Of a stretch of DNA of 52,759 nucleotides, positions 1 to 52,759 are shown one piece after another. Both the position numbers and the translations under genes were made by a program. The DNA comes from an uncultured Granulosicoccus sp. (GTDB lineage Bacteria; Pseudomonadota; Gammaproteobacteria; Granulosicoccales; Granulosicoccaceae). The stretch's first letter is position 1. Each line of letters opens with the position of its first letter. Location of the stretch: NCBI GenBank assembly GCA_937991945.1, contig CALKLO010000053.1, positions 1 through 52,759 on the forward strand, in the 5' to 3' direction. A model generated the notes under the pieces. It had not been told where the DNA came from and searched no databases. It saw only the letters and a program-made list of their open reading frames with translations.

Positions 1-107
1 ATTCTGGTGGCCAACGTCGATAGAACAGAATGCTGAACATCCACAAGAAGTGGATACTGTTTTCTGCTAGCTCGGTTTGTGTTTTCGTAAACATCAAACT
101 GTGCCAT
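1..107 (-). CDS. ccdB: CcdB-like toxin, N-terminal part (cut by window edge)
   Basis: Reading the minus strand from an ATG at 107-105 gives MAQFDVYENTN, then a segment ending PLLVDVQHSVLSTL, open to the window edge. This matches the N-terminus of CcdB (E. coli: MQFKVYTY, then LFVDVQSDIID), the family that poisons DNA gyrase. Only 35 codons are visible, so the C-terminal residues needed for gyrase poisoning cannot be checked. Its ATG overlaps the TAA stop of the upstream ccdA gene by one base (TAATG), the translational coupling usual for ccdAB. Family assignment is firm; whether the toxin is intact is unknown. Confidence 0.85.
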   Translation of the reverse strand, partial: MAQFDVYENTNRASRKQYPLLVDVQHSVLSTLATR

Positions 108-352
108 TAAAAGTCTCGAGTCGAATCGCTGAAGCAACCCTGCTCGTCAACCATATTGTTATAAGCCACTATGGCCAATTTGTTTCTCTCCTGCCATTTT
201 TCATTTTCTACCCGCGCCAGTTTCTCAGTAAGCGCGGCCTCGAGAAGTGCCGACAGGTTGATTTGCATTTTTCTGGATTTCGCCAATAAATCACTGTTGA
301 TACTGAGATTGGTTGGCTTTTTCTGTGCGTCTTTTTTATATAACGCGCTCAT
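107..352 (-). CDS. ccdA: CcdA-like antitoxin, type II toxin-antitoxin system
   Basis: An 81-residue protein whose C-terminal part (NKLAIVAYNNMVDEQGCFSD, then STRDF) matches the CcdA toxin-binding tail, which typically ends with an FxDExRxF/W pattern; the N-terminal part is the ribbon-helix-helix DNA-binding region. The frame stays open upstream to 409, but I chose the ATG at 352-350 because GGAG sits 6 bases before it. It would neutralise CcdB and repress its own promoter; twin palindromes lie just upstream at 375-394. It lacks obvious mobile-element neighbours, so it is probably a chromosomal ccd module. Confidence 0.88.
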   Translation of the reverse strand: MSALYKKDAQKKPTNLSINSDLLAKSRKMQINLSALLEAALTEKLARVENEKWQERNKLAIVAYNNMVDEQGCFSDSTRDF

Positions 353-374
353 AAGTAACTCCAAAATGTAGTCT

Positions 375-394
375 ATGCGCATCCTAATGCGCAT
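375..394. promoter_or_regulatory. Twin palindrome, probable ccdAB operator
   Basis: The 8-base palindrome ATGCGCAT occurs twice, at 375-382 and 387-394, with starts 12 bases apart, 23 bases upstream of the ccdA start. Ribbon-helix-helix antitoxins bind tandem short palindromes of about this spacing. The operator role is inference. Confidence 0.55.
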
Positions 395-768
395 CTCGAA
401 ATATTTCAATACCTCAGCGACAAATCAAAAGACACTCACAAGCGTACTGGCTAAGTCTTCAGCCTCAGAAACACTCCCAATGTAGCTAGAACAACAATAT
501 GTTCACCAACTCAGCCAACAATACTGATTTCCAGCCCCCCAAACCGCCTCAAAACCCTCTCTCACCCCATTATGTCCAAATTGGCACATGACTGTTTGCA
601 GAATGTTTTCGAGTGCAGTAGACTCAAGCTCTGCAACCGGTTGCAAGAATACTTGTAACCACTAATCAGACTTACCCTGTGTTGCCGGTAGGCGTCACAA
701 AACGATACTCAACCTATTGGGTGTCAATTTGACGTCAACGGTACAGCTAAAGAGTTAGAGGACACCAG
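395..768. other. Intergenic region between ccdA and the IolI-like gene
   Basis: About 370 bases with no convincing coding frame. It holds the promoter side of ccdAB on the left and a perfect 14-base LacI-type palindrome on the right (632-645). The stretch 700-768 is the probable leader of the plus-strand operon and ends in an AGAGGA ribosome binding site (757-762) before a TTG start. Confidence 0.6.
632..645. promoter_or_regulatory. LacI-family operator upstream of the cyclitol/sugar operon
   Basis: TGCAACCGGTTGCA is a perfect 14-base palindrome with the central CG and AACCGGTT core typical of LacI/GalR-family operators. It lies 123 bases before the first gene of an operon that ends with a LacI-family regulator gene (4838-5836), so autoregulation of the whole operon is the simplest reading. 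I saw no second copy before the iolC-like gene. Confidence 0.75.
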
Positions 769-1587
769 TTGCCAAGCTTTTCTGTCAATCACATGACCAT
801 GGCTAATGCTTCCTACCAGGAGCTGCTTGACGTTGCTAGCGGGTTGAGCTGTGTTGGTGTTGAGCTCAGAACTGATCTAGCAGATGACCTATTCAGCGGC
901 TCTACCGCGCAAGCTGCAGCACTATCTGCGCAGACTAAGGGTTTACGCATTCTGGCCCTGTCCGAAGTCAAAGCATTCAATGACTTGTCTAGCGAAAAAC
1001 TGGAACAGGCTGAGTCTTTGATGAAAATTGCTCGAGACTGTGGTGCTGAAGCCATTAGTTTGATTCCACGCAATGATGGTCAGTGCACTAAAAAATCGGT
1101 TCGCACAGCCCAGTTGAAGCAGGCGCTAGTTGCATTAGAGCCCCTACTCCAAACATACGGTCTCATCGGCATGATTGAGCCTTTGGGCTTTGAACAATCG
1201 TCGTTGAGATTCAAAAGTGATGTTGTGGATGTGATTGAATCACTGGGCAACACAGGTCGCTTTAAAATTGTTCATGACACATTCCATCACCACTTGGCTG
1301 AAGAAGATGCATTTTTTCCGGCCCATACGGGCATCGTGCACATATCCGGGGTGGTCGATTCGAACCTTGAAATCCACCAGATGCAAGACGCTCACCGCGT
1401 GCTTGTTGGTGAATCCGATTGCCTGGATAACATTGGGCAGATCAAAAAATTATTAGCTGGCGGCTATACGGGTCCTTTTTCTTATGAGGCTTTTTCGCCA
1501 GACGTTCACGCTTTTACCGATCCAAGGGCCGAGCTTTTTGGGTCAATCAACCACATCACTTCAAGCCTGGCTAGTGTGATGATTTAG
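769..1587 (+). CDS. IolI-like sugar phosphate isomerase/epimerase (TIM barrel), putative 2-keto-myo-inositol isomerase
   Basis: A 272-residue xylose-isomerase-like TIM barrel. The family metal ligands can be placed at E137 (in MIEPLGF), D170 and H173 (in VHDTFHHH), H191 and E240 (in SYEAFSPDV); the order and spacing match IolI, which interconverts 2-keto-myo-inositol and 1-keto-D-chiro-inositol. The start is TTG, chosen because AGAGGA lies 6 bases upstream. It leads an operon with a sugar-type ABC transporter and faces an IolC-type kinase, which supports cyclitol use. Other epimerase roles (tagatose or erythrulose type) cannot be excluded from sequence alone. Confidence 0.72.
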   Translation: MPSFSVNHMTMANASYQELLDVASGLSCVGVELRTDLADDLFSGSTAQAAALSAQTKGLRILALSEVKAFNDLSSEKLEQAESLMKIARDCGAEAISLIPRNDGQCTKKSVRTAQLKQALVALEPLLQTYGLIGMIEPLGFEQSSLRFKSDVVDVIESLGNTGRFKIVHDTFHHHLAEEDAFFPAHTGIVHISGVVDSNLEIHQMQDAHRVLVGESDCLDNIGQIKKLLAGGYTGPFSYEAFSPDVHAFTDPRAELFGSINHITSSLASVMI

Positions 1588-1654
1588 ACGGCCCAATTGG
1601 GCAATTCCGGAATTACATTGTCGTGCGCCGGACACAACCATACGGAGAGAAGAA

Positions 1655-2590
1655 ATGAAAAAACTACTACTCGCTGCTGGTATAGCAGCCCTTATATCCA
1701 GCCCCTCTTACGCAGAGACACTGGGTGTATCAATCGCTAACTTTGATGACAACGGTCTGACTATCATGCGTAATGGCATGACATCTCATCTTGAGACGCT
1801 GGAAGGCGTAGATTTACAGATGGAAGATGCACAGGAAGATGTTGCTAAGCAGCTTGACCAAATCAACAACTTCATCGCATCGGGTGTAGATGCAATCATC
1901 GTAAACGCTGTTGATACTGATGCGACTGCTGCTATGTCCAATGCAGCTGCAGCTGCTGGTATCCCTTTGGTATACGTTAATCGTCAGCCGGGCAACATGG
2001 CATCACTGCCAGACGGTCAAGCTTTCGTAGCGTCCAATGAAATCGAGTCTGGAACATTGGCAGCTTTTCGCATGTGTCAGGATTTACGTGCTGCAGGTAA
2101 ATCAGGTGGAGCTTCTGCTTACATGCTAATGGGCCGTCTATCAAACCAAGCTGCTGTTCAACGTTCAAAAGACTTTCACGATGTCATTGGTATGGACATG
2201 TGTAACTTCATCACGTTAATCGACGAGCAAACTGCAAACTGGTCTCGCGATGAAGCACAAGACATGATGGCTAACTGGATCGCTTCTGGCGAGCCCTTTG
2301 ATGCTGTATTCGGTAACAACGACGAAATGGCTATCGGCGCAATCCAAGCTATGAAATCTTCTGGAATCTCAATGGAAGATGTTGTAGTTGGTGGTGTTGA
2401 CGCTACTCCTGATGCGCTAGTTGCTATGCAAGCCGGTGATATGGACGTAACGGTATTCCAAGATCTTGCTGGTCAAGGCGCTGGTTCTATCGACACTGCG
2501 ATCAAACTAGCTAAAGGCGAGAAAGTAGACAAAACTGTCTTCATCCCTTTCAAGCTGGTTACTCCTGAAAACGTTGCTGACTTCCTATAA
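1655..2590 (+). CDS. Periplasmic sugar/cyclitol-binding protein of an ABC transporter
   Basis: A 311-residue protein with a signal peptide (about residues 1-20, ending PSYA-E) and the ribose-binding-like periplasmic fold (Peripl_BP_4): an ASGVDAIIVNAVD segment, IPLVYVNR, and the hinge-side AVFGNNDEMAIGAIQAM. It delivers ligand to the permease and ATPase encoded next. GGAGAG precedes the ATG. Codons are strongly biased to GCT, GGT and GTT, as in highly expressed binding proteins. The ligand is not determined; the neighbouring IolI-like and IolC-like genes make inositol or a related cyclitol the best guess. A 15-base-pair hairpin follows. Confidence 0.82.
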   Translation: MKKLLLAAGIAALISSPSYAETLGVSIANFDDNGLTIMRNGMTSHLETLEGVDLQMEDAQEDVAKQLDQINNFIASGVDAIIVNAVDTDATAAMSNAAAAAGIPLVYVNRQPGNMASLPDGQAFVASNEIESGTLAAFRMCQDLRAAGKSGGASAYMLMGRLSNQAAVQRSKDFHDVIGMDMCNFITLIDEQTANWSRDEAQDMMANWIASGEPFDAVFGNNDEMAIGAIQAMKSSGISMEDVVVGGVDATPDALVAMQAGDMDVTVFQDLAGQGAGSIDTAIKLAKGEKVDKTVFIPFKLVTPENVADFL

Positions 2591-2614
2591 GTTCACGATG
2601 TAAGTGTATTGAAC

Positions 2615-2650
2615 GCTGGCATCACCATCGACTTTGATGGTGATGCCAGC
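2615..2650 (+). terminator. Intercistronic hairpin after the binding-protein gene
   Basis: Perfect 15-base inverted repeat (2615-2629 with 2636-2650, 6-base loop) between binding protein and permease. No T-run follows directly, so it is more likely a 3'-end stabiliser or partial attenuator than a full terminator. Confidence 0.7.
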
Positions 2651-2729
2651 ACTACTCTCATTCGGGGTAGTACTGCAGTTTTTTACCCTATCCCACAAAC
2701 AACACACTAAGACAGGAGAGCGGTTTTCC

Positions 2730-3812
2730 ATGGCTCAATCGACACCAGGCACCGGCGGCACAAGCTTTGATAACAACAAGCGAGCCTGGCCGAATGAACT
2801 GAATATTTTAATTGCGTTGATCATCATCATCGGAATTTTCGAAACGCTCGGGCAAACCTTGCCCTACATGAACGAGCAGAGTTTTCTGTTTGATACTCGG
2901 GATCGTTTTGACTCTATTTTTAATGAGGCGCGGTTGCGCATCATCATCCTGCAAGTATCTATTATTGGCATCATTGCATTAGGCGTGACGCAAGTGATTA
3001 TTTCTGGTGGCATTGATTTGTCCTCAGGACCATTGGTCGGGGCAACCGCTATGATTGCCATGTCCTTCGCTCAAACAGAACTTGTGAATGGCGGCCTCAA
3101 CCCAAAAGCCGTATTCGGGCCATGGGCATTCGACTTACCCGTTCTAATACCCATTATCGTCGCGTTAGCATTCGGGGCAATGATCGGCGCCATAAACGGT
3201 AGCCTTATCGCGTTTACGCGAATACCCCCCTTTATTGCAACACTGGGCATGTTCCTAATATGTCGTGGCATCGCACAAGCCTGGACACGCGGCAAGCCTG
3301 TGTCTTTTCCAACTGAAGGCTACGCATCACTGGGTAGCGGCATGATGCCCGTGTACTGGTTCATGGGTCTCGCTGTGGTCTTTCACTTCGTGCTGAAGTA
3401 CACGGTATACGGCAAACACACGTACGCAATTGGCTCTAACGAGGATGCCGCGCGTATGTCAGGCATTAATGTTCAAAAACATAAGGTCATGGTGTACGTC
3501 ATTGCATCCATGTTAGCCGCCTTCGCAGCCGTTATATTGAGTTCTAAAAACCTCACTGCGCAGTCTGGCATGGGTATCTTCTACGAGTTATACGCTATCG
3601 CCATGGCCGTTATTGGTGGTGTGAGCTTAACGGGCGGCAGAGGATCTGTTGTCGGAACGGTTTTAGGCGCCATGGTATTCGGTGTTATTCAATCAGGGTT
3701 CACCTATATCAAACTTGACGCCTACTTCCAGTTAATGGCCATGGGCTTCATCATCATCAGCGCAGTCGTACTCGATAAGGTACGCCAAGAACGCGCCGTA
3801 TCGCGTAGATAG
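2730..3812 (+). CDS. Sugar/cyclitol ABC transporter permease
   Basis: A 360-residue inner-membrane permease of the ribose/xylose type (BPD_transp_2) with about ten hydrophobic segments. The signature GVTQVIISGGIDLSSGPLVG (family form: GIDLSVG) and the C-terminal AVIGGVSLTGGRGSVVGTVL are clear. The frame is open from 2634, but that start lies inside the hairpin; the ATG at 2730 has AGGAGAG upstream and gives the normal N-terminus. The stop is 10 bases before the ATPase start, so the two are co-translated. Substrate inferred from neighbours only. Confidence 0.85.
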   Translation: MAQSTPGTGGTSFDNNKRAWPNELNILIALIIIIGIFETLGQTLPYMNEQSFLFDTRDRFDSIFNEARLRIIILQVSIIGIIALGVTQVIISGGIDLSSGPLVGATAMIAMSFAQTELVNGGLNPKAVFGPWAFDLPVLIPIIVALAFGAMIGAINGSLIAFTRIPPFIATLGMFLICRGIAQAWTRGKPVSFPTEGYASLGSGMMPVYWFMGLAVVFHFVLKYTVYGKHTYAIGSNEDAARMSGINVQKHKVMVYVIASMLAAFAAVILSSKNLTAQSGMGIFYELYAIAMAVIGGVSLTGGRGSVVGTVLGAMVFGVIQSGFTYIKLDAYFQLMAMGFIIISAVVLDKVRQERAVSRR

Positions 3813-3822
3813 GAGACGACAC

Positions 3823-4608
3823 ATGACTGACAAAATGAGCGAAACGATCCTAGAAACCAAAGGCCTCACTAAGCACTACGGTGGAGTTCACGCCCTAAAT
3901 GAAGCCGACTTTGTGCTTCACAAAGGCGAGCACGTGGCCATCATGGGAGACAACGGCGCGGGTAAGTCCACCTTCGTTCGACAAATTACCGGGGTCGAGC
4001 AGCGCACGAGTGGAACGATTACCTTTGATGGTAAAGAGGTGCATTTCGGCGGCCCTATCGACGCACGAGAAGCCGGTATCGAAACAGTATTTCAAACACT
4101 GGCACTAGCCGATGATTTAGATGTTCCCGATAACCTTTTTCTCGGTCGGGAAATAACTAAGTTCGACTGGCTTGGACCTTTTCGCCTACTAGATTACAAA
4201 GCGATGCGAGAAGCCACCATTGAGGGGCTTGAGCGCACGGCTGTAAAAATCCCCAACATACGCAACACCATTCAGAACATGTCCGGTGGTCAGCGACAAT
4301 GCGTTGCGATAGCGCGCACAGCCACTTTTTCATCCAAATTAACCATCATGGATGAGCCAACAGCCGCCCTCGGTGTACAAGAAACTGCACAAGTCGAGAA
4401 TATTATCCGCACTCTAAAAGACAATGGTGAGCCGTTGATTCTCGTTAGTCATAACATGCGACAAGTGTTCGATCTGGTTGATCGTATCATTGTGTTTAGG
4501 CGTGGCCGAATTGTTGCCAACCTCAAGAAAGAAGACACTGACGGACAGGATGTGGTCGCCTACATAACGGGTGCCAAAACTGGCGACGAGTACGCTGGCG
4601 CTGCTTAA
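3823..4608 (+). CDS. Sugar-type ABC transporter ATPase, single-domain form
   Basis: A 261-residue ATPase with Walker A GDNGAGKS, Q-loop region (VFQTLALADDLD), signature MSGGQRQ, Walker [12 protein letters not shown] and H-loop LVSHNM. The VFQTLAL and DEPTAALG forms are typical of the monosaccharide (CUT2) class. CUT2 ATPases such as RbsA and XylG of E. coli carry two ATPase halves of about 500 residues; this one is a single half, so it must act as a homodimer. AGGAG lies 7 bases before the ATG. A second short ATPase of this kind occurs in the xylose cluster (34020-34838). Confidence 0.87.
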   Translation: MTDKMSETILETKGLTKHYGGVHALNEADFVLHKGEHVAIMGDNGAGKSTFVRQITGVEQRTSGTITFDGKEVHFGGPIDAREAGIETVFQTLALADDLDVPDNLFLGREITKFDWLGPFRLLDYKAMREATIEGLERTAVKIPNIRNTIQNMSGGQRQCVAIARTATFSSKLTIMDEPTAALGVQETAQVENIIRTLKDNGEPLILVSHNMRQVFDLVDRIIVFRRGRIVANLKKEDTDGQDVVAYITGAKTGDEYAGAA

Positions 4609-4609
4609 T

Positions 4610-4825
4610 ATGGCTATCAATAAAAAACATTTTTTTGATCTACAAGTGCCGTTCTTTATTCCTCTTTGGCGGCGTATAGCAGTTGTGGTTTTTTCACTGG
4701 GCTGGGCACTCTTTGAACTTATAGCCGGTGCACCGCTCTGGGCTTTAGTGTTTGGTGCTATGGGGGCTTTTGCGGCGTGGGAGCTGTTACTAAGCGGGTG
4801 GCCTAACAATGGTCAAAGCGAATAG
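4610..4825 (+). CDS. Small membrane protein of unknown function in the ABC operon
   Basis: A 71-residue protein with a charged N-terminus (MAINKKHFF), an FIPLWRR motif and two hydrophobic stretches separated by a short turn (about residues 21-40 and 42-60). The ATG comes one base after the ATPase stop, pointing to coupled translation. I do not recognise a named family. The position between transporter ATPase and regulator suggests an accessory role in the transporter, but that is inference. Start choice is based on spacing, as no strong ribosome binding site is visible. Confidence 0.6.
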   Translation: MAINKKHFFDLQVPFFIPLWRRIAVVVFSLGWALFELIAGAPLWALVFGAMGAFAAWELLLSGWPNNGQSE

Positions 4826-4837
4826 AGAGAATTTGTT

Positions 4838-5836
4838 TTGCCAGTAACACTCAAAGACGTAGCGAGACACGCCGGCGTGTCTCGCTCTGCAGTATCCAGA
4901 ACCTTCACAGATGGGGCGTCTGTTTCTGAGAAAATGCGGCGCCGTGTTGAAAAGACGGCAGCGGAACTCGGGTACACACCCAACGCCCTGGCCTCGAGTC
5001 TTACAACCGGCCGTACTCGATTAATAGGCCTAGTATCTAACAACTTTCACAACCCTATATTTTTAGAAGTATTCGATTTGTTTACTCGAGGTTTACAAGA
5101 TCGAGGTTTGCGGCCCTTATTAGTCAATTTAACGGATGAAACAGATCCCGCACAATCCGTCAGGATGTTGCAGCAGTATTCTGTCGATGGTGTTGTCGTT
5201 GCCTCATCAACACTGCCTCCCTCATTCTCACAGGCGTTTAAAGATGCCCACTTGCCGATTGTTCATTCTTTCGGTCGTCATTCAAGTACCACACAAGTGC
5301 ATGTCGTGGGTATAGACAACGTTGAATGTGGCCGCATGGCTGCTCGCGAATTTGTAGCTCGTGGGTATAAACGTGTTGGCTTTTTAGGCGGTCCGGAAGC
5401 TGCCACATCTACGCAAGATCGTCTCGAGGGGTTTTTGACAGAACTCGCATCGCATGACGACATGATTGTTAGCCACTCATTCGCAGACGCGTATTCCTTT
5501 GATGCGGGTCGTCAAGAAATGTTAAGACTGCTAAAAACCACACCTGCGGAAGCGTACTTCTGTGGTGACGATGTTCTATCTATAGGTGCATTGAGCGCAG
5601 TCCAAGATGCCGGACTAAAAGTGCCAGACGACATTGGCTTATTGGGTTTAAATGACATGGAAATGGCCGGTTGGGAAAACATAAGTTTGACCACCATTCG
5701 CCAACCCATTCAGCAAATTGTCAGCTCGTCTATTGAGTTAATTGTTGCGATGTTGGATGAGCCAAACACGCACCCTGAGGCGCGTTTGTTTCCCAGTTCG
5801 CTCGTGGAGCGCAGCACACTAAAACCCAGAGTGTAA
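4838..5836 (+). CDS. LacI-family transcriptional regulator
   Basis: A 332-residue repressor: N-terminal LacI helix-turn-helix (TLKDVARHAGVSRSAVSRTF, residues 4-23), hinge helix (PNALASSL, about 48-55), and a ribose-binding-like effector domain. The effector domain is the same fold as the binding protein at 1655, so both may sense the same ligand. The start is TTG with AGAGA 7 bases upstream. It closes the operon and probably represses it through the palindrome at 632-645. Recognition residues after VS (RS in place of the YQ of E. coli LacI) are unusual and may suit the TGCAACC half-site. Confidence 0.87.
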   Translation: MPVTLKDVARHAGVSRSAVSRTFTDGASVSEKMRRRVEKTAAELGYTPNALASSLTTGRTRLIGLVSNNFHNPIFLEVFDLFTRGLQDRGLRPLLVNLTDETDPAQSVRMLQQYSVDGVVVASSTLPPSFSQAFKDAHLPIVHSFGRHSSTTQVHVVGIDNVECGRMAAREFVARGYKRVGFLGGPEAATSTQDRLEGFLTELASHDDMIVSHSFADAYSFDAGRQEMLRLLKTTPAEAYFCGDDVLSIGALSAVQDAGLKVPDDIGLLGLNDMEMAGWENISLTTIRQPIQQIVSSSIELIVAMLDEPNTHPEARLFPSSLVERSTLKPRV

Positions 5837-5880
5837 CTGCAGCTCCTTAATATGTATGTTGCATTGCGCGGTATTGAATT

Positions 5881-5922
5881 GCGCCGAGGGTTGCAGGTCT
5901 TTTCGCACCCTGGCGCACGTTT
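5881..5922. terminator. Probable bidirectional terminator between convergent genes
   Basis: GCGCCGAGGGTTGC (5881-5894) pairs with GCACCCTGGCGC (5905-5916) with two single-base bulges, followed by a short T-rich tract (ACGTTTTCTC). It sits between the stops of the LacI and IolC-like genes. Confidence 0.55.
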
Positions 5923-5924
5923 TC

Positions 5925-7829
5925 TCAGCGATTAAGCCAATGATCAATGACAGTGCTGTAGTTCGCAGCCACTTGCGCCACTAGCTCTTCGTTAGTCAAA
6001 GACCCAGCAAACCAGGCTTTTGATGGCTCACCGAAAATAGAACGCCCTACCGCAAACCCCTTAACTCGTTCCAGCCCTGCAAACGCTTTAAAGCCTGCGC
6101 TCAGCTCGTCTATGGGTGCATCTAACCCGAGAACGACGATGCCTCTGCAATGGGGTGCATTCTCATCAATCAGCCCTTCTAGGCGCTGAGCAGACGCTCT
6201 TGACATACAAGGCACTTTCCACCAATCCGGCCGAATACCCAGCTCATAGACTCGCTCGACACTGCGGCATACCGAATCACCCACCTCAAGCGTATCTTCT
6301 GGTGGTGGAATAATTTCTAACAACAATTCATGACCGGACTGACAACAGGCGTGATAGAGCTCTAGCATGCGCTGCTCTTGATTCAACCGAATATCCTCAG
6401 CATCATCAACCGCGTAGAAAAACAAGCATTTAATGACATGCTCTCGCGGCCAGGTATGAATTAGCGACCCAATGCTGGCGCCGTGCTCAAACAGTAACGG
6501 CCGAGTTTTTGGTTTTTCAACGGGCCGGGCAATCCACGTGCCTGTACCAGTAGCTGCGTTCAAAACACCCTGCCCGTAAATTCCGTCGCACAGTAAACCA
6601 GCTTGTCCGTGAATTTTTTTGGCAGCCACCACCTGTTGTGTTGCTTCGAGTAGTAAATCTTTTAATGCACAAATGTGTTCTCTTGACACACCCGCTTCAT
6701 CAGCCATCGCCTCCATCTGTTGCCGGTGATCGAACGCATGGATTAACAGTGAATCCCAGGTTGACGATCGTGTCGTGACGCGGTGTAGGTAATTTAATTC
6801 GGTATCAACGTCAGGACGAGGAATACTTTCAGCGTTGTCTAGAAAATAATCCAGCTCTTCTCGCGTCGGCATGGCTGGCGTACAACCATGACGGGATACC
6901 ACTAGAGCGCCACAGGCGTTAGCGTAGGTTAACGCTTGCTCATAGCCTTCTTCGTTCAACCAACCGCGCAAAAATCCGGACACAAACGCATCTCCAGCAC
7001 CCAACACATTCAGCACGTCAACCTGAACGCCTTTGACGGTAATGCCATCGTCAATATTCTCTGGAATAGCCCCGTCAAACACGGTCGCACCAAATGGACC
7101 TCGTTTGAGCACAATGACGCCGTCACTGACAGCGCGGATAGCTCTAAGCGCTGTTAGCGTATCTGTTGAGCCACCGGCAATATGAACCTCTTCTTCCGTA
7201 CCGACAATCAGGTCGAACTCGGACAATATGCCCTGCAAATGCGCACTGACCGCATCATTGGCAATAAAGCGTGTTTCGCCATCCCCGCGTGAAGTTAAAC
7301 CCCACAAGACAGGTCTGTAATCGATATCAATGACGCGTTTAACACCCGCTTTACGAGCAATATCCAGAGCCGCTTTCGACGCTTTAAATACCGCTTCGGT
7401 GGAAAAATGCGTGCCCGTAATCAACAGGGCTTTTGCGTTGCTGATCAAATCCTCATCTAGATCTTCTGGACTGATGGCCATATCAGCACAATTTTCACGG
7501 TAGAAAATTAACGGAAACGTATCCTGATCTTTAATCCCTAAAACCACCATCGCGGTGAGTCGATCTGGGTCAGTCACCACGTTTCGGATGTCAACTCCTT
7601 CGCGCTGCAATTGCTCACGAATGAACTGCCCCATGTGTTCATCGCCCACTCGAGTGATCAACGCTGTCGAGAGTCCCATGCGAGAAGAGCAACAGGCGAT
7701 ATTCGTTGAGGAGCCACCAATATATTTAGACAAACTGCTGACATCCTCTAGGCGACTGCCTATTTGATCAGCATAAAAATCTACGCCGGCTCTTCCCAAA
7801 CATACAAGATCAATTTTTTTTGCGACCAC
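5925..7829 (-). CDS. iolC: 5-dehydro-2-deoxygluconokinase IolC fused to a DUF2090 aldolase-like domain
   Basis: A 634-residue two-domain protein. Residues 1 to about 330 are a PfkB/ribokinase-type kinase (start KKIDLVCLGRAGVDFYADQI; IGGSSTNIA; catalytic GAGDAFVSGF), matching IolC, which phosphorylates 5-dehydro-2-deoxygluconate in inositol breakdown. Residues about 335-634 are DUF2090, an aldolase-like domain related to the IolJ step. The fused form is known in proteobacteria. An ATG exists at 7850, but AGGAG (7839-7843) lies between it and a GTG at 7829, so the GTG is the better start. The other inositol genes (iolA, B, D, E, G) are not in the window. Confidence 0.86.
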   Translation of the reverse strand: MVAKKIDLVCLGRAGVDFYADQIGSRLEDVSSLSKYIGGSSTNIACCSSRMGLSTALITRVGDEHMGQFIREQLQREGVDIRNVVTDPDRLTAMVVLGIKDQDTFPLIFYRENCADMAISPEDLDEDLISNAKALLITGTHFSTEAVFKASKAALDIARKAGVKRVIDIDYRPVLWGLTSRGDGETRFIANDAVSAHLQGILSEFDLIVGTEEEVHIAGGSTDTLTALRAIRAVSDGVIVLKRGPFGATVFDGAIPENIDDGITVKGVQVDVLNVLGAGDAFVSGFLRGWLNEEGYEQALTYANACGALVVSRHGCTPAMPTREELDYFLDNAESIPRPDVDTELNYLHRVTTRSSTWDSLLIHAFDHRQQMEAMADEAGVSREHICALKDLLLEATQQVVAAKKIHGQAGLLCDGIYGQGVLNAATGTGTWIARPVEKPKTRPLLFEHGASIGSLIHTWPREHVIKCLFFYAVDDAEDIRLNQEQRMLELYHACCQSGHELLLEIIPPPEDTLEVGDSVCRSVERVYELGIRPDWWKVPCMSRASAQRLEGLIDENAPHCRGIVVLGLDAPIDELSAGFKAFAGLERVKGFAVGRSIFGEPSKAWFAGSLTNEELVAQVAANYSTVIDHWLNR

Positions 7830-7982
7830 AGCGGTGCGCTCCTGACACATTCAATGTTTCCAATTCTACAAGGCCCAGGGCAAAACACGAGGCTGATTCA
7901 ACGTTTATTGCTCATTCGCCCTTGTACACCGTTTGGTAGACACTTAAACTTAGCACTACTTACAACGTGGCAAAGAATTCCA

Positions 7983-9464
7983 ATGATTGATGAAGAGCTC
8001 TACCAGCAAGCCGCCGACGAGCTCAACTCTGATCGTCGCCGAGCACACATCTGGGCACGCGCCTGCGCGCTATCCAAAGATGACCACGATGAGGCCCGAT
8101 ACCTGTACACAAACCTACGGGTAGAAGAGTTGATGGCTGAGCGTGAAGCTGGCATGTCTGCCAATGCGGCGCAAAGCGAGCTAGAAGACGATGTAACGCT
8201 TGGCCTAGAGGACGATGCGCTCGACCTCTCAGCAGACAATGCGACGGGTGAGCTGATGGACGACTACATTGAAGACGCCACACTCAGCTTCCACCACACG
8301 GCTTCGGTATCAGGTGGCCAAAGCGGCGCTGCAGAAAACGACGCATTGATGCAAGAGTTGTCTGAAATCTCACTAGCTAACAAGGAATCCGACGCTGACA
8401 CGCCCGTTAGCTATCAGCGAGTCGAATTTGAACAACGTTTCGATGCTCATGCGAACGGCGAGACACCTGATGCAAACCAGGCGCCTGTGTCGCCTATGGA
8501 AAAAGAGTACTACGAAAAACACCCTGAGCAACTCAGCGATCGCATCGCCCATGGCGACGAAATAGCCATTGAGAGAAACAACGAAGAACTCAACCATTTG
8601 CTCGATGGTGTGCAAACCCCATCGTCAGATGATGATTCAAACGTATCCTTTGCTGACTTCACTGATGCCACTGTCAGCGAGTCTGTACTGGTTGACGACG
8701 AACTAGAATGGCTCGATGGTGAAACGACATCAGAGCAGTCTCAGACACGTCTGCAACGTGTTCCACCGCCACTGCCCGCTCACGATGACACTGACCGATT
8801 CACCCAGGAGCTCCTGCGACAAGCAGACGAGCTACCCGGTCAACACAGCGATATCGTTGCCTCTGACGATAACCCAGTAGAGGACTCTACCTGGGAGCCG
8901 TCACCGCGCGCTAATGTCGCAGCGGTTGGCACAGCTGCCGCTATTGGTGCCGCCCGCTATGGCACTCACGCAGATTCGAACCGTAAGCGTAATACAACCT
9001 CGACTACCCAAAACGGCAAACACACTGGTCTGCCCGTCGATTTAACCGATGGCAAGTCAGGTGCGGAATTTTCTGTCTACCGGCGCGATCAGGCAGTCCA
9101 AGCCGTCAAGAAAGGTGTGTCGTGGTCGGCATTGTTATTCACGCTCCCGTATCTCATTTACCGCCATTTGTTCGGTACTGCCATCGTTTACGCACTCTTG
9201 GCGGTCATCGTGGTAATCGGACTAGTCTTTTCAGGGCTGAATTGGATGGATGCAGGCGCAACTGCCACCACAGCAACCAAAGTCATCACGTTGGGCTTTG
9301 CTCTGTTGGCCGTTATTGGGCTCTTGTACTTACCTTTCCGCCATGGCAACTTTTGGCGCTCAGAAAAGCTTGAACGCAGGGGCTTCGAACTCGTTGCTCA
9401 TGTGAATGCTGCAAGTCCTGGTAGAGCCATCGCACTAGCAAGACGTGCGTCAGCTCTCGACTAG
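7983..9464 (+). CDS. DUF2628-type membrane protein with long acidic N-terminal region
   Basis: A 493-residue protein. Residues 1-60 are helical and charged (ELYQQAADELNSDRRRAHIW). Residues 60 to about 360 are acidic, low-complexity and rich in D, E, S, T, likely disordered. The end resembles DUF2628: EFSVYRRD, then VKKGVSWSALLF, hydrophobic helices (about 380-410 and 425-445), then LPFRHGNFWRSEKLERRGFE. The frame is open upstream, but ATG 7983 fits the domain and avoids overlap with the divergent iolC leader. Function unknown; an envelope-associated role is likely. No strong ribosome binding site is visible. Confidence 0.68.
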   Translation: MIDEELYQQAADELNSDRRRAHIWARACALSKDDHDEARYLYTNLRVEELMAEREAGMSANAAQSELEDDVTLGLEDDALDLSADNATGELMDDYIEDATLSFHHTASVSGGQSGAAENDALMQELSEISLANKESDADTPVSYQRVEFEQRFDAHANGETPDANQAPVSPMEKEYYEKHPEQLSDRIAHGDEIAIERNNEELNHLLDGVQTPSSDDDSNVSFADFTDATVSESVLVDDELEWLDGETTSEQSQTRLQRVPPPLPAHDDTDRFTQELLRQADELPGQHSDIVASDDNPVEDSTWEPSPRANVAAVGTAAAIGAARYGTHADSNRKRNTTSTTQNGKHTGLPVDLTDGKSGAEFSVYRRDQAVQAVKKGVSWSALLFTLPYLIYRHLFGTAIVYALLAVIVVIGLVFSGLNWMDAGATATTATKVITLGFALLAVIGLLYLPFRHGNFWRSEKLERRGFELVAHVNAASPGRAIALARRASALD

Positions 9465-9643
9465 TTCGGTTACAAGCCGCATTTTTCATCCATAAACGGA
9501 TCAACTGCGCATTACCCAGCGGTTGGAGTACAGATAAGCCTCTCAGGCGTCGTTAAGCAATACAAGTCATCGACAAGAATGACGGCGCTGTTAGTGTTTA
9601 ACGTCACTGCGGCATGTCACTGAATAGTCAGCGGCATTTGGGG

Positions 9644-9672
9644 GTTGCCGGGAAAGGGATTTTCCCGGCAAC
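9644..9672. terminator. Hairpin between convergent genes
   Basis: Perfect 12-base inverted repeat (9644-9655 with 9661-9672, 5-base loop), GC-rich, 12 bases beyond the matB stop and about 180 bases beyond the DUF2628 gene stop. There is no clear T-run on either strand, so efficiency is uncertain. Confidence 0.6.
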
Positions 9673-9684
9673 AAATTATGGCCC

Positions 9685-11202
9685 CTAACTCAATTGCTCC
9701 CGCAACTTGTTCTTCTGAACCTTACCCATCGTATTGCGCGGCAACTCATCCGCAAAATGAACTGCACGCGGCTGCTTAAAACGAGCTAATTTCGTACTGA
9801 GTGAGCCTATAACGCTCTCTTGCGTTAGAGCATCTGCTGCCTGTGACCCATCTCTAATGACCACCGCCAGCACAGACTCACCAAAGTCCGCATCGGGCAC
9901 GCCGATAACAGCCGACTCAAGTACCCCAGGTATGTCGTCAACAAGCAACTCAAGCTCTTTAGGGTAGATGTTGTAACCACCTGAAATGATGAGATCTTTG
10001 GAGCGTCCAACAATAGTGATATAGCCTTGAGCATCGATGGTCGCTAAATCGCCTGTAATAAAGAAACCGTCTTCGAGAAGCTCTTCACGGGTTTTCTCAG
10101 GCATCTGCCAGTAACCGGCAAATACGTTGGGTCCCCTGACTTGAAGCATACCGACCTCGCCTACAGCAACCGTTTGTTGTGTATCGGGGTCAACTAAGCG
10201 AACGTCAACACCGGGCAATGCAAAGCCCACTGTACCTGCACGCCGCTCGCCCTCGTAAGGGTTTGAGGTATTCATATTGGTTTCTGTCATGCCGTAGCGT
10301 TCGAGAATTTTCTTACCCGTGCGTTCTTCGAAATCTCTGTGCGTTTCAGCCAATAACGGCGCGCTACCTGAGATAAACAAACGCATGTGCTTGGCAGCTT
10401 GCTCGGTAAATCGCGAATCAGCTAACAAGCGCGTGTAAAACGTCGGTACACCCATCAAGCTCGTTGCCGCAGGCATAGCGTCAAGCAAGGCATCAACCGA
10501 GAAACCCGCTTGGAATATAATGCGCCCGCCAGAGAGCAGCATAATGTTGGATGCAACGAATAATCCGTGCGTATGGAAAATGGGTAGCGCATGAAGCAAT
10601 ACATCGTCAGCGGTAAATTGCCAATATTCGAGTAGGGCTTGGGAGTTGGATAGTAGGTTCCCGTGTGTGAGCATTGCGCCTTTGGAACGACCGGTCGTGC
10701 CCGACGTATACAAGATGGCCGCTAAATCAGATGCTTCGCGCGACACAGCCCCGCTCATCTCGTTAGCCGTTGATGCTGCCGCACCCAAGCTGCCGCCACC
10801 CGAGTCATCAAGCGTTAAGAGTCTTTCGGCCGGTATTAAACGCTCACCAATGTCCTGCTTAGCAGGGTCCATGATAAGCAGTTGAGGCGTCGCATCCCCG
10901 ATGAAGTACGCTAGCTCAGCCTCGGTGTATGCCGTATTAAGTGGTAAAAAAACAGCCCCCACTCGCAAGCAGGCAATATAGACAGCCAGCGCCTCAATGC
11001 TTTTGGGTATCTGAACAGCAACCCGATCACCCGGTGAGACGGACGCATTGGTAAATACAGTGGCAATTCGTGCTGTCAGGCTAAAAAACGTCTTGTCATC
11101 AACGACTGAGGCAACTTCATTGTCTGCCGTATTATGAACGAAGAGCTGACCGTTCCCTGCTTGCCTGCCGTCCCAAAGAGCGTCAAACAAGCAGTTACTC
11201 AT
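9685..11202 (-). CDS. matB: Malonyl-CoA synthetase (malonate-CoA ligase)
   Basis: A 505-residue acyl-adenylate-forming enzyme. The AMP-binding P-loop ILYTSGTTGRSKGAML, the core ERYGMTET, and the C-terminal hinge/lysine region (ITIVGRSKDLIISGGYNIYP; catalytic Lys in NTMGKVQKNK) are all present. Length and pairing with malonyl-CoA decarboxylase identify MatB, which converts malonate, ATP and CoA to malonyl-CoA. Its ATG overlaps the upstream decarboxylase stop by 4 bases (ATGA). No malonate carrier (MatC) or MatR regulator lies beside it, so malonate entry must be served elsewhere, or the substrate comes from internal metabolism. Confidence 0.9.
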   Translation of the reverse strand: MSNCLFDALWDGRQAGNGQLFVHNTADNEVASVVDDKTFFSLTARIATVFTNASVSPGDRVAVQIPKSIEALAVYIACLRVGAVFLPLNTAYTEAELAYFIGDATPQLLIMDPAKQDIGERLIPAERLLTLDDSGGGSLGAAASTANEMSGAVSREASDLAAILYTSGTTGRSKGAMLTHGNLLSNSQALLEYWQFTADDVLLHALPIFHTHGLFVASNIMLLSGGRIIFQAGFSVDALLDAMPAATSLMGVPTFYTRLLADSRFTEQAAKHMRLFISGSAPLLAETHRDFEERTGKKILERYGMTETNMNTSNPYEGERRAGTVGFALPGVDVRLVDPDTQQTVAVGEVGMLQVRGPNVFAGYWQMPEKTREELLEDGFFITGDLATIDAQGYITIVGRSKDLIISGGYNIYPKELELLVDDIPGVLESAVIGVPDADFGESVLAVVIRDGSQAADALTQESVIGSLSTKLARFKQPRAVHFADELPRNTMGKVQKNKLREQLS

Positions 11203-12551
11203 GAGGCGCGTTTCCTCTGTCGACGATTGCGCTCAAGCAATGTGCTGACTTCAGCCGAATGTATGACCGTTTGATTGTTTGCATATGCTTCGTGGTTATC
11301 TTCTACCTTGTCCAGATTATATAGATAACTCACCATAGCGCTAGAGGACTGTGCAAGACCTTTCTTGGATACGTCTGCAGCAGGTATCACTGAATCCAGG
11401 CTAGCACCATTGCCTAAATGAAAGCGTGCCACCGGATCCACTGGCAAATCATCTACCCGTTTCGCATTAACTAAAAAATGAGCGACGGTGACTCGGAGTT
11501 GTTCACTCTCGTGGGCATTGATCTCCAGTTCATCTGATTCGGACACACGACGGGCTATGTGTAAGCCAGCCTGTAGATTGTCCACCGACGCAGTAGGTTC
11601 ATTACTGGCACCGCCTGAATCAAGCGATTTAGTCACCCAACGCATAAACCCTGGAACCGGCGACAGCGTTCTGAACGTCTCAAGGTTTGGCAACTGCCGT
11701 GATAATTCCTTGGCCACCTGTTTAATTAAAAAATTACCAAACGACACGCCTGCAAGGCCACGCTGACAATTAGAAATTGAGTAGAAGACAGCCATGGTTG
11801 CATCATCCTCAGCAATAAGCTGTCGATCTTGTTCAAGCACCTCACGAATACTATTCGGGCTGTTTTTTGTTAAAGCCACTTCGACAAATATCAAAGGCTC
11901 ATCAAGCATGGCTGGATGAAAAAACGCAAAGCAACGTCTATCGATAGGTTCTAAGCGACTGCGAAGCTCTCGCCAGTTACTAATTTCATGTACCGCTTCG
12001 TAAGCTATGATTTTTTCAAGAACGTTAGCTGGTGTGTGCCAATCGATTTCTCGCAGCACCAAAAATCCTTGGTTAAACCACGCTCGAAACAAACGTTGGA
12101 AATCTACATCAATGCATTTAAGCTCAGGATACTCCTTACAAAATGTGAGTAACGATGCGCGCATTTGCACTAACTCGTTAGTCGCACCAGGCACACGGTT
12201 TAAACGCCGTAACAGTTCTTGTCGTTTAGGTTCGACACTGTCCATCAGTATCGATAAATTCAAGTCGCTTTTATCTTGCGCATAGCGTTGCGCCGCTCGC
12301 ACCGCGTGCTCAGCATTGATATCGAAACGCTCTGCCAACATGCGAAAGAAACTCAGTTTCTCAGACTCATCAGACGAACGGAATTTACTGAGTAATCCGC
12401 GTGCTAAACGATTTCCAGACATCTCTCCGCTTTGCGATAGCAAGGCATCACAAAGCTCGGCGAACGGTCGATTTTCCTCAAACCCTGGCCGCTGCTCTTC
12501 CCGAGCAAAAACCGAACTCAGTAGCTCGGATAAATAACTAATACGACTCAC
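11199..12551 (-). CDS. matA: Malonyl-CoA decarboxylase
   Basis: A 450-residue protein of the MCD family, with helical N-terminal half and the catalytic GNAT-like half containing FFHPAMLDEPLIFVEVAL, the FYSISNCQRGLAGVSFGNFL block and SPVPGFMRWV, all hallmarks of the family. It turns malonyl-CoA into acetyl-CoA. I chose the GTG at 12551 (VSRISYLSELL), preceded by AGGGA, because family members start close to this motif; a TTG at 12590 with AGGG upstream is the alternative. Together with matB it gives a two-gene malonate-to-acetyl-CoA operon with coupled translation. Confidence 0.88.
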   Translation of the reverse strand: MSRISYLSELLSSVFAREEQRPGFEENRPFAELCDALLSQSGEMSGNRLARGLLSKFRSSDESEKLSFFRMLAERFDINAEHAVRAAQRYAQDKSDLNLSILMDSVEPKRQELLRRLNRVPGATNELVQMRASLLTFCKEYPELKCIDVDFQRLFRAWFNQGFLVLREIDWHTPANVLEKIIAYEAVHEISNWRELRSRLEPIDRRCFAFFHPAMLDEPLIFVEVALTKNSPNSIREVLEQDRQLIAEDDATMAVFYSISNCQRGLAGVSFGNFLIKQVAKELSRQLPNLETFRTLSPVPGFMRWVTKSLDSGGASNEPTASVDNLQAGLHIARRVSESDELEINAHESEQLRVTVAHFLVNAKRVDDLPVDPVARFHLGNGASLDSVIPAADVSKKGLAQSSSAMVSYLYNLDKVEDNHEAYANNQTVIHSAEVSTLLERNRRQRKRAS

Positions 12552-12724
12552 TGTGATGTTTTCCCTGTTCACACAACTAGATGCAACCAACCGTTGCCCT
12601 ATCCTGCAAGCTAGGTAGCTATGGGCAAAGTATATTAGTTATTGCAAATACAACGCCTAACAACACTTATGTCGAAAAACATAGGTCCAGGCCCACGAGG
12701 CTACAAGGTTTATACGGCCCTTTA

Positions 12725-12754
12725 TCGACAACAGAGTACATGCTGCTGTATAAA
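12725..12754 (+). promoter_or_regulatory. Putative sigma-70 promoter of the DUF1989 gene
   Basis: TCGACA (12725-12730) and TATAAA (12749-12754), 18-base spacer. Transcription would start near 12761, beyond the in-frame ATG at 12757, supporting the ATG at 12787 as the translation start. Confidence 0.45.
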
Positions 12755-12786
12755 ATATGATTTTACCCAAACAACGTTACATAGCC

Positions 12787-13380
12787 ATGACTGAACTAAA
12801 CACCATTCCAGCCAGACGCGGTAAAGCGGTTCCACTTAAAGCTGGACAGGCGATCAAAGTAATTAACACCCACGGCCATCAGGTTGTTGATTTCTGGGCG
12901 TTTGTGGCAGGCTCAATGAACGAATTTAGCGGCATGGAACAATGCCGAGCGACCTGGCTGAAGCTATGCCCAGACGTCGGTGACGCACTGTATTCGAATC
13001 GCCGCAGAGCCATCATGCGTCTAGAAGAAGATACCTCCCCTGGACGGCACGACTCACTAATGGCACCTTGCGACAACGAACGCTACGGCCTTTTAGGGTG
13101 TAACAGTTACCACGACAACTGCAAAGACAACATGCATGCTGCCTTGTTTGAATTGGGCTACACATTGCCGTTCACACCCGGCTCACTGAACCTGTTCATG
13201 AACATCCCTTGGCAACCCTCAGGCGCTATATCGTTTGATCCACCGCTATCTAAAGCAGGCGATTATGTCGTGTGGCGAGCCGAGCTCGATTGCATTGCGG
13301 TTATGTCTTGTTGCCCTCAAGACATTCTTGATATCAATAACAAAAATACCGTTGAAGCTCATTATGAAATCATTGACTGA
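12787..13380 (+). CDS. DUF1989 / urea carboxylase-associated family protein
   Basis: A 197-residue protein of the DUF1989 family: IPARRGKAVPLKAGQAIKVI, HQVVDFWAF, then the Cys/His-rich LLGCNSYHDNCKDNM and LFMNIPW, ending with AVMSCCPQD. Members are often encoded with urea carboxylase/allophanate hydrolase, but some stand alone; no urea genes are present here. It is divergent from the malonate operon, sharing its promoter region, so a link to malonate or acyl-CoA handling is possible but unproven. The Cys and His residues suggest metal binding (inference). Confidence 0.8.
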   Translation: MTELNTIPARRGKAVPLKAGQAIKVINTHGHQVVDFWAFVAGSMNEFSGMEQCRATWLKLCPDVGDALYSNRRRAIMRLEEDTSPGRHDSLMAPCDNERYGLLGCNSYHDNCKDNMHAALFELGYTLPFTPGSLNLFMNIPWQPSGAISFDPPLSKAGDYVVWRAELDCIAVMSCCPQDILDINNKNTVEAHYEIID

Positions 13381-13411
13381 ACGCCTTAACACGTTTTTAG
13401 AGTTCGCTCTT

Positions 13412-14590
13412 TTAGCGTGAAGTACTTGCCCGCACTACAAACCATAGTGCGGGCAAAACAACCACACACACCATGAGTATCATGGCCCCAAGAAACGATA
13501 GGTTAAGGCCATATTTTGTCACCAACGGGACACTTAAAAACGGTGACATAAACTGCCCCATAAAGATGGCGGTAGTCAGTCCACCTGACGCCCTTCCCCG
13601 CATTGTCGCAGGCACCCGAGACATCATCCAGATAGTCATATTCGGGAAATTTAAACCTAAGCCAACGCCTATCAACGGCATACATAAGAACATTCCGGTA
13701 ACGCTTGTGATTTGAGATAAGCCGAAAAACCCTAACGACATAGAGACAAAACTGAACAGCAAAATTTGCACATTGCTGAAATATTCTCTCAGTCGTTGAA
13801 AACTGATCGCGGCTACCGATGAAAATATCTGACTCAACACCACCGCAAATCCCGCTATTTTAAGACTCTCAACGCCTAGTTCAATCGCCAAAAACGGTAA
13901 TTGCGTGGGTACCGTGTAAAACGTCAGCATGGTTATAAACCCGATGCCATAAATGACGGCAGCATGCGCAATAGGGAATTCTCCATTGGCAGCTCCTGGC
14001 TCATCGATATTCGCAGGTGGCTTGCTCACAAAAAGCAAAATGAGTGGGAACAGAAAAATGGGCATTAAATACACAGCGAACGGTGCTCGCCAAGAAACGT
14101 CAGCCAAGATCGAACCGGCAAAGATAAACACAATGCCCCCCGCAGCCATCGCTGAAGACTGTATACCCATGGCTCTGTCACGCTCAGCACCTTGGAAATG
14201 ATCTGTCAGCAATGCCATAGAGCACACCATGACCATACCCACCGACAAGCCCAGCACAAAACGACTGACTAACAACATGATCAAATCATCCAGCCAAAGC
14301 CCTGCACTGCCCGATACGATGTAAATCGCTACACCGATACACAAGAGCACTCGTCGACCTATTTTGTCTGCCAAAAAACCCGTAATAGGTGCACTGAGTG
14401 CAATCGCTAAACCGGGAATGCTCAATATAAAACGTGTTAAATATTCAGCATCAGGGTGGCTGGAAAAGTGTTCTAACAAACCAGGTAAACCCGGTGCTAC
14501 TGTGGCCCCGGCCATAACTGTCAAGCTTGCGCAGGCAAGCAAAACTGGCAGCAAATACCGAGATCGTTGAGTGTTTGATGCCACGTTCAT
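13412..14590 (-). CDS. MFS transporter
   Basis: A 392-residue major facilitator protein with about twelve membrane segments. The motif-A loop between helices 2 and 3 reads GFLADKIGRRVLL, and the opening LPVLLACASLTVMAGATVAPGLP resembles drug/metabolite efflux members. The ATG overlaps the stop of the upstream DMT gene by 4 bases. It is the last gene of a four-gene minus-strand run that begins with the amino-acid ABC ATPase. The substrate is unknown; the context suggests export or uptake of an amino-acid-derived compound. Confidence 0.82.
   Translation of the reverse strand: MNVASNTQRSRYLLPVLLACASLTVMAGATVAPGLPGLLEHFSSHPDAEYLTRFILSIPGLAIALSAPITGFLADKIGRRVLLCIGVAIYIVSGSAGLWLDDLIMLLVSRFVLGLSVGMVMVCSMALLTDHFQGAERDRAMGIQSSAMAAGGIVFIFAGSILADVSWRAPFAVYLMPIFLFPLILLFVSKPPANIDEPGAANGEFPIAHAAVIYGIGFITMLTFYTVPTQLPFLAIELGVESLKIAGFAVVLSQIFSSVAAISFQRLREYFSNVQILLFSFVSMSLGFFGLSQITSVTGMFLCMPLIGVGLGLNFPNMTIWMMSRVPATMRGRASGGLTTAIFMGQFMSPFLSVPLVTKYGLNLSFLGAMILMVCVVVLPALWFVVRASTSR
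13426..13456. terminator. Terminator-like hairpin inside the MFS 3' end
   Basis: Perfect 12-base inverted repeat (13426-13437 with 13445-13456, 7-base loop). It is about 45 bases after the DUF1989 stop and within the last codons of the convergent MFS gene. On the plus strand it runs into AAAACAACC, not a T-run. Confidence 0.55.
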
Positions 14591-15507
14591 TGGCTTTTCC
14601 GCCTAAACAACATTTGATCGGCTGTCACAAACAGGATGCCAACGATAACCAGCAATGAGCCAACAATAAAAGCTGGCTGCAACGGCTCGCCTAATAGAAT
14701 TACCCCAAACGCGACGCCAAATACGGGGCTCATAAACAACAGCACACCCAACTGAGAGGCAACGTAATTTTTTAGCAATGCAAACCACGATAAAAAAACC
14801 AGAAAAGACACCACGATGCCTTGGAACAGCAAGTTTGCTACAAGCACGGGTGTCACCGTAAACGCGGCTTGTTTAAAGGCAATTGCCAACAGCATCAATA
14901 GCACTGTGGCGACGACGAGTTGATACAGTAACGTTTTACTCGCAGCGGCTTCTGACAACGCCGAGCTTCGCACTAAAACAGTAGACAAACCCCAGGCCAG
15001 CCCGGCCAGCAACCCTAAAAAATCACCCCAGACGCTAGCGCTGTTCAACACATCGCTTTGTAGCCCATCACGGGCAAGGAATGCCACGGCAATTCCTGCA
15101 AACGCTAAACCAATACCACACCATTGAGTCGCTCGAAGACGTTCTTCAGGTCTGAGAAAATGCAGGAACAATGCGGAAAACACTGGGGCTGTGTACAAGA
15201 AAATTACTATTCGCGAAGCGCTGGTATGCAGGAGCCCTTCCCCAAGGAACCCATATTCCAGGGTAAACAAAACACCTAAGCCCAAGCCTGGCCACAAGGT
15301 GCCGTCTGAGAGGCTGAATGAATGTCTCTGTATTTTGATCAATACAGCAACCAGCACTGCAGCGATGCCTGATCGCACAGCTAGTTGCAGTATGGGAGCC
15401 ATATCATCAGCGACGCCTTTAAGCGCCACTTGCTGAAAACCCAACACCGCACACATGACAACCATTGCACTAACAGCGGTTGCATCCAAAGATCGACGCG
15501 GGTTCAC
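14587..15507 (-). CDS. EamA/DMT-family transporter
   Basis: A 306-residue inner-membrane protein with ten hydrophobic segments in two EamA repeats (for example SRIVIFLYTAPVFSALFLHF in the first and LLFMSPVFGVAFGVILLGEP in the second). The family exports amino acids and related metabolites. The start appears to be GTG at 15507, 12 bases after the ABC permease stop; the ribosome binding site is weak. It is translationally coupled to the following MFS gene. Having DMT and MFS carriers directly behind an amino-acid importer is unusual and may balance import with efflux of the amino acid or its 2-oxo acid. Confidence 0.82.
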   Translation of the reverse strand: MNPRRSLDATAVSAMVVMCAVLGFQQVALKGVADDMAPILQLAVRSGIAAVLVAVLIKIQRHSFSLSDGTLWPGLGLGVLFTLEYGFLGEGLLHTSASRIVIFLYTAPVFSALFLHFLRPEERLRATQWCGIGLAFAGIAVAFLARDGLQSDVLNSASVWGDFLGLLAGLAWGLSTVLVRSSALSEAAASKTLLYQLVVATVLLMLLAIAFKQAAFTVTPVLVANLLFQGIVVSFLVFLSWFALLKNYVASQLGVLLFMSPVFGVAFGVILLGEPLQPAFIVGSLLVIVGILFVTADQMLFRRKSQ

Positions 15508-15519
15508 CGACGCTGTGTG

Positions 15520-16284
15520 TCAGTTTCCATCTTTAACGGCCAGGCGTCTTTCTAACCAACGCACTCCGGCTGACACCAGTAAAATCAGTACTAGATATTC
15601 CAATATTAGGACCGTGTAGGTCTCAAGTGGACGGTACTCAGCCGTGACTAACTCATTGGCTCGCCGTGTTAGTTCTTCCATACCGATGACCGATACCAGA
15701 GACGACATCTTGAGCATATAGACCAACTGATTACCCAACGGCGGTAACACTCGCCGAAGAGCCTGCGGCAAGACGACGTATCGCATACGATCGAAATAGC
15801 CAAGTCCAAGGGAATCCGAAGCTTCTATTTGTCCTCTATCGACAGACTGAATACCCGCTCTGAATATTTCGGCCTCGAAAGCGCTGTCGGATAAGGCCAG
15901 TGCAACCACACCCGCCCAGAAAACGTTGATGGCTATGCCCAGCATGATAGGCAGACCGTAGTACACCCATAGTATGAGTACCAACAACGGCACAGACCTG
16001 ACGACCTCAACGTAAACGCGGTTAAAACCGCGCGCAAACGGGTTCTTCGATATGCCCGGCAATGCCACTAGCAATCCAATAATAATGGAAATAATGATGG
16101 CGGTAATTGACAGCAGTAAGGTGTATTTCAAACCACCCAACATAAACATTAGGTTGGTGCGTCCCGTCTCCGTTGCTGGAGACACGACATACCATTGCAA
16201 TTGATCTGAACAGCCCGTAAGGAATACGGCCACAGCAATAAGGGCAAACGTTGCCCAGCGCATTCGACTAATGGAAGCCATCAA
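15520..16284 (-). CDS. Polar amino-acid ABC transporter permease
   Basis: A 254-residue permease of the His/Glu/Gln class. It has an N-terminal hydrophobic segment containing [11 protein letters not shown] (lipobox-like, more likely an uncleaved first helix), then [19 protein letters not shown] and the cytoplasmic EAA loop ([20 protein letters not shown], then [14 protein letters not shown]). Only one permease is present, so the transporter probably uses a homodimer. The ATG overlaps the ATPase stop by 4 bases. The binding protein is encoded divergently at 17143. Confidence 0.86.
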
Positions 16285-17036
16285 TGTTGAAGAATCTGTT
16301 GCAGAAACAAACGACCGCGTTCCGTCTTGGGGTTTGAGAAAAATTCAGCTGGCGTGGATTGTTCAACAATCTTGCCCTCGTCCATGAACACCATGGTATC
16401 GGCCACTTTTTTGGCAAAACCCATTTCGTGGGTCACGACCATCATCGTCATGCCGCTTTCTGCCAATTCGACCATGACATCCAGAACTTCAGAGATCATT
16501 TCAGGGTCGAGCGCAGACGTTGGCTCGTCAAACAACATCACCTTCGGTTCCATACACAAGCTTCTTGCGATGGCAACACGCTGCTGTTGACCTCCAGAGA
16601 GCTGGCTGGGGTACTTATCAGCCTGTTCAGGGATTCGGACACGCTCCAAATAATGGCGGGCGAGTTCTACTGCCTTGTCTTTGGACAGCTTGCGAGCGCG
16701 CATGGGTCCTAGGGTGAGATTTTCCAACACGGTCAAATGTGGGAATAAATTGAATTGTTGAAAAACCATGCCTACGTTTGTTCTGACTTCACGCAAGGCT
16801 TTGCGGTTTTTACCCACGTCAATGCCATTGACTATGACCTGACCGGCATCGTGGGTCTCAAGCTGGTTCACACATCTAATGAGTGTCGACTTTCCAGAAC
16901 CTGATGGGCCGCAAATAACCATCCGCTCTCCGGCCGCTACATCGAGGGATATATCATCCAGCGCCTGAAAGGAGCCGTAGAACTTTTTGACATTATTCAG
17001 TCGAATAACTGGGGCACTAGCATCGGAAGTGGACAT
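16281..17036 (-). CDS. Polar amino-acid ABC transporter ATPase
   Basis: A 251-residue ATPase of the HisP/GlnQ class: Walker [18 protein letters not shown]-loop [18 protein letters not shown], signature [13 protein letters not shown], Walker [17 protein letters not shown]-loop [14 protein letters not shown]. The QFNLFPH and EMGFA segments are diagnostic for polar amino-acid importers. It starts the minus-strand operon ATPase, permease, DMT, MFS, and shares a roughly 105-base divergent promoter region with the binding-protein gene. Confidence 0.9.
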
Positions 17037-17142
17037 GTTCTACTGAAATGCGGGTTCATCAATAGTGTACCTCACACCTAAATAGCCCGTCCTTAGCGAC
17101 AGTGGTTATACTTAACTCACCAACACATAGCGGAACTACAAC

Positions 17143-17952
17143 ATGCTGCATATTACGGCAAGCTCAATCGGTAAAATCCTGCGAACGACCATCGCCCCAA
17201 TGGCTGTTGCACTCACGTTTGCAGCACCTGCAATGGCGGCAGACGGTGTGCTCGCTGAAATTCTGGAAACTGGAACCCTAAAAGTCGGCACCACCGGCGA
17301 CTGGGACCCTATGACCATGAAAGACCCAGCGACCAACACATACAAAGGCTACGACATTGACGTGGTAACAGAACTGGCCAAAGACCTCGAAGTTGAACTC
17401 GAACTTGTCCCAACTGACTGGAAAACACTAGTCAGTGGTGTCACTGCTGGCAAATATCACATGACAGGCAGTGCATCTATCAGTCCAGGTCGTGCAAAAG
17501 CGGCTGGCTACACAGACAGCTACTTCGCACTCAACACGGTTCCACTCACCCTGACTAAAAACGCTGACCGTTTCACTAGCTGGGACGATATGAACAAAGA
17601 AGGCATAACGGTTGCCGCTACATTGGGAACCACTCAAGAACAGCAGGTTAAGAACTTCTTCCCTAACGCTACGCACAAGATCATCGAAGCACCTGCCCGT
17701 GACTTCCAGGAAGTACTGTCTGGCCGTGCGGACGCTCACATCACATCAAACGTTGAAGCGTTCAAACTGGTAGAAAAATACCCACAAATGATGGTAGTTC
17801 CAGTAAAAGAAGGCCGTGCTCGCACACCTATCGCAATGCTCGTCCCCCAAGAAGACCAGGTTTGGATCAACTACCTGAATACTTGGATTAAACTAAAAAC
17901 TGAACGTGGATTTTTCAACCAACTAGCAATTAAGTGGCAATTGAGTAACTAA
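17143..17952 (+). CDS. Periplasmic amino-acid-binding protein (SBP_bac_3), cyclohexadienyl-dehydratase-like
   Basis: A 269-residue exported protein: signal peptide about residues 1-33 (ending APAMAA-D), then TGTLKVGTTGDWDPMTM, YKGYDIDVVTELAKDL and the solvent-side SGRADAHITSN. These place it in the family-3 binding proteins; the overall pattern (GDWDPMT, ending in WIKLKTERGFFNQLAIKW) is close to the PheC-like branch, in which cyclohexadienyl dehydratase evolved. Followed after 3 bases by an aminotransferase, it could be either an aromatic amino-acid binding protein or a periplasmic dehydratase; the divergent ABC genes favour binding. A TATACT -10-like element lies at 17107-17112. Confidence 0.8.
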   Translation: MLHITASSIGKILRTTIAPMAVALTFAAPAMAADGVLAEILETGTLKVGTTGDWDPMTMKDPATNTYKGYDIDVVTELAKDLEVELELVPTDWKTLVSGVTAGKYHMTGSASISPGRAKAAGYTDSYFALNTVPLTLTKNADRFTSWDDMNKEGITVAATLGTTQEQQVKNFFPNATHKIIEAPARDFQEVLSGRADAHITSNVEAFKLVEKYPQMMVVPVKEGRARTPIAMLVPQEDQVWINYLNTWIKLKTERGFFNQLAIKWQLSN

Positions 17953-17955
17953 ATT

Positions 17956-19155
17956 ATGTTTGAAGCACTACCGGAAGCAAAACCTGATGCAATTCTGGCT
18001 CTCATGCAGATCTTCAGGGCTGATACCCGACCCAATAAGCTCGACCTGGGTGTTGGCGTCTACAAAGATGGCAATGGCAAAACGCCTGTCATGCAAGCCA
18101 TCAAATCGGCGGAATCGAAATTAATCGAGACCCAAGAAACCAAAGCGTATGTAGCGCCTACCGGTAGTGCCCCTTTCTGCTCAGCCATGATTGATTTGGT
18201 ATTTGGGCAAGATGCGGATAAATCTCGTATCCGTGCAGCTCAGTCTGTCGGCGGAAGCGGCGCGCTGCGCGTGTTGGCTGATCTCATGCGTAAAAGCCGT
18301 CCCGATGCCGCTATTTGGGTATCGGACCCGTCTTGGCCAAACCACATCCCATTACTGGGTGCGTCAGGCTTTACGTTAAATCGCTACCCTTACTACGATG
18401 CCGCCACAGGCAAAGCCGACATCAATGCAATCCTTAGCTCCCTAAGTGGTGCTGCTAAGGGCGATATCGTTGTGCTTCACGGCTGTTGCCACAACCCTAC
18501 TGGTGCTGATTTGAGCGCTGATGATTGGGAAAAAATCACTGACCTGTTGCTAGAAAAAGAACTCTTCCCGTTTGTTGATATCGCCTACCAAGGCTTTGGC
18601 GACGGCCTAGAAGAAGATGCAATGGGCGTACGTTTGTTGGCTAAACGCATGCCAGAAATGGTTGTTGCTGCCAGCTGTTCTAAAAACGTTGGCCTATACC
18701 GCGAACGTGTTGGAGCGGCCATTCTTATGGCTCAAAATGAAGCAGAGGCAACTCGCGCTTTTGGCCAGCTCACAGGCGTTATTCGCGCCAACTACTCCAT
18801 GCCACCCGATCACGGTGCCAACGCGACTGAAATCGTGTTGACCGATGACGTACTGAGTGCTCAATGGCGTGACGAGCTAGAATCAATGCGTGTTCGCATG
18901 GTCGGTCTTCGCCAATCGTTTAGCGATGCAATGCGTAAACGCTCGAACTCCGATAAGTTCGATTACATCGCCAATCAAAAAGGCATGTTCAGTCGCTTAC
19001 CATTAACCACTGAACACATCGCGACCTTAAGAGACGACCACGCCATTTACATCGTCGGCGACGGTAGAATCAATGTCGCAGGCTTACCCGAAGGCGAGAT
19101 TGACAGCTTAGCTGATGCTATATGCACGGTTATGGCAGAAAGCGAAAACGCCTAG
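17956..19155 (+). CDS. Aromatic/aspartate aminotransferase (class I PLP enzyme)
   Basis: A 399-residue AspC/TyrB-type aminotransferase: KLDLGVGVYKDGNGKTPVM, GSGALRVLADL, HGCCHNPTGADLS and the PLP-lysine segment AASCSKNVGLYRERVGA. It moves the amino group from aspartate or an aromatic amino acid to 2-oxoglutarate. It starts 3 bases after the binding-protein stop, so the two are one transcript. With the PheC-like binding protein, aromatic amino-acid use is the likely role; strict aspartate specificity cannot be ruled out. Confidence 0.88.
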   Translation: MFEALPEAKPDAILALMQIFRADTRPNKLDLGVGVYKDGNGKTPVMQAIKSAESKLIETQETKAYVAPTGSAPFCSAMIDLVFGQDADKSRIRAAQSVGGSGALRVLADLMRKSRPDAAIWVSDPSWPNHIPLLGASGFTLNRYPYYDAATGKADINAILSSLSGAAKGDIVVLHGCCHNPTGADLSADDWEKITDLLLEKELFPFVDIAYQGFGDGLEEDAMGVRLLAKRMPEMVVAASCSKNVGLYRERVGAAILMAQNEAEATRAFGQLTGVIRANYSMPPDHGANATEIVLTDDVLSAQWRDELESMRVRMVGLRQSFSDAMRKRSNSDKFDYIANQKGMFSRLPLTTEHIATLRDDHAIYIVGDGRINVAGLPEGEIDSLADAICTVMAESENA

Positions 19156-19194
19156 TTTTAGGCGCTTTCATGACCCACCAAGGACGGTGGGTCA
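19150..19194. terminator. Two adjacent hairpins after the aminotransferase gene
   Basis: CGCCTA/TAGGCG folds around the stop codon, and a perfect 9-base repeat (19171-19179 with 19186-19194) follows at once. They lie between convergent stops 44 bases apart, and probably act for both strands; T-runs are weak. Confidence 0.55.
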
Positions 19195-19199
19195 GCAGT

Positions 19200-19571
19200 T
19201 TAAAGAGTCTTAGGTAGTACAAAGGGTCCGTCAGGTAAGTCCAATTTGGCGGCCACCCCTGCAGATGCAATAACCGAGACCGTGCCGGCTTCGTCATCGA
19301 CAACGTTAAGCCCGCCAAATACCGCTTTGACGTTTACGGTACCAAACGGTATCTGTGCAGCAATTTCCTCTATATCTACCTGGTCCGGCTGTTGAACCGC
19401 CACAGTGACATCAACCACCATCGCATCTCGCTCTAAACCCAAACTCCTAAACAACGTTAAAGAGCTGTGGTGCAAGGCATCTTGGACAGCCCGCTTACAC
19501 GCTTTGGTGTAGTCCTCACCGTACAGATCGTTGCCTGTGCCCATCTCTAATATGATTCTCTTTAAAGGCAT
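19200..19571 (-). CDS. Lin0512 family protein (second copy of tandem pair)
   Basis: A 123-residue protein with the Lin0512 pattern (family of about 115 residues, function unknown): ILEMGTGNDLYGEDYTKACKRAVQDAL, then a strand-rich half ending SVIASAGVAAKLDLPD. It is a clear paralogue of the adjacent protein at 19574-19924 (shared EMGxGxDLxGxDYTKA and the VxVxVxQPxxVD block). It starts 2 bases after that gene's TGA, so both are coupled. Two different small subunits in tandem suggest a heteromer. They diverge from the TTT transporter operon. Confidence 0.8.
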   Translation of the reverse strand: MPLKRIILEMGTGNDLYGEDYTKACKRAVQDALHHSSLTLFRSLGLERDAMVVDVTVAVQQPDQVDIEEIAAQIPFGTVNVKAVFGGLNVVDDEAGTVSVIASAGVAAKLDLPDGPFVLPKTL

Positions 19572-19573
19572 GA

Positions 19574-19924
19574 TCAGTTCGCCTCCTGAATATCGAGATA
19601 CACCACGGCTGCCGCGTTAGCAATAACGGTCACTTTGGTGCCATCTTCATTGGGTATATCCAACCCACCTAGGACCACTGAGACTTGCGCGCGTCCATAA
19701 GGCAACACTGCTGCAACAACGGCCTTATCCACCTTATTTGGCTGTGCCACTCCAATTTCCACATCCACTTCCATCGCCTCGCGTGGGTACCCCAACGCAG
19801 GAGCAATGGTCAGTGAGTTATGCCAGAGCGCATCTTTCAATGCGCGAACTGCAGCTTTTGTATAATCCTGCCCTTGCAAGTCGGTTCCCATACCGAGTTC
19901 CATTGCGAGTCTTTTGCGTGCCAT
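19574..19924 (-). CDS. Lin0512 family protein (first copy of tandem pair)
   Basis: A 116-residue Lin0512-type protein beginning MARKRLAMELGMGTDLQGQD. The frame stays open upstream, but the ATG at 19924 fits the family N-terminus, where homologues begin just before the MGxGxDxxG motif; AGGA lies 13 bases upstream, which is long. Function of the family is not established. The next gene upstream, on the opposite strand, is the TTT transporter binding protein, so both units may share one regulatory region and one substrate. Confidence 0.8.
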   Translation of the reverse strand: MARKRLAMELGMGTDLQGQDYTKAAVRALKDALWHNSLTIAPALGYPREAMEVDVEIGVAQPNKVDKAVVAAVLPYGRAQVSVVLGGLDIPNEDGTKVTVIANAAAVVYLDIQEAN

Positions 19925-20290
19925 AGTGACGTGGTTTTCCTGATGCTGTAGTCGTACAGCATAGCCCGTAAATCGCTGACTCATTGAAATACAAACGCGC
20001 ATGAAGCCTGCACGCATGCAAAACACACTTTACGGCCCGGTGACTTTTAAACCGCACAATGTAAGTGGTCTCAGCTACGTGTGGAAATCTTTGAAAAAAA
20101 CGCGTAAGCAATTGTTATAAATAGTTATTATCCGAATTCTCACCCCATAAATCAGCATGGATGATCGATAAAAACACCTATGTAGCTCATTCAAAGGTTG
20201 TTCAATACCGCAACAGCGCAGATAATAATCCCGTCCGGTCCACGTTAAGCGGGTCGACAAGATAAAACTACCTACTCATTGGAGAGAGCT
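19925..20290. other. Divergent intergenic region between Lin0512 pair and TTT operon
   Basis: About 365 bases with no convincing gene. A weak plus-strand promoter is possible (TTGAAA at 20091-20096 and TATAAA at 20116-20121, 19-base spacer). Just before the TctC gene is GGAG at 20281-20284. No clear operator palindrome was found. Confidence 0.45.
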
Positions 20291-21262
20291 TTGAAGAAAA
20301 CACACCTGAATAAACTCGCCGCAGCGATGGTGCTGGGCCTGGGTTTAAGCACAGGCGCGCAAGCGGCTGAATGTATCGCACCAGCAAATCCTGGCGGCGG
20401 TTGGGATTTCACTTGCCGAGCTATCGGTAAAATCATGTTTGACATCGGCGCTGTTGATTCGCCTATCCAAGTCACCAATATGTCTGGTGGTGGTGGTGGT
20501 TTGGCTTACACGCACGTTGTTTCAGAGCGCGCAGATGACGGCGAACTCATTATTGCGGCTTCATCGGCTACTGCGACTCGTTTAGCACAAAATGCTTACG
20601 GTGGAATGACAGCAGATCAAGTTCGATTCTTGGGTGCTATTGGCGCAGATCCTGGCGTTATCGTAGTGGGTAAGGACTCCCCTTTCCAAACTCTGCCTGA
20701 GCTACTAGACGCTGTAAAAGCTGACCCCAGTGCAGTTGCATTCGCAGGTGGTTCAGCGGTAGGTGGTTTTGATCACTTGAAAGTACTGATGGCACTTGGA
20801 CGTACTGGCTTCACAGACATCACTAAAGTTAAATACATCGGTGTTGATGGTGGTGCTGATGCAATCACTCAAACTATCGGTGGCTTCACGCAAGCTATGA
20901 CGGGTGATATCTCCGAGGTTGTTGGATTTTTGAAATCTGGCGACGTTCGCATTCTCGCCTCTTTCACTGATGAAAGACTACCCGGTGAATTCAACAACAT
21001 CCCTACTGCTAAAGAGCAAGGCATCGATGTTGTCGCTGTAAACTGGCGTGGACTGTATGTTCCTAAAGATATCTCTGAAGATGACTACAACAAATGGTCA
21101 GACGCACTAGCTAAAGTTGCAGCTTCTGATGAGTGGGCTGCGCAAATGACAGCTAACGGCTTAGCACCATTCACTAAAGTTGGTGGTGATTTTCAAGGCT
21201 ATGTTGACGGCGTGATCGCTGAAATCAAAACGCTATCTCAAGAAATTGGCGTCATTCAGTAA
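20291..21262 (+). CDS. TTT transporter periplasmic binding protein (TctC-like)
   Basis: A 323-residue TctC/Bug-family protein with signal peptide (ending TGAQA-AE). The carboxylate-binding signature NPGGGWDFTCRAIGKI, the GGGGGLAYTHVV loop and FAGGSAVGGFDHLKVL are clear. I chose the TTG at 20291 because GGAG sits 6 bases before it; the in-frame TTG at 20279 would precede that site. It captures an organic acid for the TctB/TctA membrane pair. Codons are strongly biased, as expected for high expression, and a terminator follows before tctB. The ligand is unknown. Confidence 0.88.
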   Translation: MKKTHLNKLAAAMVLGLGLSTGAQAAECIAPANPGGGWDFTCRAIGKIMFDIGAVDSPIQVTNMSGGGGGLAYTHVVSERADDGELIIAASSATATRLAQNAYGGMTADQVRFLGAIGADPGVIVVGKDSPFQTLPELLDAVKADPSAVAFAGGSAVGGFDHLKVLMALGRTGFTDITKVKYIGVDGGADAITQTIGGFTQAMTGDISEVVGFLKSGDVRILASFTDERLPGEFNNIPTAKEQGIDVVAVNWRGLYVPKDISEDDYNKWSDALAKVAASDEWAAQMTANGLAPFTKVGGDFQGYVDGVIAEIKTLSQEIGVIQ

Positions 21263-21279
21263 GTACGTTTAGTCAGTCT

Positions 21280-21324
21280 AAGAGGGGTTCAATGTCGGCT
21301 AGACGTTGGCCCCTCTTTTTATTT
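21280..21324 (+). terminator. Terminator/attenuator between tctC-like and tctB-like genes
   Basis: AAGAGGGG (21280-21287) pairs with CCCCTCTT (21310-21317), followed by T5ATTT. It looks like an intrinsic terminator 18 bases after the binding-protein stop and upstream of two more operon genes, so it probably works as a partial terminator. Confidence 0.75.
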
Positions 21325-21407
21325 ACACCTCGTTAGTGCCTATAGACAGGCTGTTTTTACCCAGCCTTATTCAATAGCTAATAGCCTTAAGCACCCGGAT
21401 TTTTCCT

Positions 21408-21845
21408 ATGAGTGATCGCTTGTTTGGTCTGATCGTTTTGATCGGCTCTGTCGCCTACTTTCTAGCCGCTGCTAATATACCGACCAGCTTTTTGGTTGAT
21501 CCTGTTGGCCCTAAACTCTTTCCTCGCATGATTAGCGCCGTTGCTGGGCTCTGTGCATTGCTGATTGTTATCAAACCTGACGAAGAACCAGAATGGCCTG
21601 TCGCGGGTACGTGGTTTCGCCTAGCAATAGCACTCGCCGTATTGGTCGCTTACGCCTATACGCTGAAACCATTAGGATTTTTAATTCCTACAGCAGTCGC
21701 TGCAGGCGTGCTCAGTTATCAAATTCAAGCCAGAGTGGTTGCTGCCGTTTTAACAGGCATTGGTTTATCGGGCGGCCTATTTATTATATTTAAGTTTGCC
21801 TTAGGGTTAAGCCTATTCGCTGTTCCTCGTGCGTGGCTTGGATAA
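21408..21845 (+). CDS. TTT transporter small membrane subunit (TctB-like)
   Basis: A 145-residue protein with four hydrophobic segments and the usual TctB opening (DRLFGLIVLIGSVAYFLAA) and FLVDPVGPKLFPRMISAVAG motif. It is the poorly conserved 4-helix subunit that pairs with the 12-helix TctA encoded 15 bases downstream. Length and order are normal for the family. Confidence 0.86.
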   Translation: MSDRLFGLIVLIGSVAYFLAAANIPTSFLVDPVGPKLFPRMISAVAGLCALLIVIKPDEEPEWPVAGTWFRLAIALAVLVAYAYTLKPLGFLIPTAVAAGVLSYQIQARVVAAVLTGIGLSGGLFIIFKFALGLSLFAVPRAWLG

Positions 21846-21860
21846 GGTAGAGACACAGAC

Positions 21861-23366
21861 ATGGATACTTTCTCACTACTAGCGCAAGGGTTTGCAGTTG
21901 CCCTTACACCAACCACCTTAGCTCTGGCAGTCGCTGGCTGCATCATAGGCACTATGGTTGGTGCACTTCCAGGACTTGGTCCCTCCAACGGTGTGGCTAT
22001 CCTTATACCATTAGCATTTTCCTTTGGGCTCGATGCGACAGAAGCACTGATTTTAATGACCAGTGTTTATTACGGAGCTATGTACGGGGGTCGGATATCC
22101 TCAATATTATTGAATATCCCAGGCGATGAACCCGCCCTCATGACCACCCTAGATGGCTACCCCATGGCCAAAGCTGGACGTGCCAGTGATGCATTAGTCT
22201 TGTCTGGTGTAGCCTCATTCGTGGGCGCTTTGTTGGCAACGTTTGGCTTGATGCTACTCGCCCCCATCCTAGCTAACGTGGCTTACCTATTTGGTCCTGC
22301 TGAATACTTTGCCCTGTATTTACTGGCATTTTCAACGCTGGGTGGTATCGCTTCAAACAACCAACGCAAAGCAGCACTGGCCGCTTGCATAGGTCTTGGC
22401 ATTGCCATGATCGGGCTTGATAACTCAACAGGCCTGGGGCGTTTCACCGGCAACAATTTACACCTCATGGATGGCGTTGATTTTCTAGTTGCCATTGTGG
22501 GTTTGTTTGCTGTCTCTGAAGTCTTTATCTTTATTGAGAGCCACGGAAAATCATCGGCTATTGGCGTCAAGCTTGAATCCATCACTATTCCGTTTAAAGA
22601 CATAGCACGCTGCACAGGCACGATGCTGCGCTCAACCGTCATAGGCTTTATTGCTGGCATTTTGCCAGGAGCAGGTGCGTCGCTGGGTAGCTTTCTCGCC
22701 TACATGGCAGAAAAATCGTACGTGAAAGACAACAGCATGTTTGGTAAAGGAGACCCTCGTGGCGTTGCAGCACCAGAGGCGGGAAATAACGCTGCGGCTG
22801 GTGGAGCATTGGTACCCATGCTCACGCTGGGGGTTCCTGGCTCTGGCACCACAGCCGTTCTGCTAGCCTTGCTCATGACCCTTAACATCACGCCAGGTCC
22901 TTTGTTATTTACCGAGCGCCCTGATGTTGTCTGGGGTCTGATGGCAGCTCTGCTTATTGCCAATATCGTGCTGCTGATTTTAAACGTGCCTATGGTACGC
23001 ATCTTCGTAAAGGTACTCAGCGTGCCACCTCGCATATTACTTCCGGGTGTTTGCATGGTCTCGTTTGTCGGTATCTACTCCTTGTCAGGCAGCTACTTCG
23101 ACTTAATCCTTATGATCTTGTTTGGTCTACTCGGGTATTTTCTACGCAAACTCAACATACCCACTGTGCCTATTATTTTGGGCATCTTATTAGGTAACCA
23201 TATGGAAGATAGTTTGCGTCGTGCCATGGTTCTATCTGGCGGCGATTGGAAATACTTATTTCAGTCCGGCATCTCTATCGGTTTCTGGATAGCGGCTGTC
23301 ACAGGTTTCGTTGCACCGGTCTTCCTACGACGCTTCATCACCAAACCTCAAGCGCACAAAGACTAG
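21861..23366 (+). CDS. TTT transporter large membrane subunit (TctA-like)
   Basis: A 501-residue polytopic protein with the TctA signature regions: GALPGLGPSNGVAILIPLAF, YYGAMYGGRISSILLNIPGD, and AGNNAAAGGALVPMLTLGVP followed by GSGTTAVLL. These identify the transport subunit of a tripartite tricarboxylate-type carrier, driven by an ion gradient. The next genes encode AtuA-like and DUF4387 proteins, which probably process the acid it imports. Confidence 0.9.
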   Translation: MDTFSLLAQGFAVALTPTTLALAVAGCIIGTMVGALPGLGPSNGVAILIPLAFSFGLDATEALILMTSVYYGAMYGGRISSILLNIPGDEPALMTTLDGYPMAKAGRASDALVLSGVASFVGALLATFGLMLLAPILANVAYLFGPAEYFALYLLAFSTLGGIASNNQRKAALAACIGLGIAMIGLDNSTGLGRFTGNNLHLMDGVDFLVAIVGLFAVSEVFIFIESHGKSSAIGVKLESITIPFKDIARCTGTMLRSTVIGFIAGILPGAGASLGSFLAYMAEKSYVKDNSMFGKGDPRGVAAPEAGNNAAAGGALVPMLTLGVPGSGTTAVLLALLMTLNITPGPLLFTERPDVVWGLMAALLIANIVLLILNVPMVRIFVKVLSVPPRILLPGVCMVSFVGIYSLSGSYFDLILMILFGLLGYFLRKLNIPTVPIILGILLGNHMEDSLRRAMVLSGGDWKYLFQSGISIGFWIAAVTGFVAPVFLRRFITKPQAHKD

Positions 23367-23378
23367 AGCTCAACACCT

Positions 23379-24764
23379 ATGAATACACGTGTACTCGTCC
23401 CCTCTGGTGTTCTTGGCTTAGGCTTCGATCGACAAGCGCTTGCGGCAGGTGTAGCGCTTAAGCCCGATGTCATTTGCATCGATGGCGGGTCCACGGACAG
23501 TGGACCGTTTTCGCTGGGTACTAGTACATCCAAGTATTCGCGAGCAGCCTGCGTTGCCGAATGGCGTGATCTCATGGCCGCCCGAGCACAGCTAAACGTG
23601 CCACTTATTATAGGTTCAGCGGGTACGTGCGGCACCGACGACATGGTCGACTGGATGCTAGATATAACGCGGCAAATCGCTACAGAGCAAAGCGACGCTA
23701 ACGCACCTGCACTGAAGGTTGCCTTGCTGTATTCAGAGCAACAGCCGAGCGACATGACGCAGGCTTTTCGCGACAAACACATAACCGCTTTGCAGCCGGA
23801 TATCGGTTTGGATGAGGCAACAATTACCAACTGTGCGCATATCGTCGCGCTCGCTGGCGCTGAGCATATTCAGGCGGCGCTTGAAACCGGCGCGGACATT
23901 ATCATTGCCGGTAGAACCACCGATACGGCAATTGTCAGTGCATTGCCAATAATGCAAGGTTGTCACGAAGGCGCTAGCTGGCACGCCGCCAAAATTGCCG
24001 AGTGCGGCGCCTTGTGCTCAACTCACCCTACCAGTGGCGTCATCATCGTTGAAATTGATGAATCTGGATTTACGATTTTCCCAACCGCTAAAGGTGCTCG
24101 TTGCACACCGCATTCAGTCTCTGCTCATATGCTGTACGAAAATACAGATCCGTTTGTATTGTATGAACCGGGCGGTTATCTCGATGTACACAACGCGGAA
24201 TATCACGCCATTGATGAACGTACCGTTCGAGTCAGCGGCTCCAAATGGGTAGCCACATTGCCCTACACGTTAAAATTAGAGGGTGCTAAATTGGTCGGTT
24301 ACCAAAGCACTCTCATAGCCTTACTCAGAGACGCTCACTATGTGTCCAATGCATCCGCATGGGTGAGCCGCTTAAGCGATTATCTGAATAACAGCGTGCA
24401 GGCGAGTTTAGATTTAAAACCAGACGACTTTTTCATTGAGTTTCGCCTTATTGGCGTGGACGCCACATTGGGCGAACTAGAAACACGATTATCCGAGCAT
24501 CATGAAATCGGCGTGCTTGTCATCGTCACAGCGCAAACCCAAGACCTATGCGATGAAATAGCGAAAATCATAAACCCGTTTTTATTGCATTACCCCTTAA
24601 CTGACGACGAGCCCCTACCCACGTTTGCGTTCCCGTATTCTCCCGCGCAATCCAGTCGCGGACCTTTGTATGAGTTCTGTTTAAACCATATTGTGAGCGT
24701 TGAAACACCGCTTAGCGCTACACGCCTTGTGAGCTTAGAGATCAGTACGGAGCCAACGGCATGA
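23379..24764 (+). CDS. AtuA-like protein (DUF1446), acyclic terpene utilisation family
   Basis: A 461-residue protein of the AtuA/DUF1446 family: PSGVLGLGFDRQALAAGVAL, DVICIDGGSTDSGP, IIGSAGTCGTDD, and IIIAGRTTDTAIVSALP. Members occur in acyclic terpene pathways (Pseudomonas atu) but also widely beside TTT transporters and DUF4387 proteins, where the real substrate is probably a hydroxylated or branched organic acid. No atuB-H genes are here, so terpene use should not be assumed. It starts 12 bases after the TctA stop and overlaps the DUF4387 gene by 4 bases. Confidence 0.83.
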   Translation: MNTRVLVPSGVLGLGFDRQALAAGVALKPDVICIDGGSTDSGPFSLGTSTSKYSRAACVAEWRDLMAARAQLNVPLIIGSAGTCGTDDMVDWMLDITRQIATEQSDANAPALKVALLYSEQQPSDMTQAFRDKHITALQPDIGLDEATITNCAHIVALAGAEHIQAALETGADIIIAGRTTDTAIVSALPIMQGCHEGASWHAAKIAECGALCSTHPTSGVIIVEIDESGFTIFPTAKGARCTPHSVSAHMLYENTDPFVLYEPGGYLDVHNAEYHAIDERTVRVSGSKWVATLPYTLKLEGAKLVGYQSTLIALLRDAHYVSNASAWVSRLSDYLNNSVQASLDLKPDDFFIEFRLIGVDATLGELETRLSEHHEIGVLVIVTAQTQDLCDEIAKIINPFLLHYPLTDDEPLPTFAFPYSPAQSSRGPLYEFCLNHIVSVETPLSATRLVSLEISTEPTA

Positions 24765-25066
24765 ACACAACGCTTGCACATCATGTCGATAGTGTTCGAT
24801 CCAAAAATGCAGGACCTTTTTGGGTCACGATAGATATTTTTTGTGGTTCCGAGCAGGCGTTCAAATTTGTAAGCTCGCAGCTGACAAACGAACAAGTATC
24901 AGCGCTCATGAAGCAGCCTGTCTCACAATTGAAACGCTTTGAAATACCGTCCCTTAATGTGATCAAATTCAGCCTGCCCAGACCCATTACACAAGGCCAC
25001 TATAAAGACCGCGATATGCACGGCGCGCAATGGGCCGTTCTACTACAAGAATTTCCTATGGCGTAA
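24761..25066 (+). CDS. DUF4387 protein, AtuA partner
   Basis: A 101-residue protein with the DUF4387 pattern: VRSKNAGPFWVTIDIFC near the N-terminus, IKFSLPRPITQG in the middle and DRDMHGAQWAVLLQEF at the end. In some genomes the family is fused to AtuA-like proteins; here it is a separate gene with ATGA overlap. It probably forms a complex with the AtuA-like protein. Its last 24 bases overlap the convergent RCC1-like gene. Confidence 0.84.
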   Translation: MNTTLAHHVDSVRSKNAGPFWVTIDIFCGSEQAFKFVSSQLTNEQVSALMKQPVSQLKRFEIPSLNVIKFSLPRPITQGHYKDRDMHGAQWAVLLQEFPMA

Positions 25067-26980
25067 GCGTAACTTCAATGCGCCGGTACCGGTGAGCATC
25101 AGCAGTAACCATGCAGTGATACCGCCCATCGCTTCTGCACCCACTTTAACGGCTCCGAATACCGGAAGGCGTTCCATGGCTTGAGTGTTATTTATGGGGC
25201 TTATAAGCGGGTTAGACGCACTGAAATCAGATGCGTTATCCGAAGACTCTTCCGATGAATCCGGTTGTGCGTTACCCAACTGCACAACAGGAATTTCAAA
25301 CGTAGAATTATCGTCGGTCGCCTCACTAGTTGGTTGCTCGCTATCCTCTGTGCTTTCCGTGTTTTGATAGATGAATAAATCGAAGGCGGGCAAATCAGCG
25401 CGCTTTCCGTCAGCATCCGTCACGCTCAATACTATGCCGTTTGCATTCCCGATATCACGGTTGCTCGGTGTCCCTGAGAGCACTCCAGTGTTCGAATCGA
25501 GCAACAACCAATCAGGTGTATTCGACACGCTATAAACAAGCGCTGTGTCTTCGGCATCGGTTGCGGTTGGAACGAACTGATAAAACTCACCTTCCGTCAG
25601 CTGAGTGATCGGATCTCCACTGATCGTTGGACGAATATTACGTCCAGGTACACAGTCTTCATGGTGCGGCTGAAAAGAGCGTCCCATAATTGACTGCGTG
25701 TTAACACTGGTCGGGCCATCTACTCCGCCTCTATCTGCACTGCCCCACGTGAATACGGATCCATCACTGGCTAAGGCTGCAAATGCGAATCCTGATGATG
25801 ATATAGCCACATAGTCTGCGCTCGGCTCACCGACTGCTCCTTGAGCTGTATCAGCTCCCCACGTGTACAACAAACCCGTTGATGTGATTGCTGCAAAATT
25901 GCCATGATTAGCCGTTATAGAGACATAGCCTGAATCGGTCGGTGCACCGGCACCACCCGCTAGCACATCCCCCCAGCTCACAATTGAACCATCGCTGTGC
26001 AAAGCGGTGAAGGCTCGCTGATTACCCAGGACAGACACATATCCTGAACCCGTTGGAGCGCCGCTTCCGCCTAACGCTTCAGCTCCCCAAGTGAACACGG
26101 ATCCATCTTCCGTTAAAGCCGCGAAAGCATGGTCTGTTGAGGCCAATGATTGATAGTGCCCCTCAATCGGCGCACCGACACCTCCACTCATCGCATCCCC
26201 CCATGCTGTTATTTGTCCGCTCTCATGCACAGCCGCGAAAGCTGCCGTATTGGAGTAAATGCGTTGATAGCCTGAATCTGTTGGAGCACCTGTACCTGCG
26301 TACTGAGTATCTCCCCAAGCACTGATATGTCCGGTGTCGCTAATCGCTGCAAACGCATGTTTAGTCGATGCAATGGCAACATAGCCACTATCAACAGGGC
26401 CACCCCTAGCGCCAGATAATGCACGTCCCCATGTGTGAACGGTACCATCGAGAGTTAAGGCTGCAAAGGCAGAACTATTTGCGCTGATACGTTCATAGTT
26501 GTTACCTGTTGGTGCGATACCACCACCGTAACGAAGATCACCCCAACTGTGAATACTGCCATCTTCGTGCAATGCGGCAAATGCTCGGACAGTGGACGCC
26601 AAGCTGGTAAAACCTGCCTCGGTAGGAGCGCCAGTGCCACCTGCACTCACAGACCCCCACGCGCTGATAGCTCCACTTTGTTTGAGTGCTGCAAACGCAA
26701 ACCAATTACCAGCAACAACGGTATAGTTGGAATCAGTTGGGGCATCGGAGCCGCCGATACCGTCTTTACCCCAAGCCTCTATGGATCCGTCTTCGAGTAA
26801 AGCAACAAATGCAGACGTATTTGGAAGCGTAGGCGCATTATAAAAGCCGCCATAATATCCATAGGCACCACCCACATCGAGTGGGCAGTCATAAGCCAGT
26901 GCAGATTGAGTGTCTAACAACCCAGTAGCCGCTAACACCAATGCCATGCACGTGTGTCTGAGTAGAATTGTGTGTTGCAA
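25043..26980 (-). CDS. Secreted RCC1-like repeat protein with putative Ig-like domain and C-terminal sorting-like tail
   Basis: A 645-residue protein: signal peptide (about 1-29), ten RCC1-like repeats of 38 residues (59-436, each with DGSIxxWG and GAPTxSGY), a cadherin/He_PIG-like domain (about 450-540, containing WLLLDSNTGVLSGTPSNRD), a Ser/Glu-rich linker (541-605), and a tail with GG at 619-620, a hydrophobic stretch and basic residues (LRLRHRKFL). The tail resembles GlyGly-CTERM sorting signals cut by rhombosortase. The start is TTG at 26980; an ATG at 26947 is the alternative. A surface-exposed beta-propeller is likely; partner unknown. Confidence 0.75.
   Translation of the reverse strand: MQHTILLRHTCMALVLAATGLLDTQSALAYDCPLDVGGAYGYYGGFYNAPTLPNTSAFVALLEDGSIEAWGKDGIGGSDAPTDSNYTVVAGNWFAFAALKQSGAISAWGSVSAGGTGAPTEAGFTSLASTVRAFAALHEDGSIHSWGDLRYGGGIAPTGNNYERISANSSAFAALTLDGTVHTWGRALSGARGGPVDSGYVAIASTKHAFAAISDTGHISAWGDTQYAGTGAPTDSGYQRIYSNTAAFAAVHESGQITAWGDAMSGGVGAPIEGHYQSLASTDHAFAALTEDGSVFTWGAEALGGSGAPTGSGYVSVLGNQRAFTALHSDGSIVSWGDVLAGGAGAPTDSGYVSITANHGNFAAITSTGLLYTWGADTAQGAVGEPSADYVAISSSGFAFAALASDGSVFTWGSADRGGVDGPTSVNTQSIMGRSFQPHHEDCVPGRNIRPTISGDPITQLTEGEFYQFVPTATDAEDTALVYSVSNTPDWLLLDSNTGVLSGTPSNRDIGNANGIVLSVTDADGKRADLPAFDLFIYQNTESTEDSEQPTSEATDDNSTFEIPVVQLGNAQPDSSEESSDNASDFSASNPLISPINNTQAMERLPVFGAVKVGAEAMGGITAWLLLMLTGTGALKLRLRHRKFL
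25673..26806 (-). repeat. Ten tandem coding repeats of 114 bases (38 residues)
   Basis: Residues 59-436 of the RCC1-like protein split into nine units of exactly 38 residues and one of 36. Fixed positions include AAxxxxG, the WG pair and GAPTxSGY. DNA copies differ, so the array is old rather than recently amplified. Confidence 0.85.
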
Positions 26981-27110
26981 AAACTGTATTGCCTGCGCGT
27001 TGAATACGCGAGAGACAATTCAAATACTGAGCCACTACACGTGGCTCAATACTCATCACGGTGACGTGATACCTGACGAATAAACGTAAACGAATTCAAT
27101 CAGGAATTAA

Positions 27111-27149
27111 AGTGCCGCAGCGCTAAACAAATGGTTAGGGTGCGGCACT
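27111..27149 (-). terminator. Terminator of the Thr-Glu repeat lipoprotein gene
   Basis: AGTGCCGCA (27111-27119) pairs with TGCGGCACT (27141-27149), with inner CTAA/TTAG pairing. Read on the minus strand it lies 15 bases after the stop and runs into TTTAATTCC. Confidence 0.6.
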
Positions 27150-27163
27150 ATACTTCTTATCGC

Positions 27164-28021
27164 CTAGCGCGTTAATAAAGACGCAATAGTTGCATTGTCA
27201 GCTTCAGCATCAGTCTGACCAAGGAATACCAATTGCGTTGTACTGCCTGGTAAGAACGCAATGCTTCCGTCGTAGCTGTTTCCATTCCATGTGAATGTCA
27301 ACGTAGACACATCGTCGCCTACAGCAGCAATAGAGCCTGCAATAGCCGGTGTAAATGTGCCTTCAATACCATCCGTTATAACCGCGGTTCGACCCGATAC
27401 TGTAGTACCAGCAAACGTCACCTCTGTCAGAAGCGTATTGCAACCCATCGTGCCTTCTTCATCATTGCAGAATTGATAACGACCAGACCAACTGCCTGCC
27501 ACCGAATTAGGTGTGGCAGCCGCTAATGCACCGTCTCCTGCAGCAGTTAAGTTCACAGCAGCACCCGATAGACTCTCAATGGTTTGCCCATCAACAATGT
27601 TCAGATTGAAAGCAGTTGCTGCAAGTGTCGGTGCATTAGCCGCTAACTGGCCTGGACCAAAAACACCTTGATTTGCCGGATCGTTGCTCGCATGGAAGTG
27701 GCTTCTGAGGGTTCCAGCAAACGTGCTGCCAGCACCAATATTGCCGAACAATGAATTAGCTGTGCCATCAGCCGCTAATGCTAAGCCTGAGAGCGTGTTG
27801 TCAGCACCCAGTACATAAACACCATTACCGGAACCGAAATCACCAATGTAGGCACCCGCACGTACACCATCACCCGTTTCGGTCTCAGTTTCAGTCTCCG
27901 TTTCTGTCTCGGTCTCCGTATCTGTCGTGTTATCGACAGGGTCAGGAGTCGTACCTGAACCACCGTCAGAGCACGAGGCCAGTAGAGTGACAGTTGCAAC
28001 AGCGAATATTCGTTTAATCAT
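27164..28021 (-). CDS. Outer-membrane-type lipoprotein with Thr-Glu repeat linker
   Basis: A 285-residue protein with lipobox LASC (Cys17), a Thr-Glu dipeptide repeat at residues 35-49, and a beta-rich body with two Cys (QFCNDEEGTMGCN). Residues after Cys17 are SDGG; the Asp at +3 rather than +2 does not force inner-membrane retention. I do not recognise the body as a named family. The Thr-Glu stretch is a spacer that could lift the domain away from the membrane. It lies between the RCC1-like protein and the kinase, all on the minus strand, but gaps of 183 and 35 bases leave operon structure open. Confidence 0.72.
   Translation of the reverse strand: MIKRIFAVATVTLLASCSDGGSGTTPDPVDNTTDTETETETETETETETGDGVRAGAYIGDFGSGNGVYVLGADNTLSGLALAADGTANSLFGNIGAGSTFAGTLRSHFHASNDPANQGVFGPGQLAANAPTLAATAFNLNIVDGQTIESLSGAAVNLTAAGDGALAAATPNSVAGSWSGRYQFCNDEEGTMGCNTLLTEVTFAGTTVSGRTAVITDGIEGTFTPAIAGSIAAVGDDVSTLTFTWNGNSYDGSIAFLPGSTTQLVFLGQTDAEADNATIASLLTR
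27875..27919 (-). repeat. Short repeat coding for (Thr-Glu)7-Thr
   Basis: Seven Thr-Glu pairs coded by mixed synonymous codons (ACN with GAA or GAG), so the DNA is only an imperfect 6-base repeat. Replication slippage could change the linker length. Confidence 0.7.
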
Positions 28022-28056
28022 GATCTATTTTTCCGATGGTTGTTATTTAACAGCGG

Positions 28057-29997
28057 TTACCATTCTATGCGCGACCATTGTCGTCCTACTCGTTTACTGG
28101 TCAGTCTACGCTCACGATACGCATCTGAAGGTGTTGCCAAATCCCCGTTCGTCCGGACCATCCTGTCAATGCGCAGAACAGCACTGATGGATTTGTCAGC
28201 GTTGTTTAGTCTAATTCCATGAATCGATAAATCCAGCTTGGCAAACTTGGCCATAAGCTGTGTGAAAAGTGCGTTTTGAATCGATGAAATCGTCAATAGG
28301 TTTACCGCGTCTACATTCTTATTTTGAATGGCTCTTCGTAGTGAGTCAAATTGCGCTATCACCTCATCGAAATCCTGATCACTAACCGGTGCCCGAGAGA
28401 GCTCTAAAGCAATGCGCAGTCGAGCTCTAAGTTGGATTAATCGCTCGTCTTGGCTGTTGAGAAGAGACGCTTTGTCCAGTGATGCCTCCGCTACATCAAA
28501 ATCTCCCTGCGCCAATGATTTACTCGCCGAATCTAGATGCCGCGTCAAACTACGTCGCTGTTCAAGCTCCCGTGCTTGCTTGGCAGCGGCCGCAGCTTTT
28601 AATGTCGCTTCTCGCGCAGCGTCAGCTTCGGCCTGCTGTTGTTTTTGCGCCTCTTGAGCATCTTCACGCTCTTGCAGTCGAAGCTGCTCTTGTGCCAGCT
28701 CTGCAGCCAGCGCTTTGGCTTGTCCGCGAGCTTCTTCTAGCTCAGACATAAGCACAGCGTTCTCGCCCGCTGTTGCATTAGGATCGACGTTTGTCGCAGG
28801 TGTCGCCACCTCCGAACCAGAGCCATCAGACAAGAACTCCTGAATTAGGGGCAATCGAAAATTGCCGCCAGACAGAAAGAACCCTGCGCCTGCCGTTGCC
28901 ACAGAACCTGCAATCAGCAATAGAATTGTTTTCCACCACTTCGAACCTGCTTTTACACGTCGCTTTGCGCGTGCAGCTTGAATCTCCTTTGGTGCAGGTT
29001 GATCCTCCATCGAGAATTCGTTGTCGACAGCATCGATGTCGTTTAAGGATGTTTCAGCGCTCGCTATCTCTGAGCTTTCAACCTTGCGCGTTGCCCCTTG
29101 TGCACTGGGGATTCTCAACAAGGCTTCCAGCCAGACAGATAAAGACTGAGGTCGTTCTGATATACGAAATTGCAGTGCCCAATCGATAGCCGATAAAAAC
29201 GTAGGTGAATACTGACCTTGCCCAACCATGCGAGCTTTGAGTAGCGGATCTTGTCCGCCATTCAACATTGCCGAGCCTCGCTTCGCACTGTCCACAGGCT
29301 CGAGACCTGTTACCGCAAAATACAACACTGCTCCTAACGCATAGATGTCCGTCCAAGGGCCTTGCTCTCGTTCGCTACCCCCGCTGTATTGTTCCAAAGG
29401 CGCGTAACCTGCAGAAACCAATGCCGTCAATGGTTCTGTATGCGCAGAATGAGAGCTTCTGGCTGAACCAAAATCGAGCAGTACCGGCGTACCATCTGTT
29501 CGCACTAAAATATTGGCAGGCTTGATATCTCTGTGTATGAAACCCGATTTATGTACCTGTGCTAAACCATCAGCTATCGGTACTAATAGGGTTTTTAGTG
29601 CAGATTCCCGTCGGTTCTGATCATTTTGCAAATGTTCACGAAAATCGATGCCTTCTTCAAACTCCATAACAATATAGGCGGTGTTATTGAGCTCGAACAC
29701 CGACATAACACGCACTATATTAGGATGTTTAAAACGCACCAAGTTGCGGGCTTCTGAGATAAAGCGCTGCACACCCTCGCCAGCCTTGGCTTTTTCAGCG
29801 GCTGGATCGACCTGAGTCTGGTAACTGCCCGCAGAATCTAGGACGCGGTATTCCTTGATAGCCACTTGGTGGTCAAGGTTGGTGTCTGTCGCTAGGTAGA
29901 TAACACCAAATCCGCCACGACCCAGCACACGCTCAATTCTGTACCAATTGAGCATCTCGCCGTGACTGAGCAGAGGATGCGGGGCTGTGTTGTCCAT
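28057..29997 (-). CDS. Membrane Ser/Thr protein kinase (PknB/Stk type)
   Basis: A 646-residue protein. The kinase domain (about 20-295) has the glycine loop GRGGFGVIYLA, Lys48 in VAIKEY, catalytic loop HRDIKPANIL, DFGSARS, and the bacterial GYAPLEQY activation-segment end, so it should be active. A single membrane helix (about 356-376, TILLLIAGSVATAGAGFFL) separates it from a long Ala/Gln/Glu coiled coil (about 410-490) and a helical C-terminal region. It has no PASTA repeats. The outer part may sense the envelope. It is divergent from GAPDH with about 200 bases between. Confidence 0.86.
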   Translation of the reverse strand: MDNTAPHPLLSHGEMLNWYRIERVLGRGGFGVIYLATDTNLDHQVAIKEYRVLDSAGSYQTQVDPAAEKAKAGEGVQRFISEARNLVRFKHPNIVRVMSVFELNNTAYIVMEFEEGIDFREHLQNDQNRRESALKTLLVPIADGLAQVHKSGFIHRDIKPANILVRTDGTPVLLDFGSARSSHSAHTEPLTALVSAGYAPLEQYSGGSEREQGPWTDIYALGAVLYFAVTGLEPVDSAKRGSAMLNGGQDPLLKARMVGQGQYSPTFLSAIDWALQFRISERPQSLSVWLEALLRIPSAQGATRKVESSEIASAETSLNDIDAVDNEFSMEDQPAPKEIQAARAKRRVKAGSKWWKTILLLIAGSVATAGAGFFLSGGNFRLPLIQEFLSDGSGSEVATPATNVDPNATAGENAVLMSELEEARGQAKALAAELAQEQLRLQEREDAQEAQKQQQAEADAAREATLKAAAAAKQARELEQRRSLTRHLDSASKSLAQGDFDVAEASLDKASLLNSQDERLIQLRARLRIALELSRAPVSDQDFDEVIAQFDSLRRAIQNKNVDAVNLLTISSIQNALFTQLMAKFAKLDLSIHGIRLNNADKSISAVLRIDRMVRTNGDLATPSDAYRERRLTSKRVGRQWSRIEW

Positions 29998-30204
29998 TCG
30001 CTAAGGCATCATGCCCGTTTATGGTGATGCCCGAATTCTACGCGGTTTGTGTCACAAATTCATAACTGACGCAGCATGTTGGTGCAATAATAGTATGTAT
30101 TCTTGGCATATGTGAGCTACAGCCAGTAAGCTCTCGCCCGATACCTGCAGTACAACTCTAATTTCTCAAATAGCTAGACGCTTGCCAAAACGGGACAACC
30201 ATTA

Positions 30205-31647
30205 GTGACTAATACTCAGACCTACCTCGAAAACTATATTGAAGAACAAGGACTGGCGGAGCAAATGATTCCGGCAGTGGGGTCCCTGTATCGCAACCGT
30301 GGTGTCATTGTGACGGTGTTTGGCCGTAAATTGATGAATGGCTCCACCATTGACATCGTCAAAGCCCACCAGCAAGCCTTGCAAGTGGTCGGTGAGCGCG
30401 TGTCGGTTGTCGATACCAGTGCAGTACTAAAAGCTATCGAGGAGATTAGTCCGGGTAGCTCGCGAATCGACATTGGTAAGCTTGCCTATCGCGCCAGAGT
30501 CGAAAAAGTCAGTGAAGACGCGGCAGCGTTAAAAGCGTTTGTACAAACAGCGTTAAGTAACGTGCCTGACTCACCGTCAGTGCTTGCCGAACCCCGCGAT
30601 GTCGTGCTCTATGGCTTTGGCCGAATTGGACGCATCCTGGCTCGACTACTCATCGAAAGAACCACCTCCAATAACCCACTGCGACTCCGAGCTATTGTTG
30701 TTCGTGGTGGCAAGACAGGCGACTTGCGTAAGCGCGCCAGCTTACTGCGAAGAGATTCAATTCACGGCCCCTTTAACGGGCACATAACCGTAGACGAAGA
30801 GCAAAGCGCTATTATCGCTAACGGTAACTTCATTAAAGTTATCTATGCCAATCAGCCAGAAGATATCGACTACACCGAATACGGCATTCAAAACGCACTC
30901 ATCGTCGATAACACCGGCGTATTCAAAGACGAAGAGAGCCTCGGGCGGCACTTAGTGCCTAAAGGCGCATCCAAGGTATTACTCACCGCTCCTGCTGGTG
31001 GCAACATCAAGAACATTGTTTACGGCGTAAACGATGACATGATCGATGACAGTGACAAAATCATCTGTGCAGCTAGCTGTACGACCAATGCCATAACACC
31101 GGTATTAAAAGTCATTAATGATCGATTTGGCGTACTCAACGGACACGTCGAAACCGTTCACTCATACACTAACGATCAAAACCTGATTGATAACTACCAT
31201 TCAGCCGATCGTCGCGGACGAAGTGCTCCATTGAATATGGTGTTGACCTCAACAGGTGCTGCGAAAGCCGTCGCTAAAGCGTTACCTGAAATGGCTGGCA
31301 AACTGACCGGTAACGCTATCCGAGTGCCAACGCCTAATGTATCAATGGCTGTATGCAATCTGAATCTGGAAAAACAAACAACGCGTGACGAGCTCAATGA
31401 TTTCGTCCGCGAGATGGCTTTCAACTCAGAGCTGCACCAACAGATAAGCTATTCCTACAGTACCGAAGTGGTATCAACAGATTTTGTTGGTACACCTGAG
31501 CCTGCCATCTTTGATTCGGTTGCCACCATCGTTGAAGGCAATCGTTGCGTACTGTACGTCTGGTACGACAATGAGTTTGGTTACAGCACACAGGTGCTGC
31601 GCGTAATGCAGCATATGGTTGGGCTCAACATTGTAAATGTGCCCTAG
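30205..31647 (+). CDS. gap: Glyceraldehyde-3-phosphate dehydrogenase, long form
   Basis: A 480-residue GAPDH with about 125 extra N-terminal residues, as in the long Gap enzymes of several gammaproteobacteria. The NAD fold starts at VVLYGFGRIGRILARLL, the catalytic Cys is in CAASCTTNAITP, and the C-terminal WYDNEFGYS is intact. The start is GTG. It interconverts glyceraldehyde-3-phosphate and 1,3-bisphosphoglycerate; long forms are often gluconeogenic, which would fit a genome living on acids. It stands alone with its own terminator. Confidence 0.9.
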   Translation: MTNTQTYLENYIEEQGLAEQMIPAVGSLYRNRGVIVTVFGRKLMNGSTIDIVKAHQQALQVVGERVSVVDTSAVLKAIEEISPGSSRIDIGKLAYRARVEKVSEDAAALKAFVQTALSNVPDSPSVLAEPRDVVLYGFGRIGRILARLLIERTTSNNPLRLRAIVVRGGKTGDLRKRASLLRRDSIHGPFNGHITVDEEQSAIIANGNFIKVIYANQPEDIDYTEYGIQNALIVDNTGVFKDEESLGRHLVPKGASKVLLTAPAGGNIKNIVYGVNDDMIDDSDKIICAASCTTNAITPVLKVINDRFGVLNGHVETVHSYTNDQNLIDNYHSADRRGRSAPLNMVLTSTGAAKAVAKALPEMAGKLTGNAIRVPTPNVSMAVCNLNLEKQTTRDELNDFVREMAFNSELHQQISYSYSTEVVSTDFVGTPEPAIFDSVATIVEGNRCVLYVWYDNEFGYSTQVLRVMQHMVGLNIVNVP

Positions 31648-31673
31648 CGCTTAAAAAGCTAACTAGCCATATC

Positions 31674-31713
31674 AACGCCCGCCTCAGTCATCAAGATGAG
31701 GTGGGCGTTTTTC
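31674..31713 (+). terminator. Intrinsic terminator of the GAPDH gene
   Basis: AACGCCCGCCTC (31674-31685) pairs with GAGGTGGGCGTT (31698-31709) and runs directly into a T-tract ending TTTTTC. Confidence 0.85.
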
Positions 31714-31779
31714 GTTAGTGCATCGCTTACTTACGTTTACCTCAATAGAGCTTAATTGCCATTAACGCGTGGCTTAAAC

Positions 31780-32655
31780 TTAGTGAGTCATTCCGTACAT
31801 CACATAATTGATACCAAGACGGTAAGCTGTGGCGGTATACAAAGCGCTGTACTCTTCCATATCCGCGTGTTCCCAGGCATCACCTAAATCCATATTCCAG
31901 TTGATGATGGACATCACTCTTCCATCGTCATCGAGCACGCCTCGCCACTTGGGCTGCTGACGCGACGTATTGCTCTCGTTCACAGCCGATGATTTTTCGA
32001 TGGGCAGTTCCCATGTCTCCCCAGGATTCAGGCACAAAGCCCGTAAACCAGGAATCTGGATGAACTCGTTAATTTCGAAGTGAACATTGAATATTTCATG
32101 CTCTGGCGGGATATCTACGATAGGCCTGTCTGGGAACACCTGTCCCATCCAGCTCTCAAATTGCTCCCACTGATACGAACCGTGAAAATCGTCAACCAGT
32201 AGGAACCCACCGCGCAATAAATACTCACGCAAGTTGTCCGCTTCAGGTTGTGAAAACGACGCAAAACCCGCTTCTACGACGTACAGCATGGGATAGTCGT
32301 AGATGCGTTCATCCAGTAAAAAAACAGACTGGCTGTCCGCGTTAGTGTCTAGATGGGTCAAACGCTTGAGTGCTGCAATAAAGTGCGGCTCCGACTCTGA
32401 ACAATCAGCTTGCCAATGCGGATACCCAATACGGTCACCCAAATTTTCTATGGCTGCTTGGTTGTCGTTAAATATAAGCCGAGAGAACGTAAATTCCTCG
32501 TCAGCAGGCCTATTTAACGCGCCCGGACAATCGGGCCGCTGTGGCGTACTACAAATAGCCAACTGCGCTTGTACTGCTGTCGTCGTAAACAAGCCGGCCG
32601 TTAACAGGCCGGCGACTGCAAACGCCTTACACGTATCGATTGACAATATTTTCAA
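31780..32655 (-). CDS. DUF4159 exported protein downstream of xylA
   Basis: A 291-residue protein with a signal peptide (ending TTTAVQA-Q) and the DUF4159 fold: [27 protein letters not shown] and [21 protein letters not shown]. The family resembles the glutamine-amidotransferase-like fold without obvious catalytic Cys; function is unknown. The frame opens at 32697, but a TTG at 32655 has AGGAG 4 bases before it and gives a compact signal peptide. It overlaps the xylA end by 29 bases, so translation is coupled. Its presence at the end of the xylose operon is unusual. Confidence 0.75.
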
Positions 32656-33937
32656 GCTTCTCCTGCCCACCTGATATTGGTGTTGGATTGATATCATTTT
32701 TCAGAACGCGTGCCGCAATGTCATCCAAACCCAGTGACCCATCCAGCATTTGCTTAGCTTCTTTGTCATCCCAACCGGCATAACGTTCCGTTAGAGGACC
32801 CGATAAAGCACCCTCTTCGACCATTTTAGCCGCCGCTTTCAACCCTCGTGCACAACAATCCATTCCGCCGATGTGCGCTATGAGTAAGTCTGCTGGGTCG
32901 ATCGACTGACGTCTAAGCTTTGCGTCAAAGTTTGTACCGCCCGTGGTAAACCCACCGCCTTGCAAGACATGATAGTAGGCCAACGCCATTTCCGGAACGT
33001 TATTCGGAAATTGATCGGTATCCCATCCAGATTGGTAGTCGTTGCGGTTCATATCAATAGAGCCAAAGATGCCCAAGGCATTAGCCATAGCCAACTCGTG
33101 CTCAAAAGAATGCCCAGCCAAAATAGCGTGGCCCTGCTCAATGTTAACGCGCACTTCGTTCTCAAGACCGTAGCGTTTGAGAAAGCCATAGACCGTGGCA
33201 ACATCAAAATCGTACTGGTGCTTCGTAGGCTCTTGTGGTTTTGGCTCAATGAGAATGGCGCCTTCAAAACCAATTTTGTGTTTGTACTCAACCACCATAT
33301 TCAAAAATCGGCCTAGCTGATCAAGCTCTCGACGAACATCGGTGTTGAGCAATGTCTCGTAGCCTTCACGACCACCCCACAGTACGTAGTTTTCACCTTT
33401 GAGCTTATGCGTTGCATCCATGCAAGTTTTAACGGTTGCTGCGGAAAACGCGAATACATCTGGATCAGGATTCGTTGAAGCACCAGACATAAAACGCTTA
33501 TGTGAAAACAGGTTTGCTGTTCCCCACAATAATTTCAACCCCGTAGCGTCCATCTTCTCACCCAGGTAATCCGTCATGATCTCTAGATTTCGGGTGTTTT
33601 CAGCAAATGAATTGCCATCTGGACGCATGTCAAAATCGTGAAAACAAAAATACGGCACACCCAACGCGCTGAACATCTCAAAAGCCACATCGGCTTTGAG
33701 TTTAGCGTTATCGATTGACTCGCCAAACCAAGGTCTATCAAACGTTTGACCACCAAACGGATCGCCACCTGGCCAAACAAAATTATGCCAATAACACACG
33801 GCAAAACGCAGGTGATCTTCCATGCGTTTGCCAAGCACTAATTCATCGGGCTGATAGTGGCGAAATTCAAGCGGGTTAATACTATCAGCGCCGCCAAAAG
33901 GAATCTTCTCGATATCACCAAAAAAACCTGTACTCAT
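32627..33937 (-). CDS. xylA: Xylose isomerase
   Basis: A 436-residue class II xylose isomerase: [55 protein letters not shown], then [10 protein letters not shown] and [10 protein letters not shown]. Metal and substrate residues appear intact. Two positions differ from the usual form: QGHAILAGH in place of NHATLAGH, and [10 protein letters not shown] in place of SIDANRGDYQ. It converts D-xylose to D-xylulose. Upstream, between xylG and xylA, is a small hairpin (34002-34016) and a half-site similar to the ROK operator (33942-33949). Confidence 0.93.
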
Positions 33938-34019
33938 AATCTTTATTCCGTGTTACGTATTGTCGTTCAAGAAAGGTCAGCTCAAACGATAAAAATAGTG
34001 TGCTGCTAGCGGCAGCGTA

Positions 34020-34838
34020 TTACTCGGCGTCCATAGCACCAGGGCCGGGTGTTGCACCGGGCGGACATTTACCCAAAATAATCATGCCCAACACTTCGTC
34101 TTTGGTCACGGCATGGACAGGTGCAGTTCCTACCATTTGTCCATTTTTCATGACAGCAACTCTGTCTGCCAATTCGAAAACATCTTCGATGTCATGGCTG
34201 ATTAAGAAGATGCTGATACCGTCTTTTTTTAACTGTTTAATTAATTCGCCTACCTGTGCAGTTTCCTGCGGACCTAACGCGGCAGTAGGCTCATCCATAA
34301 TCAGTATTTGTGCATTGAACAAAATGGCACGAGCAATAGCGACTGATTGTCGTTGTCCACCAGAGAGCGCTTTTACCGGTTCTTTGAAACGTTGAAAGCG
34401 AGGGTTGAGTCGTCCCATTACTTCTCTGGCACGCGCCTCCATCGCAACATCGTCCAACGTTCCCCACGCGGTACGAAGCTCTCGACCTAAAAACAGATTG
34501 GCAGCTGTATCGACGTTGTCCGCCAATGCCAGTGTCTGGTATATGGTTTCAATCCCATACGCTTTGGCATCCCGCGGGTTGTTAATAGCGGCTTCCTCAC
34601 CACGGATACGAATGTTTCCCGTATCGCGTTTATAAGCACCAGACAACAACTTAATAAACGTCGATTTACCCGCGCCGTTATGCCCGAGTAAGGCGACGAC
34701 CTCACCTTGGTGCAAATCTAAAGACGCGTGGTCAACCGCATGAATGCCACCAAACGATATAGAGCAATCGGTCATCTCTACAACTTTTGAGGCAACTTGA
34801 GTATCAGCGTTTGTTGCAGTTTGTTCTTGCATGTTCAA
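34020..34838 (-). CDS. xylG: D-xylose ABC transporter ATPase, single-domain form
   Basis: A 272-residue CUT2-type ATPase: Walker [28 protein letters not shown], signature ALSGGQRQ, Walker [14 protein letters not shown]-loop LISHDI. Like the ATPase at 3823, it has one half only (E. coli XylG has two, about 513 residues). Its C-terminus is Pro/Gly-rich ([13 protein letters not shown]). It lies between the xylH permease and xylA in the minus-strand xylose operon. Confidence 0.88.
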
Positions 34839-34850
34839 TTCTCCTGGTGA

Positions 34851-36167
34851 CTACACAGAGCTACGGCGATAGAGGCCGTCAAGCCAAACTGCCAACACCA
34901 ATACGATACCGACAACAACATTTTGAAACGGAGCATCGACACCCAATAGGACCATGCCACTTTGCAGCGATTGCATGACAACCGCACCTATCATGGCACC
35001 CACGATAGTGCCAATACCGCCACCTAGTGAGGTACCACCAATAACCGCTGCGGCAATGACAAGAAGCTCATCTAAGGTACCTTGAGCATTAGTCGATGCA
35101 TTTAGACGAGCCGTTGAAATGGCCCCTGCAATGGCGCACAAAATACCCATAAGAATGAATATTTTCATGGTTACCCAGCGCGTATTGATACCGGCTAATT
35201 CTGCGGCTTCCGGATTACCACCCATGGCGAAAACGTAACGTCCAAATCGAGTGCGTGTCGCAATAAACGTCATAACAATACCCACACATATTGCAATCAA
35301 TACGGGGATAGCAATTCCGTGAGCGATAAATAAACCACCTTCAGGCACTTCCATGTTGTTGGCCGCTGCATAGCGTTTAACAATGCCTTTGGGCCATGGG
35401 TAACTATTGGCAACAGCTACCGCTGTGAGCACAGCACCACAACCGACCGTGACCAGCGTGAACTCTGCCCATAAAGGGCGCAATGGAAAGTTAAACCGTT
35501 TGCGATTGCGCCTGCCTGTAAAGATCATCGCTAAAATCCCGACGCAGGCAATGGCCCCAACCACCCAACTCCAATAAGCACCTATAGCCCCGTATGGGCC
35601 ACCGCCCATCAGTCGAAACGTTGTATCCATAGGCGCCACTGTTTGCCCTGACGTGACCCACCAGGCCGCGCCTCGCCAAATCAGTAATCCGCCTAGGGTG
35701 ACAATGAAAGCAGGCACGCTTAAGTACGCAATTACGTACCCGTGTATTGCACCAATAAAGGCTCCCACAACAATGCCAACGCATAGAGTAATGAACCAGG
35801 TGACTGGACTACCTAAACCGAGTAGATCAGGCAGCAACGTTGTTTGTGTGACACCCATAATCATGGCTACAAAACCTAATATGGACCCAACAGATAAATC
35901 AATATGCCGAGTGACGATGATCAACACCATCCCCGTTGACATAATGGCCACACTGGATGTCTGAACAGACAAATTCCATAAGTTTCGAGGCGTTAAAAAT
36001 CGCCCATCTGAAAATAGATGGAACGCTATCCAGATGAGTAACAAGGCCCCCAACATGCCTAGCATCCGAGTATCAACCTCGGTAGCACGAACGAAGCGGG
36101 TTATCGCTGATTCTTCACTTTGGCGCGCGCCCTGAGGCTGCGTTGTGACAGTACTGTTTTCAGTCAT
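34851..36167 (-). CDS. xylH: D-xylose ABC transporter permease
   Basis: A 438-residue permease, long like XylH, with about ten or more hydrophobic segments. IIVTRHIDLSVGSILGFVAM and AVIGGTSLGGGIGTIVGAMI are the family signatures. The frame is open from 36233, but the ATG at 36167 starts the normal cytoplasmic N-terminus (MTENSTVTTQ); the upstream part overlaps the terminator after xylF. Stop and next start are 12 bases apart. Confidence 0.9.
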   Translation of the reverse strand: MTENSTVTTQPQGARQSEESAITRFVRATEVDTRMLGMLGALLLIWIAFHLFSDGRFLTPRNLWNLSVQTSSVAIMSTGMVLIIVTRHIDLSVGSILGFVAMIMGVTQTTLLPDLLGLGSPVTWFITLCVGIVVGAFIGAIHGYVIAYLSVPAFIVTLGGLLIWRGAAWWVTSGQTVAPMDTTFRLMGGGPYGAIGAYWSWVVGAIACVGILAMIFTGRRNRKRFNFPLRPLWAEFTLVTVGCGAVLTAVAVANSYPWPKGIVKRYAAANNMEVPEGGLFIAHGIAIPVLIAICVGIVMTFIATRTRFGRYVFAMGGNPEAAELAGINTRWVTMKIFILMGILCAIAGAISTARLNASTNAQGTLDELLVIAAAVIGGTSLGGGIGTIVGAMIGAVVMQSLQSGMVLLGVDAPFQNVVVGIVLVLAVWLDGLYRRSSV

Positions 36168-36189
36168 TTGCTTATCTACTAACCGACGG

Positions 36190-36248
36190 TCAACACAAAA
36201 AAAAGATAAAAAAAGGGCAGCAACACGGGCCACGTGTCACCGCCCTTT
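36190..36248 (-). terminator. Strong hairpin plus T-tract between xylF and xylH
   Basis: On the minus strand AAAGGGC pairs with GCCCTTT (outer arms 36242-36248 and 36212-36218), with inner CGTGT/ACACG-type pairing, then T7 and, after ATC, T8. It has all parts of an intrinsic terminator about 50 bases after the xylF stop, so downstream genes depend on read-through. Confidence 0.85.
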
Positions 36249-36298
36249 CATATATAGACCGGACTACCCTAGCGGGTTTTCCGGCAACTTCTTACCCA

Positions 36299-37336
36299 TT
36301 ACTTACAAGCAGCAACCGAGTCAGCTGCGCCTTCACATACCTTGTCTTTAGCAATCCAACCGGCATCAATAACATCACCTAGGTTGTCAGCAGTAACAGG
36401 TACTGGAGCTAGAAAAACAGCATTCATTTCAGCACCATTAGGACCACCAGACCATTTAACCGCACCTGGGATATCAGACATAGCTTTTCCATCAGCAAGC
36501 ATTGTTGCGATTTGTGCAGCATTTTTGCCTAAGTCACGAGCGTCTTTCCAAACAGATACAGTTTGAGTACCACGAGCAACACGGTTCAGTGCAGCGTGAT
36601 CACCATCTTGACCTGAAACAGGTACAGAACCGTCAAGACCTTGAGCGGCAAGAGCGGCGATTACACCACCAGCAGTTCCATCGTTAGAAGCAACAACCGC
36701 ATCAACGTTGTTGTCGTTAGCTGTCAAGATTTGCTCCATGTTGCGTTGAGCATTCTCTGGCTTCCAACCATCTGTGTAAGCTTCGCCTACGTTTTTGATC
36801 TTGCCAGCATCCATCGCCTCTTTAAGTACTTCCATCTGTCCACCGAACAAGAAGTCAGCGTTTGGATCAGACGAAGAACCTTTAATAAACGCGTAGTTTC
36901 CTTCTGGCATTGCAGCAAGAACTGCACGTGCTTGCATACGGCCAACTTCAGCGTTGTCAAAAGTGATGTAGAAAGCATCTGGGTTTTCAATTAGGCGGTC
37001 ATAACCGACTACTGGAATTCCTTCTGCTGTAGCTTGCTCAACTGCTGGTCCAATGGCACCAGAGTCTTGAGCGAGAAGGATAAGAGCGTCAGCGCCTTGA
37101 GCAATCAGTGCCTCAACATCTGTCAACTGCTTAGATGCAGAAGATTGAGCATCAGCTGAGATGTATGTATCGCCAGCAGCTTCAATGGCCGCTTTCATAG
37201 CAGCTTCATCAGTTTTCCAACGTTCTTCTTGGAAGTTGGACCAAGAGACACCGATGGTCTTTCCTTCGGCCATAACAGGGCCGGCAAAAGATGCCGATAC
37301 TGCAGCAGCCACTAAAAGGACTCCAAATTTATTCAT
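36299..37336 (-). CDS. xylF: D-xylose-binding periplasmic protein
   Basis: A 345-residue binding protein with signal peptide (ending AGPVMA-E). The segments [40 protein letters not shown] and [14 protein letters not shown] are the XylF pattern, including the residues that cradle the sugar ring. GGAG lies 5 bases before the ATG. Codon use is strongly biased, as in other highly made binding proteins. The gene heads the xylose operon and shares its promoter region with the ROK regulator. Confidence 0.93.
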
Positions 37337-37431
37337 ACTAACTCCAAGTTGTTGATCCGCATCGACGAGATGTACCCTCGTTTATGACGCAGAAGTTTCG
37401 ATAGCCGCCGGTTAGCGACAGGCGTGATTTA

Positions 37432-37453
37432 TTTATTTCACGACTGGAATAAA
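37432..37453. promoter_or_regulatory. Probable ROK (XylR-type) operator between xylF and the regulator
   Basis: A 22-base imperfect palindrome, TTTATTTCACG followed by ACTGGAATAAA, with half-site TTTATTyCA. It is 95 bases from the xylF start and 73 from the ROK start, suited to regulate both. No matching full site was noticed elsewhere. Confidence 0.65.
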
Positions 37454-37526
37454 TAGTGACTTCTGAATCGAAATGTGTCAAGTTGTTTTTCCCTTACATC
37501 ACATCAGTCATACGAATACGACATCA

Positions 37527-38759
37527 ATGAGCGGTTCCCCGATAAGACGAAGCGATGATTTACGCGGCGAAAACCGCAAACGCATACTGGAGACACTGCG
37601 CTCACAAGGGGCCTGTACGCCCGCTTCTCTGCGTGATATCACAGGTCTAAGCGCCGCCTCAGTCTCGACACTGTCCTCGCAATTAATCGATCAAGGTATT
37701 TTGCGGAGCGAAAAAGACCCCGAATCGGCCCGCAAAACTGGACGCGGGCGACCCAAAACGCGGCTTTCCTTAAACTCGGAGGCAGGTTTTACCATCACCG
37801 TTAACATCACCATTGATCACATAGAATTTCAGCGGGTCAATTACAGCGGTGAAGTTTGTCAGTCTCGTGGCGTAACCTTAGATTCCCGAGCCTTAAGCAC
37901 TGAGCAACTTTTCTCTACCGTTATTGAAACCATTGATTCGATATGTTCTGACGAGCAGAAAAAACGGCTTTTTCACATAGCCGTAGCGTTTCAAGGCGTA
38001 ACCGAGCACGCAACCGGCACCCTACTTTGGTCACCCATTTTGCAATTGCAAAACGTACCCTTAGGTCAATCACTGGAGCAACGCTACGGTGTCCGTGTCA
38101 GCGTTGAAAACGACTGCCAGTTAATGACGGAGGCCTTAAGTGCCAAAAACCAAGACACACTAGGGCAATCTTTTGCCACCGTACTTTTTTCTGACGGCAT
38201 CGGTTTGGGTATCTCCTTAGGTGGCCGTCCATTTTCAGGCATTCGTTCGTCGGCACTCGAATTGGGGCATATGAAATTTGAAAGGAACGGTGCGCTGTGT
38301 CGCTGCGGCAAGTTAGGCTGTATTGAAGCCTACGCTGCCAACTACGGTATTGAGCGAATGGCTCAAGGCGATTCCATCTCTGATGTACCAATGGGGCGCG
38401 TCTCTGCACAGGCATTAGAAGCATTGGTTGAACGAGCGTTGGCGGGTGATACACCGGCAGTTCAAGCTTTTGCTATAGCCGGTGCTGCAGTGGCTGAGGG
38501 ACTGGTTAATCTGTTTACGTTGCTCGACCCCATGCCCGTTGCGTTAATTGGCCATGATGACCGAGCGTTCGATTTGATGCGGGGCGGTATCGACTCTGTG
38601 TTTAAACAAAGCCTAGACGATGAAATTAGCGCTTCTCGTCCGCTCCACTATTTTAATAACGAAGATGAACTTCTCGAATTCGGATTGATTCAAAGTAGCC
38701 TACGCAACCTTGATTTACTGTTCTCCGACCCAGGAGTGGACATAGAAGCTGCCTCATGA
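37527..38759 (+). CDS. xylR: ROK-family transcriptional regulator, XylR type
   Basis: A 410-residue ROK protein. The N-terminal winged helix-turn-helix (NRKRILETLRSQGACTPASL, then TGLSAASVSTLSSQL) is followed by the sugar-kinase-like domain with ENDCQLMTEAL, DGIGLGISLGG, ELGHM and the zinc motif CRCGKLGCIEAYA. Such regulators sense xylose directly. The ATG at 37527 puts the HTH about 15 residues in; an upstream ATG at 37473 lacks support. It probably represses xylF and its own operon via 37432-37453. Its stop overlaps the di-heme gene start by 4 bases. Confidence 0.87.
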   Translation: MSGSPIRRSDDLRGENRKRILETLRSQGACTPASLRDITGLSAASVSTLSSQLIDQGILRSEKDPESARKTGRGRPKTRLSLNSEAGFTITVNITIDHIEFQRVNYSGEVCQSRGVTLDSRALSTEQLFSTVIETIDSICSDEQKKRLFHIAVAFQGVTEHATGTLLWSPILQLQNVPLGQSLEQRYGVRVSVENDCQLMTEALSAKNQDTLGQSFATVLFSDGIGLGISLGGRPFSGIRSSALELGHMKFERNGALCRCGKLGCIEAYAANYGIERMAQGDSISDVPMGRVSAQALEALVERALAGDTPAVQAFAIAGAAVAEGLVNLFTLLDPMPVALIGHDDRAFDLMRGGIDSVFKQSLDDEISASRPLHYFNNEDELLEFGLIQSSLRNLDLLFSDPGVDIEAAS

Positions 38760-40177
38760 TTACAACCAATGTACCTACCCAGCTTGGGTTGCTTCTGTGC
38801 TGTTTGCTCAGCACCACGCTTAGCGCCAGCGAAGACCCCTGGTCTGAAAAAGCTATAAAAAATTCTGTTAATGCTTCCGACTATCAAGGCACTCTGGAGC
38901 GGAATCAACTCCTAGAACTAATAGAAGCTGGCAATCAATTGTTCAGTGCACGGTTTACTACGGATGATGGTGTCGGTCGTCCTATGGCCACGCAAGCCAT
39001 CATTCCCACCAAACGTAAACGACCACCGCGCAACGAATTTTCACGCACGGCAGGATTAGATGCGAACGCTTGCTCGAGCTGTCACAACGTCCCAATTATT
39101 GGCGGTGCGGGTGACTTTTCCGTTAACGTGTTTGTCTCCGAAGGTTTTCAGCACTCTGACTTCGATACAACCGATCCGCAGTTTTCCAACGAAAGAAACA
39201 CCAATCACTTATTTGGGTCTGGCGTTGTAGAATTACTCGCAAGAGAAATGAGTGTGACGCTCATGCAGCAACGCACACAGGCGTTGGCAGACGCTAAGAA
39301 TCAAAACAAACCAGTCATTCAAGCCTTAAATGCCAAGGGTGTTGATTTCGGATCCATCACTGCTCACCCCGATGGTCGTATCGATACCGCAAACATCAGC
39401 GGTGTGGACAATGATCTTGTTATCCGCCCGTTCAGTCATAAAGGTGTCATGACATCGCTACGACAGTTCACGGTTAATGCACTGAACCATCACCACGGCA
39501 TGCAAGCTACAGAACGTTTCGGCACACGCTGGACCGACACAGATGACTACGACGAAGACGGCATAGCGCAAGAGATCAGCGCCGGTGATGTCTCGGCCCT
39601 TGTGGCATGGCAAGCAAGCCTTGCCCCTCCATTAGCGCAAGCCCCAACGGATACACGTTGGCTAGAAGCGGCTAAACAAGGTCAACAACAGTTCGACTCT
39701 ATAGGGTGTGCCGATTGTCACCGGACTTACCTCCCCCTAAGCGATTTAGCCTTTTCAGACCCAGGCCCTATGGATGCAGCAGGTACCCTACGCTATGGCG
39801 AGACCCCCAACACCGTCTATGACTTGAGCCTCCTTGCATGGGCAGAGACGTTGGAGAAAGACACCAACGGGGACTATAAAATCCCGTTGTTTGGCGATCT
39901 TAAACGTCACGTCATTGCTGATCAACAAGTCGCAGCACTGGGCAATGAATTGTTATCGCAACGCTTTGTAGAGCGCAATGTGTTTATGACAACCGAGCTT
40001 TGGGGAGTCGGTTCTACCGCCCCCTATGGTCACCGAGGAGATATGACAACCCTTCGAGAAGTTATCAATGCACACGGCGGTGATGCAAGAGACTCAAGAG
40101 ATGCATGGAAAGCATTGCCAAAAGATGCGCAAAACAATCTTATTGCTTGGCTCAAAACACTCATTATCAAGCTATGA
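38756..40177 (+). CDS. Di-heme oxidoreductase (DUF1111, di-heme thiol oxidoreductase family)
   Basis: A 473-residue exported cytochrome c with signal peptide (about 1-24) and two heme-binding motifs, CSSCH (106-110) and CADCH (318-322). The spacing and the blocks RTAGLDANACSSCH, LFGSGVVELLA, RPFSHKG and TTELWGVGSTAPYGHRGDM are those of the DHOR/DUF1111 family, relatives of bacterial cytochrome c peroxidases. Electron partners and substrate are unknown. Members are also found in iron-regulated loci with imelysin proteins; none is present here. It is coupled by ATGA overlaps to both the ROK regulator and the CRTAC1 gene. Confidence 0.85.
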   Translation: MITTNVPTQLGLLLCCLLSTTLSASEDPWSEKAIKNSVNASDYQGTLERNQLLELIEAGNQLFSARFTTDDGVGRPMATQAIIPTKRKRPPRNEFSRTAGLDANACSSCHNVPIIGGAGDFSVNVFVSEGFQHSDFDTTDPQFSNERNTNHLFGSGVVELLAREMSVTLMQQRTQALADAKNQNKPVIQALNAKGVDFGSITAHPDGRIDTANISGVDNDLVIRPFSHKGVMTSLRQFTVNALNHHHGMQATERFGTRWTDTDDYDEDGIAQEISAGDVSALVAWQASLAPPLAQAPTDTRWLEAAKQGQQQFDSIGCADCHRTYLPLSDLAFSDPGPMDAAGTLRYGETPNTVYDLSLLAWAETLEKDTNGDYKIPLFGDLKRHVIADQQVAALGNELLSQRFVERNVFMTTELWGVGSTAPYGHRGDMTTLREVINAHGGDARDSRDAWKALPKDAQNNLIAWLKTLIIKL

Positions 40178-41859
40178 AATTGCTTAATCGTAAATTAGTG
40201 GGGCTACTGTTACCGTTTTTCGCCGTCAGCATAGTCAACGCTGACACCCACAGTGAGACTGGCAATTACAAAGGCGATGTACCCTCGCTACATGAGCAAG
40301 CCATGGAAGCAGGCATCGTTCACCAATACGACGGGCCCTGGGAATACTTTGTAGGCGGTGGCGTCAGTGCATTTGATTGCAATCAAGATCGAATGCCAGA
40401 CTTGTATTTTTCAGGGGGTGACAATGCAGCCGGTCTCTACATCAACGAAAGTTTACCAGGTGGCGAGCTACGCTTTAATAAAGATACAACCTCAGCGCTA
40501 TCCATAAAAAACGTCATCGGTAGCTATCCCATTGATATAGACAATGATGGCTACTTAGATCTAGCCGTACTTCGCGTAGGCGAAAACTACTTATACAAAG
40601 GTGGCCCTAACTGCGAATTTACGCGCGCCAATTCGCGTTGGAATTTCAGCGGAGGCAGCCACTGGAGTACAGCCTTTAGTGCAACATTTGAAACCGACAA
40701 CGATTTCCCGACACTGGCTATTGGAAACTACGTCGATCGTACAGCGCCTGGCTCGCCGTGGGGAACCTGTCAGGATAACGAGTTGCACCGACCCAATGCT
40801 ATCGGTGAGACACCAGACTTCAGCGAACCACTGCCGTTGTCACCCGGTTATTGCGCGCTTTCTATCGTCTTTACCGACTGGAATAAATCGGGTGTCGATG
40901 CACTTCGCGTCACCAATGATCGCCACTACTATCGAGGTGGACAAGAACAACTTTGGCGACTAAACAGTGGCCGATACCCAAGGCTGTACTCGGCATCTGA
41001 AGGATGGGAGCCGTTAGTTATTTGGGGCATGGGCATCGCTGAAGCTGATTTGAACGCTGACGGATATCCCGAATACGCACTAACGTCCATGGGTGATACC
41101 AAGCTACAAATACTTGACCTTGAGCAAGCCATTGACGAGAACAGGCCGCATTACGAGGACATGGCTTGGACACGCGGCGCCACCGCACATCGCCCCTATA
41201 CCGGTAACGATCTAAAACCGAGTACAGGCTGGCATGCACAGTTTGAAGACATCAATAATGACAGTCATCTGGATTTGTTCATCACCAAAGGCAATGTTGA
41301 ACGCATGACCGATTTTGCCCAGTTTGACCCCGATAATTTACTCATGGGATCAGCCAGTGGTCAGTTCAGCGAACAAGGTTCCGCTGCTGGCCTGGCGTTG
41401 GATACGCGTGGACGCGGTGCCAGCGTCATGGACCTAAACGCCGATGGCCTCCTCGATGTCGTTGTCGTTAACCGAGCTGACAACGTTAGCGTTTTTCGCA
41501 ATCAAGGCATGAATAGCGAACACGGTCCCAGACAAGGCGGTAATTGGCTTAAAATCGAATTGCAACAAAAAGGCGGTAACAGGCACGCCGTGGGTTCAAA
41601 GCTTTCAATTAAGACAGGCAACACAGTGCAAAGCCGTGTTACGCGTGTTGGCGCTGGACATGCGTCAGGCAGCGCAGGATTCATTCACGTAGGCCTGGGT
41701 GTCGCTGAAAGAGCAACCGTACGTGTGCAATGGCCAGATGGTGAATGGAGCGCACCGTACAAGCTCTTTGCTAATCATCACGTAGTCATAGAACGAGACA
41801 ACGACACCGTTAGTCAATGGTTCCCAACAACTACTTCATTACAGACAAATTCGGAATAA
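40174..41859 (+). CDS. CRTAC1-type FG-GAP/VCBS repeat protein with ASPIC/UnbV domain
   Basis: A 561-residue exported protein (signal about 1-23, ending VNADT). Calcium-binding type repeats are spaced through it: FDCNQDRMPDLYFSGG, IDIDNDGYLDLAVL, ADLNADGYPEYALTS, EDINNDSHLDLFITKG, MDLNADGLLDVVVVN, forming a beta-propeller. The end (GNWLKIELQQKGGNRHAVGS, then RVQWPDGEWS) is the ASPIC/UnbV domain. The ATG overlaps the di-heme stop by 4 bases. A role as outer surface or periplasmic binding partner of the di-heme protein is inferred from the coupling. Confidence 0.86.
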   Translation: MKLLNRKLVGLLLPFFAVSIVNADTHSETGNYKGDVPSLHEQAMEAGIVHQYDGPWEYFVGGGVSAFDCNQDRMPDLYFSGGDNAAGLYINESLPGGELRFNKDTTSALSIKNVIGSYPIDIDNDGYLDLAVLRVGENYLYKGGPNCEFTRANSRWNFSGGSHWSTAFSATFETDNDFPTLAIGNYVDRTAPGSPWGTCQDNELHRPNAIGETPDFSEPLPLSPGYCALSIVFTDWNKSGVDALRVTNDRHYYRGGQEQLWRLNSGRYPRLYSASEGWEPLVIWGMGIAEADLNADGYPEYALTSMGDTKLQILDLEQAIDENRPHYEDMAWTRGATAHRPYTGNDLKPSTGWHAQFEDINNDSHLDLFITKGNVERMTDFAQFDPDNLLMGSASGQFSEQGSAAGLALDTRGRGASVMDLNADGLLDVVVVNRADNVSVFRNQGMNSEHGPRQGGNWLKIELQQKGGNRHAVGSKLSIKTGNTVQSRVTRVGAGHASGSAGFIHVGLGVAERATVRVQWPDGEWSAPYKLFANHHVVIERDNDTVSQWFPTTTSLQTNSE

Positions 41860-41865
41860 CGCATC

Positions 41866-43314
41866 ATGTACTTGGGAATTGACTTAGGCACCTCTAGTGT
41901 CAAAACCGTTCTAATGGATGAACAGCAAAACATTGTTGTTAGTCATTCAGCACCACTAACAGTCAGTCGTTTACACGATGGTTGGTCAGAACAAAACCCC
42001 AGTGATTGGATCAAGGCTATTGAGAATACCCTTGATGCTGTTAAGCACAGTCACGCAAAAGAGCTTGCAGCTACTCGTGGCATTGGACTGTCAGGTCACA
42101 TGCACGGTGCAACCCTTATCGATGACCAAGACAACGTCATACGTCCTTGCATGCTGTGGAACGACACACGAAGCCATGAGCAGGCCCATCGATTAGACAC
42201 ACCGCAGTCGCGTAAAATTGCTGGCAATATTTTGTTTCCAGGATTCACCGCACCCAAAGTTGCCTGGGTGGCGGAACATGAGCCTGAAGCATTTGCTCGC
42301 ATAGCCAAAGTGCTGCTCCCTAAAGACTATGCGCGACTATGGCTAACCGGAGAACACGCTGCTGACATGTCAGATGCTGCGGGCACTGGTTGGTTAGATG
42401 TGGGAGAACGGTGTTGGTCCACTGAACTACTCAGCGCAACGGGCTTGCAAGACTCTCAAATGCCTCGTCTAGTGGAAGGCACTGAATCCTCGGGCACACT
42501 GAGACAAGCTCTGGCAACACGCTACGGCATGAGCCCAGACGCCATCGTCGCTGGTGGTGCTGGCGACAACGCTGCCAGCGCCTGTGGCATGGGAACCGTC
42601 GCTGCTGGCAGTGCGTTTCTATCGTTAGGAACATCAGGTGTCTTATTCGCAGCCAACGATAGCTATCAACCCAATGCCGAAAGCGCGGTGCATGCTTTTT
42701 GTCATGCGATACCCGAAACGTGGCACCAAATGGGCGTCATCTTAGCGGCGACCGATGCGCTTAATTGGCTAGCACAGATCGTCAATTCATCGCCTGCCGA
42801 ATTAGCGAAGTCGGTTGAATCTCATGCAGCTACTCCCATCGATCTCATTTTTCTACCGTATTTGGGGGGTGAAAGAACGCCCATAAACGATGCCAACGCA
42901 CGCGGCGTTTTTGTAGGTTTGAAACACACCACCAACACAGCCGATATGGTTAGAGCTGTTATGCAAGGCGTTAGTTTTGCTTTTCGAGATAGCCAACTTG
43001 CACTTCAGTCCGCCGGTACTCAACTCACTCGCGCCACCGCCATTGGAGGCGGTGCAAAATCAGATTACTGGCTGCAAGTCATTTCCAACACACTGTGCCT
43101 GCCGTTAGATCTACCGGCTGACGGCGACTATGGCGCAAGTCTGGGTGCGGCCCGTTTAGGGCTGATAGCCGCAGAAAAGGCAGATCCTTTGGCGGTATGT
43201 ACCACGCCCGATACTCGTAAAACAATAGAACCCGACAAAACCCACGGACATTTCGTTGAATTACACGAGCGTTACCGAGCAACGTATCAATCGCTGGCGC
43301 CGTTAATGCGCTAG
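41866..43314 (+). CDS. xylB: Xylulokinase
   Basis: A 482-residue FGGY-family kinase: MYLGIDLGTSSVKTVLMD, IGLSGHMHGATLID, DYARLWLTGEHAADMSDAAG, LGTSGVLFAAN and IGGGAKSDYWLQVISN, with catalytic Asp in VAGGAGDNAASACG. It phosphorylates D-xylulose, the product of XylA. It starts 6 bases after the CRTAC1 stop, so it is the last gene of the ROK operon. It is split from xylA, which is on the opposite arm of the divergent regulon. Confidence 0.93.
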   Translation: MYLGIDLGTSSVKTVLMDEQQNIVVSHSAPLTVSRLHDGWSEQNPSDWIKAIENTLDAVKHSHAKELAATRGIGLSGHMHGATLIDDQDNVIRPCMLWNDTRSHEQAHRLDTPQSRKIAGNILFPGFTAPKVAWVAEHEPEAFARIAKVLLPKDYARLWLTGEHAADMSDAAGTGWLDVGERCWSTELLSATGLQDSQMPRLVEGTESSGTLRQALATRYGMSPDAIVAGGAGDNAASACGMGTVAAGSAFLSLGTSGVLFAANDSYQPNAESAVHAFCHAIPETWHQMGVILAATDALNWLAQIVNSSPAELAKSVESHAATPIDLIFLPYLGGERTPINDANARGVFVGLKHTTNTADMVRAVMQGVSFAFRDSQLALQSAGTQLTRATAIGGGAKSDYWLQVISNTLCLPLDLPADGDYGASLGAARLGLIAAEKADPLAVCTTPDTRKTIEPDKTHGHFVELHERYRATYQSLAPLMR

Positions 43315-43318
43315 TGCC

Positions 43319-43828
43319 CTACTGAGCGTTAACTATAGACTCGAGCATGGAGCGTTCAATTTTGCCTGCTCGAGTGCCTGCCAGTTGGCCATCGGGCGAA
43401 AACAGTAGATAGGTAGGCGTTGCCCTGAAAGGTTTGTCAGTTAATTCTTTAAACTGGCGATGAAAAACATCAGTAAAAACCACTAAGTTGGGATAACTAG
43501 GCTGGTGATGGTCGACTAGCTCTTGTATGCCTTCTTGGTTTTCCATTCCGTCCAGAGCGATGCCTACGACTTTTGCATTACTGGTGTGATGGCTCTGATG
43601 AAACGCTTCTATCATCGGTTTTTGTTCTTCGCACGGGATGCAGTCAGTCGACCAGAACATCACTAAGGTCCAAGTGCCATCACCGACGTAGTCGAGTAAG
43701 TTTACTCGGCTTTTATCCAGTGCTTGCAACTGAAACGCATGAGCCGCCCCCATACTCAAACACAAAGCGATGGTTGTTCCGATGATTGCTTGCTTTACCC
43801 GTTGTCGAGTAATCAGAACAAAGCTCAT
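43319..43828 (-). CDS. TlpA-like exported thioredoxin-fold protein
   Basis: A 169-residue protein with signal peptide (about 1-31, ending GAAHA-F) and a redoxin/TlpA fold; the active site is WSTDCIPCEEQKP (CxxC = CIPC). The cis-Pro is in FRATPTYLLF. It should act in the periplasm as a reductant or disulfide exchanger. It lies 4 bases after the stop of the OmpA-like lipoprotein gene, so they form one operon; the lipoproteins in this block carry a conserved Cys pair that could be its target. The stop is 4 bases from the convergent xylB stop. Confidence 0.83.
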   Translation of the reverse strand: MSFVLITRQRVKQAIIGTTIALCLSMGAAHAFQLQALDKSRVNLLDYVGDGTWTLVMFWSTDCIPCEEQKPMIEAFHQSHHTSNAKVVGIALDGMENQEGIQELVDHHQPSYPNLVVFTDVFHRQFKELTDKPFRATPTYLLFSPDGQLAGTRAGKIERSMLESIVNAQ

Positions 43829-43832
43829 AATG

Positions 43833-44870
43833 TCAGGTCCGTCTATTAAGGGTTAGCACAACGCCACGTCGAGGCAGTGTGTTGCCGGTACTATCGCCTG
43901 CCCAGCAACCTTCGTCAAGAATCTTGTCAGGGTCAATGCCTGCAAACAATAGCGCCTCGGACACTCGACTGGCTCGTCCCAACGCCAAAGCGGCATTTCC
44001 ACTGCTGAGTGCTGTTGGTCCTAGCGAGCAACCGAGCACTGAAAAAATATCTGTTTCGGGATTAAATGTAGAGACCACTGAATATATGATTTGCTTGTTA
44101 ACCTCCCCAAGGCGTAAAGAATCATTGGGGAAAGTTAGGATTCGCTCAACCAAAGTTGTGTGGTTGGACAATGCATCCGAGTAATTCGAGCCTCCAAGTT
44201 CGAAAACGTTCCTTACGCTTGGCAATGCGACGAGCGGTAAGGATTTTCGTTGTTGCGGGCTTTCACCCCTAGCCCACGCCGACAATGGATTCGCATCATC
44301 AGGAACGCTTAAGATTGACTCGCGTGTGGAAGGTACCGCAACTACTTGTGTAAACACAGCATCATTGAGCACCACGTGAGTTGCATCGGCACCGCGAATA
44401 TACAGCGGCGTCACTGGCATGACATCAGCCGCACTATCACCCACGTAAGTGCGGCGTAGTTCCACGTGACCTACGGCAATTTCAAATCGCTGTCGGACCA
44501 TGGCCTCATTTCCATCTTCAATGACTCGGCGGTATTGAAACAGGTTGTCATTAAGTTGACCATCGATCCATCGAACAGCAAAACCAGCACGCTTAACTTC
44601 ATCATGAAATGCTGCAGTAAAATCGTCGCCCTGATCAGTCCTCAAGAACTGCACAGTGCTGGATGCCGGTGCATGCGTCGGAATTTGTTTTAGCGCATTA
44701 ACAAAATCGGCAGTAATTTTATTCGTAGCGCCAATACTTTTAGAATGAGTTAACGCATCATCAAGAGGAGGCGGCACGCTGTCGTCTGATCTAATGGCGG
44801 TACACGCAGACATACCTACTGAACACACCAGACAAAGAAACACCTTAGACATCATTCGATTATTCAGCAT
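43833..44870 (-). CDS. OmpA-like lipoprotein, paralogue 1
   Basis: A 345-residue protein with lipobox GMSAC after a short signal, a middle domain (AGFAVRWIDGQ ... IAVGHVELRRTYVGD) and a C-terminal OmpA/MotB-like domain (GNAALALGRASRVSEALL). The usual TD of the peptidoglycan-binding loop reads GCSLGPT here, while the Arg in LGRAS is retained. Cys281 and Cys322 (EGCW) are 41 residues apart, as in paralogue 2. ATG at 44870 is favoured; two later ATGs exist (44855, 44852). It faces paralogue 2 across a 200-base divergent promoter region. Confidence 0.78.
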   Translation of the reverse strand: MLNNRMMSKVFLCLVCSVGMSACTAIRSDDSVPPPLDDALTHSKSIGATNKITADFVNALKQIPTHAPASSTVQFLRTDQGDDFTAAFHDEVKRAGFAVRWIDGQLNDNLFQYRRVIEDGNEAMVRQRFEIAVGHVELRRTYVGDSAADVMPVTPLYIRGADATHVVLNDAVFTQVVAVPSTRESILSVPDDANPLSAWARGESPQQRKSLPLVALPSVRNVFELGGSNYSDALSNHTTLVERILTFPNDSLRLGEVNKQIIYSVVSTFNPETDIFSVLGCSLGPTALSSGNAALALGRASRVSEALLFAGIDPDKILDEGCWAGDSTGNTLPRRGVVLTLNRRT

Positions 44871-45071
44871 AGCTAGCGCTCGTTGTGTGATGTCTCTATT
44901 GACATTAATTGCAGGCAATAGCGTCAGTATATCGACGCCTTGTGCGTGCTTATCGTGTTGGATTTCACGTTTGTCACTGAAACGTCAAACAATTAGCTAT
45001 GATCGGCGAACTGTCATTGAATGGAAACTAGGCAAACTGTGATGCACCCATTTTTTAGGAGCACAAATACA

Positions 45072-46121
45072 ATGTGGCGAACGAAACTATCGCGCCTCTG
45101 CTTGTTGAGTACATTAACCGTACTTGGCGCATGTTCAACGTTTAGTGGCGGTTCAAATGTCGGCCAGGTGCTAAGCCGAGGTGGTAACACCGCAGAACTG
45201 TCTAGCATTGATCGCACAATGATTGAAGACTTAGCAGGCATTGTCTCCCAGATATACGATCCGCTAAACACCACTTTACAAACAAGCGCGAATAACACAG
45301 ACCCATCGCTGCAGTATTTCATGTCACTGTTTGGCGACAACGGTTTTGGTATTCAACGAGTCAGCGCCGACCAAGGCGCCAATTTTGTAACGTATACCCG
45401 TAAGGCTGGAGCCAATTCTGACGTGACGTTTTCGGTTGACGTCGGTTCTGTATCGGTCGCCAGAGACTATCTCGTGGTTAAGAGAAAAATGGTTGAGCCC
45501 ATTAGCATGTTTAAGCTATCGGGCACTCGAGCACCGGTGACGGTTACCGACCTTGCATCCAATCGCAAACGACTCGGTGACCCAGATCTATCGCAGGCGC
45601 AATACGTTGCCTCTTTAGGGCTCGATGAGCAAGCTCCTGTCATTTCGTTAATTACCCCTGAGCTTGTGCAAAAAATTGCGGCTAGACGTATTAACGGACC
45701 CACATTGCAGGCTTTAAATTCGAGCAAAATAGAAGTCAACAATCTGTTCTATGGTGACAATTCAACATTCTCGTCGGTACTGGACGACTACGAAAAAGTA
45801 CATAAGCAAGTTATCGTCTTCGGTAACGATTCCATGGTCTTGGGTAAAAACAACAAATCGTTAATTGATCAGTTTGTTGAAAGTCGCCTGCAACAAGGTG
45901 ACATCGTTAGCCTTATTGGTTGTAGTAACGGCCCTACCTCGTTAGAGATAGGCAATGAGGGTCTTGCGTTAGGTCGCGCCAATCGCGTCACTCAGGCTCT
46001 TTTGTCACGAGGTGTTGCTCGCGAAAAAGTATTAGATGAAGGTTGCTGGGCACCGGTGAATGCAGGAGACCGATTTCCCAATCGTGGCGTTGTCTTAGAA
46101 CTGTGGCGGAGAAACGCATGA
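45072..46121 (+). CDS. OmpA-like lipoprotein, paralogue 2
   Basis: A 349-residue lipoprotein (lipobox LGAC, Cys21). The middle domain carries NGFGIQRVSADQGANFVTYT and VDVGSVSVARDYLVV; the C-terminal OmpA-like domain reads VIVFGNDSMVLGKNNKSLID, LIGCSNGPTSLEIGNEGLAL, GRANRVTQALLSRGV. Cys284 and Cys325 form the conserved pair. The frame extends upstream to 45021, but AGGAG (45057-45061) supports the ATG at 45072. The canonical Asp of the peptidoglycan-binding loop is replaced by Ser/Asn, so diaminopimelate binding is doubtful. The stop overlaps paralogue 3 by 4 bases. Confidence 0.8.
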   Translation: MWRTKLSRLCLLSTLTVLGACSTFSGGSNVGQVLSRGGNTAELSSIDRTMIEDLAGIVSQIYDPLNTTLQTSANNTDPSLQYFMSLFGDNGFGIQRVSADQGANFVTYTRKAGANSDVTFSVDVGSVSVARDYLVVKRKMVEPISMFKLSGTRAPVTVTDLASNRKRLGDPDLSQAQYVASLGLDEQAPVISLITPELVQKIAARRINGPTLQALNSSKIEVNNLFYGDNSTFSSVLDDYEKVHKQVIVFGNDSMVLGKNNKSLIDQFVESRLQQGDIVSLIGCSNGPTSLEIGNEGLALGRANRVTQALLSRGVAREKVLDEGCWAPVNAGDRFPNRGVVLELWRRNA

Positions 46122-47185
46122 TTAACGTCACACGTTCTGCGCGAACGTTTGCAGTGGCCACTTTGGTCGCAAGCCTTAGCGGTTGTGGCATCGGTAAAGA
46201 CTCAACCGGTGTTAGCGTTCAATCACTGCTGCCACGAATTGCCTCCACCCCAGATGTATTGACAGACATCAGTGCACAACAACGATCCCATCTACAACTC
46301 ATCGCGACTAACTTGGTGGCCACACTGGTTCAGATCCCTGAGATGCGGCCCGCCGCTGCCACACTTCAAATTAGTGCACCGACAACCAGTTTTGGTCATG
46401 CGCTAATCAGAGCAATGGAAGATGCAGGTTTTGGACTGCAGCTCGTCAGTGCAGATCAGGGCATAAATTACGTGTCCTATAGCAAGCGCGTTTCAGAAAC
46501 AGAGTCTGGCCCTGTTACGGACTATATGCTGGCGGTCGGCAAAATTGATTTATCTCGTGAGTACATTGTTGAGAACAACTCAGTATTCCCTTCATCGCTG
46601 ATGAAAATCAACGGCACCGATTCGATTGCCGATATTGATCTAGCCGATAATATTTTTGCTGAGCAAGGTGGCGACAACACGGCCTTTATTAGTGGTGCTC
46701 AACGTACCGGATTAGCCAACCCTAATTTGGACATAAAGACGGTGGACGTCAATGATTTCGATGAGCTGCCACAAGATAAACGTACGCGCCAAGATCTCGT
46801 GTTCGCGGAAGCCAAACAGCGTTATTTTGAATCTGATGCACAGCAAACTGCGCCCGATCTAACGCGCTATAGAAAGCATCGACGTACGGTATTGATCTTT
46901 GATGACAACGCCACTCAGATGATGGGACCTGCCAACAAGCAAGCCGTGCGTCTACTCATTCGTGAATTCAGTGACGACGACATCATGATTATTAAAGGTT
47001 GCCAGGATGCAGATGGGTCGGACCGCCCCTCTATGCTGCGCGCTATACGAGTTGAAGAGGAACTTGTCGGACACGGCATTCCAACTGGATCAGCATACAT
47101 AGCGCCTTGCGCTCGAACTAGCTACCGCCACACTTCCGATGACTCGCCCACGCCGGTCGAACTTATTCACTACACGCCGAAATAA
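46118..47185 (+). CDS. OmpA-like lipoprotein, paralogue 3 (divergent)
   Basis: A 355-residue lipoprotein (lipobox LSGC) with the shared middle domain (AGFGLQLVSADQGINYVSYS; LAVGKIDLSREYIVE). The C-terminal OmpA-like domain (VLIFDDNATQMMGPANKQAV, then KGCQDADGSDRPSML and RAIRVEEEL) keeps Asp residues in the loop but has Cys295 and Cys331 with 36-residue spacing. It lacks the NRGVVLELWRR ending seen in the other two. Start ATG overlaps the upstream stop. The three proteins may form a hetero-oligomer in the outer membrane. Confidence 0.76.
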   Translation: MINVTRSARTFAVATLVASLSGCGIGKDSTGVSVQSLLPRIASTPDVLTDISAQQRSHLQLIATNLVATLVQIPEMRPAAATLQISAPTTSFGHALIRAMEDAGFGLQLVSADQGINYVSYSKRVSETESGPVTDYMLAVGKIDLSREYIVENNSVFPSSLMKINGTDSIADIDLADNIFAEQGGDNTAFISGAQRTGLANPNLDIKTVDVNDFDELPQDKRTRQDLVFAEAKQRYFESDAQQTAPDLTRYRKHRRTVLIFDDNATQMMGPANKQAVRLLIREFSDDDIMIIKGCQDADGSDRPSMLRAIRVEEELVGHGIPTGSAYIAPCARTSYRHTSDDSPTPVELIHYTPK

Positions 47186-47186
47186 C

Positions 47187-48203
47187 ATGAAACCAATCAG
47201 ACTCATGAAAACGCTATCGATTCTGTTGGCATCAGCCTTGTCCCTACCCGTCTCAGCAGACACCGTGGACGACGTCATTGACCGAGGTGCTCTGCGCTGT
47301 GGTGTCAATCAGCAACTAACAGGCTTCGCTCGCGCGAACAGTTTAGGCGAGTACAGTGGTTTCGATGTTGATGTGTGCCGCGCTGTAGCGACCGCTGTAT
47401 TCAACGACCCGGAAGCGGTAGAGATGTTTCCAGTATCTGCCGGTGAACGATTTGCAGCTCTGGAAACGGGAGCTATCGATATCCTGTCACGCAACACGAC
47501 ATGGACTCTGGAAAGAAACGCATTTTACGGCAGTTTTGTCGGTGTTAATTTCTATGATGGTCAAGGTTTCATGGTGCAGAAGCGTAGCGGTATACGCAGC
47601 GCTCTCGAACTCGACAATCAACCGATATGCGTTAGCCGAGACACCACCTCAGAACTCAACGCTGCCGATTTTTTCACCGTAAGCGATTTACGCTACCGCC
47701 CAGTCTTCTTCGATGACCAATCAGAAGCCGCCCTGGGGTATGTAAACGGCAAATGCAAAGCTATCACCACCGACCGTTCAGCATTAGCGGCGACACGCAC
47801 AACGTTCGATCAACCTGATGCTCATGTAGTGTTGCCTGAAGTTATCTCCAAAGAACCTCTTGGGCCTATGGTTGCGCACAACGATAGCCAATGGGAAAAC
47901 ATTGTCCGTTGGACACTCAACTGTATGATTAACGCAGAGGAACTCGGTGTAAGCAGCCAGAACGTGACCCAGCGAGGCATAGGCTCCACACCTGCCATTC
48001 GTCGCCTGCTAGGCACTGAGGGCGCTACCGGTGAGATATTGGGCCTACACCCACAGTGGTGCAGCCGAGTCGTCTTGCAGGTGGGTAACTACGGTGAGAT
48101 TTACGACAGACACATTGGCCCTGATACCCCAGTTGGGTTAGAGCGAGGCATCAATGAGTTGTGGACCAATGGCGGTTTGATTTACGCACCCCCTATTCGT
48201 TAG
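47187..48203 (+). CDS. AapJ-like periplasmic amino-acid-binding protein without transporter partners
   Basis: A 338-residue protein with signal peptide (ending LPVSA-D) and the pattern of AapJ/BztA general amino-acid binding proteins: RGALRCGVNQQLTGFA, YSGFDVDVCRAVATAVF, RFAALETGAIDILSRNTTWT, and YDGQGFMV. The ligand residues around RNTTWT look intact. The ATG is 1 base after the stop of lipoprotein 3. No aapQMP permease/ATPase genes follow, so it may serve a distant transporter, or act as a sensor for the lipoprotein assembly. Confidence 0.83.
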   Translation: MKPIRLMKTLSILLASALSLPVSADTVDDVIDRGALRCGVNQQLTGFARANSLGEYSGFDVDVCRAVATAVFNDPEAVEMFPVSAGERFAALETGAIDILSRNTTWTLERNAFYGSFVGVNFYDGQGFMVQKRSGIRSALELDNQPICVSRDTTSELNAADFFTVSDLRYRPVFFDDQSEAALGYVNGKCKAITTDRSALAATRTTFDQPDAHVVLPEVISKEPLGPMVAHNDSQWENIVRWTLNCMINAEELGVSSQNVTQRGIGSTPAIRRLLGTEGATGEILGLHPQWCSRVVLQVGNYGEIYDRHIGPDTPVGLERGINELWTNGGLIYAPPIR

Positions 48204-48261
48204 GCATTCGTCGTTAGGCACTTGGAACACTGAGCGTTCCGACAAAGCTGACTAACTACCA

Positions 48262-48299
48262 TGTATGAGTAAGCGCATTTTGTAGCGCTTACTCATACA
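48262..48299. terminator. Perfect 15-base inverted repeat after the binding-protein gene
   Basis: Arms 48262-48276 and 48285-48299 around an 8-base loop (ATTTTGTA). AT/GC balanced and with no T-run; it may terminate the plus-strand operon with Rho or act as a binding site. A second, weaker stem (48309-48335) may serve the facing minus-strand gene. Confidence 0.6.
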
Positions 48300-48364
48300 A
48301 CCTTCGAGGCCTGACTACCTTGCTGCGGTACCAGGCTTCTGTCAGCCTGCAAACCTAACAACAG

Positions 48365-48889
48365 CTACTTAGCAACAACGCCAAAAAATGGCTGCATGTT
48401 CGCTTTGTCGAACTGATCGTAAGCGATCCAGACACCATCGTTTCTCAAAATCTCTAAACCGGTTTTCAACACCGATAGTGTGTTTACACTGCCGTACCAC
48501 TCAGACGGTTTTGCGCCCTCACTCGCTGCGGCATCCTCCAACGATTTCACCGTGCTACTCAACATTTTGGCTTTGCGCTGTAAGGTTCCGTCATGCCAAG
48601 CATGCAGTTTTCTGACGGGAAAAATAAAGCGGTATATGCCTCGACCTTGCTCGGCGGTTCCGGCTATGCCAGACCTATCTAGCGTTTTGTCAGCCATCAC
48701 TTCCCAGTTGGCATTCGTGGAAAACAACAGCACAGGCCTCTCAGTTTCAGTTGAGTCATACAGGCTGTTTTTGACAGGCTCTAACAAGCCTGACTCCAAA
48801 TTCATGGCGACTTTCAGCCCCGTTGTGTAGTGGTACGCCGGTTTCTCAAAGATGGGGGCTTTCTTTCGCTTGGTTCCGCTCTGGCTCAA
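48365..48889 (-). CDS. Unrecognised protein, possible ADP-ribosyl-transferase-like fold
   Basis: A 174-residue protein with no signal peptide. The opening after a basic tail, PAYHYTTGLKVAMNLESGLL, then RPVLLFSTNANWE, recalls small toxin/transferase-like proteins that start with a YHYT motif and carry a FSTN block, but I cannot name the family with confidence. The start is TTG at 48889 with GGGAA upstream. It stands alone between the lipoprotein/binding-protein operon and a VOC gene, each with its own spacing. GC and codon use do not stand out. Confidence 0.6.
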   Translation of the reverse strand: MSQSGTKRKKAPIFEKPAYHYTTGLKVAMNLESGLLEPVKNSLYDSTETERPVLLFSTNANWEVMADKTLDRSGIAGTAEQGRGIYRFIFPVRKLHAWHDGTLQRKAKMLSSTVKSLEDAAASEGAKPSEWYGSVNTLSVLKTGLEILRNDGVWIAYDQFDKANMQPFFGVVAK

Positions 48890-49045
48890 CGTAATACATT
48901 CCCGAATTAGCCCGGTAACAGTTGGGCTTGGAGGTTGTTTGATTCAGTACCCTTGTAACAATTGAGGTACTGGCTTAGTTTTTTACTGTTGGTCGAAATG
49001 TGAGATTGACAGTACGCTCTTGCATCTCAACGTACAGTATAGGGT

Positions 49046-49417
49046 TCACGCTTCAAGAGGCACGTAAAGCTCTATTTGATTGCCATCAGGGTCATTGAAG
49101 TACACCGACTGAACCTCTTGATGCGTATAAGGCGTAACAACAACACCTGATGATTCTAACTCGGTTTGAGCCAAATCAAGCTCTCTTCGACCACCTTCCA
49201 ACTGAAACGCGACGTGATCTAGTGTTGTTTTAGAAATATCCACACTACTTGCCAGAAACAACGCAAGGTTATGGTGATCATTTGCGCGAAAAAACACCCT
49301 GATTTCATTCTCAGAATCCCCTGAGTAAGGCATACCCAAGAGGTCGTGATAGAACGCCTTCGATTTATTCATGTCGGTGACTTTTAACGCCACATGCCCT
49401 AAGCCAGCTATTTTCAT
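49046..49417 (-). CDS. VOC family (glyoxalase/dioxygenase fold) protein
   Basis: A 123-residue single-module VOC protein: IAGLGHVALKVTDMNKSKAF, LLGMPYSGD, LDHVAFQLEGG, and NDPDGNQIELYVP. Candidate metal ligands are His8 (GHVAL), His in LDHVAF, and the final Glu in QIELY. ATG at 49417 is chosen because GAGG lies 5 bases upstream. Reaction unknown; the neighbouring efflux pump could suggest resistance to a small molecule (inference). Confidence 0.82.
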   Translation of the reverse strand: MKIAGLGHVALKVTDMNKSKAFYHDLLGMPYSGDSENEIRVFFRANDHHNLALFLASSVDISKTTLDHVAFQLEGGRRELDLAQTELESSGVVVTPYTHQEVQSVYFNDPDGNQIELYVPLEA

Positions 49418-49457
49418 TTTGACCTCGTTAAATCTATTACTAAGACTGGGTACTGCA

Positions 49458-50663
49458 TCAGCTTGATGCAATGTCTGCTTCATGAGTTATCGGGCTTAAT
49501 TTACGCATGAACAGAAATGCGATTAAAGCGCTTATAAAAGTGACAGTCGCAAACGGTATGGGCGTGCCGTCGTAGAAGACACTTATAAGCGCACCAGCGC
49601 TTGCCCCAATGAACAGTTGCGATGCTCGCATTACCGACGTTGCGGTGCCACTGCTTTCACCAAAGTAATGTAAAAAATTAACTTGGCTGTTGCTGCTAAC
49701 GAAACCCAGTGAAGATATCGTCAATAATAAAAACCCCATGACCCACAATGACGCCTGTTCGGTTATGTGTGTTACGACCAGCAAAACGGAAGCAGCGCTT
49801 AAAAGCAGCACCACACCCCAACGCAAAATAGTGAGCGAATCATGTGTTTTTAGCAGATGGGCGTTACACCTGTTTACACACATTAAACACACCATAAAAG
49901 AGGAGAAAAACAGTGGAAATTGTACTTTCGTCACGCCCATATATTCATGTAGCAAGTAAGCCGTTTGCGTAAGGTATGAAAGGAATATAGCGTCACAGCA
50001 AATAACAATAATCAGTAAGGGTCGCGCTTGCGTATTCAGCAAAATGCCCTTGTATGCTGTTAAGACACCTCTTACTGAAAGCGTTGCGCTAGCACCCGTT
50101 CTACTGGCTGGTAATAAGTATCCCGCTAACACGGCGAGTATCAACGCGTAGGCCGCTAGAAATATAAATATGCTTCGCCAACCAGATATCTCCAATATTC
50201 CAGAACCTACAATCGGTGCAATGAGCGGTGCTCCCATCATGATAAACGTGATGGTTGTCATCACTTTGGCCGCTTCCTGCCTAGAGTAATAATCACGAAC
50301 AATGGCCGGCACAACAACAGTCGTAACCCCGCCCCCAACAGCCTGAAGGAAGCGCAAAATCAGCAGCGTTTCAAAGTCCTCCCCCACAGAAATAGCAACG
50401 CTCATAATCATAAAGCTCAGTAGCCCGATGACAGCAATAACTCGTCGACCTAGATGATCGCTGATAGGACCTCCGACGAGACTACCCAGCGCATAGCCAA
50501 CAAAAAAGGTCGTAATCGTCCATTCAAGCCGATGCAAACTCGTCCCCAATTCTGCGGACATTATCGACAGTGCTGGAAGGTAGGCATCAATAGCGAAAGG
50601 GATCAAACTAATAATTGCCGCGAGCAGAAAACTTAACTGCGAGGTCGTTAGAGACTGAGGCAC
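49458..50663 (-). CDS. Bcr/CflA-type multidrug MFS transporter
   Basis: A 401-residue MFS transporter with twelve hydrophobic segments. FAIDAYLPALSIMSAELG, GGPISDHLGRRVIAVIGLL, RFLQAVGGGVTTVVVPAIVR and DYYSRQEAAKVM are the Bcr/CflA pattern. The frame is open to 50786, inside the divergent LysR gene; the GTG at 50663 with AGGGA 10 bases upstream is the likely start. It probably exports a toxic compound or metabolite, under control of the LysR protein encoded opposite. Confidence 0.84.
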   Translation of the reverse strand: MPQSLTTSQLSFLLAAIISLIPFAIDAYLPALSIMSAELGTSLHRLEWTITTFFVGYALGSLVGGPISDHLGRRVIAVIGLLSFMIMSVAISVGEDFETLLILRFLQAVGGGVTTVVVPAIVRDYYSRQEAAKVMTTITFIMMGAPLIAPIVGSGILEISGWRSIFIFLAAYALILAVLAGYLLPASRTGASATLSVRGVLTAYKGILLNTQARPLLIIVICCDAIFLSYLTQTAYLLHEYMGVTKVQFPLFFSSFMVCLMCVNRCNAHLLKTHDSLTILRWGVVLLLSAASVLLVVTHITEQASLWVMGFLLLTISSLGFVSSNSQVNFLHYFGESSGTATSVMRASQLFIGASAGALISVFYDGTPIPFATVTFISALIAFLFMRKLSPITHEADIASS

Positions 50664-50709
50664 GAATAGACATTCCCTGTGAGTGGTCGTTATCTTGCCT
50701 GTTACAATC

Positions 50710-50727
50710 CATGCAATCAACTGCATG
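50710..50727. promoter_or_regulatory. Candidate LysR operator in the MFS/LysR divergent region
   Basis: CATGCA-N6-TGCATG, a perfect 6-base-arm palindrome, lies 16 bases before the LysR start and 47 bases from the MFS start, the position expected for a LysR-type site. It does not fit the T-N11-A spacing exactly. Confidence 0.5.
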
Positions 50728-50742
50728 CAATACATATGACTA

Positions 50743-51642
50743 ATGAATAATTCCGATTGGTTGGCGCTGGACGGCAGAAGTCTCAAACAACTTCAATTGG
50801 TCTACCGCATGGGCTCCGTGAGTGATGCGGCACGGGAGCTCGGAGTAAACCAGTCGACAGTCAGTCATAATTTAAACCGAATGCGGCGAATTTTAGGCGA
50901 CCCCTTGTTTATAAAAAGTGGACGCGGCCTGGTCGCTAGCGCCACGATGGAGGCAATGTGCGGCCCTATCGATGATGCACTAAGGAGCTTGGCTCTTGTT
51001 GCGAACCCCATGCCCTTTGACCCCGCGACCTGTCGTCGTCAGTTTACGATCGTCGCCAATGACTTCGAACACGACATCATTGTTCCCACCCTGTTCAAAT
51101 CCATGCAACAGCAAGCCCCAGAGGTACGCTTACGCACCCTCATTTCTCGTTTAGGCGACTTCGACCCGCTGCTGAGTTCGGAGGTGGATATCGAATTAAC
51201 ACCCAGAGTACCGACGGAAGGAAGTGGATTGATAGCTCAACCGCTACTCCAGGACGAAATGACGCTTTTCTATGATGCGAATGAGCGCTCAGCGCCAGAC
51301 ACGCTAGAAGACTGCCTTAACGCGCGGCACGCTGTCGTACAGTTTGATTCAAACCCTTTGTCAGGGCGGTTCGACCAAGCACTACAACGCATTGGGAAAA
51401 GCCGTCAAATCGCTTATAGGGCACCGAGCTTTTCAACCTTAGGCTCTGTACTCCGAGGCAGCTCCTTAATCGCCTGTTGCCCATCGCGCTTGGCACACGG
51501 CACATTAAACGGGTTGCAATGCAGCCCACTGCCTATTGCTTTGGAGCCTGTGGATTTTCTAATGGTGTGGCATGTCAAATATCGGGAATCGCTTGAGCAC
51601 CGATGGTTAAGACAGTTGATTCGTTCTGTGGCCAGTGCTTAA
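50743..51642 (+). CDS. LysR-family transcriptional regulator
   Basis: A 299-residue LysR protein. The N-terminal helix-turn-helix runs over SLKQLQLVYRMGSVSDAARE and LGVNQSTVSHNLNRMRRILG, followed by DPLFIKSGRGL. The effector domain (about 95-295) is typical. The ATG at 50743 gives the standard N-terminus. It is divergent from the Bcr/CflA-type pump and probably controls it through the palindrome at 50710-50727. Effector unknown. Confidence 0.88.
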   Translation: MNNSDWLALDGRSLKQLQLVYRMGSVSDAARELGVNQSTVSHNLNRMRRILGDPLFIKSGRGLVASATMEAMCGPIDDALRSLALVANPMPFDPATCRRQFTIVANDFEHDIIVPTLFKSMQQQAPEVRLRTLISRLGDFDPLLSSEVDIELTPRVPTEGSGLIAQPLLQDEMTLFYDANERSAPDTLEDCLNARHAVVQFDSNPLSGRFDQALQRIGKSRQIAYRAPSFSTLGSVLRGSSLIACCPSRLAHGTLNGLQCSPLPIALEPVDFLMVWHVKYRESLEHRWLRQLIRSVASA

Positions 51643-51877
51643 TTGACCGTCGATGTAGCTTTTATAAATTGCAGCCTTACAACTTTTTCTGTCACATGAT
51701 TAAGCTTTCGAATTATAAACCTAAGATTTATCGTATCTATGCTCAAGCAATCACGTGTCAGCCATGACATATTTGATTCGTTAGTAAACTCTACGATAGC
51801 ACTATGCTATCCGTTATATATCACAATTACTTCACATCACTATACTGGGTAGTCACTAGCGAATAAAAGGAATGAAC

Positions 51878-52483
51878 ATGCGTACAACATTACTTTTCGC
51901 AGTCGCGGCGCTACCTATTAGCTCCTTTGCTATTGAATATACGTTGCCGAGCGATGGACACTGGTATCAATTACAGAGCGCAGGCGGTGGGCAAACTTTT
52001 TGCGAAAGCGGAACCACGGAGACATGTGATGTACCAGCTGGTACAGCCGTAAAGCTAATAAACCATAGCCTTGAAATCACCGATCAGACGCGTATTCAGA
52101 ATTTTATAATCCAATCCGGTCCTACAATGATTTCAACTCTGGAGCCCTCACCAACTTCTAGTATTGAAGTGATTTATCAGCCTGCCACAGCGACCGACGT
52201 TTTTATATTTGATCACTCTGAATCGTTATCGATTGCCTGCCCGGCAAACACCGTTGTTATAGGCGGGAAATGTAGATTCTATGGAGAGCTTGAGGGTCAA
52301 GATGGTTCCAATACCTACTTTCCCATGGAATCCGAATCGTACATTAGCGATAACGCACTGATCTGCGAGGTACAAAACGCTAGTAATTCGAGTTTTAGAT
52401 TTGCGAATATGAGTGCTATTGCTGTTTGTGCGGTGGGCACTAGTTCCACATTACCGGTTATTGAAGTTGATCAATATCCTTAA
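51878..52483 (+). CDS. Small exported protein of unknown function with several cysteines
   Basis: A 201-residue protein with signal peptide MRTTLLFAVAALPISSFA and a beta-rich body. Cysteines are spread over the sequence (TFCESGTTETCDVP; SIACPANTVVIGGKCRF; ICEVQ; AVCAVG), suggesting disulfides. AAAGGA (51866-51871) is 6 bases from the ATG at 51878; the in-frame ATG at 51872 abuts it and is unlikely. I do not recognise a family. The 230 bases before it hold a TATACT element (51841-51846) and a small 6-base inverted repeat (51795-51811). Confidence 0.68.
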   Translation: MRTTLLFAVAALPISSFAIEYTLPSDGHWYQLQSAGGGQTFCESGTTETCDVPAGTAVKLINHSLEITDQTRIQNFIIQSGPTMISTLEPSPTSSIEVIYQPATATDVFIFDHSESLSIACPANTVVIGGKCRFYGELEGQDGSNTYFPMESESYISDNALICEVQNASNSSFRFANMSAIAVCAVGTSSTLPVIEVDQYP

Positions 52484-52624
52484 GCTGGGCTCACCGATCG
52501 CATAACAATGCTAGCTACAATATATCGTAGCTTACCATTCCGAATAACAAGGCCAAGGGAGGAGTGCCTTCTACCACCAGCTTGGCTAGGTCTCGATTAT
52601 GGGATTAGTTAATTTTCTAACTAT

Positions 52625-52712
52625 TGGCGGAGAGGGAGGGATTCGAACCCCCGGACCTTTAACAGTCAACGGTTTTCAAGACCGCCGCATTCGACCACTC
52701 TGCCACCTCTCC
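52625..52712 (-). tRNA. tRNA-Ser (anticodon UGA)
   Basis: An 88-base class II tRNA read on the minus strand. Acceptor arms GGAGAGG and CCTCTCC pair; the anticodon loop CTTGAAA gives UGA, decoding UCA; the T-arm carries GGTTCGAATCC; and a long variable arm is present. The 3' CCA is encoded. Confidence 0.97.
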
Positions 52713-52759
52713 GATGGCCGGAAGTTTACAAGATTCTGGCCAAAATGTGCAGCTTCAAT

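Follow-up and report, generated by a model that had tools for sequence, protein, structure and literature searches.

In P-type conjugation systems (IncP/RP4), TrbH is the VirB7-class core lipoprotein (PMC12624023). A TrbH domain (Pfam, 6.3e-11) is also found in a protein of plasmid pHSL3 (Tardibacter), where it is joined to SPOR (3.1e-5) and encoded between trbG and the TrbI/VirB10 gene. SPOR is a wall-binding domain type. The OmpA/Pal/YfiB proteins carry peptidoglycan-binding domains, and in A. baumannii OmpA the residues Asp271 and Arg286 hold diaminopimelate (PMC10385648). Here we analysed a window (the whole stretch of 52,759 nucleotides) from an uncultured Granulosicoccus sp., in which three lipoproteins (LP1, LP2 and LP3) appear to combine a TrbH-like domain with an OmpA-like domain and are encoded together with a TlpA/ResA-type oxidoreductase and an AapJ-type solute-binding protein (SBP). 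In an open-access literature library, we found no description of a TrbH, OmpA and lipoprotein combination, TrbH appearing in a reference list only, and nothing on this unit for Granulosicoccus lipoproteins; open-access searches on an orphan binding protein with OmpA and on Granulosicoccus with type III secretion also found nothing.

Table 1 Features of the lipoprotein array and its neighbours in the window.
Feature	Position	Strand	Remarks
TlpA/ResA-type periplasmic thiol-disulfide oxidoreductase (TlpA)	43319..43828	-	apparent signal peptide; CIPC; cis-Pro in ATPTY
LP1, lipoprotein with predicted TrbH and OmpA-like domains	43833..44918	-	ORF; likely ATG start 44870
Gap between the divergent groups LP1-TlpA and LP2-LP3-SBP	44871..45020	.	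presumed promoters, from gene orientation
LP2 (pair member A), lipoprotein	45021..46121	+	lipid Cys is residue 38
TrbH-like domain of LP2	45192..45554	+	model pLDDT 89.9, folded alone
OmpA-like domain of LP2	45759..46118	+	predicted fold
Cys301 of LP2	45921-45923	+	immediately before the TD place
Cys342 of LP2	46044-46046	+	41 residues past Cys301
LP3 (pair member B), lipoprotein with predicted TrbH-like and OmpA-like domains	46118..47185	+	loop Asp present; Cys spacing 36
AapJ-type family-3 solute-binding protein (SBP)	47187..48203	+	apparent signal peptide; RNTTWT present; without permease

All five genes listed in a preliminary description of this DNA are present as described. The CxxC periplasmic protein that it placed in the operon of the first paralogue lies 4 bases past LP1, both on the minus strand. 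The stop codon of LP2 overlaps the likely start of LP3 at 46118 (ATGA), and the single base said to separate the third paralogue from the binding protein was confirmed (LP3 end, 47185; likely SBP ATG, 47187), with no permease-cluster gene within three genes of the SBP. The lipobox Cys was found in each of the three lipoproteins, and their proposed paralogy is borne out by pairwise comparison (LP1 and LP2, 30%, E 1e-35; LP2 and LP3, E 5e-15; LP1 and LP3, E 3e-13).

The middle domain had been left without a name, and an HHpred-type profile comparison now places it in the TrbH/VirB7 type. The alignment with TrbH (hhalign 97.0%, E 8.2e-11) spans nearly all of mature TrbH, matches from the lipid Cys onward and includes common Gly, Tyr, VG...R.Y and Pro places; by sequence profile, then, the domain is a distant homologue of the TrbH of P-type conjugation, a VirB7-class lipoprotein. 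In the reverse search, the lipoprotein profile picked TrbH at L083, flanked by Pfam CagX (TrbG/VirB9 class) and TrbI genes, and at L147, adjoining a CagX gene. With NCBIfam NF010409 (TrbH), 10 of 31 members matched at E ≤ 0.01, all weakly, and the NF010457 scores of LP1, LP2 and LP3 (20.6, 13.8 and 22.1 bits) were below the curated 160. Nothing in the genome of the window, the three lipoproteins included, matched the Pfam TrbH model PF07283 at E ≤ 1, and the cut-off of this model was passed, with pieces summed, by one lipoprotein in 48 genomes, the solo copy at G005:C128. The case for TrbH homology is thus carried by the profile–profile comparison, the weak NCBIfam matches and the reverse search, which agree. 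Unlike TrbH itself, the lipoproteins add an OmpA-like domain and have no trbG or trbI neighbours among the nine genes scanned with Pfam; the pHSL3 protein differs from them in having SPOR at the place of the OmpA-like domain. No solved TrbH relative was clear by sequence, the best match (E 0.095) being an unrelated protein. Foldseek gave nothing at E ≤ 0.001 for the predicted TrbH domain (best LptE, E 1.9e-3, TM 0.29), and VIA-align reached a Z of 5.2 at most, so that no fold is claimed for it despite its good model pLDDT.

A sequence search barely sees the C-terminal OmpA-like domain of the preliminary description: with Pfam OmpA (PF00691), LP2 scored 14.8 bits against a cut-off of 27.2 (E 0.038), and LP1 and LP3 had no match at E ≤ 1. 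The predicted structure of LP2, however, aligned by VIA-align with 9uu2 (Z 13.3, rmsd 3.1, 105 residues) and 3td5 (Z 12.8, rmsd 3.6, 107 residues), and on this model the domain is OmpA-like; LP1 and LP3 are assigned the fold by homology. About 70 residues link it to the TrbH domain, and this linker, being of low confidence in the model, is probably flexible and makes the relative placing of the two domains low-confidence as well. The Asp of the TD loop was said to be replaced in two paralogues, and it is L in LP1 and N in LP2, with Asp retained in LP3. Among 102 two-domain relatives, solo and paired, the loop Asp occurs in 22 and the binding Arg place in 100; the predicted OmpA-like fold and the conserved Arg place resemble those of the OmpA/Pal/YfiB domains, whereas the scarcity of the Asp, an invariant Cys pair and the extra predicted TrbH domain set the lipoproteins apart. 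The reported Cys spacings of 41, 41 and 36 are correct and follow a family-wide rule (41 in 78, 36 in 23 and 42 in one of the 102), and exactly two Cys, with no third, are present in the C-terminal domain of 101 of the 102. The fold is an ordinary one, but the two Cys keep constant positions throughout the family, so that the case named as counter-evidence in the preliminary description, an ordinary OmpA domain with unrelated Cys positions, is not what is seen. The two strand ends that bear them are presumably neighbours in the OmpA-like fold. Since the pair is as invariant in solo lipoproteins and in the eight arrays without TlpA other than L123 as it is near TlpA, a structural disulfide fits. 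For a YfiBNR-type unit, neither YfiR nor the GGDEF protein YfiN was found among the nine window genes (Pfam) or at the other loci (by eye).

Full-length relatives of the lipoproteins were confined to Granulosicoccaceae among the genomes searched. A class-level search of 369 genomes gave full-length matches in three, all of the same genus, and a phylum-level search of 398 genomes gave them in the genome of the window only; the remaining matches were to one domain, and weak relatives may have been missed at both levels because at most five candidates were scored per genome. At the order level (48 genomes, all of one family), 36 matched at E ≤ 0.001, some of them weakly or over one domain. No phage family matched any of the three window lipoproteins. 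In the tree, A and B lipoproteins form separate clades, with two of the 30 B rows (L057 and L127) being long, weakly placed branches (93/20), and LP1 falls in a nine-row clade close to the solo lipoproteins and looks like a later recruit to the array. The third lipoprotein of L041 (G021:C39:7524-8582) is real and is missing from the array ORF set and the tree, and L048 has two, with no third in the 48-genome profile search.

The gene neighbourhood was surveyed at 53 lipoprotein loci (the window together with L040-L079 and L117-L130; the later L131-L146 and L165-L166 are outside this set), six of which lie at the end of their fetched stretch; gene calls at compared loci are longest-ORF guesses. 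In 21 of the 31 arrays an SBP gene follows B in the same orientation, directly in 15 and with TlpA between in six, and this order holds in every SBP-bearing array (21/21). LP3-type proteins always adjoin a second lipoprotein, which is of the LP2 type in most arrays; in L057, L058, L070, L119, L120, L122 and L127 the partner of B falls outside the A clade, and none of these has an adjacent SBP. The pair and the SBP stay together across differing gene contexts, with and without TlpA, and recur at 21 loci in Granulosicoccaceae; these represent fewer independent events because many of the genomes are close relatives. The recurrence is beyond chance, and the lipoprotein pair with its binding protein is a real unit. 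An adjacent SBP is absent from ten of the 31 arrays, and none of the 22 solo lipoproteins has an SBP or TlpA partner, suggesting that the lipoproteins have other jobs as well. The proposed co-occurrence holds from the side of the SBP, whose clade was seen only beside lipoprotein arrays; the lipoproteins are not tied to it, as 32 of 53 loci have none adjacent, so that the counter-case named in the preliminary description, homologues without a neighbouring binding protein, is borne out in half.

The window SBP scored 45.7 bits with Pfam SBP_bac_3 (cut-off 26.4) and is similar over its full length to its nearest solved relative, the Brucella amino-acid-binding protein 4z9n (E 1.8e-101), with the motif and cysteines retained. 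In contrast to that AapJ type, the array SBPs form a clade apart from permease-linked AapJ (support 97/94), and a permease cluster adjoins 0 of 21 of them versus 9 of 9 others, the permease identity being confirmed by Pfam in L111. The orphan status claimed earlier is supported, and the SBP is of a dedicated kind. The RNTTWT motif of the permease-linked relatives, which we take to contact the ligand, is present in 19 of the 21, that of the window included, and the best 19 SBP matches in the 48 genomes are exactly these 19. In L123 and L124 the motif is lost while the SBP still adjoins the lipoprotein pair, an arrangement easier to reconcile with a structural role than with the sensing of a ligand.

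The window TlpA (Pfam AhpC-TSA, 2.2e-12) is thioredoxin-like, with the CxxC and cis-Pro place of TlpA/ResA oxidoreductases, but does not reach the curated score of either named model, TlpA or ResA. TlpA accompanies 22 of the 31 arrays, and all 22 of these relatives keep the CxxC and the Pro place and share a CxxCExxKP motif, which distinguishes them from the TlpA/ResA proteins. In G023, G030 and G038, the TlpA closest to that of the window occupies a related locus that has no lipoproteins; two of these genomes, G023 and G030, carry the pair and SBP elsewhere. Members of the family that have no array can likewise encode TlpA relatives; the one at L162 lies beside TamA-type Omp85 and heme A synthase genes. 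TlpA is separable from the arrays.

Our tentative reading is that the unit may be a dock in the outer membrane that faces the wall and receives its own dedicated periplasmic binding protein, for use in sensing or capture. The lipid anchors and TrbH domains would come together on the inner side of the outer membrane, in the way of VirB7-class lipoproteins in secretion cores, and the OmpA-like domains would extend to the cell wall, where binding is predicted to be altered in A, which has lost the Asp but retains the Arg, and partly retained in B. The Cys pair would form a structural disulfide that stiffens the modified pocket. With an amino-acid-type ligand enclosed, the SBP would dock onto the lipoprotein assembly, and the unit could then report or capture the ligand near the outer membrane; TlpA, a non-obligatory part, would see to the correct redox state of the unit's periplasmic thiols. 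By eye, no recurring inner-membrane signalling partner was seen adjoining the unit, so that an output for sensing is missing. We are more doubtful that duplicated conjugation-core lipoproteins fused to altered wall-binding domains make up a non-secretory complex with the SBP as its soluble subunit, acting as a ligand-gated or ligand-reporting assembly in the outer membrane; our searches turned up no counterpart of such a complex. If the unit does work as a dock, lipoproteins of secretion cores would have found a second use as an outer-membrane receptor platform, and a binding protein of the periplasm would have shifted from uptake to a scaffold-bound role. The 102 two-domain relatives, with the wall-binding Asp mostly lost and the Cys pair fixed, form a natural series in which the role of the pair is testable.

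The orphan SBP might instead aid uptake through an AapJ-linked permease encoded elsewhere, the lipoproteins only tethering it close to the outer membrane and raising capture. ArgT and HisJ share one permease, and the genome of the window has a separate AapJ accompanied by an ATPase gene and two permease genes, with genes of these same clusters next to AapJ in five further genomes; the motif in most array SBPs also agrees with uptake. We nevertheless think this unlikely, given that no array SBP lies beside a permease, that two lost the motif yet stayed in the unit, and that the permease has its own AapJ, making a second redundant unless its specificity differs. In the reading of the preliminary description, TlpA would change the redox state of the Cys pair and thereby govern lipoprotein assembly in response to ligand. 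The intact active sites, the link to most arrays and the two near-invariant Cys are compatible with such a switch, as is the A lipoprotein of L123, which lacks the first Cys and has no adjoining TlpA, whereas the retention of the pair in solo lipoproteins and TlpA-less arrays and the TlpA relatives of array-less genomes speak against it. Redox control therefore looks improbable, and of the earlier interpretation the paralogy, fold, loop, orphan SBP and lipoprotein–SBP coupling stand. That the genes are neighbours merely by descent, with no joint function, is least credible: the genomes include many close relatives and the window-type order has further conserved neighbours such as xylB, but the pair and SBP stay together while flanking genes change, and array SBPs, A and B lipoproteins each form their own clades.

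The arrays could also be a stripped-down or specialised secretion core built on TrbH-domain lipoproteins, a trans-envelope machine for which the VirB7 class of TrbH (PMC12624023) would be a precedent; we regard this as unlikely, though not as much so as the redox switch. TrbI had no match in the genome of the window, which is 97% complete, the SctT family is limited there to a high-scoring place on C66 and a weak adjoining fragment, and none of the Pfam-named genes adjoining the window array is a secretion gene. Across the 48 genomes, most SctT-family places, including all 21 high-scoring ones, have no TrbH-domain gene nearby. On the other side, the solo lipoprotein in the genome of the window is flanked by short proteins with matches to SctC (E 9.8e-7) and to SctD (E 9.9e-8) that stay below the curated cut-offs; the SctC-like neighbour has a match in L060 and none in the relative in L062. 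Five places, spread over four genomes, have a TrbH-domain gene no more than 3 kb from an SctT/FliR-family gene, and in two of these stretches there are YscJ, T3SS-type ATPase, FliP and SctT-family genes, families common to flagella that the models used do not separate from type III. A rough chance estimate for the link is 4e-8, from five of 14 lower-scoring SctT-family places taken as non-flagellar by score alone (the partial G046:C73 and G008:C647 left out). Lipoproteins of the TrbH type near type III export genes are a second, independent lead within the same bacterial family.

Five genes make up the unit, namely those of a CxxC periplasmic thiol-disulfide oxidoreductase (TlpA), three lipoproteins (LP1, LP2 and LP3) and an AapJ-type family-3 binding protein (SBP), and the positions given for them in the preliminary description were all confirmed, as was the 1-base spacing between the third lipoprotein and the SBP. 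The contig of the window, C53, belongs to a genome of 3.83 Mb that is 97% complete, and the six named relatives are Granulosicoccus or Granulosicoccaceae. At 38756-41859 of the window, a di-haem protein (DHOR, weakly MauG/MbnH-like) adjoins an FG-GAP/UnbV_ASPIC protein, and they are kept next to the array in close relatives.

Genes of the window unit, and TrbH-domain lipoproteins located directly behind or close to SctT-family genes in type III export clusters of other Granulosicoccaceae
Feature	Location	Positions	Strand	Remark
TlpA	window	43319-43828	-	
LP1	window	43833-44918	-	
LP2	window	45021-46121	+	overlaps LP3 by ATGA
LP3	window	46118-47185	+	
SBP	window	47187-48203	+	start one base past LP3 end
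TrbH-domain lipoprotein	L132 (G019:C129)	9211-10041		
TrbH-domain lipoprotein	L131 (G007:C112)	3359-3910		
TrbH-domain lipoprotein	L067 (G033:C20)	10271-11455		

The claimed paralogy of the three lipoproteins was borne out by sequence comparison and their OmpA-like C-terminal domain by the predicted fold, in which the linker (mature residues 142-209) has low confidence. Pfam is almost blind to these proteins, and the NCBIfam TrbH model matches all three weakly, far below its cut-off (E = 0.00035 for LP1, 0.043 for LP2 and 0.00012 for LP3). The profile-profile check of the middle domain was positive: 31 members of the lipoprotein family aligned with seven TrbH proteins at 97.0% and E = 8.2e-11, over 116 columns beginning at the lipid Cys. 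The relation is distant, because nothing in the genome of the window matches the Pfam TrbH model PF07283 at E <= 1, and the model exceeds its cut-off in just one of 48 genomes, at a single (solo) lipoprotein. A table of a 2025 review (PMC12624023) gives TrbH alongside VirB7 as the RP4 core lipoprotein of the outer membrane. The reverse search with the family profile recovered short lipoproteins in other bacteria, one flanked by a CagX (TrbG class) gene and a TrbI gene (L083) and another placed after a CagX gene (L147); a further locus (L149) was assessed by eye.

At five places in four genomes of Granulosicoccaceae, a TrbH-domain gene and an SctT-family gene lie no more than 3 kb apart. At L131 and L132, in two genomes, a TrbH-only lipoprotein is at most 0.2 kb from such a gene, and at L067, in a third, a two-domain lipoprotein lies 1.1 kb beyond one; L132 and L067 contain YscJ, T3SS-type ATPase, FliP and SctT-family genes. 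The genome of the window has four secretin matches, no TrbI match, and SctT-family matches confined to contig C66; a single full SctT-family gene was seen in the whole genome. Its fourth lipoprotein is a solo copy on contig C55. In this stretch (L060, 9447-11992) the lipoprotein is followed by two adjoining short proteins: one matches SctC, in the N-terminal part of the latter (E = 9.8e-7), and the other the SctD C-terminus (E = 9.9e-8), both below the curated cut-offs; one possible interpretation is a stripped-down ring.

Because the survey loci were picked by lipoprotein matches, the survey tells what accompanies the lipoproteins. Two or three adjacent lipoprotein genes (an array) were found at 31 of 53 loci and one at the other 22. 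Both SBP and TlpA were near 17 arrays, SBP only near four, TlpA only near five and neither near five, and no solo locus (0/22) had an SBP or TlpA beside it. The suggested co-occurrence with an AapJ-like gene thus holds for 21 of the 31 arrays, but not for the other 10 or for any solo locus. The pairing is conserved: in 21/21 SBP-bearing arrays the order on one strand is LP2-type (A), LP3-type (B), SBP, with the SBP immediately after B in 15 and TlpA in between in six. In the window-type arrangement, TlpA adjoins LP1 on the opposite strand.

A tree of 102 lipoprotein sequences contains a B group (30 rows, support 100/98) and an A group (23 rows, 98/89), every row of both coming from an array. 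The LP1-type forms a 9-row group (100/100) nested among solo copies, and its members were found only in genomes closely related to that of the window. Seven arrays have B preceding a partner from outside the A group, and none of them (0/7) has an adjacent SBP.

The SBPs of arrays form a dedicated clade. When the SBP was searched against the 48 genomes, the top 19 places (427-805 bits) were the array SBPs that retain the RNTTWT motif intact, all 19 of them and no others, followed by the permease-linked AapJ of the window's own genome (411 bits), and one branch (97/94) of a 30-sequence tree parts 21 array SBPs from nine permease-linked ones. The two array SBPs that have lost RNTTWT (L123 and L124; 19/21 retain it) sit on very long branches. 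L123 (G002:C244, 6904-10354) is a degenerate unit, with Ser replacing the first Cys of one lipoprotein. Six Cys are conserved in 21/21 array SBPs; these are not special to the unit, because four of them also occur in 9/9 permease-linked SBPs and two in 5/9.

The TlpA motif is intact, the CxxC and the Pro place being conserved in 22/22 array-linked relatives. Nevertheless, nine arrays have no TlpA, and two of the genomes concerned (G023 and G030) have the TlpA closest to that of the window elsewhere, adjoining relatives of genes which, in other genomes, border arrays with TlpA. The core is thus the lipoprotein pair with the SBP, often accompanied by TlpA. TlpA also occurs without arrays in other family members, and at L162 it lies near the genes for a TamA-type Omp85 protein and for heme A synthase.

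The lipoprotein Cys pair is nearly invariant. Among 102 two-domain members the first Cys is present in 101 and the second in all, 101 have exactly two Cys within the OmpA-like domain, and the spacing is 41 (78 members), 36 (23) or 42 (1). The preliminary description had suggested, as a possibility, a redox-controlled outer-membrane assembly coupled to ligand sensing; in that reading TlpA would toggle this pair between oxidised and reduced states. In its favour, the lack of an adjacent TlpA at L123 coincides with loss of the first Cys in A and of the SBP motif, although a single case cannot decide. Such a switch is improbable, as the pair is invariant in solo copies and kept in 8/9 arrays without TlpA; instead, the two Cys would form a structural disulfide. 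A 198-residue lipoprotein at L136 (G037:C204, 8215-8811) carries the Cys-pair OmpA-like domain without a TrbH-domain match.

A profile alignment with MotY places the first Cys immediately ahead of the residues that match TD of the peptidoglycan-binding loop. The Asp place holds H in 24, N in 23, D in 22 and L in nine of the 102 members, with others in the rest, and the partner Arg is present in 100. Given these places, and since Asp271 and Arg286 of A. baumannii OmpA contact diaminopimelate (PMC10385648), the predicted wall binding is probably altered in LP1 and LP2, and LP3 would retain part of it. The PxRGV-type stretch at the C-terminus of LP1 and LP2 is missing from LP3.

The lipoproteins may assemble at the outer membrane via the TrbH domain, with the OmpA-like domain contacting the wall and the SBP docking on them. 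Every part of the unit belongs to a known kind; the TrbH-OmpA architecture with its fixed Cys pair, partnered with a dedicated SBP, had no counterpart in the open-access literature searched. The TrbH-SPOR protein of plasmid pHSL3 parallels the lipoproteins in joining a TrbH domain to a wall-binding-type domain, and this fusion (L097, 523-1272) is flanked by trbG and a TrbI/VirB10 gene.
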